This document shows positions 1 through 64,000 of a stretch of DNA of 64,000 nucleotides, in pieces. The translations under genes and the position numbers were made by a program. The stretch spans positions 124,001 through 188,000 of the forward strand of contig JAHBWE010000014.1 in NCBI GenBank assembly GCA_019637155.1. Direction: 5' to 3'. Source of the DNA: Labilithrix sp. GTDB taxonomy: Bacteria > Myxococcota_A > Polyangia > Polyangiales > Polyangiaceae. Below the pieces are notes generated by a model that was not told where the DNA came from, ran no database searches, and saw only the letters and a program-made list of their open reading frames with translations. Positions within the stretch are counted from its first letter, which is position 1. Each line of letters opens with the position of its first letter.

Positions 1-1
1 G

Positions 2-3000
2 GTCCTCGGCGGCCCCGTCGCGATCAAGGTGCTCTACACGTCGATGAAGCGCGACGCGGATCGCTTCAAGCAAGAGGCGCAGATCCTCGCCGACATCTCG
101 CATCCGCGCATCGTCCGCTACGTCGCGCACGGGATGATCGAAGGCGGGCGCCCCTGGCTCGCGATGGAGTGGCTCGAAGGCGAGGACCTCGCCGATCGCC
201 TCGAGCGGAGCGGGCTCGGCCTCCGCGATGCGCTCCTCCTCGCGCGCCGCACCGCGGAGGCGCTCGCGGCGCTGCACGATCGGAACGTCGTCCATCGCGA
301 CGTGAAGCCGTCGAACATCTTCCTCACCGACAACGACGTCGATCGCGCGAAGGTCCTCGACCTCGGCGTCGCGCGGCTCCTCCACGGCGCGCAGCCGTCG
401 ACGCGGAGCGGGGTGATGGTCGGCACGCCCGGGTACATGGCGCCGGAGCAGGCGCGCGGGACGCGCGAGATCGACGCGCGCGCGGACGTGTTCGCGCTCG
501 GCTGCGTGCTCTACGAGTGCATCGCGGGCCGGCCCGCGTTCCAGTCGGACAACATCGCCTCGCTCCTCGCGAAGATCCTCCTCGAGACGCCGCCCTCGCT
601 CCGCGAGATCGGCTGCGAGATCCCGCTCCCGCTCGACGAGCTCGTGCAGCGCATGCTCGCGAAGGCGCCCGCCGCGCGGCCGGCCAGCGCGGCGGCGGTG
701 TTGAAGGAGCTCGAGACCTTCGGCGCGATCGCGGACGGCCCCGCCGTGCGCGCGAGCACGCCCGCGATGCGCGCGCTCACCGCCGGCGAGCGCCGCCTCG
801 TCTGCGTGGTGATGAGCACGGCGCCGGCGCTCGCGCAGGACGACTCGCAGCCCGACCTCGGCGCGTTCGGTCCGACCGACTCGGGGACCGAGACGATGGC
901 GGCGTCGTTCGATCCGCGCACGCTCGTCACGAGCTTCGGCGCGGAGGCGGAGGTCCTCGCCGACGGCACGATCGTCGCGACGCTCACCGGGATGGGCGGC
1001 GCCGGCGATCAAGCCGCGCAGGCGGCGCGCTGCGCGCTCGCGCTCCGCTCGCACCTCATCGACGCGCCGGTCGTCCTCGCGACCGGGCTCGCCACCGTGA
1101 CGGGGCGGAGCGCGGTCGGTGAGGTCATCGAGCGGGCGGCGGCGATCCTCGCGTCGGCGCGCGTGCGCCACGGCGCGATCGGCGAAGATTCGCTCGGCGG
1201 CCAGAGCCCGGTGTTCCTCGACGAGACGACGGCGGGGCTCCTCGACATGGGCTTCGACGTCGGCGGCGACGAGCGCGGGCTCTTCATCCGCGGCCTCCGC
1301 GAGCGCGACGCGAAGGCGCGCACGCTCCTCGGCAAGCCGACGCCGTTCGTCGGGCGCGACCGCGAGCTCTCCACCCTCGAGGCGCTCTTCGAGGAGTGCG
1401 CGAACGAGCCGGTCGCGCGCGCGGTGCTCGTCACCGGCTTCCCCGGCGCGGGCAAGTCGCGCCTCGTCGCCGAGATGATGCGGCAGATGCAGCGCCCCGG
1501 CGTGGAGCTGTGGCTCGCGCGCGGCGACGCGATGAGCCAGGGCTCGCCGTTCGCGCTCGCCCTTCGACTGCTGCGCCGCGGCGCAGGGATCACCGGCGGG
1601 GAGCCGCTCGTCGTACGGCAGCAGAAGCTCCGCGCGCGCGTGGCGCGTCACGTCGCGGAGGCGGACGTCGTGCGCGTGACCGAGTTCCTCGGCGAGGTCG
1701 CGAGCATCCCGTTCAATGACACCGACAGCGTGCAGCTCCGCGCCGCGCGGCAGGACGTGCAGCTGATGGGCGATCAGATGCGGCGCGCGTTCTGCGATCT
1801 CGTCCTCGCGGAGTCGCGCGCGAACCCGTTCGTGCTCGTGCTCGAGGACCTGCACTGGGGCGACCTACCGAGCGTGAACCTGCTCGACGCCGCGCTGCGC
1901 GCCGCGAACGAGCAGAGCTTCATGGTCCTCGCGGTGGCGCGCGGCGAGGTGCACGACGCGTTCCCGCAGCTCTGGGCGCAGCGCTCGCTCCAGGAGGTGC
2001 GCCTCGGTCCGCTCGTGCGCCGCGCGGGCGAGAAGCTCGTGCGCGACGTGCTCGGCGAGGACCTCCCCGCGACGGAGGTGGCGCGCCTGCTCGATCGCGC
2101 GGCGGGCAACGTCTTCTACCTCGAGGAGCTGATCCGCGCGTTCGCGGAGGGGACCGGGCGCGTCACGCGCGCGAGCATCCCGCCGCCGGGGACGATCCCG
2201 CCGCCGCCGACCTCGTCGACGGTGATGAACGCGGGCGAGCCGTGGTCGCTCCCCACCACCGTGCTCGCGATGGTGGAGGCGCGCCTCCAGCGGCTCGATC
2301 CGATGGCGCGGCGGGTGATGCGCGCGGCGAGCGTGTTCGGGGAGGCCTTCTGGCGCGGCGGCGTCGTCGCGCTCACGGGCGGGCAGTACAAGGCGACGGA
2401 GATCGACGAGTGGATCGCGGAGCTCGTGCGGCGCGAGATCGTGCAGCGGCGCGACAACTCGCGCTTCGAGCTCGAGACGGAGTACGCGTTCCGCCACGCG
2501 ATCGTGCGCGACGCCGCGTACCAGATGCTGACGACGGAGGACCAGGAGCTCGGGCATCGCCTCGCGGCCGACTGGCTCGAGAAGGCGGGGGAGGACGATC
2601 CGATGGTGCTCGGCGAGCACTTCGAGCGCGGAGGCAACCGCGCCCGCGCGGCCTTCTTCTACGCGCGCGCCGCGTTCCAGGCGCTCGAGGGCAACGACTT
2701 CGTCGCGGCGAAGCTCCGCGCGGACCGCGCGCTCCAGGCCGGCGCCGGCGCGGACGTGCGCGGGCAGCTCCAGCTCGTGCTCGCGGAGGCGTCGCGGTGG
2801 TCGGGCGAGCACGAGGCCGCGCGCGGCCACGCCCTCGCCGCGCTCGAGGCGCTCGAGGCGCGCTCCGCGGATTGGTACGTCGCGGCGGCGGAGGCGACCG
2901 AGTCGGCGATGACGCTCGGCCACGTCGACGAGGCGCACGGCATCGCGCGGCGCCTCACCGAAGACGACGCGCCGATGAGCCCCGCGCGCGTGATCGCGAG

Positions 3001-3913
3001 CTCCCGCATCGCGGTCGTGCTCGGCGTCACCGGCATGTACGACGTCGCGACGCAGCTGCTCGCGCCGATCGAGCGCGCGACGGAGCTCCTCGATCGCGAG
3101 CCGGCGGCGCGCGCGTTCCTGCTCTCGGCGAACGTCTCGCGCGCGCTGTGGGAGCCGGACCTCGAGCGCGCGGTCGTCCTCGCGGACAGCGCGATCGCGT
3201 CGTTCGAGGAGATCGGCGACGCGCGGAACGCGACGCGGCAGCGCCAGAAGGCGGGGTGGGCGCTCGCGGAGCTCGGGGCCTACGACGAGGCGGAGGCGAT
3301 CCTCACGCGGGCGCGGGCGGACGCGGAGCGGCTCGGCCTCGTCGCGGTCGCGAACGACGCGACGCTGCGGCTCGCGTTCGTCTGCGTGCGCACGGGGCGC
3401 TACGACCACGCGGTGGCGCTGACGAACGAGATCATCGCGGCGTACTCCGCGCAGCGCGATCGCGCCGGCGAGGCGCACGCGCGCGCGTACCTCGCGAGCG
3501 TCTATTACTTCGGCGGGCACTTCTCCGCCGCGGCGACGGAGGCGCGCGGCTGCCTCGCGCTGATCGAGCACTCGCCGCCGTACCGCGCCGCGGTGCTCGG
3601 CTTCCTCGCGCTCACGCTGATGCACGAGGGCGCGCCGCCGGCGGAGGTCGTCGCGACGGCGAAGGAGGCGTTCGACCTCCTCGAGGAGCTCACCGGCATC
3701 GCGGAGGGCGAGGCGGTCGTGCGCATCGCCTACGCGGAGGCGCTCCACTACGCCGAGGACCTGGAGGGCGCGAAGAAGGCGGTCGCGTCCGCGCGCGATC
3801 GCCTGCTCGCGCGCGCGGCGAAGATCGGCAACGCATCGTACAAGCGCAGCTTCCTCGGCGCCGTCCGCGAAAACAGCCGCACCCTCGCCCGCGCCGGCGA
3901 ATGGCTAGCGTGA
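2..3913 (+). CDS. Ser/Thr protein kinase fused to AAA-type ATPase and TPR region (5' end outside window)
   Basis: The frame is open from the window edge, and the first codons already encode the subdomain II VAIK lysine (bases 17-28), so the glycine loop and true start lie upstream. The kinase domain has HRDVKPSN near base 293, DLG in place of DFG near 359, and GTPGYMAPE near 421. A degenerate nucleotide-cyclase-like segment follows (about bases 780-1300). Next is an AAA ATPase with Walker A GFPGAGKS near 1437 and a Walker B-like LEDLHWGD near 1845. The last ~500 residues are Ala-rich helical repeats of TPR type. This is the architecture of large myxobacterial signalling kinases, in which the ATPase/TPR part probably senses or scaffolds partners. 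Kinase activity is well supported; the substrate is unknown. The downstream cytochrome gene overlaps its last 13 bases, suggesting co-transcription. Confidence 0.9.
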   Translation, partial: VLGGPVAIKVLYTSMKRDADRFKQEAQILADISHPRIVRYVAHGMIEGGRPWLAMEWLEGEDLADRLERSGLGLRDALLLARRTAEALAALHDRNVVHRDVKPSNIFLTDNDVDRAKVLDLGVARLLHGAQPSTRSGVMVGTPGYMAPEQARGTREIDARADVFALGCVLYECIAGRPAFQSDNIASLLAKILLETPPSLREIGCEIPLPLDELVQRMLAKAPAARPASAAAVLKELETFGAIADGPAVRASTPAMRALTAGERRLVCVVMSTAPALAQDDSQPDLGAFGPTDSGTETMAASFDPRTLVTSFGAEAEVLADGTIVATLTGMGGAGDQAAQAARCALALRSHLIDAPVVLATGLATVTGRSAVGEVIERAAAILASARVRHGAIGEDSLGGQSPVFLDETTAGLLDMGFDVGGDERGLFIRGLRERDAKARTLLGKPTPFVGRDRELSTLEALFEECANEPVARAVLVTGFPGAGKSRLVAEMMRQMQRPGVELWLARGDAMSQGSPFALALRLLRRGAGITGGEPLVVRQQKLRARVARHVAEADVVRVTEFLGEVASIPFNDTDSVQLRAARQDVQLMGDQMRRAFCDLVLAESRANPFVLVLEDLHWGDLPSVNLLDAALRAANEQSFMVLAVARGEVHDAFPQLWAQRSLQEVRLGPLVRRAGEKLVRDVLGEDLPATEVARLLDRAAGNVFYLEELIRAFAEGTGRVTRASIPPPGTIPPPPTSSTVMNAGEPWSLPTTVLAMVEARLQRLDPMARRVMRAASVFGEAFWRGGVVALTGGQYKATEIDEWIAELVRREIVQRRDNSRFELETEYAFRHAIVRDAAYQMLTTEDQELGHRLAADWLEKAGEDDPMVLGEHFERGGNRARAAFFYARAAFQALEGNDFVAAKLRADRALQAGAGADVRGQLQLVLAEASRWSGEHEAARGHALAALEALEARSADWYVAAAEATESAMTLGHVDEAHGIARRLTEDDAPMSPARVIASSRIAVVLGVTGMYDVATQLLAPIERATELLDREPAARAFLLSANVSRALWEPDLERAVVLADSAIASFEEIGDARNATRQRQKAGWALAELGAYDEAEAILTRARADAERLGLVAVANDATLRLAFVCVRTGRYDHAVALTNEIIAAYSAQRDRAGEAHARAYLASVYYFGGHFSAAATEARGCLALIEHSPPYRAAVLGFLALTLMHEGAPPAEVVATAKEAFDLLEELTGIAEGEAVVRIAYAEALHYAEDLEGAKKAVASARDRLLARAAKIGNASYKRSFLGAVRENSRTLARAGEWLA

Positions 3914-5742
3914 AGCACACACCCTCGCGAGGGCGGGGGCGGGTACCGAGCGACGGCGTGCTGCCGACACGCGTGCATGGGGCGCTCTTTATTTTTTTCA
4001 TCCTCTGCGCGGTGGCGTGTGGGGCGTCGTCGCGTGATGCGGCGGAGCCTCGGGCGGGCGGGGGCTCGGTGGGGGTGGTGCGGAGCAACGTGCGGTTCGA
4101 GGACTACGCGGGGACGGAGTCGTGCCGGCGCTGTCACGCGGCGTACGTCGAGAAGTGGCTCGCGACGCCGATGCACAACATGACGCGGGCGGCGCGCACG
4201 GCGGAGGGGGTGCAGGGGCCGTTCGACGGCACCGTCTTCAAGTTCCGCGAGGACACCGCGACGCTCACGTCGGACGGAGGCGAGCGCTTCGTGACCCTCG
4301 CGTCGAAGCGCTTCGGCGGCGGCATCTACAAGGTGACGCGCGTGATCGGCGGGCATCATCGCGAGGACTACGCCGGCGTCACGGTGTCGGCCGCGCGCGC
4401 GGACGCCAAGCCGATGGGCGATCCGACCGAGGAGCTCGTGCTCCCGGTGAGCTGGGTCTACAAGACGAGGTCGCTCCGCTACAAAGGGTTCTCCGTGATG
4501 GTGAAGGAGCGCGCCGGGCTCCGCGCCGGTCCGGTCTGGAACCAGACCTGCATCTTCTGTCACAACACGCCGCCGTATCTCTCGACCGTGCTCGGCGCGC
4601 TCTCCGGCACGCACGGCTACCAGGGCGAGGTGCTCGATCCGCTCCTCCCGTCGTCGATGCGCGCTCAGTACGTCGTGACCGATCCGAAGAAGATGGAGGA
4701 GGCGCTCTCCGCCGAGTCGGCGCGGCTCGGCGGCTCCGGCCGCACGTTGCGCGCGACGATGGCGGTGACGCGGAGCCGCTTCCGCGCGAGCCACCTCGTC
4801 GAGGTCGGGATCGGCTGCGAGTCGTGCCACCTCGGCTCGGCGGAGCACGTGAAGGATCCGGAGCGCCTGCCGTCGCTCGAGCCGCGGAGCGACGCGTTCG
4901 CGGTGCGCCTCGCGAAGCCGCCCGCGGCGCAGCGCGCGGAGTCGATCAACCGCGTCTGCGCGCGCTGCCATCAGGTCCTGTTCTCGGGCTACGACCCCAC
5001 CTGGGAGGGCGGCTCGCGAAAGCGCGGTCCGGGCGGCAGCCACATCAACTCGGGCGAGGCGCGCGACATGATGCTCGGCGCGTGCGCGACGAAGATGTCG
5101 TGCGTCGACTGCCACGATCCGCACGCGCCGGACGGCGTCGCGCAGCTCCGCGCCGCCGACGCGGCGACGATGGATGCGCTCTGCACGAAGTGCCATTCCA
5201 AGTACGCGGGGGCGGAGGCGCTGCGCGCGCACTCGCATCACGATCCGGCGCGCGAGGGGGCGCGGTGCGTGAGCTGCCACATGCCGAAGAAGAACATGTC
5301 ACTCGACGGCGACCTCACGCGCTACCACCGCGTCGGCTCGCCGACCGACATGACGAAGGTGATCGAGGACCGTCCGCTCGAGTGCGCGCTCTGCCACGCC
5401 GACAAGTCCGTGAACGACCTCGCGCGGACGATGGAGAAGTGGTGGAGCAAGGCCTACGACGACGGCTCGCTCGAGCGGCTCTACGGCTCGCTCGACGCGA
5501 ACGTGCTCCTCGCGACGGCGGAGAAGGGGAAGCCACACGAGCAGGCGGTCGCGTTCCAGGTGCTGGGCGACGCGAAGGTGAAGGAGGCGGCCCCGGTCCT
5601 CGCCCGTCAGCTGACGCACACGTACCCGCTCGTCCGCGGCTACGCGAAGCGCGCCCTCGAGTCGATCCGAGGCGCCCCGCTCGCGATCGACATCGACGCG
5701 CCGGACGACGCGATCGCGGAGCAGGTGAGACAGCTCCGCTGA
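3901..5742 (+). CDS. Octahaem c-type cytochrome lipoprotein
   Basis: Eight CXXCH haem-binding motifs are visible: CRRCH (4123-4137), CIFCH, CESCH, CARCH, CVDCH, CTKCH, CVSCH and CALCH. A hydrophobic N-terminal stretch ends in AVAC, a lipobox, so the mature protein is probably an exported, lipid-anchored multihaem electron carrier. After the last haem, about 80 residues look like a HEAT-type helical repeat. The start is uncertain: ATG 3901 overlaps the kinase gene, while GTG 3958 or 3973 would give a more typical signal peptide. Haem number and spacing recall the cytochrome c554/hydroxylamine oxidoreductase/octahaem tetrathionate reductase superfamily, but no catalytic specificity can be read from the sequence. 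An electron-transfer role is an inference. Confidence 0.85.
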   Translation: MASVKHTPSRGRGRVPSDGVLPTRVHGALFIFFILCAVACGASSRDAAEPRAGGGSVGVVRSNVRFEDYAGTESCRRCHAAYVEKWLATPMHNMTRAARTAEGVQGPFDGTVFKFREDTATLTSDGGERFVTLASKRFGGGIYKVTRVIGGHHREDYAGVTVSAARADAKPMGDPTEELVLPVSWVYKTRSLRYKGFSVMVKERAGLRAGPVWNQTCIFCHNTPPYLSTVLGALSGTHGYQGEVLDPLLPSSMRAQYVVTDPKKMEEALSAESARLGGSGRTLRATMAVTRSRFRASHLVEVGIGCESCHLGSAEHVKDPERLPSLEPRSDAFAVRLAKPPAAQRAESINRVCARCHQVLFSGYDPTWEGGSRKRGPGGSHINSGEARDMMLGACATKMSCVDCHDPHAPDGVAQLRAADAATMDALCTKCHSKYAGAEALRAHSHHDPAREGARCVSCHMPKKNMSLDGDLTRYHRVGSPTDMTKVIEDRPLECALCHADKSVNDLARTMEKWWSKAYDDGSLERLYGSLDANVLLATAEKGKPHEQAVAFQVLGDAKVKEAAPVLARQLTHTYPLVRGYAKRALESIRGAPLAIDIDAPDDAIAEQVRQLR

Positions 5743-5764
5743 CGCGCCCGCGCCGCCGCGCCGC

Positions 5765-7498
5765 TCACTCGCGCTCGACGACGTTGCCGTGCTCGAAGCG
5801 GGTTCGCTTTCGGAACGTGCCGTCGGAGCTCCATTCGCGGACGACGCCGTGGAGGACGCCGCCGGCGTACGGCTCCTCGCGCCAGACCTTGCGGTTCGCG
5901 TGGAGCATGAGCTGCACGCCCTCGCGCCGGTCGTCGACGCGGTTCTCGATCGACCACGGGTTCCCTTCGGCGTCGAAGCGGAAGAACCGGCCGTTCATCT
6001 TGTCGTCGACGTACGTGCCTTGCTGCTGGAGCTTGCCGTTCGTATGGAAGCGGAGAAAGGGACCGTGGAATTTCCGGTCGGGGCGCCGGCACGCGAGCAC
6101 GAGCTCGTCGCGGAAGATCGTCGTGCCCGCCGGGCAGGGAAGCTCCGCCTTCATCGAAGGCGACGCCACGACGGGGACGAACGCAGGCACGAGCGGCGGC
6201 GTCACGTCACCGGACCCACGCGGTGACGGCAGCGAGGATTCGTGCACCTTACCTGCACTCGTCCATTTGACGACGAAGATCATAAAGAAGGCAAATACGG
6301 TAAATACGGCAGCGAACGCCAGGCCGACCACGGTTCCCACCCCGACCTTGCTCGTCGCCGGCCGCTCCCGCCACGCAGTCGCCGCTGCGATGGGGAGCGC
6401 TGGCGTGCGCGCGAGGTTGGGCGGCGTCGCTGCGATGGGGGGCGCCGGCGTGCGCGCGAGGTCGGTCGCTGCCGTCTCGAGAAGCGCGATGACCTCTTTC
6501 ATCGAGGGGTGACGGCGATCGGGATCGCGATCGAGCGCGCGATCGAGCAGCAGGGCGATGGCCGCCGGTGCGTGTGCGTGGGTGGGGAGCGGCGGCGGGC
6601 GGCGATGCAGCTTCGCCTCTCGGATCTCCTCGTACTCTCCGGTGAAGGGGCGCTCGCCTGCGATCGCCTCGTGGAGCGCGACCGCGAACGCGTATTGATC
6701 GGCCTTCGCGGACGCGGGCAGTCCGAGGTGCTGCTCCGGCGCCATGTACGCGGGCGTGCCGAGGACGGCCCCGGATTTCGTCAGCGCGCCCGCGGCGAAC
6801 GGCGCGTCGTCGGCGGCGCGGACGAGCCCGAAGTCGCCGACGCGCACGCGCCGGTCGCGCCCGACGAGCACGTTGTCCGGCTTGAAGTCGCGGTGGATCA
6901 GCCCCGCCTCGTGCGCCGCGGCGAGGCCGCGCGCTGCCTGGAGGAACAGGTCGATCGTCTGCGCGAGGTCGCCCGGCCGCGCGCTCGCGCGCAAGGTCCC
7001 GCCTTCGACGAGCTCCATCGCGAGGAAGAGCTGGCCGTCGGGGAGCTCGCCGACGTCGTGGACCGTCACGACGTTGGGGTGCGTGAGCTTCGCCATCGCT
7101 CGCGCCTCGCGCGACATGCGAAGGCTCGCCGTCGAGTCACCCTCGTCCGGGCGAACCAGCTTCAGCGCGACCTTCCGCTCGAGCGCCGGATCGAGCGCGA
7201 CGAAGACGACGCCCATCCCTCCACGACCAAGCTCACGCTCCACGACGTACCGCGCAACCCGGTCCCCCGGCGCCAGGCCCCCACCCCGCCCCCGCCGCTC
7301 CACCGGGATCGTCGCGCCCGCCACCGTCACGCCCGCCGCGTCCGCCGCCCCTCCTCCCTCGGTGCGGAGGTGGACGAGGTGTGCGACGACGGTCCGGCAC
7401 GTCGCGCACTCGTCGAGGTGGGCCGCGACGGCGCTTGCCTCTCTCGCGTGGGCGGAGGCGAAGGCGGCGAGAGCGTCGTCGCTCGGGCATCCGGTCAC
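5765..7498 (-). CDS. Zinc-finger anti-sigma-like / Ser-Thr kinase / MORN-type fusion membrane protein
   Basis: The N-terminus carries an anti-sigma-type zinc motif (H-x3-C-x2-C, AHLDECATC, about residues 24-32). A full kinase domain follows: GRGGMG loop, VALK lysine, HRDFKPDN, DFG, GTPAYMAPE. After a Pro/Ala linker there is one transmembrane segment (VVGLAFAAVFTVFAFFMIFV region). An extracytoplasmic C-terminal ~130 residues has repeated Gly-x-Phe/Asp-Gly patterns resembling MORN_2/YwqK repeats. The GTG start overlaps the stop of the upstream sigma-factor gene by 4 bases (GTGA), so translation is probably coupled. By analogy with other ZAS-domain proteins it may hold that sigma factor, with phosphorylation as an added control; that is inference. 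Confidence 0.88.
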   Translation of the reverse strand: MTGCPSDDALAAFASAHAREASAVAAHLDECATCRTVVAHLVHLRTEGGGAADAAGVTVAGATIPVERRGRGGGLAPGDRVARYVVERELGRGGMGVVFVALDPALERKVALKLVRPDEGDSTASLRMSREARAMAKLTHPNVVTVHDVGELPDGQLFLAMELVEGGTLRASARPGDLAQTIDLFLQAARGLAAAHEAGLIHRDFKPDNVLVGRDRRVRVGDFGLVRAADDAPFAAGALTKSGAVLGTPAYMAPEQHLGLPASAKADQYAFAVALHEAIAGERPFTGEYEEIREAKLHRRPPPLPTHAHAPAAIALLLDRALDRDPDRRHPSMKEVIALLETAATDLARTPAPPIAATPPNLARTPALPIAAATAWRERPATSKVGVGTVVGLAFAAVFTVFAFFMIFVVKWTSAGKVHESSLPSPRGSGDVTPPLVPAFVPVVASPSMKAELPCPAGTTIFRDELVLACRRPDRKFHGPFLRFHTNGKLQQQGTYVDDKMNGRFFRFDAEGNPWSIENRVDDRREGVQLMLHANRKVWREEPYAGGVLHGVVREWSSDGTFRKRTRFEHGNVVERE

Positions 7499-8391
7499 GG
7501 TTCGAGGTGCCCGCGTAAGGAGAGCTCGATCCCGCTCGCGAGCACACGAAGGAGGCTCGCGACGCTCTCGTCGCGCGCGCCGATGCGGCGGCCCACGCTC
7601 GCGATCAGCTTCGCTCGTAGGTGGTCGCGCGCGGACCCGATCCATCGCGCCGCCGTCGCGCGGTGGATGCCGTAGAGCTCGCCGATCGCGTCGATCGAGA
7701 GGCCGTCGCAGACCGCGAGGCGGAGGAGCGTGCGCTCGCGCGGCTCGAGCTCGCCGACCGCCTCCGCGAGCGAGTCCTTCAGCGCCGGGCCGTAGAGCCT
7801 CCGCGCGTGGTCGACCTCCGCGTCGGCCCCCTCGCGCGGCAGCACCGCCAGCATCGCGTCGTCGAGCTCGATCTCGCGCGGCGATCGCGTCGCGAGGTTG
7901 ACGAGCACGCGCGTGACCGCGACGCGGAACCACGCCCGCAGCGGCCCCGCGCCGGTGTAGCCCGCGACGCGCGGCGGCGCGTCCTCGCTCCGGACGAAGA
8001 GGCGATGCCGCATCATCTGCGTCACCTCGTCGACGCCGACGTTCGGACGAACACGCGCGTGCGCGTGACGGACCTCGCCGAAGCACTCGCGCTCGAACGC
8101 CTCGATCGCGGCGCGGTCGCCCTCCGCGCAGCCGAGCGCGATCACGAGCTCGCCGCCGCGCAGCGGAGCGAGCCGCTCGGCGAGCGCTCCTTCGCCCGGC
8201 GCGACGCCGACGGCGAGCACGTGCGCGGCGAGCTTCGCCGGCGCGACCTCGATCACCGGACGTTCCCGCCGCGCCGCGTCGACGAACGCCACGAGCGCGG
8301 CGAGATCCGCGGCGCTCGCCACCTTCGCGCGGTGCTCTTCCGGCAGATCGTCGAGCGAGAACGACATCGAAGGAGGAGCGTACCGACTCAC
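7495..8391 (-). CDS. RNA polymerase sigma factor-like protein (sigma-70 family)
   Basis: The protein has about 298 residues. Its C-terminal part has a sigma region 4-type helix-turn-helix: 'LEPRERTLLRLAVCDGLS' followed by 'IGELYGIHRATAARWI'. A region 2-like segment lies in the middle (AGYTGAGPLRAWFRVAVTRVLVN), where ordinary sigma factors bind core polymerase. The N-terminal ~90 residues are unlike ECF sigma factors. Start is GTG 8391, with an in-frame ATG at 8367 as alternative; neither has a clear ribosome site. Its stop overlaps the start of the zinc-finger kinase gene by 4 bases, the usual arrangement of a sigma factor and its regulator. Target promoters are not known. Confidence 0.8.
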   Translation of the reverse strand: MSRYAPPSMSFSLDDLPEEHRAKVASAADLAALVAFVDAARRERPVIEVAPAKLAAHVLAVGVAPGEGALAERLAPLRGGELVIALGCAEGDRAAIEAFERECFGEVRHAHARVRPNVGVDEVTQMMRHRLFVRSEDAPPRVAGYTGAGPLRAWFRVAVTRVLVNLATRSPREIELDDAMLAVLPREGADAEVDHARRLYGPALKDSLAEAVGELEPRERTLLRLAVCDGLSIDAIGELYGIHRATAARWIGSARDHLRAKLIASVGRRIGARDESVASLLRVLASGIELSLRGHLEP

Positions 8392-8412
8392 CTGAGGACC
8401 GCCAACGACGCG

Positions 8413-9252
8413 CTAGCGCGGGCTCATCTCGAGCTCCTTGCCGGACTCGTCCACGCACGCGCCCTTCGCGAAGTCGCACTCGAACACGCCGTTCTCCGCG
8501 TACACCCTCACGCCGTCGCCGAGGCACACGTAATAGAAGCCGCCGTCGACCGGCGGCCGCAGGCACGTCTCGCCGTCCTGGACGAGCATCGAGAAGTCGA
8601 GCGTCTCGCCGCCGGAGCGGAGGCCCTCCGCCGACCAGAGGAGGTTCGGCCCGAAGGAGGAGGACGAAGCCTTCGGCGCCTTCGCGCTCTTTCCTCCCGT
8701 CCACGTGCTCTTGTCGACGATCGGATCCTTGCTCTGGATCATCGTCATGCGCCCGTCGAGGGTGCTGTCGCCGAGGCGGCAGTCACGGAACACGAACGAC
8801 ATCGTGAGCTCGCCTTCGAGCTTCTGCGCCTTCACCGCCTCGAGATCGCTGATCGCGTACGAGACGTCGCCGGAGCCCTCGCACGGGCAAGTGCCTTCGT
8901 CCTTGCCCGCCTCGATGTCGGGGCAGTCCGTCGCGGGCTCGTCGGAGAGGAGGTGGATCGAACGCAGCGCGAGCGCGCGCGTCCCGACGCCGGGCGTGCT
9001 CGTCGCGCCGCCGCCGCCGAGCGGGTTGAAGCCGCCCGCGCTCCGCTGCTTGCTCGACGTCGCGTGCGCGCCCGCGCCGTTCTCCTTCGTGAGCGCCGCG
9101 GTCGCCGGCTCGGACATCGCGCGCTTCGCGGACGCCGCTCCCGCGCGAGCGCTCGCGGCGGCGCCGCCGTCACCGTCGCCGCACGCGAGCACGAAGCCGG
9201 CGGTGGCGACCAGAGCGACGACGCGGCCCGAAACCGAACGGATGCTGAACAT
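8413..9252 (-). CDS. Hypothetical lipoprotein
   Basis: About 279 residues. The N-terminus is a lipoprotein signal (VVALVATAGFVLAC, Cys near residue 24), followed by a low-complexity Ala/Ser/Gly segment. The remaining ~180 residues contain six or more Cys, including CPDIEAGKDEGTCPC, and look like an extracytoplasmic beta-rich domain. The start ATG 9252 is chosen because a good ribosome site (AGGAGAAGAGG) precedes it. It lies 20 bases downstream of the sigma gene start on the same strand, so it could be transcribed through into the sigma/kinase pair. I do not recognise the family. Confidence 0.72.
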   Translation of the reverse strand: MFSIRSVSGRVVALVATAGFVLACGDGDGGAAASARAGAASAKRAMSEPATAALTKENGAGAHATSSKQRSAGGFNPLGGGGATSTPGVGTRALALRSIHLLSDEPATDCPDIEAGKDEGTCPCEGSGDVSYAISDLEAVKAQKLEGELTMSFVFRDCRLGDSTLDGRMTMIQSKDPIVDKSTWTGGKSAKAPKASSSSFGPNLLWSAEGLRSGGETLDFSMLVQDGETCLRPPVDGGFYYVCLGDGVRVYAENGVFECDFAKGACVDESGKELEMSPR

Positions 9253-9448
9253 GAGCCTCTTCTCCTTCGCGAACGCTGCGCGCGCGGCCCCCGTGGCCTC
9301 GTGCCGGAGCGTCGTTCGGAGGCCAAGACACGGCGCGAGCGCGAGGTCGCAAAGATCGGTGCGCGGAGGTGCGCAGCGACGACGATGACGATTTCGATGC
9401 GACGAGCGCCGCGACGCGTGTCCAGGAGGCGCTGGAGGAAAGATCCCG

Positions 9449-10273
9449 ATGAAAATGAGCTTCCGTCCCCTCGTCCTCGCGTCCGTGCTCTCGCTCTCCC
9501 TTTCCCTCGCCCTGGCGCCGGACGCCGCGGCGGCAGGAGAGACGTTCGTCGAGCCGAAGGAGCTCGCCGTCGTCGAGCACGCGTACGTCTCTCCGCCGCG
9601 CGGCAAGGACGACAAGGAGAACTACACGCTGCAGCTCCAGATCTGGGGCGAGCTCCGGAACGACTCGAAGCAGACGGTGCGCACCATCACCGCCGACGTC
9701 ACGTTCTACGACGCCGCGGGCAAGCTGATCGGGATCGACTCGATCGGGACGGCGTCGAAGAAGGACGTGAACGACCCCACCCCGGGCGATCGGGTCGACG
9801 CCGAGGTGCACTTCGTGCCGCCGGGCGCCTCGGTGCCGTTCCAGTATCGCCGCAACCTCGCCGCGATCCGCGGCGTCCCGGCGACGCACAAGATCACGCT
9901 CCGCAAGGCCGTCGTCGTCCCCGACGGGCCGCGCGCCGTCCTCACGAACGCGTCGGAGAGCGTCGCCGTGACGGCGAACCCCAACCTCCCCGACAACCCG
10001 ACCGTCGCGCGGCGGCGCGTCTTCTCCGCCACGCTCGAGAATCAGGGGCCGGCCGCGTGCCGCGCGCCGCGCCTCGTCATCTCGTTCTTCGGGCCCGACG
10101 GCAAGATCAAGGACGTCCGCACGTTCGGCGCGCGTCCGGAGAAGAACTGGGAGCTCGTGGTCCCGAAGGGCGGCTCGGTGCCGGTGAAGGGCGCCGTGCT
10201 CGTCGAGCACGCGAACGCCTGGTACGAGAAGGCGCCGGTGAAGACGTACGCCGACTGCGATCCGTTTGGCTGA
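9449..10273 (+). CDS. Secreted protein with FxLYD-like beta-sandwich, unknown function
   Basis: 274 residues with a clear Sec signal peptide (hydrophobic LVLASVLSLSLSLALA then an Ala-x-Ala cleavage region near residues 26-28). The mature protein has two similar halves, each with 'W/G-E-L-x-N-x-S/G' and 'V-x-x-F-Y/F-x-x-G-K' strands, as in FxLYD-type domains that describe 'tissue-like' extracellular beta sandwiches. A strong ribosome site (GGAGGAAAG) precedes ATG 9449. It is divergent from the lipoprotein gene at 8413-9252, with a 196-base shared upstream region. No enzymatic motif is visible; the domain assignment is tentative. Confidence 0.7.
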   Translation: MKMSFRPLVLASVLSLSLSLALAPDAAAAGETFVEPKELAVVEHAYVSPPRGKDDKENYTLQLQIWGELRNDSKQTVRTITADVTFYDAAGKLIGIDSIGTASKKDVNDPTPGDRVDAEVHFVPPGASVPFQYRRNLAAIRGVPATHKITLRKAVVVPDGPRAVLTNASESVAVTANPNLPDNPTVARRRVFSATLENQGPAACRAPRLVISFFGPDGKIKDVRTFGARPEKNWELVVPKGGSVPVKGAVLVEHANAWYEKAPVKTYADCDPFG

Positions 10274-10376
10274 CGCCGGCGCGGCGTTCGCGCGCCCGAA
10301 CGGCGTCGCGCCGGCCCGGACCGAGACCGCGTGAAATCAGGCCTCGTCGGCAGAATCCCGTTATCCTTGCCGGCGG

Positions 10377-11771
10377 ATGGCGCGTTACCTCTACGGCGAC
10401 TCGACTCCGTTCCCGCTCGGGTACAACTTCCTGACGACGCTCGAGGCGTTCATGTCGGCGGCGACGCGCATCGTCCAGCTCGACGTCGAGGGCAGCATCA
10501 TCGCGAAGCAGCGGGACGAGGTCGCGCAGAACCGCGTGCGCGGGCTCGAGGCGCTCGAGCAGTTCCACACCGTCGTGATGCGCGCGGTGCAGGACACCGC
10601 CGCGAAGGTGCATCACCAGCACGCGCTCGACTACGCGCGCGCGGTCGCGGAGTACGCGACGCAGTACATCGAGGACCATCGCCGCGCGACGCTCGCGAAC
10701 AACGAGCGCGAGTCGCTGCAGCTCCGCGGCGACGGCGACCGGCGCGCGAGCGAGATGCGCGCGCACCTCGACGCGTTCCTCAAGGCGTCGCTGCTCCCGG
10801 TCGTGAGCTCGCGCCTCGCGCTGCGCCTCAACATCGAGGGCAAGGACGCGCGTCACTCCGGGAGCGCGTCGTTCGAGCATCCGGACGGCATCGCGTCGTC
10901 CTTCACCCTCGCCCCGATGCGCGCGCCGAGCTGGCAGTCGCCGCGCAAGGTCTCCGACTTCGCGTCGGGCGTCGACCTCCGCGTCGGCGTCGAGAAGAGC
11001 TGGCTCAGCGGCAAGGTATCGGCGAAGCAGCTCAACGTCGACGACTGGACGATCATGCAGATCGACCTCACCGACGACACCTTCGAGCTCACGCTGCGCA
11101 AGAAGCTCACCGAGCGCGAGATGCTCACGCTCGCTTTGCGCCGTCACGAGTCGGGCGCGACGACGGGCACGGTGGAGCACGGCGGCATGCCGGGCGCGGA
11201 GTCGCTCCCGTCGAACCTCGCCGGTCAGGACGTCGCGCACATGGAGCGCCTCTGGACCGCGATCAAGAACGCGACGCGCGAGGTGCTGGAGCACAAGGAG
11301 CAGCTCCTCGGCGTGACGCTCGACAGCCAGCCGGTGTTCGAGGGCGGGCTCGCGGTGCCGTTCGTCGTGCGTCTCGTCGCGATGTTCGCCCCGACCGTGC
11401 GCGAGATCGCGAAGCGGAGCCCGAACGAGGTGGAGCTCACGCTGAAGGTCGAGAACGAGAGCGGCCGCCGCGAGGAGCTCTACCTCCGCAAGGAGGGCCT
11501 CCTCAACGCGCTGCAGCCGCTCCCGGCGAAGGGCCGCGAGGTCTTCGCGCCGCTCGGCCTCGACTCGTGGGTCCCCGCGATGACGACCGCGCCGCCGCCG
11601 GTCGTCGCGACGCAGACGCTGCGCGACGCCCACGAGCGCACCGCGGAGAGCCTCGGCCGCACCGCCCCGGCGCAAGAGGGGCCCCCTTCGATGCCGGTCC
11701 CTCGCCCGGTCGATCCGGCGTCGAACCCGTTCATCGCCGCGCCGCCCTCGTCGAAGAAGGTCCCTGGTTGA
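10377..11771 (+). CDS. Conserved hypothetical protein, helical N-terminus
   Basis: 464 residues, no signal peptide or membrane segment. The N-terminus (MARYLYGDSTPFPLGYNFL) looks like a conserved start. Residues ~20-150 are strongly helical with charged heptads, suggesting a coiled coil, followed by a mixed alpha/beta middle and a Pro-rich C-terminal tail of about 70 residues. I do not recognise a family or catalytic motif. The next gene starts 18 bases downstream, so the two may be co-transcribed. Codon use matches the surrounding chromosome, supporting a real, resident gene. Confidence 0.65.
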   Translation: MARYLYGDSTPFPLGYNFLTTLEAFMSAATRIVQLDVEGSIIAKQRDEVAQNRVRGLEALEQFHTVVMRAVQDTAAKVHHQHALDYARAVAEYATQYIEDHRRATLANNERESLQLRGDGDRRASEMRAHLDAFLKASLLPVVSSRLALRLNIEGKDARHSGSASFEHPDGIASSFTLAPMRAPSWQSPRKVSDFASGVDLRVGVEKSWLSGKVSAKQLNVDDWTIMQIDLTDDTFELTLRKKLTEREMLTLALRRHESGATTGTVEHGGMPGAESLPSNLAGQDVAHMERLWTAIKNATREVLEHKEQLLGVTLDSQPVFEGGLAVPFVVRLVAMFAPTVREIAKRSPNEVELTLKVENESGRREELYLRKEGLLNALQPLPAKGREVFAPLGLDSWVPAMTTAPPPVVATQTLRDAHERTAESLGRTAPAQEGPPSMPVPRPVDPASNPFIAAPPSSKKVPG

Positions 11772-11789
11772 CGGTGCTATGATCGACGC

Positions 11790-12362
11790 GTGAGCGCCGC
11801 ATCGAAGACCCTCGCGACGGCGGAGACGTTGCTCGCGCTCGGCGACGAGCCGTTCGAGGTCATCGGGGGTGAGCTCGTTCGGCGGGCGGATCCGAGCGCG
11901 GAGCACGGCGACGCGCAGGGAAGCCTCGTCGCCTCGATCCGGTCGCGTTTTCATCGGGGCAGCGGCGGGCCCGAAGGTCCCGGCGGTTGGTGGATCTTGC
12001 CCGAGGTCGACGTCGAGCTCGCGCGGCACGAGATCGTCCGTCCGGACCTCGGTGGATGGCGCCGCGATCGCGTTCCCGAGCGGCCGACGGGACGGCCCAT
12101 TCGTCACCGCCCTGATTGGATGTGCGAGGTGCTCTCCGCGATCAACGCGCGAAACGACCTCGTGTGGAAGCTCGACCTCTATCGGCGCGTCGAGATCCTG
12201 CACTACTGGATCGTCGATCCTCAGACCGAGACGCTCACCGTGCATCGGCTCACGCCCGACGGTTACCTCATCGCCCTGCGCGCGGACCGTTCCGCGACGG
12301 TGCGCGCCGAGCCTTTCGAGGCGATCGAGCTCCGTGTCGGCGCGCTCTTCGGCGACGAATAG
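11790..12362 (+). CDS. Uma2-family (DUF820) putative endonuclease
   Basis: 190 residues from a GTG start. It shows the Uma2 pattern: an early E-V-I-x-G-E-L, then E-V-D-V-E-L and 'VRPDLGGWRR', 'RPDWMCEVLS', a Lys in 'DLVWKLDLYRR' and 'HYWIVDP'. The acidic residues and Lys form a PD-(D/E)xK-like site in this family, which is abundant in cyanobacteria and myxobacteria. The usual role is unclear; some members are thought to be nucleases. It stands alone here without an obvious partner toxin or methylase. Confidence 0.8.
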   Translation: MSAASKTLATAETLLALGDEPFEVIGGELVRRADPSAEHGDAQGSLVASIRSRFHRGSGGPEGPGGWWILPEVDVELARHEIVRPDLGGWRRDRVPERPTGRPIRHRPDWMCEVLSAINARNDLVWKLDLYRRVEILHYWIVDPQTETLTVHRLTPDGYLIALRADRSATVRAEPFEAIELRVGALFGDE

Positions 12363-12418
12363 TCGCGAGACGCCAGTGATATTGCTTCCGCGGCGCCGCG
12401 AACGTAGAGGTCGGCGCG

Positions 12419-13843
12419 ATGTTTCGCCCCTCCCGTCTCGCCCCGTGGGCTCTCGTCCTCCTGGCCGCGGCGTGCACGACGCCGGCGAGCGACGATGGCG
12501 CGGCGGCGACCGCGTTCGGCGCGGAGGCGCCGCTCCTCCGCGCGGTGGTCACGACTTCGGACGCGGCGCCGCTCTTCGCGGCGGGCTTCGACGTGGTCGA
12601 GGGCAGCGTCGAGGCGACGTCGCTCGAGGTGATCGGGAGCGAAGAGGAGATCGAGCGGCTGCGCGCGCTCGGCTACGAGGTGGAGGTCATCGGTCGCGGC
12701 GGTCCGCTCGCGGCGGAGGAGGCCCTCACCTACCCGCCGCTCGCGGACATCCACGCGGAGATGCGCGCGATCGAGGCGGCGTACCCCGCGATCGCGAAGG
12801 TCGTCGACCTCACCGCGACGCTCGGCACGCCGCCGACCGCGCAGGGCCGTCACCTCCTCGCGCTGAAGGTCTCGAAGAACGTCGACGCCTCCGAGGACGA
12901 GCCGACGTACCTCCTCGTCGCGAACCATCACGCGCGCGAGCTCGGCACGCCGGTCGCCGCCGTGAACGCGATGAAGATGCTGACGAGCGGCTACGCGACG
13001 GACCCGCGCATCCAGCGCGTCGTCGACACGCACGAGCTCTGGATCGCGCCGACGTGGAACCCCGACGGCCTCGAGCACGTGCACAACGCGGAGAAGATGT
13101 GGCGGAAGAACCGCCGCCCGAGCGCGGGCAACCGCTTCGGCGTCGATCTGAACCGCAACTACCCGAGCCTCTGGTCGTCGAGCTGCGCCGGCAGCACGGC
13201 CACGTCGTCCGAGACGTACAAGGGTCCGTCCGCGGCGTCGGAGCCCGAGACGCAGACGATGATGGCGTTCGCGGAGGACCGCCGCTTCGCGAAGGTGCTC
13301 GACCTCCACTCGTCGGGGCGCGAGGTGCTCACCGGCTATGCCTGTTCGAGCTACGCGCTCGCGACGTACTTCAAGGGCATCGCGACGCAGCTCTCGAACG
13401 AGATGGGCTACGGCGGCCACACGCGCCGTCCTTCCGCGCAGGGCGAGCACGGCGACTATCACGTCGGGAATTTTTCGAACCTGTTCTTCCTCGTCGAGAT
13501 CAACACGACGTTCCAGCCCCCGCTCGCGGCGGCGCAAGCGGAGGCGGAGCAGATCTGGCCCGGCATCCTCTGGCACATGGAGCGCCCGGTCCCGCTGAGC
13601 GGCCACGTCGTCGACGCGGTGACGCGCGCGCCGCTCGCGGCGAGCATCGTCGTGCGACCGGTCGCGTACTCGCAGGGCGAGGTGAACTCGAGCGGCGGGA
13701 AGTTCGGCCGCTGGCAGGCGTTCTTGCCCGCCGGCGCCTACGAGATCGAGGTCTCCGCGCCGGGCCGCGTCACGCAGCGCCTCGCGGTCGACGTGCGCGA
13801 CGGCGAGGAGCGGGTCTTCGACGTCGCGCTCGCCGCGCCCTGA
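12419..13843 (+). CDS. M14-family zinc carboxypeptidase lipoprotein
   Basis: 474 residues. A lipoprotein signal (PWALVLLAAAC) is followed by a propeptide-like region and an M14 peptidase domain. Zinc ligands appear as the HxxE motif in NHHARELG and the later His in LDLHSSG. The substrate-binding DLNRNYP and a catalytic Glu in FFLVEINTT are also present. The C-terminal ~85 residues form a carboxypeptidase regulatory-like (transthyretin-type) beta sandwich beginning GHVVDAVTRAPL. It should remove C-terminal residues from peptides outside the cytoplasm. All expected catalytic residues are visible, so activity is likely; specificity cannot be told. Confidence 0.92.
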   Translation: MFRPSRLAPWALVLLAAACTTPASDDGAAATAFGAEAPLLRAVVTTSDAAPLFAAGFDVVEGSVEATSLEVIGSEEEIERLRALGYEVEVIGRGGPLAAEEALTYPPLADIHAEMRAIEAAYPAIAKVVDLTATLGTPPTAQGRHLLALKVSKNVDASEDEPTYLLVANHHARELGTPVAAVNAMKMLTSGYATDPRIQRVVDTHELWIAPTWNPDGLEHVHNAEKMWRKNRRPSAGNRFGVDLNRNYPSLWSSSCAGSTATSSETYKGPSAASEPETQTMMAFAEDRRFAKVLDLHSSGREVLTGYACSSYALATYFKGIATQLSNEMGYGGHTRRPSAQGEHGDYHVGNFSNLFFLVEINTTFQPPLAAAQAEAEQIWPGILWHMERPVPLSGHVVDAVTRAPLAASIVVRPVAYSQGEVNSSGGKFGRWQAFLPAGAYEIEVSAPGRVTQRLAVDVRDGEERVFDVALAAP

Positions 13844-13886
13844 CGCAGGCGCGCGCGATTCAGCTCCGCGAGCACGCGCGCCTCCA

Positions 13887-13910
13887 GTGCGTGCGTGCGT
13901 GCGTGCGTGC
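13887..13910. repeat. Tetranucleotide repeat (GTGC)6
   Basis: Six perfect tandem copies of GTGC in the 98-base gap between the converging carboxypeptidase and YkuD-like genes. It is outside both coding regions, so slippage would not alter a protein. Confidence 0.9.
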
Positions 13911-13941
13911 GCGGCAGGAGGCTCGGGAGGCTCGGATCATT

Positions 13942-14748
13942 TCACTGCGCGACGGGCTCGTCGGCGATCGGCTCCTCGACGTTGAGCGTCTCCGGCTCGT
14001 CGAGCGAGGAGAGCTGGCGCGAGAGCGAAGCGCGGAGGTTGGGGCGCGCGGCGGCCTCGTAGGTGACGAAGAGCTTCCGCGCGCGGATGAGGGCGCCGAT
14101 GCCGTCGTTGATGGTGCGCGGGCTGCCGTTCGCGGCGGGCGAGCCGGCGAGCTCGAGGATGTCGTTCTTGAAGTCGTCGTAGTTGCCGATGATCTCCACG
14201 CAGCCGGCGGAGCCCCAGCCGTAGTCGTCGACGCTCGCGGGCCCGGCATGAATGTAGAATGCACCCTTCACGACGATCGCGCCGCCGAACGGCGAGAAGC
14301 GGTTCTGGACCTGGTAGTCCGGCTTGTACGTGCTGACCGCGAAGCGCGGCACGTTCGAGAGCCCTGCGGTGACGAACCCGACCGTCTTGTAGTGGTTGTC
14401 GTAGAGCGGGCCGGCGGGGTTGTTGTACGGCATGTACCGCGGCGTCTTCCACGTGCGGCGCTCACGCTTGCCCGCGGCGTTGATGCCGTCGACGTACACG
14501 TTGTAGATGGGCGCGTTGTACAGCTCGATGCGGCCGTCCTGGTCGACGTCGTCGACCGGGTAGGCGCGCGCTTCGTAGTTTTCGCCCGTCTTCTTCGCCG
14601 ACACGATGACGTCGACCGCGCGGAGCGCCGACCCGGTCTGGGCGCTCTCGGTGTCGCCCATCTCCTCTTCTTCCGAGGCAGGCGCCACACAGGCGACGGC
14701 AAGGGTGGAGACGACGAGAGCACCGAGGAGAGCGAGCTTACGGACCAT
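13942..14748 (-). CDS. L,D-transpeptidase (YkuD)-like lipoprotein with variant active site
   Basis: About 268 residues. The signal sequence has a lipobox-like end (STLAVAC) and is followed by an acidic linker. The C-terminal half contains an active-site-like motif: His in FYIHAGPAS, then GSAGCVEI twelve residues later. L,D-transpeptidases use H-x(14-17)-[S/T]-H-G-C; here the second His is Ala and the spacing is a little short. The Cys is preserved, so it could be a cell-wall transpeptidase or a related amidase/protease. ATG 14748 is preferred; a TTG at 14760 would add four residues. It faces the MFS gene across a 551-base repeat-rich spacer. Confidence 0.72.
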   Translation of the reverse strand: MVRKLALLGALVVSTLAVACVAPASEEEEMGDTESAQTGSALRAVDVIVSAKKTGENYEARAYPVDDVDQDGRIELYNAPIYNVYVDGINAAGKRERRTWKTPRYMPYNNPAGPLYDNHYKTVGFVTAGLSNVPRFAVSTYKPDYQVQNRFSPFGGAIVVKGAFYIHAGPASVDDYGWGSAGCVEIIGNYDDFKNDILELAGSPAANGSPRTINDGIGALIRARKLFVTYEAAARPNLRASLSRQLSSLDEPETLNVEEPIADEPVAQ

Positions 14749-14952
14749 GAGAGTGTACAATTACACGACCCATGCCTACATCCCGCGACAGTGGATATGG
14801 AGTTAAGTTACTGAATTTATTGTTGTTACAAAATTCCAGCGTCAAGGATTCGAGCTGTACAGGATCCAGTCCTGAGGAATCCAGTATCCGCCACGCGCGT
14901 ACGGCGACGCGGTTGGGCTTCCACGCCCGTGCCGGCGCGTCCTCTCCGGTGC

Positions 14953-15082
14953 GTGGGCGGCGCCGGCGTGTTCGGGATGGTGCGTCCTCTCCGGGCGCGT
15001 GCGGCGTGTTCGGGCGAGTGCGTTCGGGCGGCGCGTCCTCGTGGGCGGCGCCGGCATGTTCGGGACGGCGCGTCCTCTCCGG
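14953..15082. repeat. Two 42-bp imperfect direct repeats (minisatellite)
   Basis: A 42-base unit beginning GTGGGCGGCGCCGG occurs at 14953-14994 and 15041-15082 with three differences. Shorter fragments of the same unit (GCGTCCTC, GTGTTCGGG) fill the space between. It lies in noncoding DNA upstream of the MFS gene. Confidence 0.8.
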
Positions 15083-15156
15083 CGTGCATGGTCGCGGCGG
15101 CGCTCCGGCGTGCATGGTCGCGGCGGCGCTCCGGCGTGCATGGTCGCGGCGGTGCT
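15079..15156. repeat. Three tandem 26-bp repeats
   Basis: The unit CCGGCGTGCATGGTCGCGGC plus GGCGCT is repeated three times (15079-15104, 15105-15130, 15131-15156). The first two copies are identical and the third has one change. Immediately after, degraded remnants of the same sequence continue to about 15240. Confidence 0.92.
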
Positions 15157-15299
15157 CTGGTGCGTCCGCTCTGGCGCGTGCGCCGGTGTGTTCGGTGCGT
15201 GGGGCGGCGCTCCGACGTGCATGGGCGCGTGCGGCGTGCGCCAGCGCGTCATGCGGTCGCCGCGCCGTCGCGCCAGCGCGTTCGCGCTACGCTGCGCGT

Positions 15300-16547
15300 G
15301 TGCGTGGGAGGGTGCGGTCGATCGTTGGGGGCTCGGCTGGGAACCTCGTCGAGTGGTACGACTGGTACGTCTACTCTGCGTTCTCGCTGTGGTTCGCGCC
15401 GGTGTTCTTTCCGGCGGGGGACCGTACGTCGGAGCTGCTCTCCGCCGCGGCCGTGTTCGCGGTTGGGTTCGTCGTGCGGCCCGTCGGCGCGTGGGTCATG
15501 GGCGCCTACGCGGATCGCCGCGGGCGGAAGGCCGGGCTCACGCTCTCCGTCAGCCTCATGTGCGCCGGGTCCCTCATCATCGCGTGCACGCCGGGGCAGC
15601 GCACGATCGGAGCCGCCGCCCCCGTCATCCTCGTGATCGCGCGGCTCGTGCAAGGGCTCAGCGTCGGCGGCGAGTACGGCGCGAGCGCCACCTACCTCTC
15701 CGAGATCGCCACGCGCGAGCGCCGCGGCCTCTGGTCGAGCCTGCAGTACGTCACGCTCATCGCAGGACAGCTGCTCGCGCTCGGCGTCCTCATGCTCCTG
15801 CAGGCCACGCTCGGTCGCGAGGCCCTCGCGGCGTGGGGCTGGCGCGTCCCGTTCGCGATCGGCGGCGCGCTGTCGGTCGGCGTCTTCTGGCTGCGGCGCG
15901 GCCTCGTCGAGACGCTGCGCGCGCCCGCCGATCGGCCCGCGCCGTTCCTGCTCCTGCGCCGGCATCCGCGCGAGTTTGCGCTCGTGTTGGGGCTCACGTC
16001 GGGCGGGACGCTCGCGTTCTACGCGTACACCACCTACCTCCAGAAGTTCCTCGTCCTCACCGCGGGCTTCTCGAAGGAGACCTCCACCCGCATCACCGCC
16101 GCGGCGCTGTTCGCGTTCATGCTGCTCCAACCCGCCGTCGGCGCGCTCTCGGACCGCGTGGGGAGGCGCCCCGTCATGATCGCGTTCGGCGTGCTCGGCA
16201 CGACGCTGACGTATCCGCTCTTCAGCGCGCTCGCGCGGACGCGGGCCCCGTACGCGGCGTTCGCCCTCGCGCTCGGCGCGCTCGTCATCGTCTCCGGCTA
16301 CACCGCCATCAACGCGGTCGTGAAGGCGGAGCTCTTCCCCGCCGAGGTGCGCGCCCTCGGCGTCGCGTTCCCGTACGCGCTCGCGAACACGATGTTCGGC
16401 GGCACCGCGGAGTACGTCGCGCTCTGGCTCAAGACCCGCGGCAGCGAGCACCTCTTCTACGTCTACGTCAGCGTGATGATCGCCGCGTCCCTCGTCGTCT
16501 ACGTCCGCATGCGCGACACGCGAACGCACTCGCGGATCACGGACTGA
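15300..16547 (+). CDS. MFS transporter, metabolite:H+ symporter (MHS) type
   Basis: About 415 residues from GTG 15300 (GTG 15312 also possible), with roughly twelve hydrophobic segments. The N-terminus GNLVEWYDWYVYSAFSLWFA is characteristic of the MHS group, which includes alpha-ketoglutarate, proline/betaine and citrate permeases. The MFS signature between TM2 and TM3 is ADRRGRKAGL, the second half has SDRVGRRPVM, and 'GLSVGGEYGAS' follows TM4. It would import a carboxylate or amino acid by proton symport at the inner membrane; the substrate cannot be told. It converges with the hybrid kinase gene, leaving 15 bases. Confidence 0.88.
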   Translation: MRGRVRSIVGGSAGNLVEWYDWYVYSAFSLWFAPVFFPAGDRTSELLSAAAVFAVGFVVRPVGAWVMGAYADRRGRKAGLTLSVSLMCAGSLIIACTPGQRTIGAAAPVILVIARLVQGLSVGGEYGASATYLSEIATRERRGLWSSLQYVTLIAGQLLALGVLMLLQATLGREALAAWGWRVPFAIGGALSVGVFWLRRGLVETLRAPADRPAPFLLLRRHPREFALVLGLTSGGTLAFYAYTTYLQKFLVLTAGFSKETSTRITAAALFAFMLLQPAVGALSDRVGRRPVMIAFGVLGTTLTYPLFSALARTRAPYAAFALALGALVIVSGYTAINAVVKAELFPAEVRALGVAFPYALANTMFGGTAEYVALWLKTRGSEHLFYVYVSVMIAASLVVYVRMRDTRTHSRITD

Positions 16548-16562
16548 GGCCAGGAGCAGGGG

Positions 16563-19238
<2,676 letters not shown>

Positions 19239-19245
19239 TCACGCG

Positions 19246-19268
19246 CCATCGTACGATACGCGCGATGG
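19246..19268. promoter_or_regulatory. Short divergent spacer with palindromes
   Basis: Between the start codons of the hybrid kinase (-) and the membrane protein gene (+) there are only 26 bases. They contain the 10-base palindrome ATCGTACGAT and a wider inverted repeat CCATCG...CGATGG whose right arm covers the plus-strand ATG. It could be an operator shared by both genes. At least one promoter must lie inside the other coding region, or one mRNA is leaderless. Confidence 0.4.
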
Positions 19269-20155
19269 AGGAGACGACGAGGAAAGGGCCGCGCGCCTTC
19301 CTCATCATGCTCGTGGCCGTCGGTGCGGCAGTGCTCCTCTACAGGATGGGCCGCATTCCGCAGCCGGAGGGCTACCACACGTTCGCGGACACGCGGACGA
19401 TCTGGCGCATCCCGAACGCGCTGAACGTCCTCTCCAACGTGCCGTTCTTCGTCGTCGGCTGGCTCGGCATCGCGTTCCTGCGCCGCGGCCCGACGCGCGA
19501 TCCCGACGGACCCTACCGCCCCGGCGCGCACACCGCGTTCGAGTCGATGCGCGAGCGCCCGGCGTACGTCCTCTTCTTCCTCGGCGTGCTCCTCACCGCG
19601 TTCGGCTCCGGCTACTACCACCTCGCGCCGTCGACGACGCGCCTCTTCTGGGATCGCCTCCCGATGGCGATCGGCTTCACCGCGCTCTTCGCCGCGATGA
19701 TCGCCGAGCGCGTGAGCATCTACTGGTCGCGGATGGTGCTGCTCCCGCTCGTGTTCGCCGGCATCGCGAGCGTCGTGCAGTGGCGCCTCTCCGAGGACGC
19801 GGGGCGCGGCGACCTGCGCTTTTACATCTTCGTCCAGCTCTTCCCGATCGTCGCGCTCCCGCTGATGATGCTCCTCTTCAAGCCGCGGTACTCGCGCGGC
19901 GGAGAGCTCCTCCTCGTCGCCGTCGTCTACGTCGGCGCGAAGGCGCTCGAGCACTTCGACGCGAAGGTCTGGGAGGTCAGCGGCCACGTCGTGGGAGGCC
20001 ACACGCTGAAGCACCTCGTCGCCGCCGTCGCGACGTACCTCGTCCTCGACATGCTCAAGAAGCGCGGGCGGCCCTTGCCCTCGCTCACCGCGGCGCTGGC
20101 GGCGAGCGTCGACGACGACGACGACGAGCCCCAGAAGGTGGGCGACATCGACTAG
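19265..20155 (+). CDS. CREST/alkaline ceramidase-like membrane protein
   Basis: 296 residues with about seven membrane segments. Conserved polar residues resemble the CREST hydrolase superfamily: Ser in 'NVLSNVPF', His/Asp in 'SGYYHLAPSTTRLFWDRLPM', and a C-terminal His pair in 'GGHTLKHLVAA'. Such enzymes (alkaline ceramidase, PAQR, Per1) are zinc-dependent hydrolases of lipid amides. The cytoplasmic tail is short and acidic, ending in a run of Asp. Function as a ceramidase is inference; sphingolipids do occur in some myxobacteria. It is followed after 9 bases by the AgmX-type gene. Confidence 0.78.
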   Translation: MEETTRKGPRAFLIMLVAVGAAVLLYRMGRIPQPEGYHTFADTRTIWRIPNALNVLSNVPFFVVGWLGIAFLRRGPTRDPDGPYRPGAHTAFESMRERPAYVLFFLGVLLTAFGSGYYHLAPSTTRLFWDRLPMAIGFTALFAAMIAERVSIYWSRMVLLPLVFAGIASVVQWRLSEDAGRGDLRFYIFVQLFPIVALPLMMLLFKPRYSRGGELLLVAVVYVGAKALEHFDAKVWEVSGHVVGGHTLKHLVAAVATYLVLDMLKKRGRPLPSLTAALAASVDDDDDEPQKVGDID

Positions 20156-20164
20156 GATGGCGCC

Positions 20165-20719
20165 ATGAGGCACCTCCTCTCCCTCGCGCTCGCGACCGGG
20201 CTCGCGCTGGCCACCGCGTGCGGCGACTCCACCAAGGAGCCCGCGACTCCCGCGAACCCTCCGCCGACGGAGCCGACGGAGACGCCGCCGGTCGCGTCGT
20301 CGCCGCCCGCCGCCGCGAGCTCCACGCCGCCGGCGGAGACACCCGTCGCCGCCACCCCCGCGGAGGACGCGGGCGCCCCCGTGGCGCCGGCGTCGAACCC
20401 GAACACCGGCATCATCGGCGAGACGAAGGACGAGTGCACGCCGGTCGGCGTCGACTTCGAGAAGCGCGCGCGCCCCAAGCTGAAGGAGTGCTACGCGGAG
20501 GGGAAGAAGAAGGATCCGAACCTGATGGGCACCGTGAAGATCAAGGTCACGGTCGACGTGAAGGGGAAGATCAAGAGCACGAAGGTGATCGAGAAGACGC
20601 TGCCCGATCCGGTCGCCGACTGCATGCTCAAGGCGGTGAAGGGGACGCCGTTCCCCGAGGTCGACAAGTGCTGGGACAGCACGATCACGATCCCGATCAC
20701 GTTCCCGACTCCGCACTAG
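20165..20719 (+). CDS. AgmX/PglI C-terminal-domain lipoprotein
   Basis: 184 residues. A lipoprotein signal (LATGLALATAC) is followed by an 80-residue Pro/Ala/Thr spacer that could cross the periplasm. The C-terminal ~95 residues match the AgmX/PglI C-terminal (TonB-C-like) pattern: 'RPKLKECYAEG..DPNLMGTVKIKVTVDVKGKI....DPVADCMLKAVKGTPFP'. In myxobacteria this domain occurs in gliding-motility and envelope proteins. The partner is unknown. It probably shares a transcript with the upstream CREST-type gene. Confidence 0.82.
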   Translation: MRHLLSLALATGLALATACGDSTKEPATPANPPPTEPTETPPVASSPPAAASSTPPAETPVAATPAEDAGAPVAPASNPNTGIIGETKDECTPVGVDFEKRARPKLKECYAEGKKKDPNLMGTVKIKVTVDVKGKIKSTKVIEKTLPDPVADCMLKAVKGTPFPEVDKCWDSTITIPITFPTPH

Positions 20720-20763
20720 ATTCGAGCTGACTAAATCGGGGGATTCGAATAGAGAGCGCGGCC

Positions 20764-21705
20764 ATGCGCCCCGCTCTTCGTTGTCTCCTCGCTGCACTCG
20801 GACTCACCCTCACCGCGCGGACCGCGTCCGCACAGCCCAGCGGAGCCGGCGCCGGAGCGCCGCCCGCGACCGCGCCGGAGGGCACGGTCCAGAGCTCGAC
20901 CTCCGCCGCCGACGGCGCGAACGAGATCGCGAAGGGCGGCATGGTCGTGTCGGCCACGCCGGTGGAGGACGATCCCAAACACGTGACCGACGTCAGCATC
21001 GGCGCGGGCGGGCTCTTCTCCGCCGGCAACGCGCGTCAGATCGCGCTCACGACGCTCGGCCGCCTCCGCCTCCGGCGCGAGGAGCACCAGTTCAGCACCG
21101 CGCTGACGGGCAACTTCGCGCGCGCCGGCAAGAAGGGCGAGCTCATCGACACCACGGTCGAGAACTACCAAGGCCTCCTCCGCTACGACTACTACTTCGG
21201 CGAGCGCGTCTCGGTGTTCCTGCAGTCGACCGGCCGCCGCGATCGCTTCCAGGGCCTCGACCTCCGTCTCAACGTCGACCCCGGCGTCGCGTACTACTTC
21301 CTCAACGAGAAGACGCACCGGCTCCAGGCCGAGGCCGGCTACGACCTCCAGCACGACATCCGCCGCGACGGCTCGCGCACCGTGCCGCCGCCGGACGACG
21401 CGGCGCCCGGCACGCTCCCGACGCGGCTCGACAAGACGCAGACGCTGCACAACGCGCGTCTCTTCCTCGGCTACGAGAACAAGCTGCGGAAGGAGGTCTC
21501 CCTCGTGTCGAGCGTCGAGTACCTCCAGAACTTCGCCGACATCGGGACCTACCGTTTCATCTTCGACGTCGGTCTCAAGTCGAACGTCTCCGACCACCTC
21601 GCGCTCGCGGTGGCGTACACGGCGCGCTACGAGAACAAGCCGCTCCCCACCGTCGAGTCGCTCGACTCGATCATGTCCGTCAACCTCGTCTACTCCCTCT
21701 TCTGA
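20764..21705 (+). CDS. DUF481 outer-membrane beta-barrel protein
   Basis: 313 residues: signal peptide (ends ARTASAQ), a disordered Ala/Pro/Gly linker to ~residue 65, then alternating amphipathic strands with aromatic girdle residues ('GLLRYDYYFGERVSVFLQS', 'DPGVAYYFLNEKTHRLQAEAGYD') and a C-terminal Phe. This is the YdiY/DUF481 salt-induced outer-membrane pattern. The mechanosensitive channel gene begins 10 bases after its stop; a joint role in osmotic stress is a plausible inference. Confidence 0.85.
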   Translation: MRPALRCLLAALGLTLTARTASAQPSGAGAGAPPATAPEGTVQSSTSAADGANEIAKGGMVVSATPVEDDPKHVTDVSIGAGGLFSAGNARQIALTTLGRLRLRREEHQFSTALTGNFARAGKKGELIDTTVENYQGLLRYDYYFGERVSVFLQSTGRRDRFQGLDLRLNVDPGVAYYFLNEKTHRLQAEAGYDLQHDIRRDGSRTVPPPDDAAPGTLPTRLDKTQTLHNARLFLGYENKLRKEVSLVSSVEYLQNFADIGTYRFIFDVGLKSNVSDHLALAVAYTARYENKPLPTVESLDSIMSVNLVYSLF

Positions 21706-21715
21706 GGTTCCCCCG

Positions 21716-22144
21716 ATGTCGTTCTTCAAAGAGTTCCGCGAGTTCGCGCTCAAAGGGAACTTCGTCGACCTCGCGGTCGGCGTCATCATCGGCGCGGCCT
21801 CCGGCAACGTCGTGAAGGCGCTCACGGACAAGGTCCTCATGCCGCCGATCGGCCTCATCACCGGCCGCGTCAACTTCAGCGAGCTGAAGTACGTGCTCCA
21901 GCCGGCGGAGACGGGGCCCGACGGCAAGGAGGTGGTGAAGGAGGTCGCGATCGGCTACGGCGCCGCGATCCAGTCGTTCATCGACCTGCTGATCATCGCG
22001 TTCATCGTGTTCTGGATCGTCCGCTTCATGCACCGCCTGCTGCACGAGAAGCCGCCCCCGCCGCCGGCGCAGGAGGTCCTCCTCACCGAGATCCGCGATC
22101 TGCTCAAGGCGAAGGACGCGAAGGCGGAGCCCGCGAAGGGCTAG
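21716..22144 (+). CDS. mscL: Large-conductance mechanosensitive channel MscL
   Basis: 142 residues, close to the usual 130-150. It starts FFKEFREFALKGNFVDLAVGVIIGAA, the hallmark N-terminal helix and TM1 with the pore gate. It has a periplasmic loop and a second TM (IQSFIDLLIIAFIVFWIVRFM), and a charged C-terminal helix (EVLLTEIRDLLKAKDAK). As a homopentamer in the inner membrane it opens under membrane tension to release solutes on hypo-osmotic shock. It is probably co-transcribed with the DUF481 gene. Its TAG stop lies in the palindrome CTAG, which also forms the stop of the converging gene. Confidence 0.97.
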   Translation: MSFFKEFREFALKGNFVDLAVGVIIGAASGNVVKALTDKVLMPPIGLITGRVNFSELKYVLQPAETGPDGKEVVKEVAIGYGAAIQSFIDLLIIAFIVFWIVRFMHRLLHEKPPPPPAQEVLLTEIRDLLKAKDAKAEPAKG

Positions 22145-23340
22145 ATGCTGCGCTTCACGTCGCCCGGCATGTTCGGGTGGGCGAGGAGCATCTTCTTGAG
22201 CGCCACGTTCTTGCGGACGAACGGCTGCTTGATGAGGTGGGCGAGGAGGCCGGGCGGCGACGCGCCGAACTTCGCGACCGACTGAACGAACATCGCCGAG
22301 TTGATCGGGCGCCCGCAGAGGATGCCCGTCGTCTTCGCGTCGAAGGTGCACCCCGTCATCAGCGTGAGGCAGCGCGCCTCCGTGCGCTGGAGCAGCTCCG
22401 CGCGCTGCTCGGGCGGCGCGGTCCCCCACTTCTTCTTGAGGATGCCGCGCAGCTTCACGCGCGTCGTCTCCGGGATGTCGCGGTCGATCGCGAGCTTGTA
22501 CGTGTGCAGCACCAGCTTCGCGTTCATGAGGCGGTTCAGCACCACGTCCGGGAGCTGCGGGTTGCGGAAGAGGCGCCGCTCGACGAGGCCGTCGCGGATC
22601 CAGTCGGCGCGCCGCGCGAGCATCTCGAGGCCGGTGCCGGTGCGATGGTGGAACGCGATGAGGCGGACGTGCTCGAGGGTGGTGGCCGTGTTCTCGAGGA
22701 TCGCCGCGACCACGCGCGCCTCGGGATCGAAGCAGAGCGCGAGGAGGTCGGGCCCGCGGATCTCCTTCGCCCGCGCGATGCGCACGTCGATGGTCTGCTT
22801 GTGCCACACCTTCTCGTAGAGCTCGCGGTAGTTGCCCTCGCGCACCGCGATCGCGCCCGCGTCTTCATCGGGCGCGCTCGTGTCCGCCGGCGCGGCCTCT
22901 TCGGCGGGTGCGGCCTCTTCGGCGGGTGCGGCCTCTTCGTCGGGCGCGGGCGGCTCGGGCGGGGGAGGTTCTTCGAAGGCCTCCGCGAGCGCGGGCGTCA
23001 TCTCGGGCAGCTCGTCGTCGGCGATCGGCTCGGGCTCGGGCTCCGGCTCGGGCGGGGGAGGAGGCGGCGGCGGGACGTAGTCGTCCTTCGGCTTCGGCGG
23101 CGGGCGGCGGACGATGCGCTCCGACGGCGCGGCCTCGGGGAGGTGGAGCGCGCCTGCTCCCGCGAGCTTCGCGACGAGGTCGCCCACGCGCTCGGCGCCG
23201 AGGCCGGTGACGTTGCCGAGATCGGCGAGGGTGAGCTGCCCGTCGACGCGCGCGAGCAAGAACCGCTCCTCGCGCGAGAGGCGCAGCCGCGCGGCGTTGA
23301 CGCCGACGACCCTCGGCTTCCTGCTCCAGTGATCGCTCAT
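22141..23340 (-). CDS. Conserved hypothetical protein with winged-helix-like N-terminus and Pro/Glu linker
   Basis: 399 residues. The first ~70 ('LSREERFLLARVDGQLTLADLGNVTGLG....DLVAKLAGAGALHL') resemble a small winged-helix domain. Then a Pro/Glu/Ala-rich linker (~75-170) contains repeats of AEEAAP. The C-terminal 220 residues are helical and HEAT-like, with no catalytic motif recognised. Start ATG overlaps the stop of the upstream CDF transporter by 4 bases, so the two are translationally coupled. It could be an accessory to that transporter or an independent regulator; the function is unknown. Confidence 0.7.
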   Translation of the reverse strand: MSDHWSRKPRVVGVNAARLRLSREERFLLARVDGQLTLADLGNVTGLGAERVGDLVAKLAGAGALHLPEAAPSERIVRRPPPKPKDDYVPPPPPPPPEPEPEPEPIADDELPEMTPALAEAFEEPPPPEPPAPDEEAAPAEEAAPAEEAAPADTSAPDEDAGAIAVREGNYRELYEKVWHKQTIDVRIARAKEIRGPDLLALCFDPEARVVAAILENTATTLEHVRLIAFHHRTGTGLEMLARRADWIRDGLVERRLFRNPQLPDVVLNRLMNAKLVLHTYKLAIDRDIPETTRVKLRGILKKKWGTAPPEQRAELLQRTEARCLTLMTGCTFDAKTTGILCGRPINSAMFVQSVAKFGASPPGLLAHLIKQPFVRKNVALKKMLLAHPNMPGDVKRSI

Positions 23341-24329
23341 CCGGCGGAGGCGATCTTAGCGTTCTTTGCGAGCTGTGACGGCGTCTTCGGGGTGTCCGGC
23401 TCGACGAAGACCCACCGGATCTCCGGCCGCTCTCTTCGGAGCGCCGCCTCGTACTCGTTGATGACGCTGCAGGCCTCCTCGATCGTGAGCGACGGGATGA
23501 ACGCCATCTTCACGTGGACGAGGACCTCGCCCGGACCCTGCTGCATCGTCACGACGTTGAGGACACGCTCGAGCTGCGGGAGCTTCTTCGCGACCGCGTG
23601 CGCCGCCTCCGTGATCTCCGCCGGCGCCGCTTCGCCGAGGAGGAGCGAGCTCACCTCGATCGCGAGGAAGACCGCGACGCCGACGAGGACGAGGCCGATC
23701 GCGATGCTGCCGATCCCGTCCCAGCGTCCGTCGTTCGTGGTCGACGCGAGCGCGAGCGCGATCATCGCGAAGCCGAGGCCGAGGACGGCGGCGGAGTTCT
23801 CGCCGAACACGACGACGAGGTCGGAGTCGGTCGTGTCGCGGAGGTACTTGAAGAAGCGCTTCCCCTTCGCCCGCTTCTTCAGCTCCTTGACGTTCGAGAG
23901 CGTGGCCGAGCCCTCGAGCGCGAACGACACCACGAGGACGAGGATGCCGGCCCACACGTGCTCGACCGGCTCGGGGTGCATCACCTTGTGCACGCCCTCG
24001 TAGATCGAGAACGCCCCGCCGCCGCTGAAGAGGAGGAGCGCGACCATGAAGGACCAGAAGTAGAGCGCGCGGCCGTAGCCGAAGGGGTGCGTGTCGTCGG
24101 CCGGCTTCTGCGCCTGCTTCACGCCGACGAGGAGGAGGAGCTGGTTGCAGCAATCGGAGAAGGAGTGGAGCGCCTCCGCGAGCATCGCGCCCGACTTGGT
24201 GAAGAACGCCGCGACGGCCTTCACCGAGGCGATGATCAGGTTGACGACCAACGACTGGATGATGTGGCTCGTGTCGTCGTCTTTGTCTTCCTTCGCGTCC
24301 TTCTCAGGGGGCTCCTTTGGCTCGCTCAT
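23337..24329 (-). CDS. Cation diffusion facilitator (CDF) family transporter
   Basis: 330 residues with six predicted membrane segments. Metal-site patterns of the family are visible: 'SGAMLAEALHSFSDCCNQ' in TM2 (HxxxD) and 'THPFGYGRALYFWSF', and TM5 has 'FGENSAAVLGL' where zinc exporters usually have HxxxD. The Glu/Asn replacement suggests another metal, such as Mn, Fe or Co, or altered transport. A cytoplasmic C-terminal domain ('VLVHVKMAFIPSLTIEEA') follows. It would export divalent metal by proton exchange. Its start overlaps the upstream aminopeptidase gene by 26 bases. Confidence 0.88.
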   Translation of the reverse strand: MSEPKEPPEKDAKEDKDDDTSHIIQSLVVNLIIASVKAVAAFFTKSGAMLAEALHSFSDCCNQLLLLVGVKQAQKPADDTHPFGYGRALYFWSFMVALLLFSGGGAFSIYEGVHKVMHPEPVEHVWAGILVLVVSFALEGSATLSNVKELKKRAKGKRFFKYLRDTTDSDLVVVFGENSAAVLGLGFAMIALALASTTNDGRWDGIGSIAIGLVLVGVAVFLAIEVSSLLLGEAAPAEITEAAHAVAKKLPQLERVLNVVTMQQGPGEVLVHVKMAFIPSLTIEEACSVINEYEAALRRERPEIRWVFVEPDTPKTPSQLAKNAKIASAG

Positions 24330-26130
24330 CGCCCGGCGGAGTATCGCTTAACCGCGGGAGGCATGCAGAGAAGCCGCTCCGGACGACGCTGCAGCGGTAC
24401 GCGGGCTTGCATTCGAGGGGGCTCGTCTGGCCGCAGCCGACGACCGCGAGCGCGAGCTCGTCCGGATCCGCGACGACGGTCTTCACCTTCGTCGCGAAGT
24501 GCCGGGTCACCTTCGGCGTGGTCAGGTCGATGACCACGCGCTCCGTCGCGCCGTCCTCGCGGACGAGATCGAGCTCGAGCGGGAACGCGAAGCCGCCGGC
24601 CGGTCCCGTCGTCTGGAGCTGCTCGATCGTGACGTCGACGCCGTCGTCGTCGCCGCTCGACGCGTAGGACACCTTGAGCTCGGGGTGCCCCTCGCCGCGC
24701 ACGAACGTCTCGAAGAAGCGGCGGAGGTCCTTCTTCGTCTCCGCTTCGAGCTCGCTCCGCAGCTGCTCGGTGTCGACCGCCTTCCCGAAGCCGTGGCGAT
24801 CGAACCAGCCGCGGAGGAATTTCGCCCACGCCGCCTCGCCGACGATCTGCTCGAGCATGCGCACCGTGAGCGCGCCCTTCGCGTAGGGGATGCTGTCGAA
24901 GATCTCGAGGACGTCGATCTCCTCGCCGGCCGGCGCGAGCGGATGCGGGTCCACCTTGTCCTGCTTCAGCACGTCGGAGAGGTAGCCGCGCCAGTGCGCC
25001 TTGCCCGCTTCGGCGCCGTCGAGCCGCGCGATCGCGCGCGCGGTGAGGTACTCGGTGAAGCCCTCCGAGAGCCAGAGATCGTTCCAGCGCCGGAAGTGGA
25101 CGAGGTTGCCGCTCCAGTGGTGCGCGAGCTCGTGGAAGGCGACCGCGCGCGCCTCCTTCGGATCGTCCGCGACGAAGAGCGTCTCGTCCATGCTCACGAC
25201 CGACGCGTGCTCCATCCCGCCGCCGAAGATCGGCTCCTGGATGAACGTCGCGGTGCCCCAGCGATACGGGCCGACGAAGCCCTCGAAGTAGTCGAGCGCC
25301 GCGCCGAGATCGCCGAAGATGCTCTTCGCCTTCGGCTTGCCGCTCGCGTACGTGTACGACGCGATCGGCACCTTCGACGCCGATCTCGCTCGATCGACGT
25401 TCCAGCCCTCGTACGCCGCGACGTGGAAATCGTAGGTCGGCATCGGCGTGAGCGCTTCGTAGCGCCACGTGCGCCCGTTCGGCGCGTCGTCGGTGCGGAC
25501 GTGTTTGCCGTTCGCGAGCACGGTGAACGTGGCGGGGAAGGTGGCGGCGAACGTCACCATCGCGGCGTCGCGCGGATGGTCGCGGAGCGGCAGCCAGCGC
25601 CGCGCCTTCGACGGCCAGCTCAGCGTCGTGAAGATGCGCGCGCCGTCCGTGTTCTTCTGCTTCACCATGAAGCCGCCGAACCCGGCGAAGTCGTCGGGGT
25701 CCTGGCCGTCGGCCTGGCGGATCGCGCCGTGGTAGGCGATGCGCGTCGAGAACGTGCTCCCTCGCTTCACCACCTCCGGCAGCGTCACGCGCAGCGTCGC
25801 GCCGTCGCGCGTGTGCTCCGCCGGACGCGCCCCGACGCTCACGTCGTCGATCTCGTTGCCGTCGAGATCGAGCGTGAGCTCGGTGAGGTCCTCCGTCGCG
25901 ACGTACGTGCCCGTCACCGTCGCGCGGAACGACTCCTCGTTCGGCGTGTCGTCGACCGCGAGCTCGACCTCGTAGCCGAGCGCGTCGACCTCCGGCAGCG
26001 CCTCGTCGATCGCGCCCGCGCGGAAGCGGATCTCCGCGTCGTCGCCGGTCACCGCGCGGTCGGGCGCCGGCGACGCCCCGCACGCGACGGCGGCCGCGAG
26101 CGTGGCGAGGCAGACGAACGCGCGGGTCAC
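24304..26130 (-). CDS. M1-family metallo-aminopeptidase lipoprotein
   Basis: 608 residues from GTG 26130, chosen because it gives a short lipoprotein signal ending LAAAVAC (Cys near residue 17). The M1 features are present: substrate-recognition loop GGGMEHAS (equivalent of GAMEN), zinc motif HELAHH about residue 333, and the distal Glu in WLSEGFTEY. It should release N-terminal residues from peptides at the cell envelope. Some M1 members of this type lack activity, but all metal ligands are here. The stop lies 26 bases inside the CDF transporter gene, forming a three-gene operon. Confidence 0.9.
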   Translation of the reverse strand: MTRAFVCLATLAAAVACGASPAPDRAVTGDDAEIRFRAGAIDEALPEVDALGYEVELAVDDTPNEESFRATVTGTYVATEDLTELTLDLDGNEIDDVSVGARPAEHTRDGATLRVTLPEVVKRGSTFSTRIAYHGAIRQADGQDPDDFAGFGGFMVKQKNTDGARIFTTLSWPSKARRWLPLRDHPRDAAMVTFAATFPATFTVLANGKHVRTDDAPNGRTWRYEALTPMPTYDFHVAAYEGWNVDRARSASKVPIASYTYASGKPKAKSIFGDLGAALDYFEGFVGPYRWGTATFIQEPIFGGGMEHASVVSMDETLFVADDPKEARAVAFHELAHHWSGNLVHFRRWNDLWLSEGFTEYLTARAIARLDGAEAGKAHWRGYLSDVLKQDKVDPHPLAPAGEEIDVLEIFDSIPYAKGALTVRMLEQIVGEAAWAKFLRGWFDRHGFGKAVDTEQLRSELEAETKKDLRRFFETFVRGEGHPELKVSYASSGDDDGVDVTIEQLQTTGPAGGFAFPLELDLVREDGATERVVIDLTTPKVTRHFATKVKTVVADPDELALAVVGCGQTSPLECKPAYRCSVVRSGFSACLPRLSDTPPGDERAKGAP

Positions 26131-26243
26131 GGCTCCCGTGACGCAGCCTCCGCGCCACGCGCAACCGTAGGAAATGATTGAGCTCGGGAGGTGTGTGGGT
26201 GGATCGGCGACAAGGTCGCCCGGAGCCTCTGCGATCCATCTGA

Positions 26244-27239
26244 TCAGGCCGCGGGGAGACGGACGACGAACGTGGCGCCTCGTCCGGCCTCCGACGTGAC
26301 GTCGATCGAGCCTCCGTGCTCCCGAACGATCGCGCGCGTGAGGAAGAGGCCGAGGCCGGAGCGATCGCGCGTCGTGAAGAACGCGTCGAAGACGCGCGCG
26401 AGGACGGGCGGCGGCATGCCGGGCCCCTCGTCGCGCACGGTCGCGACGATCGCGTCGCCGTCGCGCTTCACGCCGACGTCGAGCTTCACCCTCTTCCCCG
26501 TCGTCTTCGCGGCCTGGGCCGCGTTCACGAAGAGGTGGAGGAACGCCTGCGCGAGCCGGCCGGGGCTGCCGCGGACCGGCGCGGGACCTTCGACGTGCGC
26601 GCCGACCTCGAGCGAGGCGCGCATGGTGGAGCCGGCGATGCGGAGCGCGGAGCGGACCACGTCGCCGGTGTCGAAGGGCTCCGCGGTGGCGCCGCGCGAG
26701 AGCACGCGGAGATCGCGCGTGATGTCGCCGATGCGCTCGGCGCCCTCCTTGATGTCGTCGAGCATCGCGCGGAGCTCGCTCGGATCGAAGCCCGGCCGCG
26801 CGATCTCTTCCATCGCGGAGTGCGCGTTGCCGAGGAGGTACGTGAGCGGGCTCGCGATCTCGTGCGCGACACCTCCCGCGAGCTCGGCCACCGCCACGAG
26901 GCGATCGTTCGCGACCGCCTCCTCGATGCGCCTCGCGCGCGACCAACGGTGCTCGAGCGCGCGCTCGACGACGGCGCGGAGCTCGGCGCGATCGAGCGGC
27001 CGGCGGACGAAGTCGAACGCGCCGAGACGGACGTGTCGCACGACGTCGCCGTCGTCGCCGGCGGGGAGGACGACGACGACCTTGGTCCTCGGCGAGAGCT
27101 CGCGCGCGGCGCCGGCGTCTTCGACGAACGCGAGATCGAGCTCGGGATCGACCGCGTCGACGACCGTGCACGAGAGCGCCTCGAGCTCGGCGCGGAGCGC
27201 TCGATCGGTCGTCGCGACGAAGACGCTCGCGATCGGCAT
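26244..27239 (-). CDS. Histidine kinase with degenerate receiver-like N-terminus
   Basis: 331 residues. Residues 1-105 fold like a receiver ('VFVATTDRALRAELEAL', 'KVVVVLPAGDD', 'GAFDFVRRPLDRAEL'). However, the position of the phospho-acceptor Asp is not clearly conserved, so it is probably a pseudo-receiver. HisKA follows with GGVAHEIASPLTYLLGN, then HATPase_c with DEGPGMPPPV and SGLGLFLTRAIVREHGG. No membrane segment, so it is a soluble kinase. It likely acts on a separate response regulator not encoded next to it. Confidence 0.87.
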   Translation of the reverse strand: MPIASVFVATTDRALRAELEALSCTVVDAVDPELDLAFVEDAGAARELSPRTKVVVVLPAGDDGDVVRHVRLGAFDFVRRPLDRAELRAVVERALEHRWSRARRIEEAVANDRLVAVAELAGGVAHEIASPLTYLLGNAHSAMEEIARPGFDPSELRAMLDDIKEGAERIGDITRDLRVLSRGATAEPFDTGDVVRSALRIAGSTMRASLEVGAHVEGPAPVRGSPGRLAQAFLHLFVNAAQAAKTTGKRVKLDVGVKRDGDAIVATVRDEGPGMPPPVLARVFDAFFTTRDRSGLGLFLTRAIVREHGGSIDVTSEAGRGATFVVRLPAA

Positions 27240-27300
27240 GTCATCCCTAACGGCCCGTCCGCGTGTCCCTTCAGAGCTCGGCGCGCGGGCCGTTCGTCGA

Positions 27301-28596
27301 TCAGAGGCCGGTGACGGCGACGGGGGCGCGTGTCCCGACCGCTTGCCCGTTGCCGAGCTGGCCGCGATCGCCCGCGCCCCAGCACGTGATCGCGTCGGAC
27401 GTCGTCGTCGCGCAGGTGTGCTCGGCGCCGGCGCCGATGCGGAAGCCGTCGGCGAGCCGCGCCACCGGGACGCTGCGCGGAACGGCGGTGCCCGCGTCGC
27501 GCTGGACGTCGTCGCCGAGCTGTCCGGCCTTGCCTTCGCCCCAGCACACGACCTGGCCGCCCGTCCGCACCGCGCAGGTGTGGTTGCGTCCGGACGCGAT
27601 CGCGACCGCGTCGCGCAGATCGGCGACGGAGATCGGCGACGGGTTGGGGTTCGTGTTCGCCGCGCCGCTGCCGAGCTGGCCGACCTCGTTCGCGCCCCAA
27701 CACAGCACCGAGCCGGTCTCCGTCAGCGCGCACGTCGAGCGCTCGCCGGCCGAGACGGCGACGGCCTTCGGCAGCGACGCGACCTCGACCGGCTCGAAGC
27801 TGCCCTGCGTCTTGCCGTTGCCGAGCTGGCCGTTGCCGCCTTCGCCCCAGCACAGCACCTTGCCGTCTTCGCCGCGCACCACGCAGACGTGGGCCTGCCC
27901 CGCGGAGATGCGCTCGATCCCGCTGAGCCCCGCCACCGCGCGCGGCGTCAGGCTCGGGCTCGTGTCGCCGGAGCCGAGCTGCCCGCTCCCGTTGCCGCCC
28001 CAGCACACGACGCTGCCGGCGCCGCGGAGCGCGCACGAGAAGTTGCCGCCGGCCGCGACCGCGAACGCGTTCGTGATGCCGCCGGCGACCTCGACTGGCG
28101 CGGGGCTGCGGTCGCCGCTCTTGCCGTTGCCGAGCTGACCGTCGAGGTTGTAGCCCCAGCACGAGAGCTTGCCGCTCACGTGCGCGACGCACGTGTGGAC
28201 GCGGCCCGCCGCGATCGCGCGCGCGTCGGTGATCGACGTCACCGCCGCCGGCGTCGCGACCACGCTCGTGGTGGCGTCGGCCGCCGCGCCGAGGGTGCCG
28301 GTCTGGCCTTGCGAGTCGTCGCCCCAGCACTTCACCGTGCCGTCCGTCTTGCGCGCGCACGTGTGCGCTTCGCCGAGCACCACCGTCAGCTTGTTCTCCT
28401 GCGTCGCGCCGTCGACCGGCGGCGGGGGGGTGGTGTTGTCGTCGTCGTCGTCGTCGCCGACGACCTCGCCGGCGTCGTTCCGGTCTCTCTTCAGCTTCAC
28501 CTCCGTGACGCCGACGATCTGGTTGCACGCGAACGTCGCGCCGGCCACGAGCACGCACGCGAACGCGACGTCTCGCGCGCGCGCGACGACGTTCAC
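27301..28596 (-). CDS. RCC1-repeat lipoprotein
   Basis: 431 residues. Signal with lipobox (VAGATFAC), an Asp-rich stretch encoded by repeated GAC codons, then seven repeats of about 50 residues, each with H-T/S-C-A/V and CWG...GQLG, forming one seven-bladed RCC1 beta-propeller. The regular Cys pairs probably form disulfides outside the cytoplasm. GTG start overlaps the stop of the upstream PEGA/TPR gene by 4 bases. In myxobacteria such proteins are common next to Ser/Thr kinases; the ligand is unknown. Confidence 0.88.
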   Translation of the reverse strand: MNVVARARDVAFACVLVAGATFACNQIVGVTEVKLKRDRNDAGEVVGDDDDDDNTTPPPPVDGATQENKLTVVLGEAHTCARKTDGTVKCWGDDSQGQTGTLGAAADATTSVVATPAAVTSITDARAIAAGRVHTCVAHVSGKLSCWGYNLDGQLGNGKSGDRSPAPVEVAGGITNAFAVAAGGNFSCALRGAGSVVCWGGNGSGQLGSGDTSPSLTPRAVAGLSGIERISAGQAHVCVVRGEDGKVLCWGEGGNGQLGNGKTQGSFEPVEVASLPKAVAVSAGERSTCALTETGSVLCWGANEVGQLGSGAANTNPNPSPISVADLRDAVAIASGRNHTCAVRTGGQVVCWGEGKAGQLGDDVQRDAGTAVPRSVPVARLADGFRIGAGAEHTCATTTSDAITCWGAGDRGQLGNGQAVGTRAPVAVTGL

Positions 28597-29570
28597 TGGA
28601 ACGTGCCCCCGAGGACGAGCGAGCCCGGCCCGATGCCGACGCGGACCGGGCCGTGGCTCTTCGCCGAGCTGCCGCCGTCGCTCGCGGTGAAGAAGAGGAC
28701 CGCGCCGCCGATGAGGAGCGCGCCGCCGGCGATGCTCGCGATCGTCGCGATGTTGCCCGAGCTCTTCGCCTGCGCGGCGAGGTTCACGCCGGTCTGATCG
28801 CACTCGTTGCCGTTGCAGTGCGTCTGCGCCTCCTTCCACTGCGACGACGTACGGAGGCCGAAGAACCCGCCGACGCCGAGGCCGATGACGCCCGCGCTCG
28901 CGACGACGACGCCGAGCGTCTTCTGTCCGCTCCAGCCCCGGCCTTGCTCCTTCGGCGGCTCGATGACCTTCGGTCCGTCGGTCTTCTCCTCCGGCGCGTC
29001 CTCGAGCGGAGGGATCTCCACGCTCGGCGTCTTGTTCTTCGTGTCGCTGACCTCGACCGTCGTCGTGAACGTCTTCTTGCCCTTCGCCGACGCCTCGAGC
29101 GTGTGCTTGCCCGCGTCGACGGGGATCGGCGTGCCGAGCGCGGCGGGATCGATCGTGTTGCCGTCGAGCTTCACGTCGATGTTCGTCGCCTTCGACTGGA
29201 TCGAGAGCTTGATGAGGCGAGGCTCGAGCTTGTCGGCGCGCTCGCGTGCGGTCTGCTCGCGCGTGGGGCGGTTGAGCCGCTGCGCCATCGCGATCGCCTC
29301 GTGGAAGCGCGCCCACGCGCTCGCGAGCTGGTTGTTCTTCTCGTAGCAGTCGGCGAGGTTCAGCAGCGTGCCGATCGCGGGGGCGAGCTTCTGGCTCGCG
29401 AGGAACTTCGGACACGCCTCGCTGTACCGCTTCGACTCCATCGCCTTGCGCGCTTCCTGGAAGAGCGACTCCGCCGCTGCGGCCCCGCCTTCGCTGTCGC
29501 CGGCCTGCGTGACGGGCGCGACGAGGCACACGGCGAGAGCGAACGATGCAATGACGCAGCCCTGTTTCAT
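28593..29570 (-). CDS. TPR / PEGA-like membrane protein
   Basis: 325 residues: Sec signal peptide, a TPR-like region (~30-115, 'ARKAMESKRYSEACPKFLASQKLAPAIGTLLNLADCYEKNN'), a beta-sandwich of PEGA type (~118-170, 'VDAGKHTLEASAKGKKTFTTTVEV'), a Pro/Glu linker, then two hydrophobic segments (VASAGVIGLGVGGFFGLR and IASIAGGALLIGGAVLFF). This myxobacterial family often sits beside Ser/Thr kinases and may sense envelope ligands. The gene lies 12 bases after the kinase stop and overlaps the RCC1 gene, making a three-gene operon. Confidence 0.82.
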   Translation of the reverse strand: MKQGCVIASFALAVCLVAPVTQAGDSEGGAAAAESLFQEARKAMESKRYSEACPKFLASQKLAPAIGTLLNLADCYEKNNQLASAWARFHEAIAMAQRLNRPTREQTARERADKLEPRLIKLSIQSKATNIDVKLDGNTIDPAALGTPIPVDAGKHTLEASAKGKKTFTTTVEVSDTKNKTPSVEIPPLEDAPEEKTDGPKVIEPPKEQGRGWSGQKTLGVVVASAGVIGLGVGGFFGLRTSSQWKEAQTHCNGNECDQTGVNLAAQAKSSGNIATIASIAGGALLIGGAVLFFTASDGGSSAKSHGPVRVGIGPGSLVLGGTFQ

Positions 29571-29582
29571 GGCGTAAGCAGG

Positions 29583-31124
29583 CTAATCGCGTGTCGTCGG
29601 AATATCCTCACCCGATTTGGGCGCCGGGGAAGGACGTGGCGCGGGCGCCGGGCGCGACGCGGGGCGCGGAGCCGGCTGCGGCCGTCGCGGAGGTGGCTCG
29701 GCCTTCGGCACCCCGGTGGCGGGCGCGGCGGGCGTCGTGGGCGTCGCGGTGGGCAAGACCTCGGGCGCGGTCGGCGCCGGCGCGATCGCGGGCGGCGGCA
29801 GCACCGGCGCGATCGGCGCGGTCGTGAGCACCGGCGGCGGCGCGGCCGCGGCGGCGGCCATCGCGGCGCGCGCGGCGGCCTCCTCGCGCTCGCGGAGGTT
29901 GTTCGCCTGCCGGACCTTGGCGAACGTGAGCGAGCCGACGAGGAGGACCGCGAGCCCGAGCGCCGCGATGATCGTCGTCATGTGGCCGCGCGGCTTCAGC
30001 GCGCTGTGCGTGCCGGAGGCCCACGGCGACGCGGTGCCGCCGGTGTCGCTCGCGCCCGGCGGATGGCTGTTGCGCCCCGTGTTGCGCCCCGTGCTCCGGA
30101 CCGAGTGCATGCTCGCCATACGCGGCTGGATCGGCGGCAGGTTCGGGCCGGTCGGGCCCGTGATCGGGGCGACGAGCGGATGCGAGACGTCGCTCCGGTT
30201 CGAGTGGGGCATCGCGACGACGGCGGCGATGCGATCGGCGCTCGCGCGCGCGCGCTCCGGCTCGACGCAGTACGGCGCGAGCTCGCGCGCGAGATCGGCG
30301 ACGCTCGCGAAGCGAACGGCCGGGTCCTTCTGGAGGCAATGCGCGACGATCTCGGAGAAGCCGGGCGGGAGGTCCTTCCGGACCGAGGAGAGCGGCATCT
30401 CCTGCTCGTGCATGACCATCGTGAGCAGGCGGCCGAGCGTGTCGGCCTCGAACGGAGGGCGCCCCGCGACGAGGCGGTAGAGCACGACGCCGAGCGACCA
30501 GATGTCGGTGCGCCCGTCGACGGCGCGCGGGTCGCGCATCTGCTCGGGCGACATGAAGCGCGGGGAGCCGAGCATCGACGCGGTCCGCGTCATGTCGTGC
30601 TCGGACTCGCCGAACGGGTTCGTCTTCGAGATGCCGAAGTCGAGGACCTTCACGAGCGGGCTCCCCGCGGGGCCGCGCGTGACGAAGATGTTCGCGAGCT
30701 TGATGTCGCGATGGATGATGCCGAGCGAGTGCGCCTCCGCGAGCGCCTCGCAGGCCTGCAGCACGTACTCCGCGGCCTCGGGGACGGGGAGGACGTGGCG
30801 CTCCTTCGCCATCGCGGAGAGGTCCGCGCCGTCGAGGTACTCCATGACGATGTACGGCTCGCCGCCCTCGAGCGTGCCGACGTCGTAGACCTTCGCGACG
30901 TGCTCGTTCTTCAGCTTCACGACCGCCTTCGCTTCGCGGAGGAAACGAGCGGACGCTTCGGTGTTCTCGATCGCCCCCTTGCGGAGGAACTTCATCGCGA
31001 CGAGCTGATCGAGCTGCAGGTGTCGCGCGGCGACGACGTAGCCCATGCCTCCGGCGCCGAGGACCTTCTCGACGCGATACTTCCCGGCGAGCACGTCGCC
31101 CGGCTTTACGGAGGCATTCGACAT
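29583..31124 (-). CDS. Ser/Thr protein kinase, membrane anchored
   Basis: 513 residues. Full kinase domain (~15-275): GAGGMGYV loop, VAMK lysine, HRDIKLAN catalytic loop, DFG, and GSPRFMSPE activation end. After a Ser/Thr/Pro-rich juxtamembrane segment there is one TM (TIIAALGLAVLLVGSLTF), then a short helix and a Pro/Ala-rich extracytoplasmic tail of ~100 residues that ends Asp-rich. It is the first gene of a kinase / PEGA-TPR / RCC1 operon, so the two exported proteins are likely sensory partners or targets. Confidence 0.93.
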   Translation of the reverse strand: MSNASVKPGDVLAGKYRVEKVLGAGGMGYVVAARHLQLDQLVAMKFLRKGAIENTEASARFLREAKAVVKLKNEHVAKVYDVGTLEGGEPYIVMEYLDGADLSAMAKERHVLPVPEAAEYVLQACEALAEAHSLGIIHRDIKLANIFVTRGPAGSPLVKVLDFGISKTNPFGESEHDMTRTASMLGSPRFMSPEQMRDPRAVDGRTDIWSLGVVLYRLVAGRPPFEADTLGRLLTMVMHEQEMPLSSVRKDLPPGFSEIVAHCLQKDPAVRFASVADLARELAPYCVEPERARASADRIAAVVAMPHSNRSDVSHPLVAPITGPTGPNLPPIQPRMASMHSVRSTGRNTGRNSHPPGASDTGGTASPWASGTHSALKPRGHMTTIIAALGLAVLLVGSLTFAKVRQANNLREREEAAARAAMAAAAAAPPPVLTTAPIAPVLPPPAIAPAPTAPEVLPTATPTTPAAPATGVPKAEPPPRRPQPAPRPASRPAPAPRPSPAPKSGEDIPTTRD

Positions 31125-31251
31125 TGACGTCCCGACTGGAAGTGTACGCTCTCCGACGATGGACGAGCAACCCGATTAGCAGAGAAATTCCGAGTAGATG
31201 GAGCATCTTCGATCCACCAAGATCGAGTTGTCATGAGTAGGATGCTCACCC

Positions 31252-31974
31252 ATGTCGACGAGCACGCTGGGACCACTGACCGTCCGCCGTTTCGTGAAGG
31301 GCGCGGAAACGCAGGACAAGCCGCCGCTCCACGTCGTCCTCCTGCACGGCTTCGGCGCGCCGGGGGACGACCTGGCGGGGCTCGCCGACGCCATCGACGT
31401 CCCTCCCGGCACGACGCTGGTGTTCCCGGAGGCGGTCCACGCGCTCGCGGAGATCACCGGCCAGCGGATGTACGGCGACGCGCGCGCGTGGTGGATGATC
31501 GACATGGTGCGCCTCCAGCTCGCGATGGCGTCGGGTCTCGAGCGCGACATGTCGAGCGAGGTTCCCGAAGGGCTCGCGGAGGCGCGCGCGGCGGTGAACG
31601 CGATGCTCGACGCGCTCGCGAAGGAGGCGCCCGACGCGCGGCTGATCCTCGGCGGCTTCTCGCAAGGCGCGATGCTCTCGCTCGACGTCGCGCTCCGCGA
31701 TCCGTCGCGGAGGCTCGCCGGGCTCGTGCTCCTCTCCGGCACGCTCATCGCCGAAGCCGAATGGCGGCCGCTCCTCGAGGGACGGCGCGGGCTCCCCGTG
31801 TTCCAGAGCCACGGGCGGACCGATCCGATCCTCTCGTACGGGATGGCGGAGCGCCTCTCGTCGGTGCTGAAGGAGGGAGGCCTTGACGTCACGTTCGATC
31901 CGTTCTCGGGCCCGCACACGATCCCGCTCTCCACGCTCGGGCACTTGAGCGCATGGATCCGCGCGCGCGCTTGA
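31252..31974 (+). CDS. Alpha/beta hydrolase, phospholipase/carboxylesterase family
   Basis: 240 residues, no signal peptide. Nucleophile elbow GFSQGA (Ser), catalytic Asp in 'HGRTDPIL' and His in 'GPHTIP', with the oxyanion strand 'VVLLHGFGAPGDD'. This matches acyl-protein thioesterase/carboxylesterase enzymes of about 220-240 residues. The natural ester is unknown. It is divergent from the kinase operon (127-base spacer) and is followed after 21 bases by the amidotransferase gene, so it is probably the first gene of a three-gene operon. Confidence 0.88.
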   Translation: MSTSTLGPLTVRRFVKGAETQDKPPLHVVLLHGFGAPGDDLAGLADAIDVPPGTTLVFPEAVHALAEITGQRMYGDARAWWMIDMVRLQLAMASGLERDMSSEVPEGLAEARAAVNAMLDALAKEAPDARLILGGFSQGAMLSLDVALRDPSRRLAGLVLLSGTLIAEAEWRPLLEGRRGLPVFQSHGRTDPILSYGMAERLSSVLKEGGLDVTFDPFSGPHTIPLSTLGHLSAWIRARA

Positions 31975-31995
31975 TATACGTTCGAACGTCCGAGC

Positions 31996-32775
31996 ATGTG
32001 CGAGCTCCTTGGAATGGAGTGCAATGTCCCGACGGACATCGTGTTCTCGTTCTCGGGGCTCGCACTCCGGGGCGGCGTGCGTGGTCCGCACGCGGACGGC
32101 TGGGGCCTCGCGCTCTACGAGAAGCGCTCGGTGCGCACGTTCCTCGAGCCGTCGGCGGCGGCGAAGTCGCCGCTCGCGGAGTACATCCGGAAGAACCCGA
32201 TCAAGACGCTGCTCGCGATCGCGCACGTGCGGAAGCGCACGCGCGGCCCGGTGAACCTCGCCAACACGCACCCGTTCGTCCGCGAGCTGTGGGGGCGTCA
32301 CTTCACGTTCGCGCACAACGGCACGGTGAAGGGCGCGCGCAGGCTCTCGGCGGGGCGCTTCAGCCCGATCGGGACGACCGACAGCGAGCACGCGTTCTGC
32401 GCGTTGATGAACCGCCTCGAGCAGCGCTTCCCGAACGGCTACCCCGGCGCTCCCGCGCTCGCGCGCGCCGTCGCGAAGGCGGGCGCGGAGATCGGCGACC
32501 GCGGCACGTTCAACTTCCTCCTCGCCGACGGCGAGCAGCTCTTCGCCCGCTGCGCGACGAAGCTCACGTACATCATTCGCAAGGCGCCGTTCCGGAAGGC
32601 GACGCTCGCCGACGACGACATCGAGGTCGACTTCTCCACCGTGACGACGCCGAAGGATCGCGTCGCGGTGATCGCGACCGCGCCGCTGACGCGCGACGAG
32701 TCGTGGACGATCGGCGTGCCCGGAGAAATGTGGGTCTTTCGCAAGGGGCGCCTCGCGGAGACCCTCGCCTCGTGA
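31996..32775 (+). CDS. Class II glutamine amidotransferase (YafJ-like)
   Basis: 259 residues, starting MCELLGMECN, so Cys2 is the catalytic nucleophile after Met removal. Family motifs follow: GPHADGWGLALY, 'AHVRKRTRGPVNLANTHPF' and 'FAHNGTVKG', with 'TTDSEHAFC'. These are the glutaminase domain residues of the YafJ/GATase_6 group, close to ergothioneine EgtC-type proteins. No synthetase domain is attached and no EgtB/D is nearby, so the amide acceptor is unknown. Its stop overlaps the EAL gene start by 4 bases. Confidence 0.9.
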   Translation: MCELLGMECNVPTDIVFSFSGLALRGGVRGPHADGWGLALYEKRSVRTFLEPSAAAKSPLAEYIRKNPIKTLLAIAHVRKRTRGPVNLANTHPFVRELWGRHFTFAHNGTVKGARRLSAGRFSPIGTTDSEHAFCALMNRLEQRFPNGYPGAPALARAVAKAGAEIGDRGTFNFLLADGEQLFARCATKLTYIIRKAPFRKATLADDDIEVDFSTVTTPKDRVAVIATAPLTRDESWTIGVPGEMWVFRKGRLAETLAS

Positions 32776-33560
32776 CGTCCGGACCGCCGCGCCGCACGAC
32801 CGTCGCGATCAAGCGGGTGCTCGATCATCGTGACGTCAGCGTCGTCTACCAGCCGATCGTCGATCTCAAGACGAAGCGCATCTTCGCGTACGAGGCGCTC
32901 GTTCGCTCGAAGTCGGCGGACTTCAACGGCCCGATGGACCTCTTCGCCGCCGCGGTGAAGCACACCGTGACGGGCCAGCTCGGGCGCATCATCCGCGAGA
33001 TGGCGGTCGAGGGCTGCCCCGGCCACCCGCTCTTCCTCAACATCCACCCCGCGGAGCTGAACGACAAGTTCGTGGTCCAGCCGGACGATCCGATCTTCCG
33101 TCACTCCGAGGACGTGTACCTCGAGATCACGGAAGGTGTACCGCTCTCGCATTTCCGTCTCTGCCAGAGCATCCTCGCGGAGGTCCGGCAGCGCGGCGTG
33201 TACCTCGTCGTCGACGACCTCGGCGCCGGCTACTCGAACCTCCGCTACATCGCCGACATCCAGCCGCGCGTGGTGAAGCTCGATCGCGATCTCGTCGCCG
33301 GCCTCCGCAAGGGCACGCGCATGTTCAAGCTCGTCGCCGCGATCGTGGTCCTCTGCCGCGAGCTCGACGCCCAGGTCGTCGCCGAGGGCATCGAGACGGT
33401 CGAGGAGCTCGAGGCCGTCCAGGAGGCCGGCGCCCGCTACGGCCAGGGCTACCTCCTCGCGCGCCCCGCCTTCCCCCCGCCCCCCATCACCTGGCCCGTC
33501 AACGTCACCCCCCGCGTCACCATGCGCAAGCTCGAACAAGTCCCGCCAAAGAAGAAATAG
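32772..33560 (+). CDS. EAL-domain cyclic-di-GMP phosphodiesterase
   Basis: 262 residues from GTG 32772. Nearly the whole protein is one EAL domain: EAL at residues 41-43 (YEALVR), metal-site Asn in LFLNIHP, Glu in 'YLEITE', DDLGAGYS loop, Lys in VVKLDRD, Glu in AEGIET and the final GYLLARP. All usual catalytic residues appear present, so it probably hydrolyses cyclic di-GMP to pGpG. It has no sensory domain of its own. The gene is translationally coupled to the amidotransferase gene, which is an unusual partner. Confidence 0.9.
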   Translation: MTSGPPRRTTVAIKRVLDHRDVSVVYQPIVDLKTKRIFAYEALVRSKSADFNGPMDLFAAAVKHTVTGQLGRIIREMAVEGCPGHPLFLNIHPAELNDKFVVQPDDPIFRHSEDVYLEITEGVPLSHFRLCQSILAEVRQRGVYLVVDDLGAGYSNLRYIADIQPRVVKLDRDLVAGLRKGTRMFKLVAAIVVLCRELDAQVVAEGIETVEELEAVQEAGARYGQGYLLARPAFPPPPITWPVNVTPRVTMRKLEQVPPKKK

Positions 33561-33562
33561 CT

Positions 33563-33664
33563 CTCAACGTCGGGGCTTCGCCCCGACACCCCACCCCAGA
33601 CACGGCCCTCGCGCTGCGCGCTCGGGGCGCTTCGCGCCCGCTTTCGCGGCCGCTTCTGGGGCCC
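33563..33664. repeat. Structured intergenic element, copy A
   Basis: About 100 bases beginning CTCAACG. It contains a perfect 8-bp hairpin with TTC loop (33569-33587), a second 6-bp hairpin (33625-33639) and an outer pairing CCCCAGA (33594-33600) with TCTGGGG (33655-33661). It starts two bases after the EAL gene stop and lies before the end of the converging FHA-GGDEF gene. A near-identical inverted copy lies at 35641-35744. No U-tract follows the stem, so it is not a classical terminator. Confidence 0.85.
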
Positions 33665-33709
33665 GGGCACGGCCGGCAGACATCTCGTCTTGGAGCGGGG
33701 GCTCCGACT

Positions 33710-34663
33710 TTACAAACCATTGATGCAGACGCGGTTGCGGCCGGACTTCTTGGCTTCGTAGAGCGCGCTGTCGGCGTCGCGAATGAGCTCGGAGGGCTGG
33801 GTCGCTTGCGCCTCCGGCAGCGCGGCGACGCCGACGCTGATCGTGACCGGGAGGCGCGTGCCCTGGTAGTCGAAGATCTCCTGCTCGACGCGCGCGCGGA
33901 GGCGCTCGCCGAGGACGCCGGCGTTGAGGAGCGGGATGCCGCGCGAGACGACCGCGAACTCCTCGCCGCCGTAGCGCGCGAGGACGTCCTCGGTGCGGAT
34001 GGTCATCTGCGTGATGCGTGCAAGATGCACGAGCACCGCGTCGCCGGCGAGGTGGCCGTACGTGTCGTTGACCTTCTTGAAGTAGTCGACGTCGAACATC
34101 ACCAAGGACAGCATCGTCTTGTGCCGCTTCGCGTAGGCGAACTCGGTCTCGAGGCGGTCCTGGAAAAACTTCTTGTTGTAACAGCGCGTGAGGCCGTCCC
34201 GCAGCGCGGCGTCCAGCATCTGCTGCTGGAAGCTCTCGTCGAGCTTGTCCTGATACGTGAATTTCAGCGTCGTCGTCGCGCCGAGGCGGATCTTGTCGCC
34301 CTCTTTCAGCACGTGATGCTGGATCATCTCGCCGTTCACGAGCGTGCCGTTCGCGCTCCCGAGGTCCTCGATGACGACCTGGCCGCCGATGGACAACACG
34401 CGGCAGTGACGCCGGGAGATACCGTCGTCGTTCAGTCGCAGCGTGGCGCTCGCGGCGCGGCCGATGACCACCTCGCCGTTTTCGAGCTTGTGCATTTCTC
34501 CGACGTTGGTGCCCTGCAAGACCACCAGATACGCGGCGACCTGCCGCCGTCGGGCGCGGAGCTCGGACTCGAGGCTGGCGAGGCTCGTGATCCGGGTCGC
34601 CTCTCCCTCGTCGCGATCGGCCGGCATGCTCGGCCGAGCTCGAAACGGGGGATCAGTCGCCAT
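33710..34663 (-). CDS. FHA-GGDEF diguanylate cyclase
   Basis: 317 residues, soluble. FHA domain ~45-135 with the phosphothreonine-binding Arg (GRA, 68-70), SRRHC (83-87) and SANGT (103-107). GGDEF domain ~150-315 with the active site GGEEF (232-236) and an intact inhibitory site RTED (223-226) five residues earlier, so it should make cyclic di-GMP and be feedback-inhibited by it. The FHA part implies recruitment by a phosphorylated protein, for example a Ser/Thr kinase target. It converges with the EAL gene. Confidence 0.94.
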   Translation of the reverse strand: MATDPPFRARPSMPADRDEGEATRITSLASLESELRARRRQVAAYLVVLQGTNVGEMHKLENGEVVIGRAASATLRLNDDGISRRHCRVLSIGGQVVIEDLGSANGTLVNGEMIQHHVLKEGDKIRLGATTTLKFTYQDKLDESFQQQMLDAALRDGLTRCYNKKFFQDRLETEFAYAKRHKTMLSLVMFDVDYFKKVNDTYGHLAGDAVLVHLARITQMTIRTEDVLARYGGEEFAVVSRGIPLLNAGVLGERLRARVEQEIFDYQGTRLPVTISVGVAALPEAQATQPSELIRDADSALYEAKKSGRNRVCINGL

Positions 34664-34787
34664 GACCTGTTAGGGTGCCGAGGTTTCGGAACAGGGTCAA
34701 GGACGGCAAACACCCACCCACATTCCACGTTGAAGTGTTCTCGCGCTCGCGTCTTGTCACGAGAGAAGGACGTGAAAGACTGTGTGG

Positions 34788-35483
34788 ATGAGGCCTATTC
34801 CTCTTCTTCCTGTCGCGCTCGTCGCTCTCCTCTCCTCCGTGGGCTGCGAGACCAAGGACGTGCCGGCGACCCCGGACCCGGCCGCCGTCAACGGCGGCGG
34901 AGGCGAGAAGCCGAGGGGCACGACGGAAGAGGACACCGACAAGCCGCCGGTCGCGGCGACGTGCACCGGCGCGCCCGGCTCGATCTATGCGCTCTCCGTG
35001 AAGCGCCTCGGCGCGGAGGAGGAGAAGCTCTGCGCGTACGAGGGATCGGTCATCCTCATCGTGAACGGCGCCTCGAACTGTGGGTACACCGCGCAGTACG
35101 AGCCGCTCCAGGGTCTCTACGAGAAGTACAAGGAGACGGGGCAGAAGTTCGTCGTGCTGGGCTTCCCGTCGGACTCCTTCAACCAGGAGCTCGCCGACGA
35201 CAAGGAGGTCAGCGAGTTCTGCACCGACGAGTACGGCATCACGTTCCCGCTCTTCACGATCGGACCGGTCATCGACGACACGGCGAAGAACGTCGTCGCG
35301 CAGCCGGTGTACAAGTGGCTCGCGTCGCAGCCCGGCATGTCGGACCCGGTCTCGTGGAACTTCGAGAAGTTCCTCGTCTCGAAGGACGGCAAGGTCGTCA
35401 AACGCTGGGCCCGCGACGTCGTCCCGAACGAGGGCAGCGACATCGACAACACCATCTCCGCCGAGCTCGCTAGGAGCCCGTAG
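34788..35483 (+). CDS. Glutathione peroxidase-family lipoprotein
   Basis: About 231 residues from ATG 34788 (GTG 34782 also possible). Lipoprotein signal (VALVALLSSVGC), then a disordered linker with Gly/Pro/Thr, then a thioredoxin-fold peroxidase domain: 'VNGASNCGYTAQYEPLQGLY' with the active Cys, 'VVLGFPSDSF' (usually FPCNQF, so the resolving Cys is Ser here), and 'WNFEKFLV' with the Trp/Asn pair. It likely reduces peroxides at the envelope using thioredoxin-like donors. Divergent from the FHA-GGDEF gene. Confidence 0.9.
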   Translation: MRPIPLLPVALVALLSSVGCETKDVPATPDPAAVNGGGGEKPRGTTEEDTDKPPVAATCTGAPGSIYALSVKRLGAEEEKLCAYEGSVILIVNGASNCGYTAQYEPLQGLYEKYKETGQKFVVLGFPSDSFNQELADDKEVSEFCTDEYGITFPLFTIGPVIDDTAKNVVAQPVYKWLASQPGMSDPVSWNFEKFLVSKDGKVVKRWARDVVPNEGSDIDNTISAELARSP

Positions 35484-35506
35484 GACATAGAATTTTTCTA
35501 CCAGCC

Positions 35507-35537
35507 GTCGTGGTGTGCGGAACAAACGCACCGCGAC
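35507..35537. terminator. Possible bidirectional hairpin terminator
   Basis: GTCG-T-GGTG...CACC-G-CGAC forms a stem of roughly ten pairs with one wobble and a short bulge, 24 bases after the peroxidase stop and before the end of the converging carbonic anhydrase gene. There is no following run of U on either strand, so the call is tentative. Confidence 0.35.
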
Positions 35538-35594
35538 AGGTTGTATGCGAAGCGCCGATTTTGGCCTTTGCGCTACACGCTCCTAGGTAAGCCT

Positions 35595-36356
35595 TCACGT
35601 CGAGGCCTTCGCCCGTTGCACACCAACGCTGCGTGAGCCCCGGGGCCCCAGAAGCGGCCGCGCAAGCGGGCGCGAAGCGCCCCGAGCGCGAAGCGCGAGG
35701 GCCGTGTCTGGGGTGGGGTGTCGGGGCGAAGCCCCGACGTTGAGTGCGGGGATGAAGCGGTCGTGGGTGTCGTCGAAGGCGAGGAGTTTTGCGTTCGGGA
35801 TGTCGAACCACCAGGCGTGGAGGGTGAGCTCGCCGCGGCGTTCGCGGCGCGCGACGTGCTCGTACGTGCGGAGGTTGTCGAGCTGCCGTCGCGCGTTGAT
35901 CTGCGAGAGCTGATCGACCGGCGCGTACGACGGATCGTACGGTCCTCGCTCCGTCCAGATCGCGAGCGACGCGGCGGCGGGCGTGAGCCAGCGCTGGAGA
36001 TGCTCCGGCGCCACGTCGCCCATCACCGCTTGCATGCCGCCGCAGCCGGAGTGGCCGCACACGACGATCTCGCGGACGCCGAGCACCTCCGTCGCGTACC
36101 AGACCGCCGACGCGACGCTCACGTCCGCGCCGTGTCCGTCGTCGCAATGGGGATGCACGAGGTTCGCGACGTTGCGGACGACGAAGAGATCGCCGGGCCC
36201 GGCGGAGGCGACCAGGTGCGGGACCACGCGACTGTCGGCGCAGCCGATGAACATCGCGAGCGGGTCCTGCCCGCTCGCGAGCTCGGCGAAGCGCGCGCTG
36301 TAGCGCGGCCGCTGGAGGGTTTCATAGCGACGGATCCCATCGTTGAGCGACTTCAC
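35595..36356 (-). CDS. Beta-class carbonic anhydrase with repeat-derived C-terminal tail
   Basis: 253 residues. Zinc ligands and catalytic pair are in CADSR (Cys39, Asp41, Arg43) and HSGCGG (His102, Cys105). 'HAWWFDIPNAKLLAFDD....RFIPAL' is the normal C-terminal strand of this family, near residue 206. The next ~47 residues (from NVGASPRHPTP) are unlike any carbonic anhydrase. They are the direct translation of structured repeat copy B plus flanking bases. It interconverts CO2 and bicarbonate. Either the original stop was lost or the element inserted at the 3' end; the enzyme core looks intact. Confidence 0.93.
   Translation of the reverse strand: MKSLNDGIRRYETLQRPRYSARFAELASGQDPLAMFIGCADSRVVPHLVASAGPGDLFVVRNVANLVHPHCDDGHGADVSVASAVWYATEVLGVREIVVCGHSGCGGMQAVMGDVAPEHLQRWLTPAAASLAIWTERGPYDPSYAPVDQLSQINARRQLDNLRTYEHVARRERRGELTLHAWWFDIPNAKLLAFDDTHDRFIPALNVGASPRHPTPDTALALRARGASRPLARPLLGPRGSRSVGVQRAKAST
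35641..35744. repeat. Structured intergenic element, copy B (inverted, inside carbonic anhydrase 3' end)
   Basis: Reverse-complement copy of the element at 33563-33664 with only a few mismatches, including the same GTCGGGGC/GCCCCGAC hairpin (35720-35738). Unlike the other copies it is in an open reading frame, coding the C-terminal tail of the carbonic anhydrase. Copies A and B flank the FHA-GGDEF, peroxidase and carbonic anhydrase region as an inverted pair about 2 kb apart. Confidence 0.88.
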
Positions 36357-36552
36357 GGTTCGGGAGCCACTTCAATCCTCGTGCCTTCGCGCGCCGCGGC
36401 GCGATCTCCCCGCGATCGTGCGCTTTCGCGCTACGGCCGCGTTCGCCGTCGTCGGCCGCGCCCGACGCTGCGACGTCGGCGGCCTCCGACACGGAAAAAT
36501 AGGCGCGAAATAGCGCGGCAGCATTTGCGCGCGTGTCTAAGATCCGAGGCCG

Positions 36553-36600
36553 ATGCCGTCCACCCTCGCGACCCGGATGCCGTCCACCCTCGCGACCCGG
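36553..36600 (+). repeat. Perfect 24-bp tandem duplication at a gene start
   Basis: Bases 36553-36576 are repeated exactly at 36577-36600, each coding MPSTLATR. The histidine kinase therefore has two equivalent ATG starts in frame. The second one probably corresponds to the ancestral start. Confidence 0.95.
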
Positions 36601-38016
36601 CTCGGGATTACGCACGGCGCGCTCGTTGTCGTCCTCGCTGTGCTCCTCGTCGTCACGCTGCAAGGGCTCGTGCGTATGCTCGGCGTGATGACGGTCATCC
36701 GCGACCAGCGCCTCTCCTCGCTCGACGCCGAGGAAGAGCTCCATCGCGCGGCGTGGCAGGTCGAGGTCGCGCTCCGCCACGGACGCAACGACTGCGTGGA
36801 GGGGAAGTCGGAGGTCCCGCTTCGCCAGCACCTCGCCGAGGCGCGCGCGCAGTTCGAGGAGGTGAGCACGCGGACGGCGACCGAGGTCGCGCCCGCGCTC
36901 CGCGACGTCGCCGCGAAGTACAAGACGTTCGCCGACGACGCGCTCGCCGGCGGCACGTGCGCCTTCCTCACGCGTCAGAGCTCGGACGAGCGGCGCCTTC
37001 GCCTCGACGAGGAGCTGACCGACACGTGGATCGATCGCCTGCAGGACGTGCACACCGACATCGAAGCGAAGGAGGCTCGCGCGCGCGACATCGGCAGCCG
37101 CACGACGCGGAGCGGCCTCATCGTCGCGGCGGTGGGCGCGATCGCCGCCGTCATCGTCGTGCGCTGGACGGCCGCGAGCGTCACGCGACCGATCGCGCGG
37201 CTCGCGGCGGCCGCGCGGCGCCTCGGGGAAGGGGAGTTCACGCCGATCGCGTCGGTCGGCGGCCCACACGAGGTGGAGGCGCTGCGCCTCGATCTCGAGC
37301 GAACGCGCGAGAAGCTGCTCGGGCTCGATCGCATGAAGCAGAGCTTCCTCGCGAGCGTCTCCCACGAGCTGCGCTCGCCGCTCGGCCGCCTCCGCGAGGC
37401 CCTCGCGCTCCTCTCCGACGGGACGGTGGGCGATCTCAGCGCGCAGCAGAAGCGCGTCGTCACCCTCGCGAGCCGCGCGTGCGAGCAAGAGGTGCGCATC
37501 GTCGAGGCGCTGCTCGACATGACGCGCATCGGCTCGGGCATGCCGGTGCAGCGCGAAGCGGGCTGCGACATCGTGCGGATCATCGAGGCCGCGGCGGAGG
37601 CCGAGCGGCCCGAGGCGACGGCGCGCGGCGTCACGATCGAGGTCGACGCGGCGGGGACCTTCCCGAGCATGACGCTCGACAGCGCGCTCGTGGAGCGCGC
37701 GATCGCGAACCTGGTCCGCAACGCGGTGTCGGTCTCGCCGAAGGCGAGCAAGGTCCGCGTCGTCGCGACGCTCGACGACGGCCGCGTCCGCATCGACGTG
37801 CACGACAACGGACCGGGCCTCGATCCGGAGCTCGCGGACAAGCTCTTCCAGCCGTTCAACGCCGTCGCGGTGAAGGCGGCGGGGCGCCCGGCCGGCATCG
37901 GCATCGGCCTCTCGATCGTGCGCGAGGTCGCGCGCGCGCATCACGGCGACGTCGCGGTCTCGCGCGAAGCCGACACCACGACGTTCCGCCTCGAAATCGC
38001 CACGGAGCAAACATGA
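36553..38016 (+). CDS. Membrane sensor histidine kinase (HAMP-HisKA-HATPase)
   Basis: 487 residues. N-terminal duplicated MPSTLATR, TM1 (ALVVVLAVLLVVTLQGLV), a ~125-residue periplasmic helical sensor with two Cys, TM2 (GLIVAAVGAIAAVIVVRW), HAMP ('TRPIARLAAAARRLGEGEF'), HisKA with VSHELRSPLGRL, and HATPase_c with NLVRNAVSVSP, DNGPGLDPEL and GIGIGLSIVREV. Its stop overlaps the start of the NtrC-type regulator (ATGA), so the two form a classic two-component pair. The signal is unknown. It is divergent from the carbonic anhydrase. Confidence 0.93.
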   Translation: MPSTLATRMPSTLATRLGITHGALVVVLAVLLVVTLQGLVRMLGVMTVIRDQRLSSLDAEEELHRAAWQVEVALRHGRNDCVEGKSEVPLRQHLAEARAQFEEVSTRTATEVAPALRDVAAKYKTFADDALAGGTCAFLTRQSSDERRLRLDEELTDTWIDRLQDVHTDIEAKEARARDIGSRTTRSGLIVAAVGAIAAVIVVRWTAASVTRPIARLAAAARRLGEGEFTPIASVGGPHEVEALRLDLERTREKLLGLDRMKQSFLASVSHELRSPLGRLREALALLSDGTVGDLSAQQKRVVTLASRACEQEVRIVEALLDMTRIGSGMPVQREAGCDIVRIIEAAAEAERPEATARGVTIEVDAAGTFPSMTLDSALVERAIANLVRNAVSVSPKASKVRVVATLDDGRVRIDVHDNGPGLDPELADKLFQPFNAVAVKAAGRPAGIGIGLSIVREVARAHHGDVAVSREADTTTFRLEIATEQT

Positions 38017-39446
38017 GCGACGTCCCTCACGTCCTGTTGGTCGACGACGATCAGGAGCTCTGCGAGCTCCTCTCCATCCGCATCGAAGCCGCCGGCTACC
38101 GGATCTCGGTCGAGCACGACGTGAAGGGCGCGCTCGCCCGCGTCGGCCGCGAGCAGTTCGACTGCGTGCTCCTCGATCTCCGCCTCGGCAACGAGAACGG
38201 CTTCGACGTCCTCGACGGCGTCGCGAAGCGGAGCGCGGAGATGCCCGTCATCATGATCACGGCGCACGGCACGATCGACCTCGCGGTCGAGGCGATGAAG
38301 AAGGGCGCGACCGGCTTCGTCACGAAGCCGTTCCACGATCACGACCTCCTCCAGAAGGTGAAGCAGACGATCGAAGCGAGCCGCATGCGCCGCGAGCTCG
38401 CCGGCCTGCGCCGCCTCGTCGGCGCGCCGGACGATCGAACGCGCCTCGTCGGCGTGAGCCCCGCGATCGAGCGCGTGCGCGAGATGATCGCGCTCGTCGC
38501 CGGCTCCGACAGCACGGTCCTCATCCTCGGCGAGTCGGGCACCGGCAAGGAGCTCGTCGCGCGCTGCATCCGCGCGCTCTCTTCGCGCAAGGACGGCCCC
38601 TTCGTCGCCGTGAACTGCGCGGGCCTCTCCGCGGAGCTCCTCGAGAGCACGCTCTTCGGCCACAAGCGCGGCGCGTTCACGGGCGCGGTCGCGGATCGGG
38701 AGGGCCTCTTCGGCGCGGCGAAGAAGGGCACCCTCTTCCTCGACGAGATCGGCGAGACGCCGCTCGAGGTGCAGGCGAAGCTGCTCCGCGTCCTCCAAGA
38801 ACGCCGCTACACCGCGGTCGGCTCGACGATGGAGCAGGAGGCGGACGTGCGCATCATCGCGGCGACGAACCGCGACCTCCGGCAAGAGATCGCGGAGAAG
38901 CGCTTCCGCGAGGACCTCTTCTACCGCCTGCACGTCGTCCCGATCGCGATGCCGCCGATCCGCGATCGCGCCGACGACATCCCGCTCCTCGCGGAGATGT
39001 TCCTCGAGCGCGCGGCGGCGCGGATGAACCGCCCCGCGCCGAAGCTCGGGCAGCGCGCGCTCGCGGTCCTCACCGCCCATCCGTGGCCGGGCAACGTGCG
39101 CGAGCTCGAGAACGTGATGGAGGCGGCGGTGCTCCTCTGCCGCTCCGACGAGCTCGACGTGAACCACCTGCCCGGCATCGGCACCGCGACCTCTCCCGCG
39201 CCGGCGGGCGGCCTCTCGGACATCGCCCGCGGCTCGGAGGCGATGTTCGCGCCCTACCTCCCCGCGAGCGCGCCCGCTCCGCCCCCGCTCCGCGAGGCCC
39301 GCGACGCCTTCGAGCGCGCCTACGTGCACGCGATCCTGAAGCGCTCCGGCGGCAACGTCACCGCCGCCGCGAAGCTGGCCGAGCGCAACCGCACCGACTT
39401 CTACGACCTCATGCGCCGCCACGGCGTCACCCCGCGCCGCGACTGA
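38013..39446 (+). CDS. NtrC-family sigma-54-dependent response regulator
   Basis: 477 residues. Receiver ~1-120 (LVDDD, phospho-acceptor in LLDLRLGNENG, Lys in VTKPF). AAA+ domain ~140-375 with Walker A GESGTGKE, the sigma-54 contact motif GAFTGA, Walker B TLFLDEIGE and an arginine-finger region. Fis-type helix-turn-helix at the end ('GGNVTAAAKLAERNRTDFYDLMRRHG'). Phosphorylated by the upstream kinase it should activate sigma-54 promoters. Targets are not obvious nearby. Confidence 0.96.
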   Translation: MSDVPHVLLVDDDQELCELLSIRIEAAGYRISVEHDVKGALARVGREQFDCVLLDLRLGNENGFDVLDGVAKRSAEMPVIMITAHGTIDLAVEAMKKGATGFVTKPFHDHDLLQKVKQTIEASRMRRELAGLRRLVGAPDDRTRLVGVSPAIERVREMIALVAGSDSTVLILGESGTGKELVARCIRALSSRKDGPFVAVNCAGLSAELLESTLFGHKRGAFTGAVADREGLFGAAKKGTLFLDEIGETPLEVQAKLLRVLQERRYTAVGSTMEQEADVRIIAATNRDLRQEIAEKRFREDLFYRLHVVPIAMPPIRDRADDIPLLAEMFLERAAARMNRPAPKLGQRALAVLTAHPWPGNVRELENVMEAAVLLCRSDELDVNHLPGIGTATSPAPAGGLSDIARGSEAMFAPYLPASAPAPPPLREARDAFERAYVHAILKRSGGNVTAAAKLAERNRTDFYDLMRRHGVTPRRD

Positions 39447-39449
39447 GGC

Positions 39450-40118
39450 TCAGGCGGGGCGGTATTCGTTCCAGTACTCTTCCAGGTGGTCTTCGTAGTC
39501 GGCGTCGAAGGAGACGATCTCGTTCAGGAAGGTGGTCCCCTTCGCGGTGAGGACGTCCGAGTCCAAGACGAAGCCCTCGTGCACTCCGTCGCGCGCGTAC
39601 GAATCGAGGCCGGCTTTGTTCAGGAGCTTCTTCTGTTTGAAGAACTTCATGCTCTGGTCGATCTTGTCGACGACGTGAGCCCTGATCTTGGGTGAAAACA
39701 TCCTTGGAGACCCGTACCAACGGTACTTCGGGTCCACCTGTTTGGCCTTGTGCAGCGCCTCCAGGATGTTCTCCATCGCGACGCACGTGGGGGAGCTCCC
39801 CGTCATCTTGGACTTGTCGATCTTCAGCGACGTGGGGAGAGCTCTCTGGCCGACCACCTTCCAGGCCCCCCATCCGACACCAGTGAGTTGAACGGCCAGG
39901 TGTCGTCCCCAATGAGGGTGCCGGAGATAGCTCGAAGGGGTCACCTCGGCGTCGAACCGTACCTTGGTCGAGAAGTGCGGGAGGACGCCGATGACGCCGC
40001 TGTCTCTACGGCTCACCTCGAGCACGTGCACCAAGGCGTAGCCGCGCTTGCCGAAGGGGACGGCGATCACGTCCCCCGGCGTCGGCTTCTTCCCGTCCGA
40101 GGCGGCGCTCCGTCCCAT
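39450..40118 (-). CDS. Hypothetical protein, possibly Imm26-like
   Basis: About 222 residues from ATG 40118 (GTG 40133 alternative). The N-terminal third, 'PTPGDVIAVPFGKRGYALVHVLEVS', resembles the Imm26 immunity-protein start (G-D-x-F/I-A-V-P), but the rest is not recognised. GC content and codon use are clearly lower than the neighbours, suggesting acquired DNA. It lies 24 bases after the ThiF-like gene on the same strand, so it may be the last gene of the ubiquitin-like operon, perhaps an immunity or accessory factor. The assignment is weak. Confidence 0.6.
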   Translation of the reverse strand: MGRSAASDGKKPTPGDVIAVPFGKRGYALVHVLEVSRRDSGVIGVLPHFSTKVRFDAEVTPSSYLRHPHWGRHLAVQLTGVGWGAWKVVGQRALPTSLKIDKSKMTGSSPTCVAMENILEALHKAKQVDPKYRWYGSPRMFSPKIRAHVVDKIDQSMKFFKQKKLLNKAGLDSYARDGVHEGFVLDSDVLTAKGTTFLNEIVSFDADYEDHLEEYWNEYRPA

Positions 40119-40142
40119 GGCTCGACCATACACCGAGCGGCC

Positions 40143-40724
40143 CTACTCCGCCGTCACCGTGACGCCGGAGAGGGCGATCATCGCGTCGCGCTTGGTGCCC
40201 TTCGCGACGAAGTCCTGGACCGTGCGCGCGAGCGTGGACGACACGAGCGCGATGAGCGGCAGGTGCTCGCCGCCCTCGCACGTCGCCTGTCCGGGCGCGC
40301 CTTCCTCGTCGGCGACGAAGCGCTCGTCCCACCGCACGAGCCCGAAGGTCCCGTCGGCGGAGACGGCCGCGTGCACGAGCGGCTTGTCCGCGGCGCGCGC
40401 CCAGGTCGAGAGCGTGCGCCGCGACTTCGCGTTGTCGAACGCGTCGACGACGAGGTCCGCGTTCCCGCAGAGCGTCGCGACGTTCGTCTCTTCGACGCGC
40501 ACGCCGAACGACTCCGCCTTCACGCCCCAGAAGTTCGCGAGCTGCAGCTTGAGCGCCTCGGCCTTGTTCTTCCCGACCGACGGCTTCACGAACGCCTGCG
40601 AGAGGCAGTTCTTCGACTCGACGCGGTCGAAGTCGACGAGCACGAGCTGCGCCTCGAGGTTCCGGCAGAGGACGACGGCGTTGGAGCCCAGCGCCCCGAC
40701 CCCACAGAAAACGATGCGCTTCAT
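40143..40724 (-). CDS. ThiF/E1-like adenylyltransferase
   Basis: 193 residues, short for the family. Nucleotide-binding loop GVGALGSNA (residues ~8-16), then VLVDFDRVESKNCLSQ. The usual NLNRQ has Ser in place of the Arg finger. Also present are GKNKAEAL and the Asp/Asn pair in 'VVDAFDNAKSRR', and a candidate thioester Cys in 'GQATCEGGEH'. The zinc CxxC pairs of MoeB/ThiF are missing. It probably adenylates the C-terminus of the ubiquitin-like protein encoded just upstream. A very good ribosome site (AAAGGAGG) precedes the start. Confidence 0.85.
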   Translation of the reverse strand: MKRIVFCGVGALGSNAVVLCRNLEAQLVLVDFDRVESKNCLSQAFVKPSVGKNKAEALKLQLANFWGVKAESFGVRVEETNVATLCGNADLVVDAFDNAKSRRTLSTWARAADKPLVHAAVSADGTFGLVRWDERFVADEEGAPGQATCEGGEHLPLIALVSSTLARTVQDFVAKGTKRDAMIALSGVTVTAE

Positions 40725-40746
40725 GCTCGCCTCCTTTCAGGCGAAG

Positions 40747-40998
40747 TCAGCAGCCGAAGGGGACCTTCGGGCGCAGGTAGATCCGACGGCCGCCCTGCGG
40801 CGTGTCGAAGCGGTCGACGACGTAGTCGTCGAAGGCGTTGTCGCGCAGGTGCGCGACCTGGAGACCGCGGACGCCGCCGGAGCGGACGACCTCGATCGCG
40901 ATGCGACGAACGTCCCGATCGTTGAGCTGGTAGTCGACGTCGAGCGGGTAGTCGGCGGAGAGACCGTTGTAGGTGATGTTGAGGACTGCCTGGTTCAT
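40747..40998 (-). CDS. Small ubiquitin-like (beta-grasp) protein candidate ending Phe-Gly-Cys
   Basis: 83 residues. The order beta hairpin ('AVLNITYNGLSADYPLDV'), helix ('NDRDVRRIAIEVV'), then strands ending 'RRIYLRPKVPFGC' fits a beta-grasp fold, as in Prok_Ub / PRTRC protein C. The Gly followed by one final Cys suggests that a terminal residue is trimmed, or that Cys takes part in the linkage. It lies between the JAMM peptidase (start/stop overlap ATGA) and the E1-like gene, which is the best argument for the assignment. Similarity by eye only. Confidence 0.65.
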   Translation of the reverse strand: MNQAVLNITYNGLSADYPLDVDYQLNDRDVRRIAIEVVRSGGVRGLQVAHLRDNAFDDYVVDRFDTPQGGRRIYLRPKVPFGC

Positions 40999-41423
40999 GG
41001 GATCTTCTCTTTCTCGGACCGCTCCGCCACAGCCGGCCGGGCTTTATCTCTGCTCATTCCGGAGGCCATCCGCAAGAGGGCGGCCCACCACGGCTCCGCG
41101 CCGGAGAGCACTTCGTCCGGCGCGGGCGGGCCCTCGTCCGAGGCGAGCCTCTGCACGCGGCGCACGATGCCGTGCGGCGCGACGACCGCGAACGTCATCG
41201 GCTTGCCGAGCGCCGAGACGAGCGCCGCCATCGTCGTCTCGTCCTCGCGCGAGAACGCGAGCGGGCCGACCGGGTGCGAGTGCACGATCTCGGCGATCCG
41301 ATCGCGGCGCGACCAGATCGCCTCCCAGCGCGCGCGCGAGTCCGGGAGGAGCACCGGGCTGTCGGAGGCGTCCGACCAGAGCACGTTCTGGTTGTCGTCG
41401 ACGAGGAGGAAGACTTCACGCAT
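40995..41423 (-). CDS. JAB/MPN (JAMM) metallopeptidase, deubiquitinase-like
   Basis: 142 residues. The JAMM zinc motif is complete: His48-Ser-His50-Pro, then Ser58 and Asp61 (HSHPVGPLAFSRED), with an upstream Glu (Glu45, IAEIVHSH) and an N-terminal beta strand EVFLLVDDNQNVLW. This family removes or matures ubiquitin-like tags. The gene lies 21 bases after the unknown 321-residue gene and overlaps the ubiquitin-like gene, so the peptidase could trim the Cys after the terminal Gly or remove the tag from targets. Confidence 0.87.
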   Translation of the reverse strand: MREVFLLVDDNQNVLWSDASDSPVLLPDSRARWEAIWSRRDRIAEIVHSHPVGPLAFSREDETTMAALVSALGKPMTFAVVAPHGIVRRVQRLASDEGPPAPDEVLSGAEPWWAALLRMASGMSRDKARPAVAERSEKEKIP

Positions 41424-41444
41424 GGGATTCGAATCGTTGTCACG

Positions 41445-42410
41445 CTAGCGGCGCGTGATGACGAGGACGTCGTCCTCGATCGCCTCGCGGATGACGCCCG
41501 GGAGCGCATCGAGGGTGATGAGCTCGTCCGCGCCCGCGAGGCAGACGCCCGAGTCGTAGACGTGGAGCGTGATCGCGTCGACCACGCTGATGAAGCGCTC
41601 GCTCATGAACATGAACGTCACTTCGACGTTGCCGTTGCCGAGGTTGCGGCACGAGAGCATGCGCGCGTCCGCGGCGGCGAGGGTCTCCTCCGCGCGCAAC
41701 GCGGCGTTGTCGACGGACGGCTGATGACGCGCGGGCGTGCGGTACGCGACGACCTCGCGCGGCCGCTGGCCGGCGAGGATCGCGTGGATGCGCGCGCGCT
41801 CCATCTCCTCGGCGCGGCGCGCGTCGAGGGCGACGAGGAACGGACGCGCCGCGGGCTCGCCTTCGTCGGCGACGCGACGGGCGGCGGACAGCGCTTCGCG
41901 CACGCTGACGTCGACGCCGACGTCGCGCGCGACCGCCGACGCGAGCGCGACGCCGTACGCGGTGCGGAGCGTGAGGGCGGCCCCTTTCAGCTCGCCGAGC
42001 GCTTCCTTCTGTTCGAGCTTGAGGCGAGCGGCTTCTTCCGGCTCGCCGTCGAAATCGAGCGACTCGAACACGAGATCGCCCGAGTGCCAGCGCCGCGCGC
42101 GCACGAGCGCAAGCGGCGGCGGCTCCTCCGCGGGCAGGAGCTCGATGCGCTCCGCGCGGGTCTTGAGCTCGCTCGACACGAGCCACCCGCGCACGTGATG
42201 ACCACGCACGCGCGGGAGCCCTTCGAGCGCCGGCGAATCCACCGCCTCGATCGCGCGGGCGTTGCGGCCCTTGATCTCGAAGCGGTGGAAGCCGGGGGGC
42301 GGACGAGGCTCGTCCACGCGCACCCGCCGGTCCTTGCCATAGGCAAAGGGCCCGCCGAGGTACGCGAGGACGGCCTCCTCCTTCTTGTTCAGGAACTTCC
42401 CGTAATCCAA
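41445..42410 (-). CDS. Unknown 321-residue protein, possible E2-like conjugation factor
   Basis: Start is TTG 42410, in the same reading frame as the upstream TROVE gene and separated from it only by a TAG stop and two codons. The protein has no signal or membrane segment. The central part is Ala/Arg/Glu-rich and helical. Near the C-terminus 'ITLHVYDSGVCLAG' (Cys about residue 297) resembles the H-P-N...G-x-I-C-L active site of E2 enzymes. The spacing is shorter and no other E2 mark is clear. Its place between TROVE and JAMM/Ubl/E1 genes supports an E2-like role. It could instead be an adaptor. Confidence 0.6.
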   Translation of the reverse strand: MDYGKFLNKKEEAVLAYLGGPFAYGKDRRVRVDEPRPPPGFHRFEIKGRNARAIEAVDSPALEGLPRVRGHHVRGWLVSSELKTRAERIELLPAEEPPPLALVRARRWHSGDLVFESLDFDGEPEEAARLKLEQKEALGELKGAALTLRTAYGVALASAVARDVGVDVSVREALSAARRVADEGEPAARPFLVALDARRAEEMERARIHAILAGQRPREVVAYRTPARHQPSVDNAALRAEETLAAADARMLSCRNLGNGNVEVTFMFMSERFISVVDAITLHVYDSGVCLAGADELITLDALPGVIREAIEDDVLVITRR

Positions 42411-42416
42411 GCTCGC

Positions 42417-44213
42417 CTACGAGGGCAGCGCGAGGAGCGGGGTCGCGAGGACGCGCTCGAGCCAACCGACCTGGGCGGCGACCGCAGATGCTCCCGGCCC
42501 CAGCTTCGGGGCCTCGAGCAGTGCACCGAGGACGCGGGGGACCTGGTACGGGTCTTCGAACTGGTCGATCTTCACCTCGGAGTACGGGACGCCGAGCGCG
42601 CGAGCGCACGACTGGACCGTGGTTCCGCGGCCGCTCGAGACGTTGACGAGCATCGCGATCGCCGCGACGGTGTAGCCGAAGTCGTTGAACGCGCGCGCGA
42701 GGTGCGCGCCGTCTTCACCGGCCTCGTCACCGACGACGATGACGATGAGCTGGTGTCCCGCCGCGATGCGGACCCCCGAAGCATGCAGCGCGCGGAGCGC
42801 CGCTGCGTGCATCGTTCCTCCGCCCGCCTTGATGCCTCCGAGCATGTGCTGCACGGCGGCACGGGTGGCGGCCTTGGGCTTGAGCACCGTTCCGACGGTG
42901 TCGAAGCTCGCGATGTGCACGTGCTCCGGCGGGAACCCCGCGAGGATACGCGACAGCGCTTCCTTCGACTTGTCGATCGCGCCTTCCATCGATCCGGACT
43001 TGTCGATGAGGAACATGACGTCGATCGGCTGCTCGGCGGTCGCCTCCTTCACCGCGTTCTTCGCCGCGTTGTCGGACGCCTCCTCGAGCTTCGACTTCAG
43101 CTCCTTCGAGCGGACGTTCTTCGCGATGTTGAGCGCGCGCTGGTCGGTCGCCTGCGCGATCGCCTTCTCCCAGCGCTTGCGGATCTCGGGCTCGGTCATG
43201 AGGCCGAGCTCCTCGAGCGTGGGGGTGAGCATGCGGAGGTCACGGTCCGAGAGCGACGGGAGCAGCGCCACCATGATGGCGGGCGTGAGCCCGATGTCCT
43301 TCGGGAGCCGTCCGACGACGTCCTTGTGCGAGAGCTTCTGCATGACGATCGCTTCGCAGATCTCGGCCTCGGAGAGACCGTCGAACCGCTCGCGCTTCTG
43401 CAGCTTCATCGTCCCGGAGAGACCCACCTCACGGTGACCTCCCGCGGACTGCTTCTGCTTCCAGCCGAGGACCTCGAAGAACGCCTGCGTCTCCGGCTTG
43501 TAGCCGGACTTGCGCGCGATGTTCTTGATCGTCTCCTTGTATCCCGCCTTCACGAGACCCTGGAGCATCGGCAGGTTCTTCTCGCGCAGGGCGAGCCACC
43601 GCGTCGCGGCGCGCTTCCAGCGGCCGAGCTGCGGCTTCTTCGAGTCGGGGTCGGCGAAACCGGCGATTCGGTTCAGCTCGGCGATATCGGGCGTCTCGAG
43701 CAGCTCCGCGATGCGGAGGACCGCCTTCGGCGTGAGCATCTTGGTGCTCTTCTTCTCGTAGAAGAGCGCCATCGCCTCACCGACCGCGCGCCAGTCGTCG
43801 TCGTGGAACCCGACGCTTCCGTCGTCGTCCTTGATCGGCTGTCCGGCGTGCGGCTGGACGAGCATGAGCGCCGCGCACGCGACCTTGAGGTCACGCCACT
43901 CGGTCTGCGTGAGCGCGTACGACGCGAAGCGCGCCATGAGCTCCGAGTTGAGGTTGTAGATGTCGATGAGGCGCTCGTAGAGCTTCACCGCCGCGGGGAC
44001 GAAGAGCCCCGGCTTGACCGCGGTGCCGCGCGAGAGGACGTCCTTCTTCGCGCCGCGCTTCGCGTGCCACGTCCCGTTCAGGTCGAGCCCGGGCCGGTTG
44101 TGCCAGAGGTGGGCGGACGAGGAGAGGACGAGATCGAGCATCTTCTCGGCGGGCCCCTTCTGGGCCTCCGCGAGGATGCTCTGGTGGGGAGTGGTGTTGG
44201 TGGTCATGGTCAT
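42417..44213 (-). CDS. Ro60-like TROVE-vWA RNA-binding protein
   Basis: About 598 residues (ATG 44213, or 44207). The N-terminal ~370 residues form a helical HEAT-like TROVE module ('WHNRPGLDLNGTW', 'WRDLKVACAALMLVQPHAGQ', 'KRAATRWLALREKNLPMLQGLVKAGY'). The C-terminal vWA domain has the metal site DKSGS (about residue 403) and GGGT...H. In animals and Deinococcus such Ro proteins form a ring that binds misfolded RNA and Y RNA. Here the gene heads the ubiquitin-like operon. GC is lower than in the flanks. Confidence 0.9.
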   Translation of the reverse strand: MTMTTNTTPHQSILAEAQKGPAEKMLDLVLSSSAHLWHNRPGLDLNGTWHAKRGAKKDVLSRGTAVKPGLFVPAAVKLYERLIDIYNLNSELMARFASYALTQTEWRDLKVACAALMLVQPHAGQPIKDDDGSVGFHDDDWRAVGEAMALFYEKKSTKMLTPKAVLRIAELLETPDIAELNRIAGFADPDSKKPQLGRWKRAATRWLALREKNLPMLQGLVKAGYKETIKNIARKSGYKPETQAFFEVLGWKQKQSAGGHREVGLSGTMKLQKRERFDGLSEAEICEAIVMQKLSHKDVVGRLPKDIGLTPAIMVALLPSLSDRDLRMLTPTLEELGLMTEPEIRKRWEKAIAQATDQRALNIAKNVRSKELKSKLEEASDNAAKNAVKEATAEQPIDVMFLIDKSGSMEGAIDKSKEALSRILAGFPPEHVHIASFDTVGTVLKPKAATRAAVQHMLGGIKAGGGTMHAAALRALHASGVRIAAGHQLIVIVVGDEAGEDGAHLARAFNDFGYTVAAIAMLVNVSSGRGTTVQSCARALGVPYSEVKIDQFEDPYQVPRVLGALLEAPKLGPGASAVAAQVGWLERVLATPLLALPS

Positions 44214-44435
44214 GGTCGTGTCACCGTCGGAGCGCCGCCTGCTCGCTCGGCCGGATCGGCACGAAACCCGAGCGTCGCTCCCCTTTCCGCCGCCTGACAA
44301 GAGTCGACGGCGTCTTACCGCCGCGCGGGGTTTGGCGACCTTCGAGCTCCCGCCTCGAACACCGCCTCGCGCGACGCGCCAGAGGTTGAGCACGCGCCCC
44401 GCTCTTGTCCAGCCCCTCCCCAGCCGCGACGCGAT
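44214..44435. other. 222-base spacer upstream of the TROVE operon
   Basis: No gene is visible between the Doc gene stop and the TROVE start. It must hold the operon promoter if the two are not one transcript, and contains the inverted-repeat segment listed separately as a possible RNA. Confidence 0.6.
44296..44409 (-). ncRNA. Possible Y RNA-like structured RNA (weak)
   Basis: An 8-bp inverted pair GACAAGAG/CTCTTGTC closes a 114-base segment (arms 44296-44303 and 44402-44409). Inside are two hairpins: a 6-bp stem with 7-base loop extended by GGCG/CGCC after an internal loop (44334-44366), and a 5-bp CGGCG/CGCCG hairpin (44308-44323). Size, closing stem and position directly upstream of a Ro-like gene fit a bacterial Y RNA. 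However, an 8-bp inverted pair is not unlikely by chance in 222 bases, and no tRNA-like T-loop was recognised. Confidence 0.25.
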
Positions 44436-44831
44436 CTACTCGAGCGCGACGGGATCCCCGCCCATCGCCGCGGTGAAGAGCGCGGTGAGCTCGTCCCGCG
44501 AAAGCTCGCCCGCCGCGAGCCGCTCGATGTGACGGATCCACTCATTACCGAGCTTCAGGCGCGGAAATCCGTTCGTCTTGAGGAACGCGCCGCCGATCGT
44601 CAAGCCGGTGCGCTTGTTGCCGTCGAGGAACGGGTGATTCTTCACGATGCCGTGCGTGTACACCGCCGCGAGCTCCGCGAGAGAATTGTAGTAGCCGGTC
44701 CGAGGCGCCATGACGGCTGACTCGAGGAGGCCGCGATCACGGACACCGTCCTGGCCTCCGTCCTTCGCGAGGACGCGCGAGTGAGCTGCGAGGACCTCGT
44801 CGACGTCGACGAACACGACATCGAACTTCAT
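44436..44831 (-). CDS. doc: Doc-family toxin (Fic-fold)
   Basis: 131 residues with the Doc active motif HPFLDGNKRTG (His66 to Arg74). The position held by Gly in AMP-transferring Fic proteins is Lys, as in Doc, which phosphorylates elongation factor EF-Tu to halt translation. 'RDRGLLESAVMAPRTGYY' is the typical upstream helix. Its ATG overlaps the stop of the small upstream gene (ATGA), the normal order for antitoxin then toxin. Confidence 0.9.
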   Translation of the reverse strand: MKFDVVFVDVDEVLAAHSRVLAKDGGQDGVRDRGLLESAVMAPRTGYYNSLAELAAVYTHGIVKNHPFLDGNKRTGLTIGGAFLKTNGFPRLKLGNEWIRHIERLAAGELSRDELTALFTAAMGGDPVALE

Positions 44832-45037
44832 TTCGAGAGCGCGGTCAGGATTTCGCCGTGGTCGGCGACGAACTCTTCGACCGCTGCAGCGAAGCGCGCA
44901 TGTTTGGCTTCGTGCGCGAGCTTGATCGCGAGCTCCTTTGCCGCGGTCGAGACGCTCACGCCGGCCTCGATCCGATCGGCGATCTCGCGGATCCCACGAA
45001 CGGTCTCGGCATCGGTCAGCGTCGTCGCAGCAGCCAT
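44828..45037 (-). CDS. Small putative antitoxin of the Doc toxin
   Basis: 69 residues, ATG 45037. It is helical with an Ala/Glu/Lys-rich C-terminus ('AHEAKHARFAAAVEEFVADHGEILTALSK') and is not recognisably of the Phd family. Position and 4-base overlap with the toxin gene are the main evidence. The 'ADRIEAGVSVSTAAKELAIKLA' stretch could be a dimerisation or helix-turn-helix region. Free C-terminal helix may plug the Doc site as Phd does. Confidence 0.65.
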   Translation of the reverse strand: MAAATTLTDAETVRGIREIADRIEAGVSVSTAAKELAIKLAHEAKHARFAAAVEEFVADHGEILTALSK

Positions 45038-45147
45038 GCCCAAAAGGCTAGCACGCGGGCTGGGCCGTGCGAGCGCGGCCCGAGGACATGACACGAGGCC
45101 ACGTCCTTCGTGAACGTGGCCTCGGTCGATGCGGGTCGGAGGCGCGA

Positions 45148-45660
45148 TCAGCCGGAGACGGTGATCTTCTTCATCTGCACCGGCTCGATCGGGCGGTCGC
45201 TGCGGGTGCGCACCTTTTCGATCTTGTGCACGACGTCCATGCCTTCGATGACGCGGCCGAAGACCGGGTGCTTCGACGCGCCCGGCGTGAAGAAGTCGAG
45301 GTACGCGTTGTGGACCGTGTTGACGAAGAACTGGCAGGAGCCGCTGTTCGGCCGGCCCGTGTTCGCCATCGAGAGCGTGCCCGGCTCGTTCGAGAGCTTC
45401 GCGTCCGCGGGGTGCTCGTCCTGGATCGTGCCGTCCGGGCCGTCGCCCGTGCCCGCGCGCGGGCTGTTCGGGTCGCGGCTGTGCGGGCAGCCGAACTGCA
45501 GCATGAAGCCGTCGATGACGCGGTGGAAATGGAGGCCGTCGTAGAAGCCGCTCTTCGCGAGCTTCACCCAGTTGCCCGCCGTGATGGGCATCTTGTCGAC
45601 GAAGAGCTCGACGGTGAAGTTGCCGAGCGTGGTCTCGCAGAGCGCAGTGGGGTTCGCCAT
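45148..45660 (-). CDS. Cyclophilin-type peptidyl-prolyl isomerase
   Basis: 170 residues, no signal peptide, so cytoplasmic. Active-site residues are present: '[15 protein letters not shown]' (Arg, Phe, Gln), '[18 protein letters not shown]' and '[14 protein letters not shown]'. It catalyses cis-trans isomerisation of X-Pro bonds. It seems a single-gene unit with ordinary chromosome codon use, marking the right edge of the low-GC island. Confidence 0.96.
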
Positions 45661-45700
45661 GGCGCACGAACCTACCCGGCGCGCGACGGCGAGGGAAGAG

Positions 45701-46219
45701 TCAGCGGCGATCGATCTCGACCGGCAGCGCCATCGTGAGCGCCTGCGCCTGCGGAAGGAACTCCCACGCCTTCACGTGCGACTCGACGCAGTCGCGCATC
45801 ACCGGCGACGCGCCCGACGCCGCTGCATAACGGATCCGGCCGTCGACGCCGACCTCGAGCGCGACGGTGAGCCGCGCGGTGCCCTGCGTCCCCAGCCCCG
45901 CCCAGCACGGCGTGCCGATGTCGTGCGCGTGGAGACGAACGATGTTGTCGAGCATCGCGTCCGGCGCCGCCGGAGGAAGCGACGCGCTCGCGTCGCTCGA
46001 GCGACCGATGCTCAGCGCCGCGATCAGCACGAGACCGAGGAAGATGCCGGCCACGAGGTAGCCGCTCATCCCCACCCACTGCTGCGGGATCTTCAGCTTC
46101 GCCGCGATGCCCGCGAGCGGATGCGCCGGCGGCGGCACCGAGTGGCTCGCGTCCAGGTCCATCGCCACCGGGGCATCGGTCGTACGGTTCCGCGGGTTGA
46201 AGTCGCTCTCGTACGTCAT
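45701..46219 (-). CDS. AgmX/TonB-C-like membrane protein
   Basis: 172 residues from ATG 46219. N-terminal cytoplasmic ~50 residues, one TM ([19 protein letters not shown]), then a C-terminal ~95 residues with '[44 protein letters not shown]'. This is the same TonB-C/AgmX pattern as the lipoprotein at 20165-20719, with two conserved Cys. A periplasmic binding or motility role is likely but not shown. Confidence 0.75.
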
Positions 46220-46376
46220 GGCGAATTCAGAAACTGCAAACGCGAGGCCACCCGCCGTCGTGGATCCAGGTTGATCCCAGAGCTGCGCAACACGGTCCCA
46301 AGTGCCCGAAACCACGAGGTGGTATCCCTCACTCTCGCCGCGATCCCTACATGTCCGATTGAGATCGAGAGGATCC

Positions 46377-46400
46377 GGGGGTGTCCGCTTCCAAACCCCC
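46377..46400 (-). terminator. Possible hairpin downstream of the L,D-transpeptidase gene
   Basis: GGGGGT (46377-46382) pairs with ACCCCC (46395-46400) around a 12-base loop, shortly after the stop at 46423 on the minus strand. No U-run follows, so factor-independent termination is uncertain. Confidence 0.3.
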
Positions 46401-46422
46401 AGGGTTGCGCGGAAATGTTCGC

Positions 46423-48108
46423 TTACGGGTGGACGATGACGACCGTCCCCTTGTTCGGATCGATCTGCACGCCGTGCCAGCCGTCGGGGACCGGCGGGTC
46501 CGTGAAGCGGAACACGCGCATCGCGTCGATGGGCGCCAGGTTGATGCACCCGTGGCTGCGTGGGATCCCGAACCGGTCATGCCAGTAGGCGCTGTGGATG
46601 GCGTAGCCCTCGTGGAAGTACTGGACGTAGGGGACGTCGCGCAGCTCGAAGGAGGTGTCGTGCTGGTCGTCCGCCGCCGCCGCTTCGCCCGCGTTCGGAT
46701 CCGGCGGCGCGCCGCCCGAGACCGACGAGCGCTCGCCCGAGTCCATCGTCGCCGTGATGTGCTTGCTCTTGAGGCGGAAGAAGCCGCGGATCGTCGCCTT
46801 CGAGTTCTTCGGATCCTTCACGCCGTCCTGCCCGGCCGAGACCAGCGTCGTGAAGACGGGCTTTTTGCCCTCCCACATGACGAGGACCTCGTCCACGATC
46901 GCGACGTCGATCCACTTCTCGCCGCGCTCCGCCGCGCCGGGCCAGCGATGCGGCGTCATCGCGATCGCGAGGTCGCGCTCGCGCATCCAGTAGCCCGCCT
47001 TCGTCTCGTAGTAGGGGACGTCGTCGAACACCTCCCGCACCCCCGTGAGCTGGAGGAACGCGCGCGACGGGATGACGTCGCTCTCGCGCTTCATCCGCTT
47101 GCCGTTCTCCGACTTCCGATAGATGCGTCGGCACGCCTTCATCTCCTCGCCGCGCTTCTTCGGATCGCACGGCCGCGCGAAGGCGAGCGGCAGCTTCATC
47201 TCGGGCGTGATCTCGACGCCGTGGAACGGCGACCCGACCTCGGGCTTCACCTTGTCGATCGGGAGGAGGCGCAGGTCGACGGTGACGGCGAAGCGACGAT
47301 GATCGAGGTTGTCGCCCGCGTCGAAGGTGCCGATGAAGGACACGCCGGTGTGGCGCTTCACCATGTTCGCGAAGAACGACTCCGGCTTCACGTCGAAGCC
47401 CTGCACGTTCGGGATCGCGCGGTTGCCGTTCTCGATCCAGAACGGCGGCGGGTCCGCGTTCGACTTGCCGCCGAGGAGGACTCCGTCCGGCGTGTCCTCC
47501 GCCGGCGGCACCACCGCGGCGTCGGGGATGAGCTCGCGCGCGTGCTCGTTCGCGCCGCTGCCGACGCGCTGCTCCTCGGGGTGGTTCGCGAACCAGCGGA
47601 AGTGGTTCTCGATCTTGTACTCCTGCTTCTTCTGCTCGGCGCGCGACGGCACGCGGAGGTAGAGCGGCGACACCGAGCGGACGAAGCCGTAGGCGTACGG
47701 GAGCGGCTTCGACGTGTCGGGCCGCACGCTCGCTGCTTTCACGATAAGCGGATAATCATCGATAGACGCATATTTCCCGCTACACACGAAGCCGCGGGGG
47801 GCGATGCCGTACCAGCCGCCGGGGCAGTTCGCGTTGCCGTACGGCGTGTCGCTGCGCGAGACGACGGTGCCGAGGCGGAGGTATCCGATCTTCTTCACCG
47901 TGTCGGGGGTCTCGTAGATCGGCACGTGCATGCCCGCCGCCGCGAGCTTCGCCACCTTCGAGAGCACGACCGGCGGAGGAGCGTTCGCCAGCTGTCCCGA
48001 CGCGATCGTCGCCGCGGCCGGCATGTCGCCGTCCTTCTTGCATCCGATCGCGCTCGCGCCGGTGAGGGCGACGAGCACGACGAGCGCGGTGGAGATCGGG
48101 GTCCGCAT
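46423..48108 (-). CDS. L,D-transpeptidase (YkuD) lipoprotein
   Basis: 561 residues. Start ATG 48108 gives a signal with lipobox (TGASAIGC). A long N-terminal part contains an SH3-like region ('PIYETPDTVKKIGYLRLGTVVSRSDTP'). The C-terminal YkuD domain has the full active site: His in 'AIHSAYWHDRFGIPRSHGCINL', with SHGC. It would form 3-3 cross-links or attach lipoproteins to peptidoglycan, in the periplasm. A 203-base spacer separates it from the AgmX-like gene. Confidence 0.92.
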   Translation of the reverse strand: MRTPISTALVVLVALTGASAIGCKKDGDMPAAATIASGQLANAPPPVVLSKVAKLAAAGMHVPIYETPDTVKKIGYLRLGTVVSRSDTPYGNANCPGGWYGIAPRGFVCSGKYASIDDYPLIVKAASVRPDTSKPLPYAYGFVRSVSPLYLRVPSRAEQKKQEYKIENHFRWFANHPEEQRVGSGANEHARELIPDAAVVPPAEDTPDGVLLGGKSNADPPPFWIENGNRAIPNVQGFDVKPESFFANMVKRHTGVSFIGTFDAGDNLDHRRFAVTVDLRLLPIDKVKPEVGSPFHGVEITPEMKLPLAFARPCDPKKRGEEMKACRRIYRKSENGKRMKRESDVIPSRAFLQLTGVREVFDDVPYYETKAGYWMRERDLAIAMTPHRWPGAAERGEKWIDVAIVDEVLVMWEGKKPVFTTLVSAGQDGVKDPKNSKATIRGFFRLKSKHITATMDSGERSSVSGGAPPDPNAGEAAAADDQHDTSFELRDVPYVQYFHEGYAIHSAYWHDRFGIPRSHGCINLAPIDAMRVFRFTDPPVPDGWHGVQIDPNKGTVVIVHP

Positions 48109-48175
48109 GCCCCCACCGTGCATGCTGGCGTGGAAAGGGCCAAGAAACCGACGGTCGCGGTTAGGATGGCGGCCG

Positions 48176-49159
48176 ATGCGGACGAAGCGCTGGCCCGAGA
48201 CTCTCGCTGCGGTCGACCCCAATCCGGAGGAGCTCGACGATCCGTCCGCCGAAGTGATGCGCGTCGTCGTTCACGGCGAGCACGTCTTCTTCTTCCTCTG
48301 GTGCTGGGACATGAGCGCGGAGGGACCTCAGGTCTCGGTCCTGTTCCGCGCGCCGCTCTCGTTCGACGCCGACGCGGTACGTCTCGCGTCGATCAGGAGC
48401 GAGATGGTGGACCTCGCGCGGTACGACGGCGCGCTCTTCGCGCTCGAGAACGGCGTCGACGCGGAGGGCGGGTTCGGTGCGGTGCATCGCCTCTCGCGCG
48501 ACGCGACCGTCCCCGCGAGCACCGTACGCTTCAAGCTGGGGAAGGTGTTCAAGACCCTCGGCCACGGAGCGGACGGCCAGCTCTACGCCGCGGGCAACGC
48601 GATCTTCACCTTCGACGGAGCGACCTGGCGCGCGCGTCTGACGCCGAAGGACGGAGTCGTTCAGGCGATCGCGGGCGCGGGATCGCTCACCGCCGCGGTG
48701 GGGGACGACGGTCTCGTCCTCACGCTCGACCGCCACGAGCCGCGCCTCGTCGCGCACGACGGCGCGACCTTCGAGGGGGTCTTCGTCCACGCGGACGGGA
48801 ACGTCTCCGTCGCGGGGCGCGACGGCTGCTTCGAGGGACCGCTCGAGCGCCTCACCTCGCTCGACGCGCCGGCGGCGTCGTTCAACGACTGCGTTTCGTT
48901 TCAGGGAAAGACGTACTGGAGCGCCGCCGGCGACGAGGGGGTCGGAGGTCTGTACGTCCAGAACGGCCGGAAGCTCGGGCTCGTCTTCGAGGACGGGAGC
49001 TGCTTTCGCCTCACCGCGACCGACCGTTACCTCTTCGCCGCGACCGACTTCGGCGTCGTCCGCTACGACGGCGAGACCTGGAAGCCGCTCTACTTCGACT
49101 ACGACGCGGACGCGTCCGTGTGGAAGGTGACGCGCACTCCGCCGGCAGACGACGAGTGA
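48176..49159 (+). CDS. Hypothetical beta-propeller-like protein
   Basis: About 327 residues from ATG 48176, without signal peptide. Repeats of the type 'G-x-L-Y-A-A-G-N-A-I-F-T-F-D-G-x-T-W', 'VSVAGRDGCFEGP' and 'YLFAATDFGVVRYDGETWKPLYF' recur about every 40-45 residues, as in WD/Kelch-like propellers. No catalytic residues identified. It is divergent from the L,D-transpeptidase (67-base gap) and 45 bases before the POT transporter gene, so may share its transcript. Confidence 0.72.
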   Translation: MRTKRWPETLAAVDPNPEELDDPSAEVMRVVVHGEHVFFFLWCWDMSAEGPQVSVLFRAPLSFDADAVRLASIRSEMVDLARYDGALFALENGVDAEGGFGAVHRLSRDATVPASTVRFKLGKVFKTLGHGADGQLYAAGNAIFTFDGATWRARLTPKDGVVQAIAGAGSLTAAVGDDGLVLTLDRHEPRLVAHDGATFEGVFVHADGNVSVAGRDGCFEGPLERLTSLDAPAASFNDCVSFQGKTYWSAAGDEGVGGLYVQNGRKLGLVFEDGSCFRLTATDRYLFAATDFGVVRYDGETWKPLYFDYDADASVWKVTRTPPADDE

Positions 49160-49204
49160 GTCCTCGCCGCGACGCGCGGGTGATGCTACGGAGCGCGACC
49201 TCCG

Positions 49205-50773
49205 ATGTCTGCCGCTTCGAAGACCGACCTCGAATCGAAGATCGACGACCCCGCGCCCGCCCCGCCGGAGCCGCCGCACACCGAGGAGAAGCTCTCCTTC
49301 CGCGAGACGATCAAGACCTTTCGCAAGGTCTTCTACATGTGCTGCACGATCGAGATGTTCGAGCGCTTCGCGTACTACGGCACGCGACAGGTCGTCGGGA
49401 TCTACATCGCGCAGGCGGACGATCCGGGCGGGCTCCACTTCACGCAGGCGCAGAAGGGCACCATCTTCTTTTACTGGGCGCTGATGCAGTCGCTCATCCC
49501 GATGGTGAGCGGCGGCTTCTCCGATCGCTACGGCTACAAGAAGACGATCGCGATCTCCACGCTGACGACCATCGCCGGCTACTCGTTGATGGGCACGCAG
49601 CGCACGTTCGGCGGCTTCCTCGCCGGCTGCCTCGTCCTCGCGTTCGGCACCGGCATCTTCAAGCCCGGCATCCAGGGAACGCTCGCGCAGACGATGACGA
49701 AGCGGAACTCCAGCGTCGGCTGGGGCCTCTTCTACTGGCTCGTCAACGTCGGCTCCTTCTTCGGCCCGATGTACGCCGCCTTCATGCGCGGCCGCGGGTG
49801 GAACTACGTCTTCTTCGGGTCGGTCGTCGTCGTCGCGCTGAACCTGCCGATGCTCCTCACGTACAAGGAGCAGGACTCGGGCGCGGACAAGACGAAGAAG
49901 CTGGGGCGCGTCATCGTCGACACGCTCGCGAACTTCTTCCTGAACCCCCGCCTCATCCTCGTCGTCGCGCTCTTCAGCGGGTTCTGGATGCTGCTCTACC
50001 AGCTCTGGGATCTGATGCCGAACTTCTACACCGACTGGGTCGACTCGCTCTCGTTCGTGGAGAAGAACAAAGGCTGGCTCCCGTCGAGCTGGATCTTCGA
50101 CAAGGACATCCGCGGGCTGCAGCTCAAACAGGAGGTCGCGCTCTCGCTCAACGCCGCGCTCGTCGTGTGCTTCGTCATCCCGATGTCGTACGCGGTCGCG
50201 CGCCTCCGCGTCATGACGTCGATCACGATCGGCGTCCTCATCGCGACGACGGGCACGATCATCTACGGCACGTCGCCGAGCCTCTACGTCGTCGCGCTCG
50301 GCGTCGTCTGCTTCTCGCTCGGCGAGATGCTCACCGGCCCGAAGAAGACGGAGTTCTTCTCCCTCATCGCGCCGCAGGGGAAGAAGGCGCTCTACCTCGG
50401 CTACGTCAACATCCCGGTCGCGATCGGCCAGGCCGTCGGCGCCAAGATCGCGGCGTGGCAGTACGGCTCGCACGGCGAGAAGGCGATGCTCTCGCTCCGC
50501 TACATGGTCGAAAACAAGCTCGTCGCGCCGGAGGGCACGTGGGACGGCGATCCGGCGAGCCTCCCCGACTTCACCGGCATCGAGCGCACCGACGCGTTCG
50601 CGCGCCTCGTGAAGGAGCTCGGCCAGGACCCCAACCAGGTCCAGAAGATGCTCTGGGACACGTACCAGCCGTACCAGGTCTGGTACGCGTTCGTGGTCAT
50701 CGGCTTCTGCTCCCTCATCGGCATCATCACGTTCTCCCAACTCAGCAAGCGCTGGAAGGACATGAACGTCTGA
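49205..50773 (+). CDS. POT-family proton-coupled peptide transporter
   Basis: 522 residues with about 12-14 TMs. The POT proton-coupling motif ExxERFxYY is seen as 'EMFERFAYYG' in TM1, and the PTR2 signature as 'FYWLVNVGSFFGP' in TM5, with 'GTGIFKPGIQGTLAQ' in TM4. It imports di- and tripeptides at the inner membrane. It could recover peptides released by the secreted peptidases encoded elsewhere in the window, but no direct link is shown. Confidence 0.93.
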   Translation: MSAASKTDLESKIDDPAPAPPEPPHTEEKLSFRETIKTFRKVFYMCCTIEMFERFAYYGTRQVVGIYIAQADDPGGLHFTQAQKGTIFFYWALMQSLIPMVSGGFSDRYGYKKTIAISTLTTIAGYSLMGTQRTFGGFLAGCLVLAFGTGIFKPGIQGTLAQTMTKRNSSVGWGLFYWLVNVGSFFGPMYAAFMRGRGWNYVFFGSVVVVALNLPMLLTYKEQDSGADKTKKLGRVIVDTLANFFLNPRLILVVALFSGFWMLLYQLWDLMPNFYTDWVDSLSFVEKNKGWLPSSWIFDKDIRGLQLKQEVALSLNAALVVCFVIPMSYAVARLRVMTSITIGVLIATTGTIIYGTSPSLYVVALGVVCFSLGEMLTGPKKTEFFSLIAPQGKKALYLGYVNIPVAIGQAVGAKIAAWQYGSHGEKAMLSLRYMVENKLVAPEGTWDGDPASLPDFTGIERTDAFARLVKELGQDPNQVQKMLWDTYQPYQVWYAFVVIGFCSLIGIITFSQLSKRWKDMNV

Positions 50774-50874
50774 GCTTGCTTGTTCGAGAGGGGCCAGCCT
50801 CTCCGCGCGCGCGGGGCGCGCTCCGCCGCCCCGGACCCCCGAGAGGAGGACCGCGGGTGTCCGATCTTCGATTG

Positions 50875-50905
50875 CTCAACGCAGGGGCTCTGCCCCTGCA
50901 CCCCG
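50875..50905. repeat. Structured intergenic element, diverged copy C
   Basis: CTCAACG, then a perfect 8-bp hairpin GCAGGGGC/GCCCCTGC with TCT loop (50881-50899), then CACCCC. Layout matches copies A and B, but two stem pairs differ and each change is compensated on the other arm. It lies between the converging POT and FHA genes. The rest of the element is not clearly conserved here. Confidence 0.65.
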
Positions 50906-50956
50906 CTCGTCGATGCACGTTCCGAGCGGGGGGTGAGCTCGCGGTCGCATTCTTGT

Positions 50957-51532
50957 TCACGCACCTTCGATGCGGAGGCGGTGGCCGCACGCGATCGCGA
51001 TCTCCTCGCCTGGCGCGACCTCGGTCGGCTCGCGGATCGAGAGGTCGCGTACCCATGTGCCTTGCGTGCTGCGCTGATCGGTGACGAGGAGCGTCCCGCG
51101 CTCCGTGCGCTCGACCACGGCGTGCCAGCGCGCGGTCGTGTTCTGATCCGAGTGCGCGCCTTGGCGCAGGCAGATCGCGCAGCCGTCGGCGCGGCCGATC
51201 ATGATGCGGCCGCGGACGATCACTGTGTGACCGAGCGGCGTCTTCGCCGTCACGCGCTCCTCGCCGAGCGAGCCGACGTAGACGAGCCGGAGCGGCCCCG
51301 CCCGCCGCGCCGCGCGGTCCTCGCTCCGCGCGTACGCGATCGCCGCCGCGAGCATCGCCCGATCGCTCGCGTACGCGTCGGCGCGCACCGCGCGCTCGAT
51401 CGGCGAAGGTTGCTCCCCGAATCGCTTCTCACTCGCCGCGAGGAACGCGACCCGCGGCCGCTCACCGTACGCGCGCGTCTCGCGCTCCCGCTCCGGCGAG
51501 AACACGACGACCCCTTCGATCAGCTCGAGCAT
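50957..51532 (-). CDS. FHA-domain protein
   Basis: 191 residues. The C-terminal ~95 residues form an FHA domain: IMIGRADGC (Arg for phosphothreonine), 'SDQNTTARWHAVV' (Arg-x-His in place of Ser-x-x-His), and 'QRSTQGTWVRD' with Thr-Gln-Gly in place of the usual Asn-Gly-Thr. The N-terminal half lacks a known domain. It should read phosphothreonine marks set by Ser/Thr kinases, which are plentiful here. Start ATG 51532. Confidence 0.82.
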   Translation of the reverse strand: MLELIEGVVVFSPERERETRAYGERPRVAFLAASEKRFGEQPSPIERAVRADAYASDRAMLAAAIAYARSEDRAARRAGPLRLVYVGSLGEERVTAKTPLGHTVIVRGRIMIGRADGCAICLRQGAHSDQNTTARWHAVVERTERGTLLVTDQRSTQGTWVRDLSIREPTEVAPGEEIAIACGHRLRIEGA

Positions 51533-51821
51533 CCCGACCTCGACGCCGCGGCGCGCGGCGTCTGACCCGATGGTGACGTCGCAGAAAGGCAGATCCCGCC
51601 AGCGCCCCTGACCAACGACGTGGCAGCCTGCTGGAGACTCGTGCGAGGCCCATTAAGAAAAAGAAGCCCCGAGCTGGATCGATCGGGGTGGATCGCCGAT
51701 GTAGCAAATGCTGACACTTGTCCTACGATCTGCGCCAACTGCGCTGGCATAATTGTATGAAATAACTAGAAGCGCACATCTGGCTACCTGAGGTACGGAA
51801 GCTGCTTTGGTTGGGCTCAGG
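51533..51821. promoter_or_regulatory. Intergenic region between FHA and di-haem genes
   Basis: 289 bases. The part at 51650-51800 is AT-rich for this genome. A CATAAT hexamer with nearby TTGTCC (about 51717-51750) has too wide a spacing for a standard sigma-70 promoter. No gene seen. Confidence 0.35.
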
Positions 51822-53570
51822 ATGCGGCTGTCCTCTACTTCTCTCCTCCTCGCGGGCGCGCTCGCGGCGGGAGCGGCGATGTTCAACTGCGCACCCGAGG
51901 CGAGCGAGGAGCCGCCGTCGATCGACAGCGCTGCGATCACCGGCACGAAGAACCACATGGGCCTTCGTCTCGTTTACGACAAGGAGACGAGCCGCGTGCG
52001 CGCGACGTTGAGGCGTCCGCTCGCCGAAGACGAGAAGCTCCGCCTCCAGGTCCGCCGCGGCCGCCTGTCGGCGCAGTCGCAGCAGGAGCTCGATTGCATG
52101 GCGCTCCCGGAGGCGCCGGCGGAGCCGCCGTCGACGGCGAACATCGTGGTCGGCTTCCTCACCGAGCTCGCGACGGTGTACCTCGGCCCGTTCGTCGATC
52201 CCTCGCTCCTCGCCACCGTCTACGACGAGCGCTGGATCATGCAGCACGTCACGCCGAAGATGCTCGAGGAGCTCACGACGCGCGGCGCCGACTCGATCGT
52301 CGAGGCGTGCGTCGTCGCGGGCGACGAGGTGCGCGCGCGCGTGCAGACGTCGATCGCGTACGCGTGGGACCAGTCCGATCCCTCGCTCGTCGGCCACTCC
52401 CTCCTCGCCGCCGGCGGCGGCAACATCGCCTCGAACAACCCGATCGAGGCGACCAACCACGCGAACACGATGATCGGGCGACCGATCCGGAGCATGGAGA
52501 AGTACGCCGAGCTCTGCGTCGACGAGCTCGGCGAGATCCCGTTCTTCCCGAAGCTCGCGGACGGCAGCTACGACACGTTCGACTGCCGCGACTTCACGAC
52601 CGGCAGCGGCCTCCCGATCGAGGGCCTCGAGGCGGCGATGATCCCGCAGTCGCAGCACGACGCGAGCGGCAACGACACGACGCCGGCCGAGTGCGACGAC
52701 ACCGCGCCCGGCTCCGCGAACTGCTGGAAGACGTGCGACCACCCGGACTGGCGCTCGCAGACCTGCGAGCCGGGCCCGACCGTCGCCTCCGCGCGCAACG
52801 CGAGGGGCACGCACTGGACGCTCCTCTGCCGCTCGCCCGGCGACTCGACCGATTCGCTCGCGTCGCGCAAGGCGACGAAGGTCTTCAACGACATCGCGAT
52901 GATCGGTCACAACCCGAAGACGGGGAAGACCTGCTTCTTCCAGAACAAGCTGCACGAGGGCAAGGACGGCGGCCACGTCACGCACCCCGCCGACGTCGAG
53001 CGCGCGCGCGAGATCTGGGACAACCCGAAGGGCTACTGCGGCAGCTGCCACTCCGCGGACGCGTTCATCCACTCGCCGTGGATCGATCAGGCGAAGCGCT
53101 CCGACGGCACGCCGATCGTCCCGATGATGGGCAAGCACCACGACTTCGAGGTCAGCTGGCTCTCGTCGCCGTACTCGATCGTCAACCGCGAGGCGATGAG
53201 CAATGCCCGCGTCGGCGACACCGACTGGGCGAAGCCGAAGCAGCTCGTGAGCGCCGAGGCGGCGGCGTGTCTGTCGTGTCACCGCATCGGCGACGGCGAC
53301 GGCATCAAGCGCTTCCCGATGTGGTCGGTCGGCGAGGAGGGGATCGCGTCGACGCAGAGCTTCGGCAACTCGGACGGCACGATCGCGCATCGCTACTCGG
53401 CCCTCGGCGCGAAGTTCGAGAGCACGCACTGGATGCCCCCGCGCCTCGACGGCCTCACGGAGGCGACCTTCCCGCTCTCCGACTACGCGAAGGCCGTCGC
53501 GCACATCAAGAAGTGCGCGACGAACGAGGACGCACACGGCTGCGTCTGGGCCGACGTCCCGGGGGAGTGA
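51822..53570 (+). CDS. Di-haem cytochrome-like lipoprotein
   Basis: 582 residues from ATG 51822. Signal with lipobox-like end (AAGAAMFNC). Two CXXCH motifs occur in the C-terminal half (CGSCH, CLSCH), together with about a dozen other Cys that may form disulfides. 'FFQNKLHEGKDG' and 'PKGYCGSCHSADAFIHSPWIDQ' recall a large myxobacterial family of uncharacterised secreted haem proteins. Probably an envelope electron carrier; no partner identified. Confidence 0.78.
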   Translation: MRLSSTSLLLAGALAAGAAMFNCAPEASEEPPSIDSAAITGTKNHMGLRLVYDKETSRVRATLRRPLAEDEKLRLQVRRGRLSAQSQQELDCMALPEAPAEPPSTANIVVGFLTELATVYLGPFVDPSLLATVYDERWIMQHVTPKMLEELTTRGADSIVEACVVAGDEVRARVQTSIAYAWDQSDPSLVGHSLLAAGGGNIASNNPIEATNHANTMIGRPIRSMEKYAELCVDELGEIPFFPKLADGSYDTFDCRDFTTGSGLPIEGLEAAMIPQSQHDASGNDTTPAECDDTAPGSANCWKTCDHPDWRSQTCEPGPTVASARNARGTHWTLLCRSPGDSTDSLASRKATKVFNDIAMIGHNPKTGKTCFFQNKLHEGKDGGHVTHPADVERAREIWDNPKGYCGSCHSADAFIHSPWIDQAKRSDGTPIVPMMGKHHDFEVSWLSSPYSIVNREAMSNARVGDTDWAKPKQLVSAEAAACLSCHRIGDGDGIKRFPMWSVGEEGIASTQSFGNSDGTIAHRYSALGAKFESTHWMPPRLDGLTEATFPLSDYAKAVAHIKKCATNEDAHGCVWADVPGE

Positions 53571-53593
53571 CTTCGTTCGATGCGAGCTAGGTT

Positions 53594-54753
53594 CTAGCCG
53601 CGCAGCGACTGTGCGCGCGGCTTGCGGCGGGATGGCGTCTTCGTGCTTGGCGCGGGTTTCGCTCGCGCCTTCGACCTCGGCGACGCCTTCGTCACGGGGA
53701 CGGGCTCGGGCTCCGGCTCGACGACGATCGGCTTCGGGTCGGCGTCGCGCGCGGCCCAGTAGGCGCTCATCTTCGGCCACAGGTTCTTCTTCGCGGCCTT
53801 CGACACGACCGCGCCGACGTGACCGCCCGGCAGCTCGAGCAGCGTCTTGTCTTGCGACGAGATGCGATCGACGAGGACCGAGGCGGAGTGGGCGGGGACG
53901 ATGTTGTCGGCGCCGAAGACGACGCACATCGTCGGGCAGGTGATGTTCTCCATCCGCGCCGGCGTGGCGGAGAGCGTGAAGGTGCCGTTCATGAGGGCGT
54001 CGTTGCGATAGAGCTCCTCGATGTAGCGCTCGTAGCAGGCGCCCGGGAACGACACGTTGTCGTTGCCCCACGTCTCGATCGCGAGGAAGCCGTCGAGGAA
54101 CTCGTCGTTCGCGGCGCGATCGATGACGCCGACCGCCTTCGCGAGGTTGAGCGTGGGCCGCAGCATGTGGAAGGCGCCCTGCATCAGCTGCCACGGCACG
54201 TTGCCGAAGCCCTCGACGATGGCGCCGACCTTGAACTGCGGGCTCCGCGTCCACACCGCCATCGGTCCGGCGTCGGCGAAGGAGACCGGCGCGGCGAGGA
54301 CGAGGAGCGACGCGACGTGCTCCGGGCGCGCGGCGGCGTGGATGACGGCGAGCGTGCCGCCGAGGCAGTAGCCGAGCACGTGCGTCTTCCCGCGCGGCGA
54401 GGTCTTCGCGACCTTGCGGATCGCGCGGCCGAGGTACGTGTCGCAGACGTCGTCGAACGTGACGAAGCGATCCTCGTCGCCGGGCGTGCCCCAGTCGATG
54501 CAGTAGACGTCGTGCCCCATCGCGACGAGGTCCTCCGCCATGCTCTTCCCGGGGAGGAGGTCCATGACGTAGTGCCGGTTGATGAGCGACGGCACGAGCA
54601 GGATCGGCGTGTCGAAGCGCCGCGGCGCGTTCGGGTTCGCGCGGTAGCGGAGGAGGCGCCACTTGTTCTCGCGGTGCACCACGTCCGCCGGCGTGGTGCC
54701 GACCGGCGGGCGCGGGCGCGTGAGGAGCGAGGCGAGGTTCTTGAGCCGGCTCA

Positions 54754-54754
<1 letters not shown>
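53594..54754 (-). CDS. phaC: PhaC-like polyhydroxyalkanoate synthase with basic tail
   Basis: 386 residues. Lipase-like box GYCLGG with Cys130, catalytic Asp in 'FGADNIVP' and His in GGHVGAV, as in class III/IV PHA synthases (~360 residues). 'VPSLINRHYVMDLLPGKSMAEDL' is a conserved PhaC strand. The last ~45 residues are Lys/Arg/Pro/Ala-rich, like PhaF/PhaM nucleoid-binding tails. It polymerises hydroxyacyl-CoA into granules. The start overlaps the acyl-CoA ligase stop by one base, the last gene of the operon. Confidence 0.88.
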
Positions 54755-56478
<1,724 letters not shown>

Positions 56479-56491
56479 GGTGATCCTCCCC

Positions 56492-56788
56492 TCAGTTGGC
56501 CTTGTTCTTCGCGAGCGCCTCGGCGAGCTTCTCCTCGAGGTCGATGAGGCGGCTCTCGAGCTGGTTCAGCGCGTGGAGCGAGCGCTCCTGATCGCGCTTC
56601 GTCGCGAGGCCGAGGTTGCCGACGAGGTCGGCGGCCTTCTTGTCGTAGGCGGCCTTCGCCTTCATCGCGCTGCCGAGCATGAGGCCGCTCGGGGCGAGGA
56701 GGAGCGGGCTCTTCAGCCACTCCTCCATGTACTTCGCGGTCGCGTCTTCCCACGCGTAAAACGCCTTTTTCCAGGTCTCCCAGAGCAT
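56492..56788 (-). CDS. Small PhaE/phasin-like helical protein
   Basis: 98 residues, amphipathic helices with a C-terminal coiled coil ('[22 protein letters not shown]'). '[23 protein letters not shown]' resembles the N-terminal part of PhaE/PHA-synthase subunit or phasins. It probably coats granules or forms the second subunit of a class III synthase. Strong ribosome site (GGAGAAGG). No signal peptide. Confidence 0.68.
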
Positions 56789-56802
56789 GTGTCCTTCTCC
56801 TC

Positions 56803-57648
56803 TTATTGTTGGGCAAGGCCGCGACGCCGGAGCTCGGCCGCGACCGTGAAGTCTTCGTTCGGTTCGCCCGGCGCGCTCGTCGCGCGGGTGACCTCACCGA
56901 GGCACTCGGTGAGAAACTGCGTTTGGCGCGTGATCGTCACGACGCCGGACGACGGCGACACCGTGACCTTGAGCTTCACGCGCAAGACTTGTTGGAGCGT
57001 GAGCTCGGGGAGGCGCAGCTCGCCGGAGCCGTCGACCTTCACCTCGTAGGTGTCGCGGCCGGCGTAGGGCAGGCCCTGGAAGGTGCCGTTCTGGACGTCG
57101 GCCGACGTCGTGTACGTGAGGCCGGGCGTGAGCGGGAAGCGATAGAGCTCGATCGGCGTCGTGTACTTGAGGATGGTGCGGTTCGGGCCGTCCGCCTTCG
57201 ACACGATGCCGTGGAGCGAGAACGCCTGCTCCGAGTGCGTGTAGACGCCCTCGTTGGTCCCGCCCGCGTCGATGTTCGTCACGAACGCGTCGACGAGGCC
57301 CGCGAACTCGCCGGCGTACCACTTCCCTTCGAGGGTGCTCGCGGTGAGGAGGGCGACGGTGTCGTCGGGGAAGTCCTGGTCGAACGTCCAGAAGCGCTTG
57401 CCGTCGCGCTCGACGCCGACCGTGTCGACGGTGCGCTGCGTCCCCGGCGACGACACGAGCGTCTGCGCGGTCGCGCCGATGACGGGGCGGAGCTCGCTCG
57501 CGTCGATGCGCCCGTCGAGGTTGGGCACGCACGGGAGCGGCGGCGGCGTGGCCCCGACGTAGTTCCCTTTCGGAGAGGGCGGCGTCTCGTTGTCGCCGCA
57601 CGCGAGCGCGAGGACGGTGAGAGCGAGCGGGAAGAGGAGACGGCGCAT
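56803..57648 (-). CDS. Lipoprotein of the PHA operon, paralogue 1
   Basis: 281 residues. Signal with lipobox (LTVLALAC). Mature domain beta-rich, with 'LDGRIDASELRPVIG' (EF-hand-like) near the start and an end 'TECLGEVTRATSAPGEPNEDFTVAAELRR' almost the same as in the gene at 60251-61273. The two are clear paralogues from a duplication. Function is unknown; an envelope role linked to the neighbouring beta-barrel protein is possible. Confidence 0.78.
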   Translation of the reverse strand: MRRLLFPLALTVLALACGDNETPPSPKGNYVGATPPPLPCVPNLDGRIDASELRPVIGATAQTLVSSPGTQRTVDTVGVERDGKRFWTFDQDFPDDTVALLTASTLEGKWYAGEFAGLVDAFVTNIDAGGTNEGVYTHSEQAFSLHGIVSKADGPNRTILKYTTPIELYRFPLTPGLTYTTSADVQNGTFQGLPYAGRDTYEVKVDGSGELRLPELTLQQVLRVKLKVTVSPSSGVVTITRQTQFLTECLGEVTRATSAPGEPNEDFTVAAELRRRGLAQQ

Positions 57649-57656
57649 CGGATGAC

Positions 57657-59240
57657 TCAGAAGAGGTAGTTGAGGCGCAAGCGGATGAGCTGCGCGGGCT
57701 TGGCGGAGAGGTTCGCGACCGTGTTGTCGAAGCCTGCGAGCGGGAAGAGGACGCCGTAGTCGAGGGCGGCGAGGAACTGGTGCGTCTCGAAGACGAGCGA
57801 CGGATCGATCTCGACGCCGAGCGGGGCCTTGCCGGAGGGCGTGGAGTTCTTCTCGATCGCGGTCGACGCGACCCCGGCGACGTGGGCGGTGAGCTGGGTC
57901 GAGCGCGCGCGCGCGATCTGGACCCGCGCGTGCGGCCGCGCGTAGGCCGCGTCCGTGATCGCGCCGAGGATCTCGCGGAAGAGGATGCGGTCGACGCGGT
58001 AGTCGGGGTGGAAGCGGAAGTTGTCGACGCGGTTGTCGCGCGGCGGATTTCCCTGCGCGCCGTCGAGATCGCCCGCGACCGGCGCGGGGTTGCCTGCGCG
58101 CTGCACGACGCCGAAGCCGGGGGTGGGGTCGCCGCTCGCGTAGCCGGCGTCGAAGCCGAAGGAGAACGGGCCGGTGCCGAAGTCGCTCTGCAGCGCGGCG
58201 CCGACCTGCTTGCTCTTCGCGGGGCGGTTGAAGAGCGTGCCGGGGAAGAGCGACGGCTGATCGACGGTGGCGGTGAGGAACGCGGCCTCCGCCTCGACGC
58301 GCCCGAACGGCAGCGTGAGGCGCGCCCAGCCGTCGAAGGCGGTCGCGGTGTAGCCGCGCGACATGATGCCGGAGCCGCCGTTGAGGAGCGGGTCGACGTT
58401 CGTGGCCGTCGGCAGGTAGGCCGACGGCACGTCGTTCTCTTGCCAGCGATGCGTGACGTAGGCGCCGTAGTCGAGCGTCGACTTCGCCGCCTTCGCCCGC
58501 CGCTCGCGCGCCTCGTCGGTGTGGTAGCGCATCCACACGAACGTCGCGGTGCGCACGTTCGTCGTCGGCTCGAGCGCGATCGTGCGGTTCTGCGCGGGGC
58601 GAGCGCCGAGCGGCAGGGTCGCGCTGAAGTCGTAGGCGAAGCCCCAGATGTGGCCCGCGAGCGGGGTGAGGAACGCGATGCGGTCGGCGGCGTCGGCGCT
58701 GTCGCAGTCGAGGCAGTCGCCGCCGTTCGCGACCATGCCGAGACCCCAGTGCGTGCCCATCCGGCCGGCGGTGATGAACCCGAACGGGAGGAGCAGCTCG
58801 CCCCACGCGCGGCGCACGCGGACGACGTCGGCGGGCGATCGCTGCGTCGTCGTCGCGGACGGGATGCCGTCCGGCAGCGAGCCGAGCGCGATGTTGTCCA
58901 GCATGTCGATGCGCGCCTTCACGCCGACCATCGATCCCGGCGCGTAGAGCGAGAGGTCGGTGCGGAACCGCATGTCCGCGTGCGTGAGCGTCTGCGCCTT
59001 GGGATCGGCCTGCGAGACGGGGAAGATGGGGAGGCCCGACGGCGTGAGGCCGCGATCGAGATCGAGGTTGTGCAGCGCCTCGGTGCGGAGGCGCATGTAG
59101 CCGGCGAGGTTCACCTCCGTCTTGTCGCGCGTCCGGTAGTCCTGGCCGATCTCCTGGTAGCCGGTCGCGCTTGCGTGCGGTGCAGCAAGCGTGCTCGCAA
59201 CGAATGCTGCGGCGCACCAAAAGGGCCTGCGGCGCGTCAC
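57657..59240 (-). CDS. TIGR04551-like outer-membrane beta-barrel protein
   Basis: 527 residues from GTG 59240 with a Sec signal (ASTLAAPHASA). The body has many amphipathic strands ('ADMRFRTDLSLYAPGSMVGVKARIDML', 'GFITAGRMGTHWGLGMVANGGDCLDCD') and ends in a Phe-terminal strand (LIRLRLNYLF), typical of outer-membrane barrels. It resembles the myxobacterial TIGR04551 family. It may carry products across the outer membrane. Two TGC-N3-GCA dyads fall in its signal-peptide codons. Start overlaps the hydrolase stop. Confidence 0.8.
   Translation of the reverse strand: MTRRRPFWCAAAFVASTLAAPHASATGYQEIGQDYRTRDKTEVNLAGYMRLRTEALHNLDLDRGLTPSGLPIFPVSQADPKAQTLTHADMRFRTDLSLYAPGSMVGVKARIDMLDNIALGSLPDGIPSATTTQRSPADVVRVRRAWGELLLPFGFITAGRMGTHWGLGMVANGGDCLDCDSADAADRIAFLTPLAGHIWGFAYDFSATLPLGARPAQNRTIALEPTTNVRTATFVWMRYHTDEARERRAKAAKSTLDYGAYVTHRWQENDVPSAYLPTATNVDPLLNGGSGIMSRGYTATAFDGWARLTLPFGRVEAEAAFLTATVDQPSLFPGTLFNRPAKSKQVGAALQSDFGTGPFSFGFDAGYASGDPTPGFGVVQRAGNPAPVAGDLDGAQGNPPRDNRVDNFRFHPDYRVDRILFREILGAITDAAYARPHARVQIARARSTQLTAHVAGVASTAIEKNSTPSGKAPLGVEIDPSLVFETHQFLAALDYGVLFPLAGFDNTVANLSAKPAQLIRLRLNYLF
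59176..59219. promoter_or_regulatory. Two TGC-N3-GCA dyads inside the OMP gene start
   Basis: TGCGGTGCAGCA (59176-59187) and TGCGGCGCACCA (59208-59219) match the dyad found upstream of phaR and the phasin. They lie in coding DNA for the signal peptide, so may be chance or an internal PhaR site in the operon. Confidence 0.3.
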
Positions 59241-60214
59241 TGGAAGACGTCCTTTCCGCCGAGCCAGGCAAGGAGGTCGCGGTTCGACGCGTCGCGCGCC
59301 TCGATCATCGGGAAGTGACCGCAGCGCGGGTACACGATCATGCGCGCGTTCTGCAGCTCGCGCGAGAGGCGCTCGCCGTACTTGAGCGGGGTGACGGTGT
59401 CCTCGCGACCCCACATGAGGAGCGTCGGCTGCTTGACGTCCTTGTACTTGCTCTCGACGTCGGCGTAGCGCTGTCCGCGCACCGCGGCGAGGGCGGCGGC
59501 GCGGGTGCCGGGGCGCGCGACGGCCTTCTCGACGTCCTCGACGAAGCGCTCGGTGACGAAGCGCTTGTCGTAGAACGCGAGCGACATGCGCTCGTCGACG
59601 CGCTCGTTGTACCAGAGTCCGAAGAGCGCCTCGCCGACGCCGGCGGCGCGCGACCAATGGAAGAAGGTCGGGAGCTGGTCCTCGTAGACCCACGCGTCGT
59701 AGAGCGCGACGCGCGTGAAGCGCTCCGGCGCCAGGAGGAGCGCCTGCAGCGCGACGGAGCTGCCCCACGAGTGCGCGACGAGCATCGCGGACTTCACGCC
59801 GCGCGCGTCCATGAGGCGGAGGACGAGCTTCGCCTGCGCCTCCGGCGAGTAGTCGCCCTCGGGACGATCGGTCCAGCCGAAGCCTTTCAGATCGAGCGCG
59901 ACGATCCGGTACTGCTTCGAGATGACGGGGATGACGGGCGCCCAGTTCTCGAGCGACGAGGCGAAGCCGTGGACCATGACCACGGTCGGCTTCTCCTTCG
60001 TCGCGGTCGCGACGGCCTCGTTGCCGTCGTCGGTCTCGATCGTCGTCTGGCTCCCGACCGACGAGGGATCGGTGTCGAGGTAGCGCACGCGCGCGCCTTC
60101 GACCTCGGCGAACGTCGCGTTCTTCGGCTCGCCCGGCAGCGCGCCCGGATGGAACGAGAGGCACCCGGCGAGGGCCGGCAAGCAAGCGAGGAGGAGACGG
60201 CGCGTGCGGTTCAT
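59237..60214 (-). CDS. Alpha/beta hydrolase lipoprotein
   Basis: 325 residues. Signal with lipobox (LPALAGC). Fold marks: oxyanion 'VVMVHGFASSLENW', nucleophile in 'VAHSWGSSV' (Ser), Asp in 'WGREDTVTP' and His in 'PRCGHFPMIE'. Being lipid-anchored outside the cytoplasm, it may cleave oligo-hydroxyalkanoates or other esters, but this rests on operon context only. Stop overlaps the OMP gene start by 4 bases. Confidence 0.85.
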   Translation of the reverse strand: MNRTRRLLLACLPALAGCLSFHPGALPGEPKNATFAEVEGARVRYLDTDPSSVGSQTTIETDDGNEAVATATKEKPTVVMVHGFASSLENWAPVIPVISKQYRIVALDLKGFGWTDRPEGDYSPEAQAKLVLRLMDARGVKSAMLVAHSWGSSVALQALLLAPERFTRVALYDAWVYEDQLPTFFHWSRAAGVGEALFGLWYNERVDERMSLAFYDKRFVTERFVEDVEKAVARPGTRAAALAAVRGQRYADVESKYKDVKQPTLLMWGREDTVTPLKYGERLSRELQNARMIVYPRCGHFPMIEARDASNRDLLAWLGGKDVFQ

Positions 60215-60250
60215 CGGCCTCGGTCCGGTCGGTCTCGTGCTCTCGTCGGG

Positions 60251-61273
60251 TCAGGGGGCGATGCGCCGGACTTCGGCGGCGTTGGTGAACTCGACGTTGG
60301 GCTCGTTCAGCTCGGAGGTGACGGCGGCGACGTTGCCGTAGCACTCGGTGACGAACGCGAACTGCCGCGTCTTCACCACCGTCTCGGTCGGCACGGCCGG
60401 CGGCACGGCGGGGAACGTGCGCGTGATCAGGATGCGGACGCGGAGCACGTCGAACGTCCCGAGGGGTGCGACGAGCTCGCCCTCGCCGTCGACCTCGTTC
60501 TCGTAGACGTCGGTGTACGCGTACGGTCCCGACGGCGACGTCGGCGCCGTGGGGTAGGGCGCCACGCCGGTCACGTTGATGACCGAGGACTCCCACTTCT
60601 TGCCTTTCTCGAGCGGGAACTTGAGGACCTCGACCGCCTTGTCGTTGATGAGCTCGGTGCGGTACGCGCCGTCGTAGGAGCTCACCGCGCCGAGGATGGT
60701 GAGGCTGCCGTCGTCGGACTTCGCGAACACGGCGAGGAGGTCGGGCGACTTGCCGATGGGGGTCGCGTACGAGCCGTTCGGAAACTTGGGTCCGTACCAC
60801 TTGTCGTCGAGGGGGAGCGTCTCGATGAGGACGTTCGCGTCGCCGTTCAGCTTGCCCGAGAGGTCCCAGCGCCGCTTCCCGCCGCCGATGTCGGTGCCCT
60901 CGGTCGACACGAGCGCCTTCGTCGCGAAGCGGAAGATGCCGTGGAGGCCGGCGCGCGTCGGCACCTCGTTCGCGGCGATGACGCCGTCGCGATTGGCGAC
61001 GCAGCCACGCGTGGTGAGACCGCCGCCGTCGTCGGAGGGGCGTTTGATGACCTCGTCGTCATCGTCGTCGTCGTCGTCGGCCGGCGGCGCGCCCGCGTCG
61101 AAGACGCCGCCGTCCTGCACCGGCACGCAGCGGCCGTCGGCGGAGCAGACGCCGGAGGCGCAGTCGGCGCCGACGCGGCAGGCCCGCGCTTCGGAGTCGG
61201 AGCACGCGACGACGACGGACGTGACGCCGATGGCGGCGACGGCGACGAGCGGGAAAGTGAAGGCACTTCGCAC
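60251..61273 (-). CDS. Lipoprotein of the PHA operon, paralogue 2
   Basis: 340 residues from GTG 61273, with a ribosome site GAGGT (ATG 61306 is possible). Lipobox in 'VTSVVVAC', a Cys-rich segment 'CRVGADCASGVCSADGRC', an Asp-run encoded by repeated GAC, and a core homologous to the protein at 56803-57648 ending 'TECYGNVAAVTSELNEPNVEFTNAAEVRR'. First gene of the seven-gene minus operon. Function unknown. Confidence 0.8.
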   Translation of the reverse strand: MRSAFTFPLVAVAAIGVTSVVVACSDSEARACRVGADCASGVCSADGRCVPVQDGGVFDAGAPPADDDDDDDDEVIKRPSDDGGGLTTRGCVANRDGVIAANEVPTRAGLHGIFRFATKALVSTEGTDIGGGKRRWDLSGKLNGDANVLIETLPLDDKWYGPKFPNGSYATPIGKSPDLLAVFAKSDDGSLTILGAVSSYDGAYRTELINDKAVEVLKFPLEKGKKWESSVINVTGVAPYPTAPTSPSGPYAYTDVYENEVDGEGELVAPLGTFDVLRVRILITRTFPAVPPAVPTETVVKTRQFAFVTECYGNVAAVTSELNEPNVEFTNAAEVRRIAP

Positions 61274-61395
61274 GGATACCTCGGAGCGAGAATTCGGCGC
61301 TCCCATGACACCGCGCCGCGTCGGCAGCAAGGCGACCGCAGCCGCGGAGACGCGGACGATCCCCTTCGCGGAGAAGGGCCGAGCCTCGAGCATGC

Positions 61396-61467
61396 TGCGT
61401 CGCACCATCGAGGCGCTTCGTAGGCCTCTGCCGCGCGTCCGTCAACTCGAAATGTTGCGGCGCACCA
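61396..61467. promoter_or_regulatory. Two PhaR-type operator candidates at the phaR divergent promoter
   Basis: TGCGTCGCACCA (61396-61407) and TGCGGCGCACCA (61456-61467) share the form TGC-N3-GCACCA, between the start codons of paralogue 2 lipoprotein (-) and phaR (+). PhaR homologues are reported to bind TGC/GCA dyads at their own and phasin promoters, so autoregulation is likely. Confidence 0.5.
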
Positions 61468-61497
61468 TGTTGAGACGTCCACTATGCTGCACCGGCG

Positions 61498-62769
61498 ATG
61501 CTGGTGGTGAAGAAGTACCCGAACCGAAGGCTCTACGACACGCGCAACAGCCGCTACATCACGCTCGAGGACCTCGAGCAGACGATCCGCGGCGGCGAGG
61601 ACATCGTGGTGCAAGACGCGGCGAGCGGACGCGAGCTCACGCAGGAGGTGCTCACCCAGATCATCCTCGAGCGCGGCAACGGCAAGATCTTGCCGTCGGC
61701 GCTGCTGATGCGCCTGATCCGCCTCGACGACGCGGCGCTCGGCGAGTTCCTCACGCGCTACGTGAGCTGGGCGCTCGACATGTACATGCAGATGAAGGAC
61801 CGCACGACGTCGTTCTTCCACAAGAACCCGCTCGTCAACGCCCCCTTCGCCGCCGCCGACGCGCTCGCACGCATGGCGCTCGACGCTTCCCCCTACGGCC
61901 GCGCCCAGCAAAAGAAATACGAGATCCCCGCGCCCCAACCCTTCCCCTTCCCACTCCCCGACGACGACGCCCTCGACGCCGTCGGCTACGGCACGATGCC
62001 CTTCGAGCCCCCACCCCACGTCACGCCGCGCGCCGCCCCACCGCCCGCCACGGCCTCAGACGCTTCGCCGCCGCATGTTGCGCCGCCGGGTGTTGCGCCG
62101 CCGGATGCTGCGCCGCCGGGTGTTGCGCTGCCGCATGTTGCGCCGCCGCATGGCGCGCCGCGTCGCGCCGCAAGGTCGCCCCATGCTGCGCCGCCACAAG
62201 AAGCGCCGTCCCACGTTGCCCCGGGCCATGCTGCGCCGCCACAAGGTTCGCCCCGTCATGCTGCGCCGGCACAAGGTCCGGCCCGACATGCTGCGCCGCC
62301 GCAAGACCCATCGTCTCCTGCTCCGCCGTCGAAAGGAGCGTCCCGTCGCGCCGAGGCGTCTCCTCCGGCCGGAGCGTCCCGTCGCGCCGCGGCGTCTCCT
62401 CCGGCCGGAGCGTCCCGTCGCGCCGAGGCGTCTCCTCCGGCCGGAGCGTCTCGTCGCGCCGAGGCGTCTCCTCCGGCCGGAGCGTCTCGTCGCGCCGCGG
62501 CGTCTCCTCCGGCCGGAGCGTCTCGTCGCGCCGCGGCGTCTCCTCCGGCCGGAGCGTCTCGTCGCGCCGCGGCATCGCCTCACGGTGCGGCGCCGCATGG
62601 TGCGCCGCCGCAAGCTTTGGCGGAGTCGGAGTCGGAGTCGGAGTCGAGCGTCGAGACTCAGGTGCAGCAGCTCCGCGAGCAGATCGAGGCGCTGAAGCAG
62701 GCGCTCGTCCCGCCCCCCTCGACAAAGCGTCCTCGCCGCCCAAAGCCCAAACCCGCGAAGAAGCGCTAA
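61498..62769 (+). CDS. phaR: PHA synthesis regulator PhaR with long repetitive tail
   Basis: 423 residues. The first ~125 are a full PhaR/PHB_acc DNA-binding and accessory domain ('VVKKYPNRRLYDTRNSRYITLEDL', 'LPSALLMRLIRLDDAALGEFLTRYVSWALDMYMQM'). Ordinary PhaR has under 200 residues; here ~260 extra residues are low-complexity Ala/Pro/Arg with 5- and 12-residue repeats, ending in a basic coiled-coil and KRPRRPKPKPAKKR. It should repress phasin and its own gene when no granules are present. The tail may bind DNA or granule surface. Confidence 0.93.
   Translation: MLVVKKYPNRRLYDTRNSRYITLEDLEQTIRGGEDIVVQDAASGRELTQEVLTQIILERGNGKILPSALLMRLIRLDDAALGEFLTRYVSWALDMYMQMKDRTTSFFHKNPLVNAPFAAADALARMALDASPYGRAQQKKYEIPAPQPFPFPLPDDDALDAVGYGTMPFEPPPHVTPRAAPPPATASDASPPHVAPPGVAPPDAAPPGVALPHVAPPHGAPRRAARSPHAAPPQEAPSHVAPGHAAPPQGSPRHAAPAQGPARHAAPPQDPSSPAPPSKGASRRAEASPPAGASRRAAASPPAGASRRAEASPPAGASRRAEASPPAGASRRAAASPPAGASRRAAASPPAGASRRAAASPHGAAPHGAPPQALAESESESESSVETQVQQLREQIEALKQALVPPPSTKRPRRPKPKPAKKR
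62074..62148 (+). repeat. Five tandem 15-bp repeats in phaR
   Basis: Five copies of a unit like CATGTTGCGCCGCCG code HVAPP, GVAPP, DAAPP, GVALP, HVAPP. Differences are mostly in the first codon. Confidence 0.88.
62335..62586 (+). repeat. 36-bp tandem repeats in phaR (six full, one partial)
   Basis: Unit length 36 bases, coding a 12-residue SRRA(E/A)ASPPAGA. Copies differ mainly at one Glu/Ala codon and one T/C. Each unit contains the 12-base palindrome CTCCGGCCGGAG. Confidence 0.95.
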
Positions 62770-62813
62770 CACGCGCTAGCACGCGCTAGCACGCGCTAGC
62801 ACGCGCTAGCACC
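62764..62813. repeat. Five tandem 10-bp repeats at the phaR stop
   Basis: Five copies of CGCTAGCACG, the first with one change that makes the TAA stop. Each contains the palindrome GCTAGC. Confidence 0.93.
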
Positions 62814-62900
62814 CAACGAATCGCCATCGAACGCGATCGTGGGCGCGGGATGCGGGGCCGGCGGGCTTGCGCGAGTCGGGAGATCGCATGCCGTCGATGT

Positions 62901-63043
62901 TGCGGTGCAGCGTGGGACGAGAAATGGCGCGGGAAAGTCGCGTGAAGGACGGCGCCCTGGTTCTGCTTGATGTTGCGATGCAACAAAATGGGTTGACGGA
63001 CACGCGGGCCCTCCTTAGGGTTGGGGCTCGATGGTGCGGCGCA
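62901..63043. promoter_or_regulatory. Three PhaR-type operator candidates upstream of the phasin
   Basis: TGCGGTGCA (62901-62909), TGCGATGCA (62974-62982, within the perfect dyad GTTGC-GAT-GCAAC) and TGCGGCGCA (63035-63043) precede the phasin start. They fit PhaR repression of the phasin gene. The rest of the 300-base spacer 62770-63069 holds only the 10-bp repeats and presumably the promoter. Confidence 0.5.
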
Positions 63044-63069
63044 ACATTGGGCGTCGCCGGGAGGATGCG

Positions 63070-63363
63070 ATGGAGCTCAAGGACCTGAATCCGTTCACGC
63101 AGATGGGGAAGATGATGGAGACCTGGACGAAGATGGCAGAGGACTCGGCGTCCCGCGCGTCGGCGTTCTGGGCCGAGATGGAGAAGGCGGACTCGCAGCG
63201 TGTCGAGCGCGCCTCGGCCGCGATCGACGAGGTCGCGAGGCTGCAGAAGGAGTCGCTCGCGTATGGCGCGCGCGTCGGCGCGGAGATGCGGAAGCTCTCG
63301 GTCGACGCGATGAAGCAGGTCACGTCGCTCGTGACGAAGTCGGCGCCGGCCGCGTCGGCCTGA
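63070..63363 (+). CDS. Phasin (PHA granule-associated protein)
   Basis: 97 residues, ATG 63070 preceded by GGGAGG. All-helical, amphipathic, with 'NPFTQMGKMMETWTKMAEDSASRASAFWAEMEKA' and Ala-rich helices, as in phasins that coat granules. It is placed between phaR and a second synthase-like gene, with PhaR-type dyads in front. No signal peptide, so cytoplasmic. Confidence 0.82.
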   Translation: MELKDLNPFTQMGKMMETWTKMAEDSASRASAFWAEMEKADSQRVERASAAIDEVARLQKESLAYGARVGAEMRKLSVDAMKQVTSLVTKSAPAASA

Positions 63364-63414
63364 GTTCGCGCTCGAGACGCTGGAACCGAACCAAAACCTG
63401 ATCGGAGCTGCGCC

Positions 63415-64000
63415 ATGTTCGAGATGCTCGAAGCGAAGATCGCACCGACGCCCAAGGACACGATCTACCGGGAGGGGAAGGGAAGCATCTACCGCTTCCG
63501 CGGCGGTAAGCCGGGGGCGGGGACGCACGTCCCCGTCCTCCTCGTTCCCTCGATGATCAACCGCTGGTACGTCCTCGATCTGCGCGAGGGCGCGAGCGTG
63601 GCGACGGCCGTGAGCGCCGGCGCGCCGTGGGACACGTTCCTCTTCGACTGGGGCATCCCGGAGGACGAGGATCGGTACCTCTCGTGGGACGACGTCGTCG
63701 CGAAGCTCGATCGTGTCGTGAGACGCGTCTTGCGTGTGACCGGCGCGCGGGCCGTCTCGATCGTCGGGTATTGCATGGGCGCGACGCTCAGCAGCATCTA
63801 CACCGCGCTGCATCCCGAGCGCGTCGCGGCGCTCGTGAACCTCGCGGGGCCGATCGACTTCAGCCACGCGGGGCGCCTCGGCACGATGGTCGACAAGCGC
63901 TGGTTCGATCCCGAAGCGATGACCGCGCCGGGGAACCTCGGCGCGGCGCAGATGCAGAGCGGCTTCACCGCGCTCGCGCCCACCGGCAGCATCTCGAAGT
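63415..64000 (+). CDS. Second PhaC-like synthase/hydrolase (3' end outside window)
   Basis: The frame stays open to the window end (195 residues seen). 'VLLVPSMINRWYVLDLREGASVA' and the nucleophile box GYCMGA (Cys120) match PhaC-type enzymes. The second Gly of the usual GxCxGG is Ala. It shares the layout of the 53594-54754 synthase but is clearly divergent, so it is a second synthase or related thioesterase. A ribosome site GGAG precedes ATG 63415. The Asp and His of the triad lie beyond the edge. Confidence 0.82.
   Translation, partial: MFEMLEAKIAPTPKDTIYREGKGSIYRFRGGKPGAGTHVPVLLVPSMINRWYVLDLREGASVATAVSAGAPWDTFLFDWGIPEDEDRYLSWDDVVAKLDRVVRRVLRVTGARAVSIVGYCMGATLSSIYTALHPERVAALVNLAGPIDFSHAGRLGTMVDKRWFDPEAMTAPGNLGAAQMQSGFTALAPTGSISK

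What the first reader, a model, noticed from the sequence alone, without database searches (positions are those of the whole stretch)
39450..44213. Ro60-like TROVE protein in one operon with a complete-looking ubiquitin-like system
Seen: six minus-strand genes with gaps of at most 24 bases, in the order TROVE-vWA, unknown protein with Gly-x-Cys-Leu, JAMM peptidase, 83-residue protein ending Phe-Gly-Cys, E1/ThiF-like enzyme, and an Imm26-like protein. JAMM and ubiquitin-like genes overlap by ATGA. Known: prokaryotic Ubl-E1-E2-JAB modules (PRTRC-type, Bil-type) and bacterial Ro proteins have both been described. Inference: here the tag system may modify, or be recruited by, an RNA-binding ring, in RNA surveillance or phage defence. 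The lower GC suggests transfer. I cannot verify whether this pairing has been reported.
Basis: partly seen in the sequence, partly recalled or inferred. Interest (0 to 1): 0.88.

Follow-up and report, generated by a model that had tools for sequence, protein, structure and literature searches.

The report
Ro–Y-RNA operon with ubiquitin-like system
In myxobacteria and some relatives, a protein resembling the RNA-quality-control protein Ro60, small partner RNAs that imitate transfer RNA, and a small ubiquitin-like tagging system are inherited together, which suggests that bacteria may tag proteins with the help of an RNA-protein particle.

Summary
Five minus-strand genes (40143-44213) form one operon: a divergent Ro60/TROVE-like HEAT-vWA protein, a 321-aa protein with Gly-x-Cys-Leu, a JAMM peptidase, an 83-aa ubiquitin-like protein (Ubl) and a ThiF/E1 enzyme. 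The sixth gene (Imm26-like) does not belong: it is absent from all 79 related loci.
The operon, or its scattered parts, recurs across Myxococcota. In 284 genomes the Ro-like gene occurs in 11, the Ubl in 11, both in 10. Pfam TROVE does not hit the Ro-like protein, but a profile chain links it to TROVE, and Y RNAs with a circularly permuted tRNA module lie directly upstream of it in 38 loci, on the operon strand; 24 of 31 pairs show compensatory changes. The window's genome carries such RNAs on another contig.
Every Ubl has a Pro-Phe-Gly near its C-terminus. All 27 with residues after it have a JAMM gene; the six genomes without JAMM all have a Ubl ending exactly at Gly. JAMM therefore probably matures the Ubl.
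Best reading: a Ro-Y RNA particle coupled to a dedicated Ubl transfer pathway. Conjugation, targets and biological role are inferred. No report of the pairing was found in the held literature.

The parts
42417..44213 (-). P1, divergent Ro60/TROVE-like protein: helical region (about 20-390) plus vWA domain (395-580) with intact MIDAS (DKSGS, T467, D496)
   Evidence: VWA_2 E 2.7e-8, no TROVE hit. MIDAS D-x-S-x-S in 76/76 homologues. Profile chain P1 - HEAT-vWA family (L014-L016) - TROVE. Y RNAs directly upstream in 38 related loci.
41445..42410 (-). P2: N-terminal tandem OB-like domains (about 10-120), helical middle, C-terminal alpha-beta4-Cys290-alpha domain resembling the E2/UBC core
   Evidence: AlphaFold model pLDDT 93; Mpa/ARC tandem-OB match Z 7.3. 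Gly-x-Cys-Leu in 66/69 homologues. Truncated homologue without this domain in a genome in which no Ubl was found.
40995..41423 (-). JAMM peptidase (candidate zinc-site residues E3, H48, H50, D61; S58)
   Evidence: Prok-JAB 25.9 bits over cut-off 25. HxHP..SxED motif with an upstream Glu in 51 of 57, Glu-His spacing mostly 45.
40747..40998 (-). Ubiquitin-like protein, mature C-terminus predicted at Phe-Gly82, one-residue tail (Cys83)
   Evidence: Predicted beta-beta-alpha-beta-beta, pLDDT 86; structural rows nearly all beta-grasp. Pro-Phe-Gly in 38/38 homologues.
40143..40724 (-). E1/ThiF-like adenylating enzyme (GxGxxG, N39, Q43, K54, D97; candidate catalytic Cys149 in TCE)
   Evidence: PF00899 E 5.6e-20. 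Aligns with MoeB through the TC region, E 4e-13. TCE in 29/29 homologues.
39450..40118 (-).
   Evidence: No significant family; no homologue in 79 related loci; lowest GC of the group, 62%.

Best explanation
The operon encodes a Ro-type ribonucleoprotein with a dedicated ubiquitin-like transfer pathway. P1 is a Ro-like protein that binds Y RNAs through their conserved closing stem; the other end of each RNA imitates tRNA (the RNAs are well supported, the binding is inferred). JAMM trims the Ubl precursor after Pro-Phe-Gly (supported by co-variation of gene content). The E1 adenylates the exposed glycine and loads the Ubl on its Cys149 (inferred from family and motif). P2 accepts it on Cys290 of its E2-like C-terminal domain, while its OB-like N-terminal region connects it to P1 or to RNA (inferred from the predicted fold and from its truncation where the Ubl is missing). 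The target is unknown. The most economical guess is a protein that docks on the tRNA mimic, such as a tRNA-cleaving nuclease or an RNA-decay enzyme, or P1 itself. Gene content and RNA identity are shown here; the transfer steps and targets are inferred.
For: Order P1-P2-(JAMM)-Ubl-E1 conserved across Myxococcota. Of 284 phylum genomes 11 have P1, 11 the Ubl, 10 both (Fisher 1.5e-16). Of 25 genomes without an adjacent Ubl, 23 carry it elsewhere. Ubl with tail plus JAMM 27/27; JAMM absent only where the Ubl ends at PFG (6 genomes); Fisher 2.8e-4. Y RNAs: 73 copies within 1.5 kb upstream of P1 in 38 loci; 94% of cells paired, covariation 0.66 against 0.20 shuffled. Of 29 genomes without an adjacent copy, 21 have one elsewhere. 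The R1 RNA is found in 8 of 284 genomes at E<=1e-6, 6 of them with P1. Predicted folds of Ubl and P2. In L037/L121 P2 lacks the Cys domain and no Ubl was found in the genome.
Against: No Pfam TROVE hit for P1, and no structure was predicted for P1. P2 shows no sequence match to any E2 family and lacks an HPN motif; E2 chains appear only at non-significant Foldseek E-values. In the window's own genome the Y RNAs lie on another contig, upstream of a second TROVE gene, so they may serve that protein there. One genome (G283) keeps JAMM-Ubl-E1 without P1. Relatedness of the sequences inflates the Fisher values.
Confidence: 0.55

Rival explanations
1. Sulfur-carrier model. The Ubl is a ThiS/MoaD/TtuB-type sulfur carrier. 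The E1 activates it for thiocarboxylation and the sulfur goes to tRNA or to the tRNA-like module of the Y RNA; P2 Cys290 is a sulfur relay or part of the RNA-modifying step. JAMM matures the carrier.
For: The E1 is closest to MoeB/ThiF/TcdA rather than to conjugation E1s. The RNA partner is a tRNA mimic. TtuA/TtuB thiolation of tRNA in Thermus is the precedent (PMC7138817). P2 has OB-like domains that could hold RNA.
Against: No thiouridylase, rhodanese or Fe-S protein is recognisable in the operon. The C-terminus has one Gly (PFG), not GG. The Cys domain of P2 resembles E2 topology.
Confidence: 0.2
2. Self-regulation: the Ubl is attached to P1 or P2 to gate the Ro particle or its RNA release, much as the CBASS E1-E2 protein modifies its own CD-NTase. 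No external target exists.
For: All parts are kept together, with no separate conserved effector gene seen. P1 and P2 persist as a pair even in a genome where no Ubl was found. Precedent PMC10097602.
Against: If the Ubl only served to control P1, loss of the Ubl with P1 kept (L121) should be harmful; the diversity of tRNA modules in arrays suggests outside partners.
Confidence: 0.2
3. Loose co-inheritance: the Ro RNP and the Ubl module are separate systems that travel together in a mobile or stress-response neighbourhood rich in tRNA arrays.
For: tRNA arrays lie around many loci, as in mobile regions. In Myxococcaceae and Hyalangium the genes are split.
Against: Retention of the parts after splitting argues for a shared function rather than hitch-hiking, and P2 loses its Cys domain where the Ubl is missing.
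Confidence: 0.1

Closest known systems
rsr-yrlBA-rtcBA RNA repair operon (Salmonella; Ro60 orthologue Rsr with YrlA/YrlB RNAs)
   Same: Ro-type protein with tRNA-mimic Y RNAs encoded beside it (PMC7790460)
   Different: RtcB/RtcA and RtcR are replaced by P2, JAMM, Ubl and E1; P1 is too divergent for the Pfam TROVE model; the Y RNAs form arrays of up to seven copies and score below the YrlA cut-off
Prokaryotic Ubl-JAB-E1-E2 operon type 6d of Iyer 2006 (by my own knowledge the PRTRC type)
   Same: Separate genes for Ubl, JAB, E1 and an E2-like protein (PMC1779556)
   Different: E1 reaches only 31.7 of 144.75 bits on PRTRC_ThiF; Ubl and P2 match no PRTRC or Prok_Ub model; Ro-Y RNA partner instead
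CBASS Cap2/Cap3 and Bil systems (defence-linked Ubl conjugation)
   Same: Ubl-like transfer with a JAB peptidase and an E1 fold (PMC10097602 for CBASS; Bil from general knowledge)
   Different: E1 is a small separate protein here; no CD-NTase; PADLOC E1-E2 models match only the E1 region
TtuB/TtuA/TtuC of Thermus (sulfur carrier for tRNA thiolation)
   Same: Ubl plus ThiF-type E1 linked to tRNA biology (PMC7138817, PMC3980101)
   Different: No TtuA-like thiolase seen; tRNA mimics and a Ro-like protein present
Deinococcus Rsr-Y RNA-PNPase particle
   Same: Ro protein plus Y RNA acting as a tether for a partner enzyme (PMC7790460, introduction)
   Different: The tethered partner here would be a Ubl pathway; no PNPase in the operon

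Membership tests
Ro60/TROVE family | Match to the Pfam TROVE model (PF05731) | tested here: not met
   No hit for P1 or ten homologues at E<=10, while canonical TROVE proteins of the same phylum do hit. P1 is therefore called Ro/TROVE-like, not a PF05731 member.
Ro60/TROVE family | Helical region plus vWA domain, related in sequence to TROVE proteins | tested here: met
   hhalign: P1 to the L014-L016 family E 6.3e-20 (helical part alone 1.8e-6); that family to TROVE E 2.9e-11 (helical part alone 3.9e-5); pair E-values, not database E-values. The direct P1-TROVE helical comparison is weak (E 0.048).
Ro60/TROVE family | Cognate Y RNA encoded next to the gene | tested here: met
   38 loci with R1 Y RNA within 1.5 kb upstream on the same strand; 21 of 29 others elsewhere in the genome. 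In the window's genome only in trans.
Ro60/TROVE family | RNA-binding ring structure | not tested
YrlA RNA (RF02553) | Rfam gathering score | tested here: not met
   Best match in the P1 loci scanned with Rfam 40.5 bits against 69.
YrlA RNA (RF02553) | Closing stem formed by the two ends plus circularly permuted tRNA module | tested here: met
   Consensus and covariation on 20 sequences; conserved T-arm, acceptor hairpin, D-arm.
Ubiquitin-like modifier | Beta-grasp fold | tested here: met
   Predicted beta-beta-alpha-beta-beta, pLDDT 86. Rows include ubiquitin Z 5.5, PI3K domains, PB1, MOCS2A and protein G. Z is modest, and Foldseek alone is not significant.
Ubiquitin-like modifier | Conserved C-terminal glycine reachable by E1 | tested here: met
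   PFG in 38/38; tail and JAMM co-vary.
E2 conjugating enzyme (UBC) | Sequence match to a UBC family | tested here: not met
   No E2 family among the matches listed for 56 members at E<=10; no E2 in PDB sequences with the domain profile.
E2 conjugating enzyme (UBC) | Alpha-beta4 core with active cysteine before a second helix | tested here: inconclusive
   Topology and Cys290 position fit; E2 chain 4ds2 only at Foldseek E 1.2; domain not searched alone.
E1/ThiF | ThiF fold with ATP-site residues and catalytic cysteine | tested here: met
   PF00899 over cut-off; MoeB alignment includes the TC motif.
JAMM peptidase | E - HxHP - SxxD zinc motif | tested here: met
   Present in the window protein; 51 of 57 fit the strict pattern.
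PRTRC (6d) system | PRTRC family models for E1, Ubl, E2 | tested here: not met
   E1 below cut-off; no PRTRC hit for the others.
Bil/CBASS ubiquitin-like systems | System-specific E1-E2 protein | tested here: inconclusive
   PADLOC E1-E2 models align only with the E1 part of P5.

The most novel reading that the evidence does not exclude
RNA-guided protein tagging: arrays of tRNA-mimicking Y RNAs act as baits on a Ro particle, and proteins that bind the bait (anticodon nucleases, phage or competitor proteins acting on tRNA) are tagged by the co-encoded ubiquitin-like pathway.
Probability: 0.25. Interest if true: 0.96.

Novelty: new variant of a known kind. Interest (0 to 1): 0.86.

Why it matters
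The roles of bacterial Ro60 and of tRNA-mimic Y RNAs remain largely open. A conserved operon that joins them to a complete-looking Ubl pathway gives a concrete candidate partner and an accessible test bed: cultured Myxococcus, Corallococcus and Archangium species carry it. If conjugation is shown, it would link RNA quality control to ubiquitin-like tagging in bacteria. The absence of JAMM only where the Ubl has no tail is in itself a clean evolutionary experiment on Ubl maturation.

Tried and rejected
Direct Pfam and PDB searches for TROVE in P1 found vWA-type matches, not TROVE. The direct profile comparison of P1's helical region with TROVE was too weak alone (E 0.048), so an intermediate family was used. 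Pfam and PDB sequence searches with the Ubl family found nothing significant. Searches for an E2 relationship of P2 by sequence were negative. No E2 chain appeared among the shown VIA rows for P2, which cover mainly residues 11-121. A Y RNA inside the window was sought with Rfam (38500-46500), R1 and a motif and was not found; the 141-nt leader of P1 folds no better than shuffles. The neighbouring sigma-54 regulator gene (35718-39446, + strand) was considered as an RtcR analogue and rejected: it has a receiver domain, no RtcR/CARF domain was reported, and only one related locus holds a similar gene. Imm26 and low-GC transfer rejected. A low-threshold YrlA scan was set aside as noise-prone because control genomes also rang. 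The NAR 2016 RNA-repair paper was not held, so an earlier mention there cannot be excluded.
Full report
1. What is there. The minus strand from 44213 to 40143 carries five tightly packed genes: P1 (598 aa), P2 (321 aa, TTG start), a JAMM peptidase (142 aa), an 83-aa protein ending Phe-Gly-Cys and a ThiF-type E1 (193 aa). Gaps are 6, 21, -4 and 22 bases. It is left out of the system. The GC argument for transfer fails: operon 69.0%, window 70.0%.

2. Conservation. A first survey of 284 Myxococcota genomes gave ten full-length P1 relatives outside the window's genome, most followed by P2, JAMM, Ubl and E1 in the same order, with P1 and E1 about 38-45% identical in the distant group. A scan of one genome per species added 79 loci, mainly Myxococcota including cultured Myxococcus, Corallococcus, Archangium, Pyxidicoccus and Hyalangium, with a few metagenome bins labelled otherwise. 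Profile search shows the same module in most. In Myxococcaceae the module is split: P1-P2-JAMM is followed by several kilobases of other genes, many on the opposite strand, and then Ubl-E1, or the Ubl lies elsewhere in the genome, as in 23 of 25 genomes tested. In Hyalangium P2-JAMM has moved away from P1 and Ubl-E1. Across the 284 genomes P1 occurs in 11, the Ubl in 11, both in 10 (Fisher 1.5e-16; genomes are related, so the value is indicative). The exceptions are G283, which keeps JAMM-Ubl-E1 without P1, and G078, described in section 6.

3. P1 is Ro-like. Pfam and PDB searches see the vWA domain only. The MIDAS motif is intact in 76 of 76. Canonical TROVE proteins exist in the same phylum, one of them on contig C31 of the window's own genome. 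The direct profile comparison of the helical parts is weak (E 0.048), but an intermediate HEAT-vWA family (L014-L016) bridges the two: P1 to intermediate 6.3e-20 (helical part alone 1.8e-6), intermediate to TROVE 2.9e-11 (helical part alone 3.9e-5), and L016 hits the Ro60 vWA model weakly. These are pair comparisons, not database E-values.

4. The Y RNAs. Upstream of P1 in L082 and L084 lie about 150-nt elements with a strong closing stem and, inside it, a T-arm, a hairpin made of the two acceptor strands, a D-arm and an anticodon-like arm: a circularly permuted tRNA, the layout of YrlA as I know it. Another copy in L082 matches Rfam YrlA at 40.5 bits, E 1.4e-5, below the cut-off of 69. A motif scan found 38 copies in 22 loci, all on the operon strand; L109 has seven in tandem with different anticodon-like loops. 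Conserved blocks are CCUACACGCA on the 5' side and ACUCGG on the 3' side. On 20 copies 93.9% of cells pair, 24 of 31 pairs have double changes, and covariation is 0.66 against 0.20 in shuffles and at most 0.13 when slid. The model R1 finds copies within 1.5 kb upstream of P1 in 38 loci (73 copies) and never on the opposite strand of a P1 locus. Of 29 genomes without an adjacent copy, 21 have one elsewhere. In the 284 genomes R1 occurs in eight at E<=1e-6: six with P1, and one (G151) beside the intermediate family protein L016. The window has none, but its genome has an array on contig C31 about 4 kb upstream of its second TROVE gene. In two P1 genomes, G103 and G116, no canonical TROVE was found and the Y RNA lies directly before P1. 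This is strong evidence that P1 is the protein of a Ro-Y RNA particle, although binding itself was not tested and in the window's genome the array may serve either or both Ro proteins.

5. The ubiquitin-like side. The 83-aa protein is predicted as beta-beta-alpha-beta-beta with a flexible tail (pLDDT 86). The structural rows are almost all beta-grasp folds: PI3K Ras-binding and adaptor-binding domains, ubiquitin (Z 5.5, 63 residues, 3.2 A), PB1, MOCS2A and protein G; Foldseek alone gives nothing below E 0.07. All 38 homologues carry Pro-Phe-Gly near the end. In 27 sequences, the window included, residues follow that glycine, and every one of these genomes has a JAMM gene, in Hyalangium at a distant place. 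In 12 the protein ends exactly at glycine, and six of these genomes have no JAMM match anywhere (Fisher 2.8e-4). The six include one close relative (L063) and a distant group, so at least two separate losses are likely, and in L107 the JAMM reading frame looks damaged beside a tail-less Ubl (assembly error not excluded). The simplest reading is that JAMM matures the Ubl, which makes sense if the glycine is used by the E1. The E1 is nearest MoeB, ThiF and TcdA, keeps ATP-site residues and has an invariant TCE whose cysteine aligns with the TC motif of MoeB. The JAMM carries a Glu about 45 residues before HxHP-SxxD.

6. P2. The model is confident (pLDDT 93). Residues 10-120 resemble the tandem OB domains of the proteasomal ATPase Mpa/ARC (Z 7.3, 99 residues, 3.4 A) and single OB folds of IF1 and EF-P/eIF5A; Z below 8 can be a common arrangement. 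The last 85 residues form helix, four strands, a loop with Cys290 and a helix, the order of an E2 core, with G-[IVL]-C-L in 66 of 69, but no E2 family matches by sequence and no HPN precedes the cysteine. In G078 (L037/L121) P2 stops before this domain and no Ubl was found in the genome, as expected if the domain works with the Ubl. E2-like function is a reasonable but unproven inference.

7. Mechanism. Shown: gene content, order, RNA structure, co-inheritance, tail-JAMM dependence, predicted folds. Inferred: P1 binds the Y RNAs; E1 loads the Ubl; P2 is the next carrier; the Ro particle scaffolds or directs transfer. [quoted passage not shown] Extending that idea, diverse tRNA mimics could serve as baits for proteins that are then tagged. 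The main rivals are sulfur transfer to RNA as in TtuA/TtuB (PMC7138817) and self-modification of the particle, for which CBASS is the precedent (PMC10097602).

8. Novelty. Separate Ubl-JAB-E1-E2 operons (PMC1779556) and Ro-Y RNA operons (PMC7790460) are known. No paper found in the held library joins the two, but important papers are not held. I rate it a new variant of a known kind.

Noticed in passing
L072:14179-16398, L125:1218-7756, L123, L120, L128, L129, L132, L082: tRNA genes and tRNA-like genes are strikingly dense around the operon: 102 ARAGORN calls in 1.07 Mb of related loci, 101 of them on the operon strand, including arrays of 25 and about 30. This may mean a link to tRNA damage or a mobile neighbourhood.
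   Followed up: partly
L109:7057-7197, L103:6745-6885, L102:1967-2106, L110:7839-7977: Some Y RNA closing stems hold a tRNA-like module in normal rather than permuted order.
   Followed up: partly
L015:2650-3612 (minus strand): Upstream of a HEAT-vWA relative, tRNA-like genes look interrupted by an insert that carries the Y-stem motif (GCUUCC..ACUCGCGCG..GAAGC-UACACAC), as if the Y RNA were linearised differently.
   Followed up: partly
G000 contig C31:26931-34721 (L184): The window's genome has a second TROVE gene that Pfam does recognise, with a Y RNA array upstream and an HNH endonuclease gene (L184:7988-8521) between them; a similar HNH gene lies among the tRNAs of L082 (6507-7037).
   Followed up: partly
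window 44436-45037: A Fic/Doc protein with a small upstream partner, a likely toxin-antitoxin pair, sits just upstream of the operon on the same strand.
   Followed up: no
L014, L015, L016: A HEAT-vWA family of about 480 aa, with no Pfam family beyond weak vWA hits, bridges P1 and canonical TROVE proteins; Y RNA-like elements lie beside L015 and L016.
   Followed up: partly
window 35718-39446 (+): NtrC-type sigma-54 response regulator gene convergent with the operon; a similar gene lies in only one of 79 related loci.
   Followed up: yes
window 15001-16000: Strong local AT skew of -0.44 in the composition profile.
   Followed up: no
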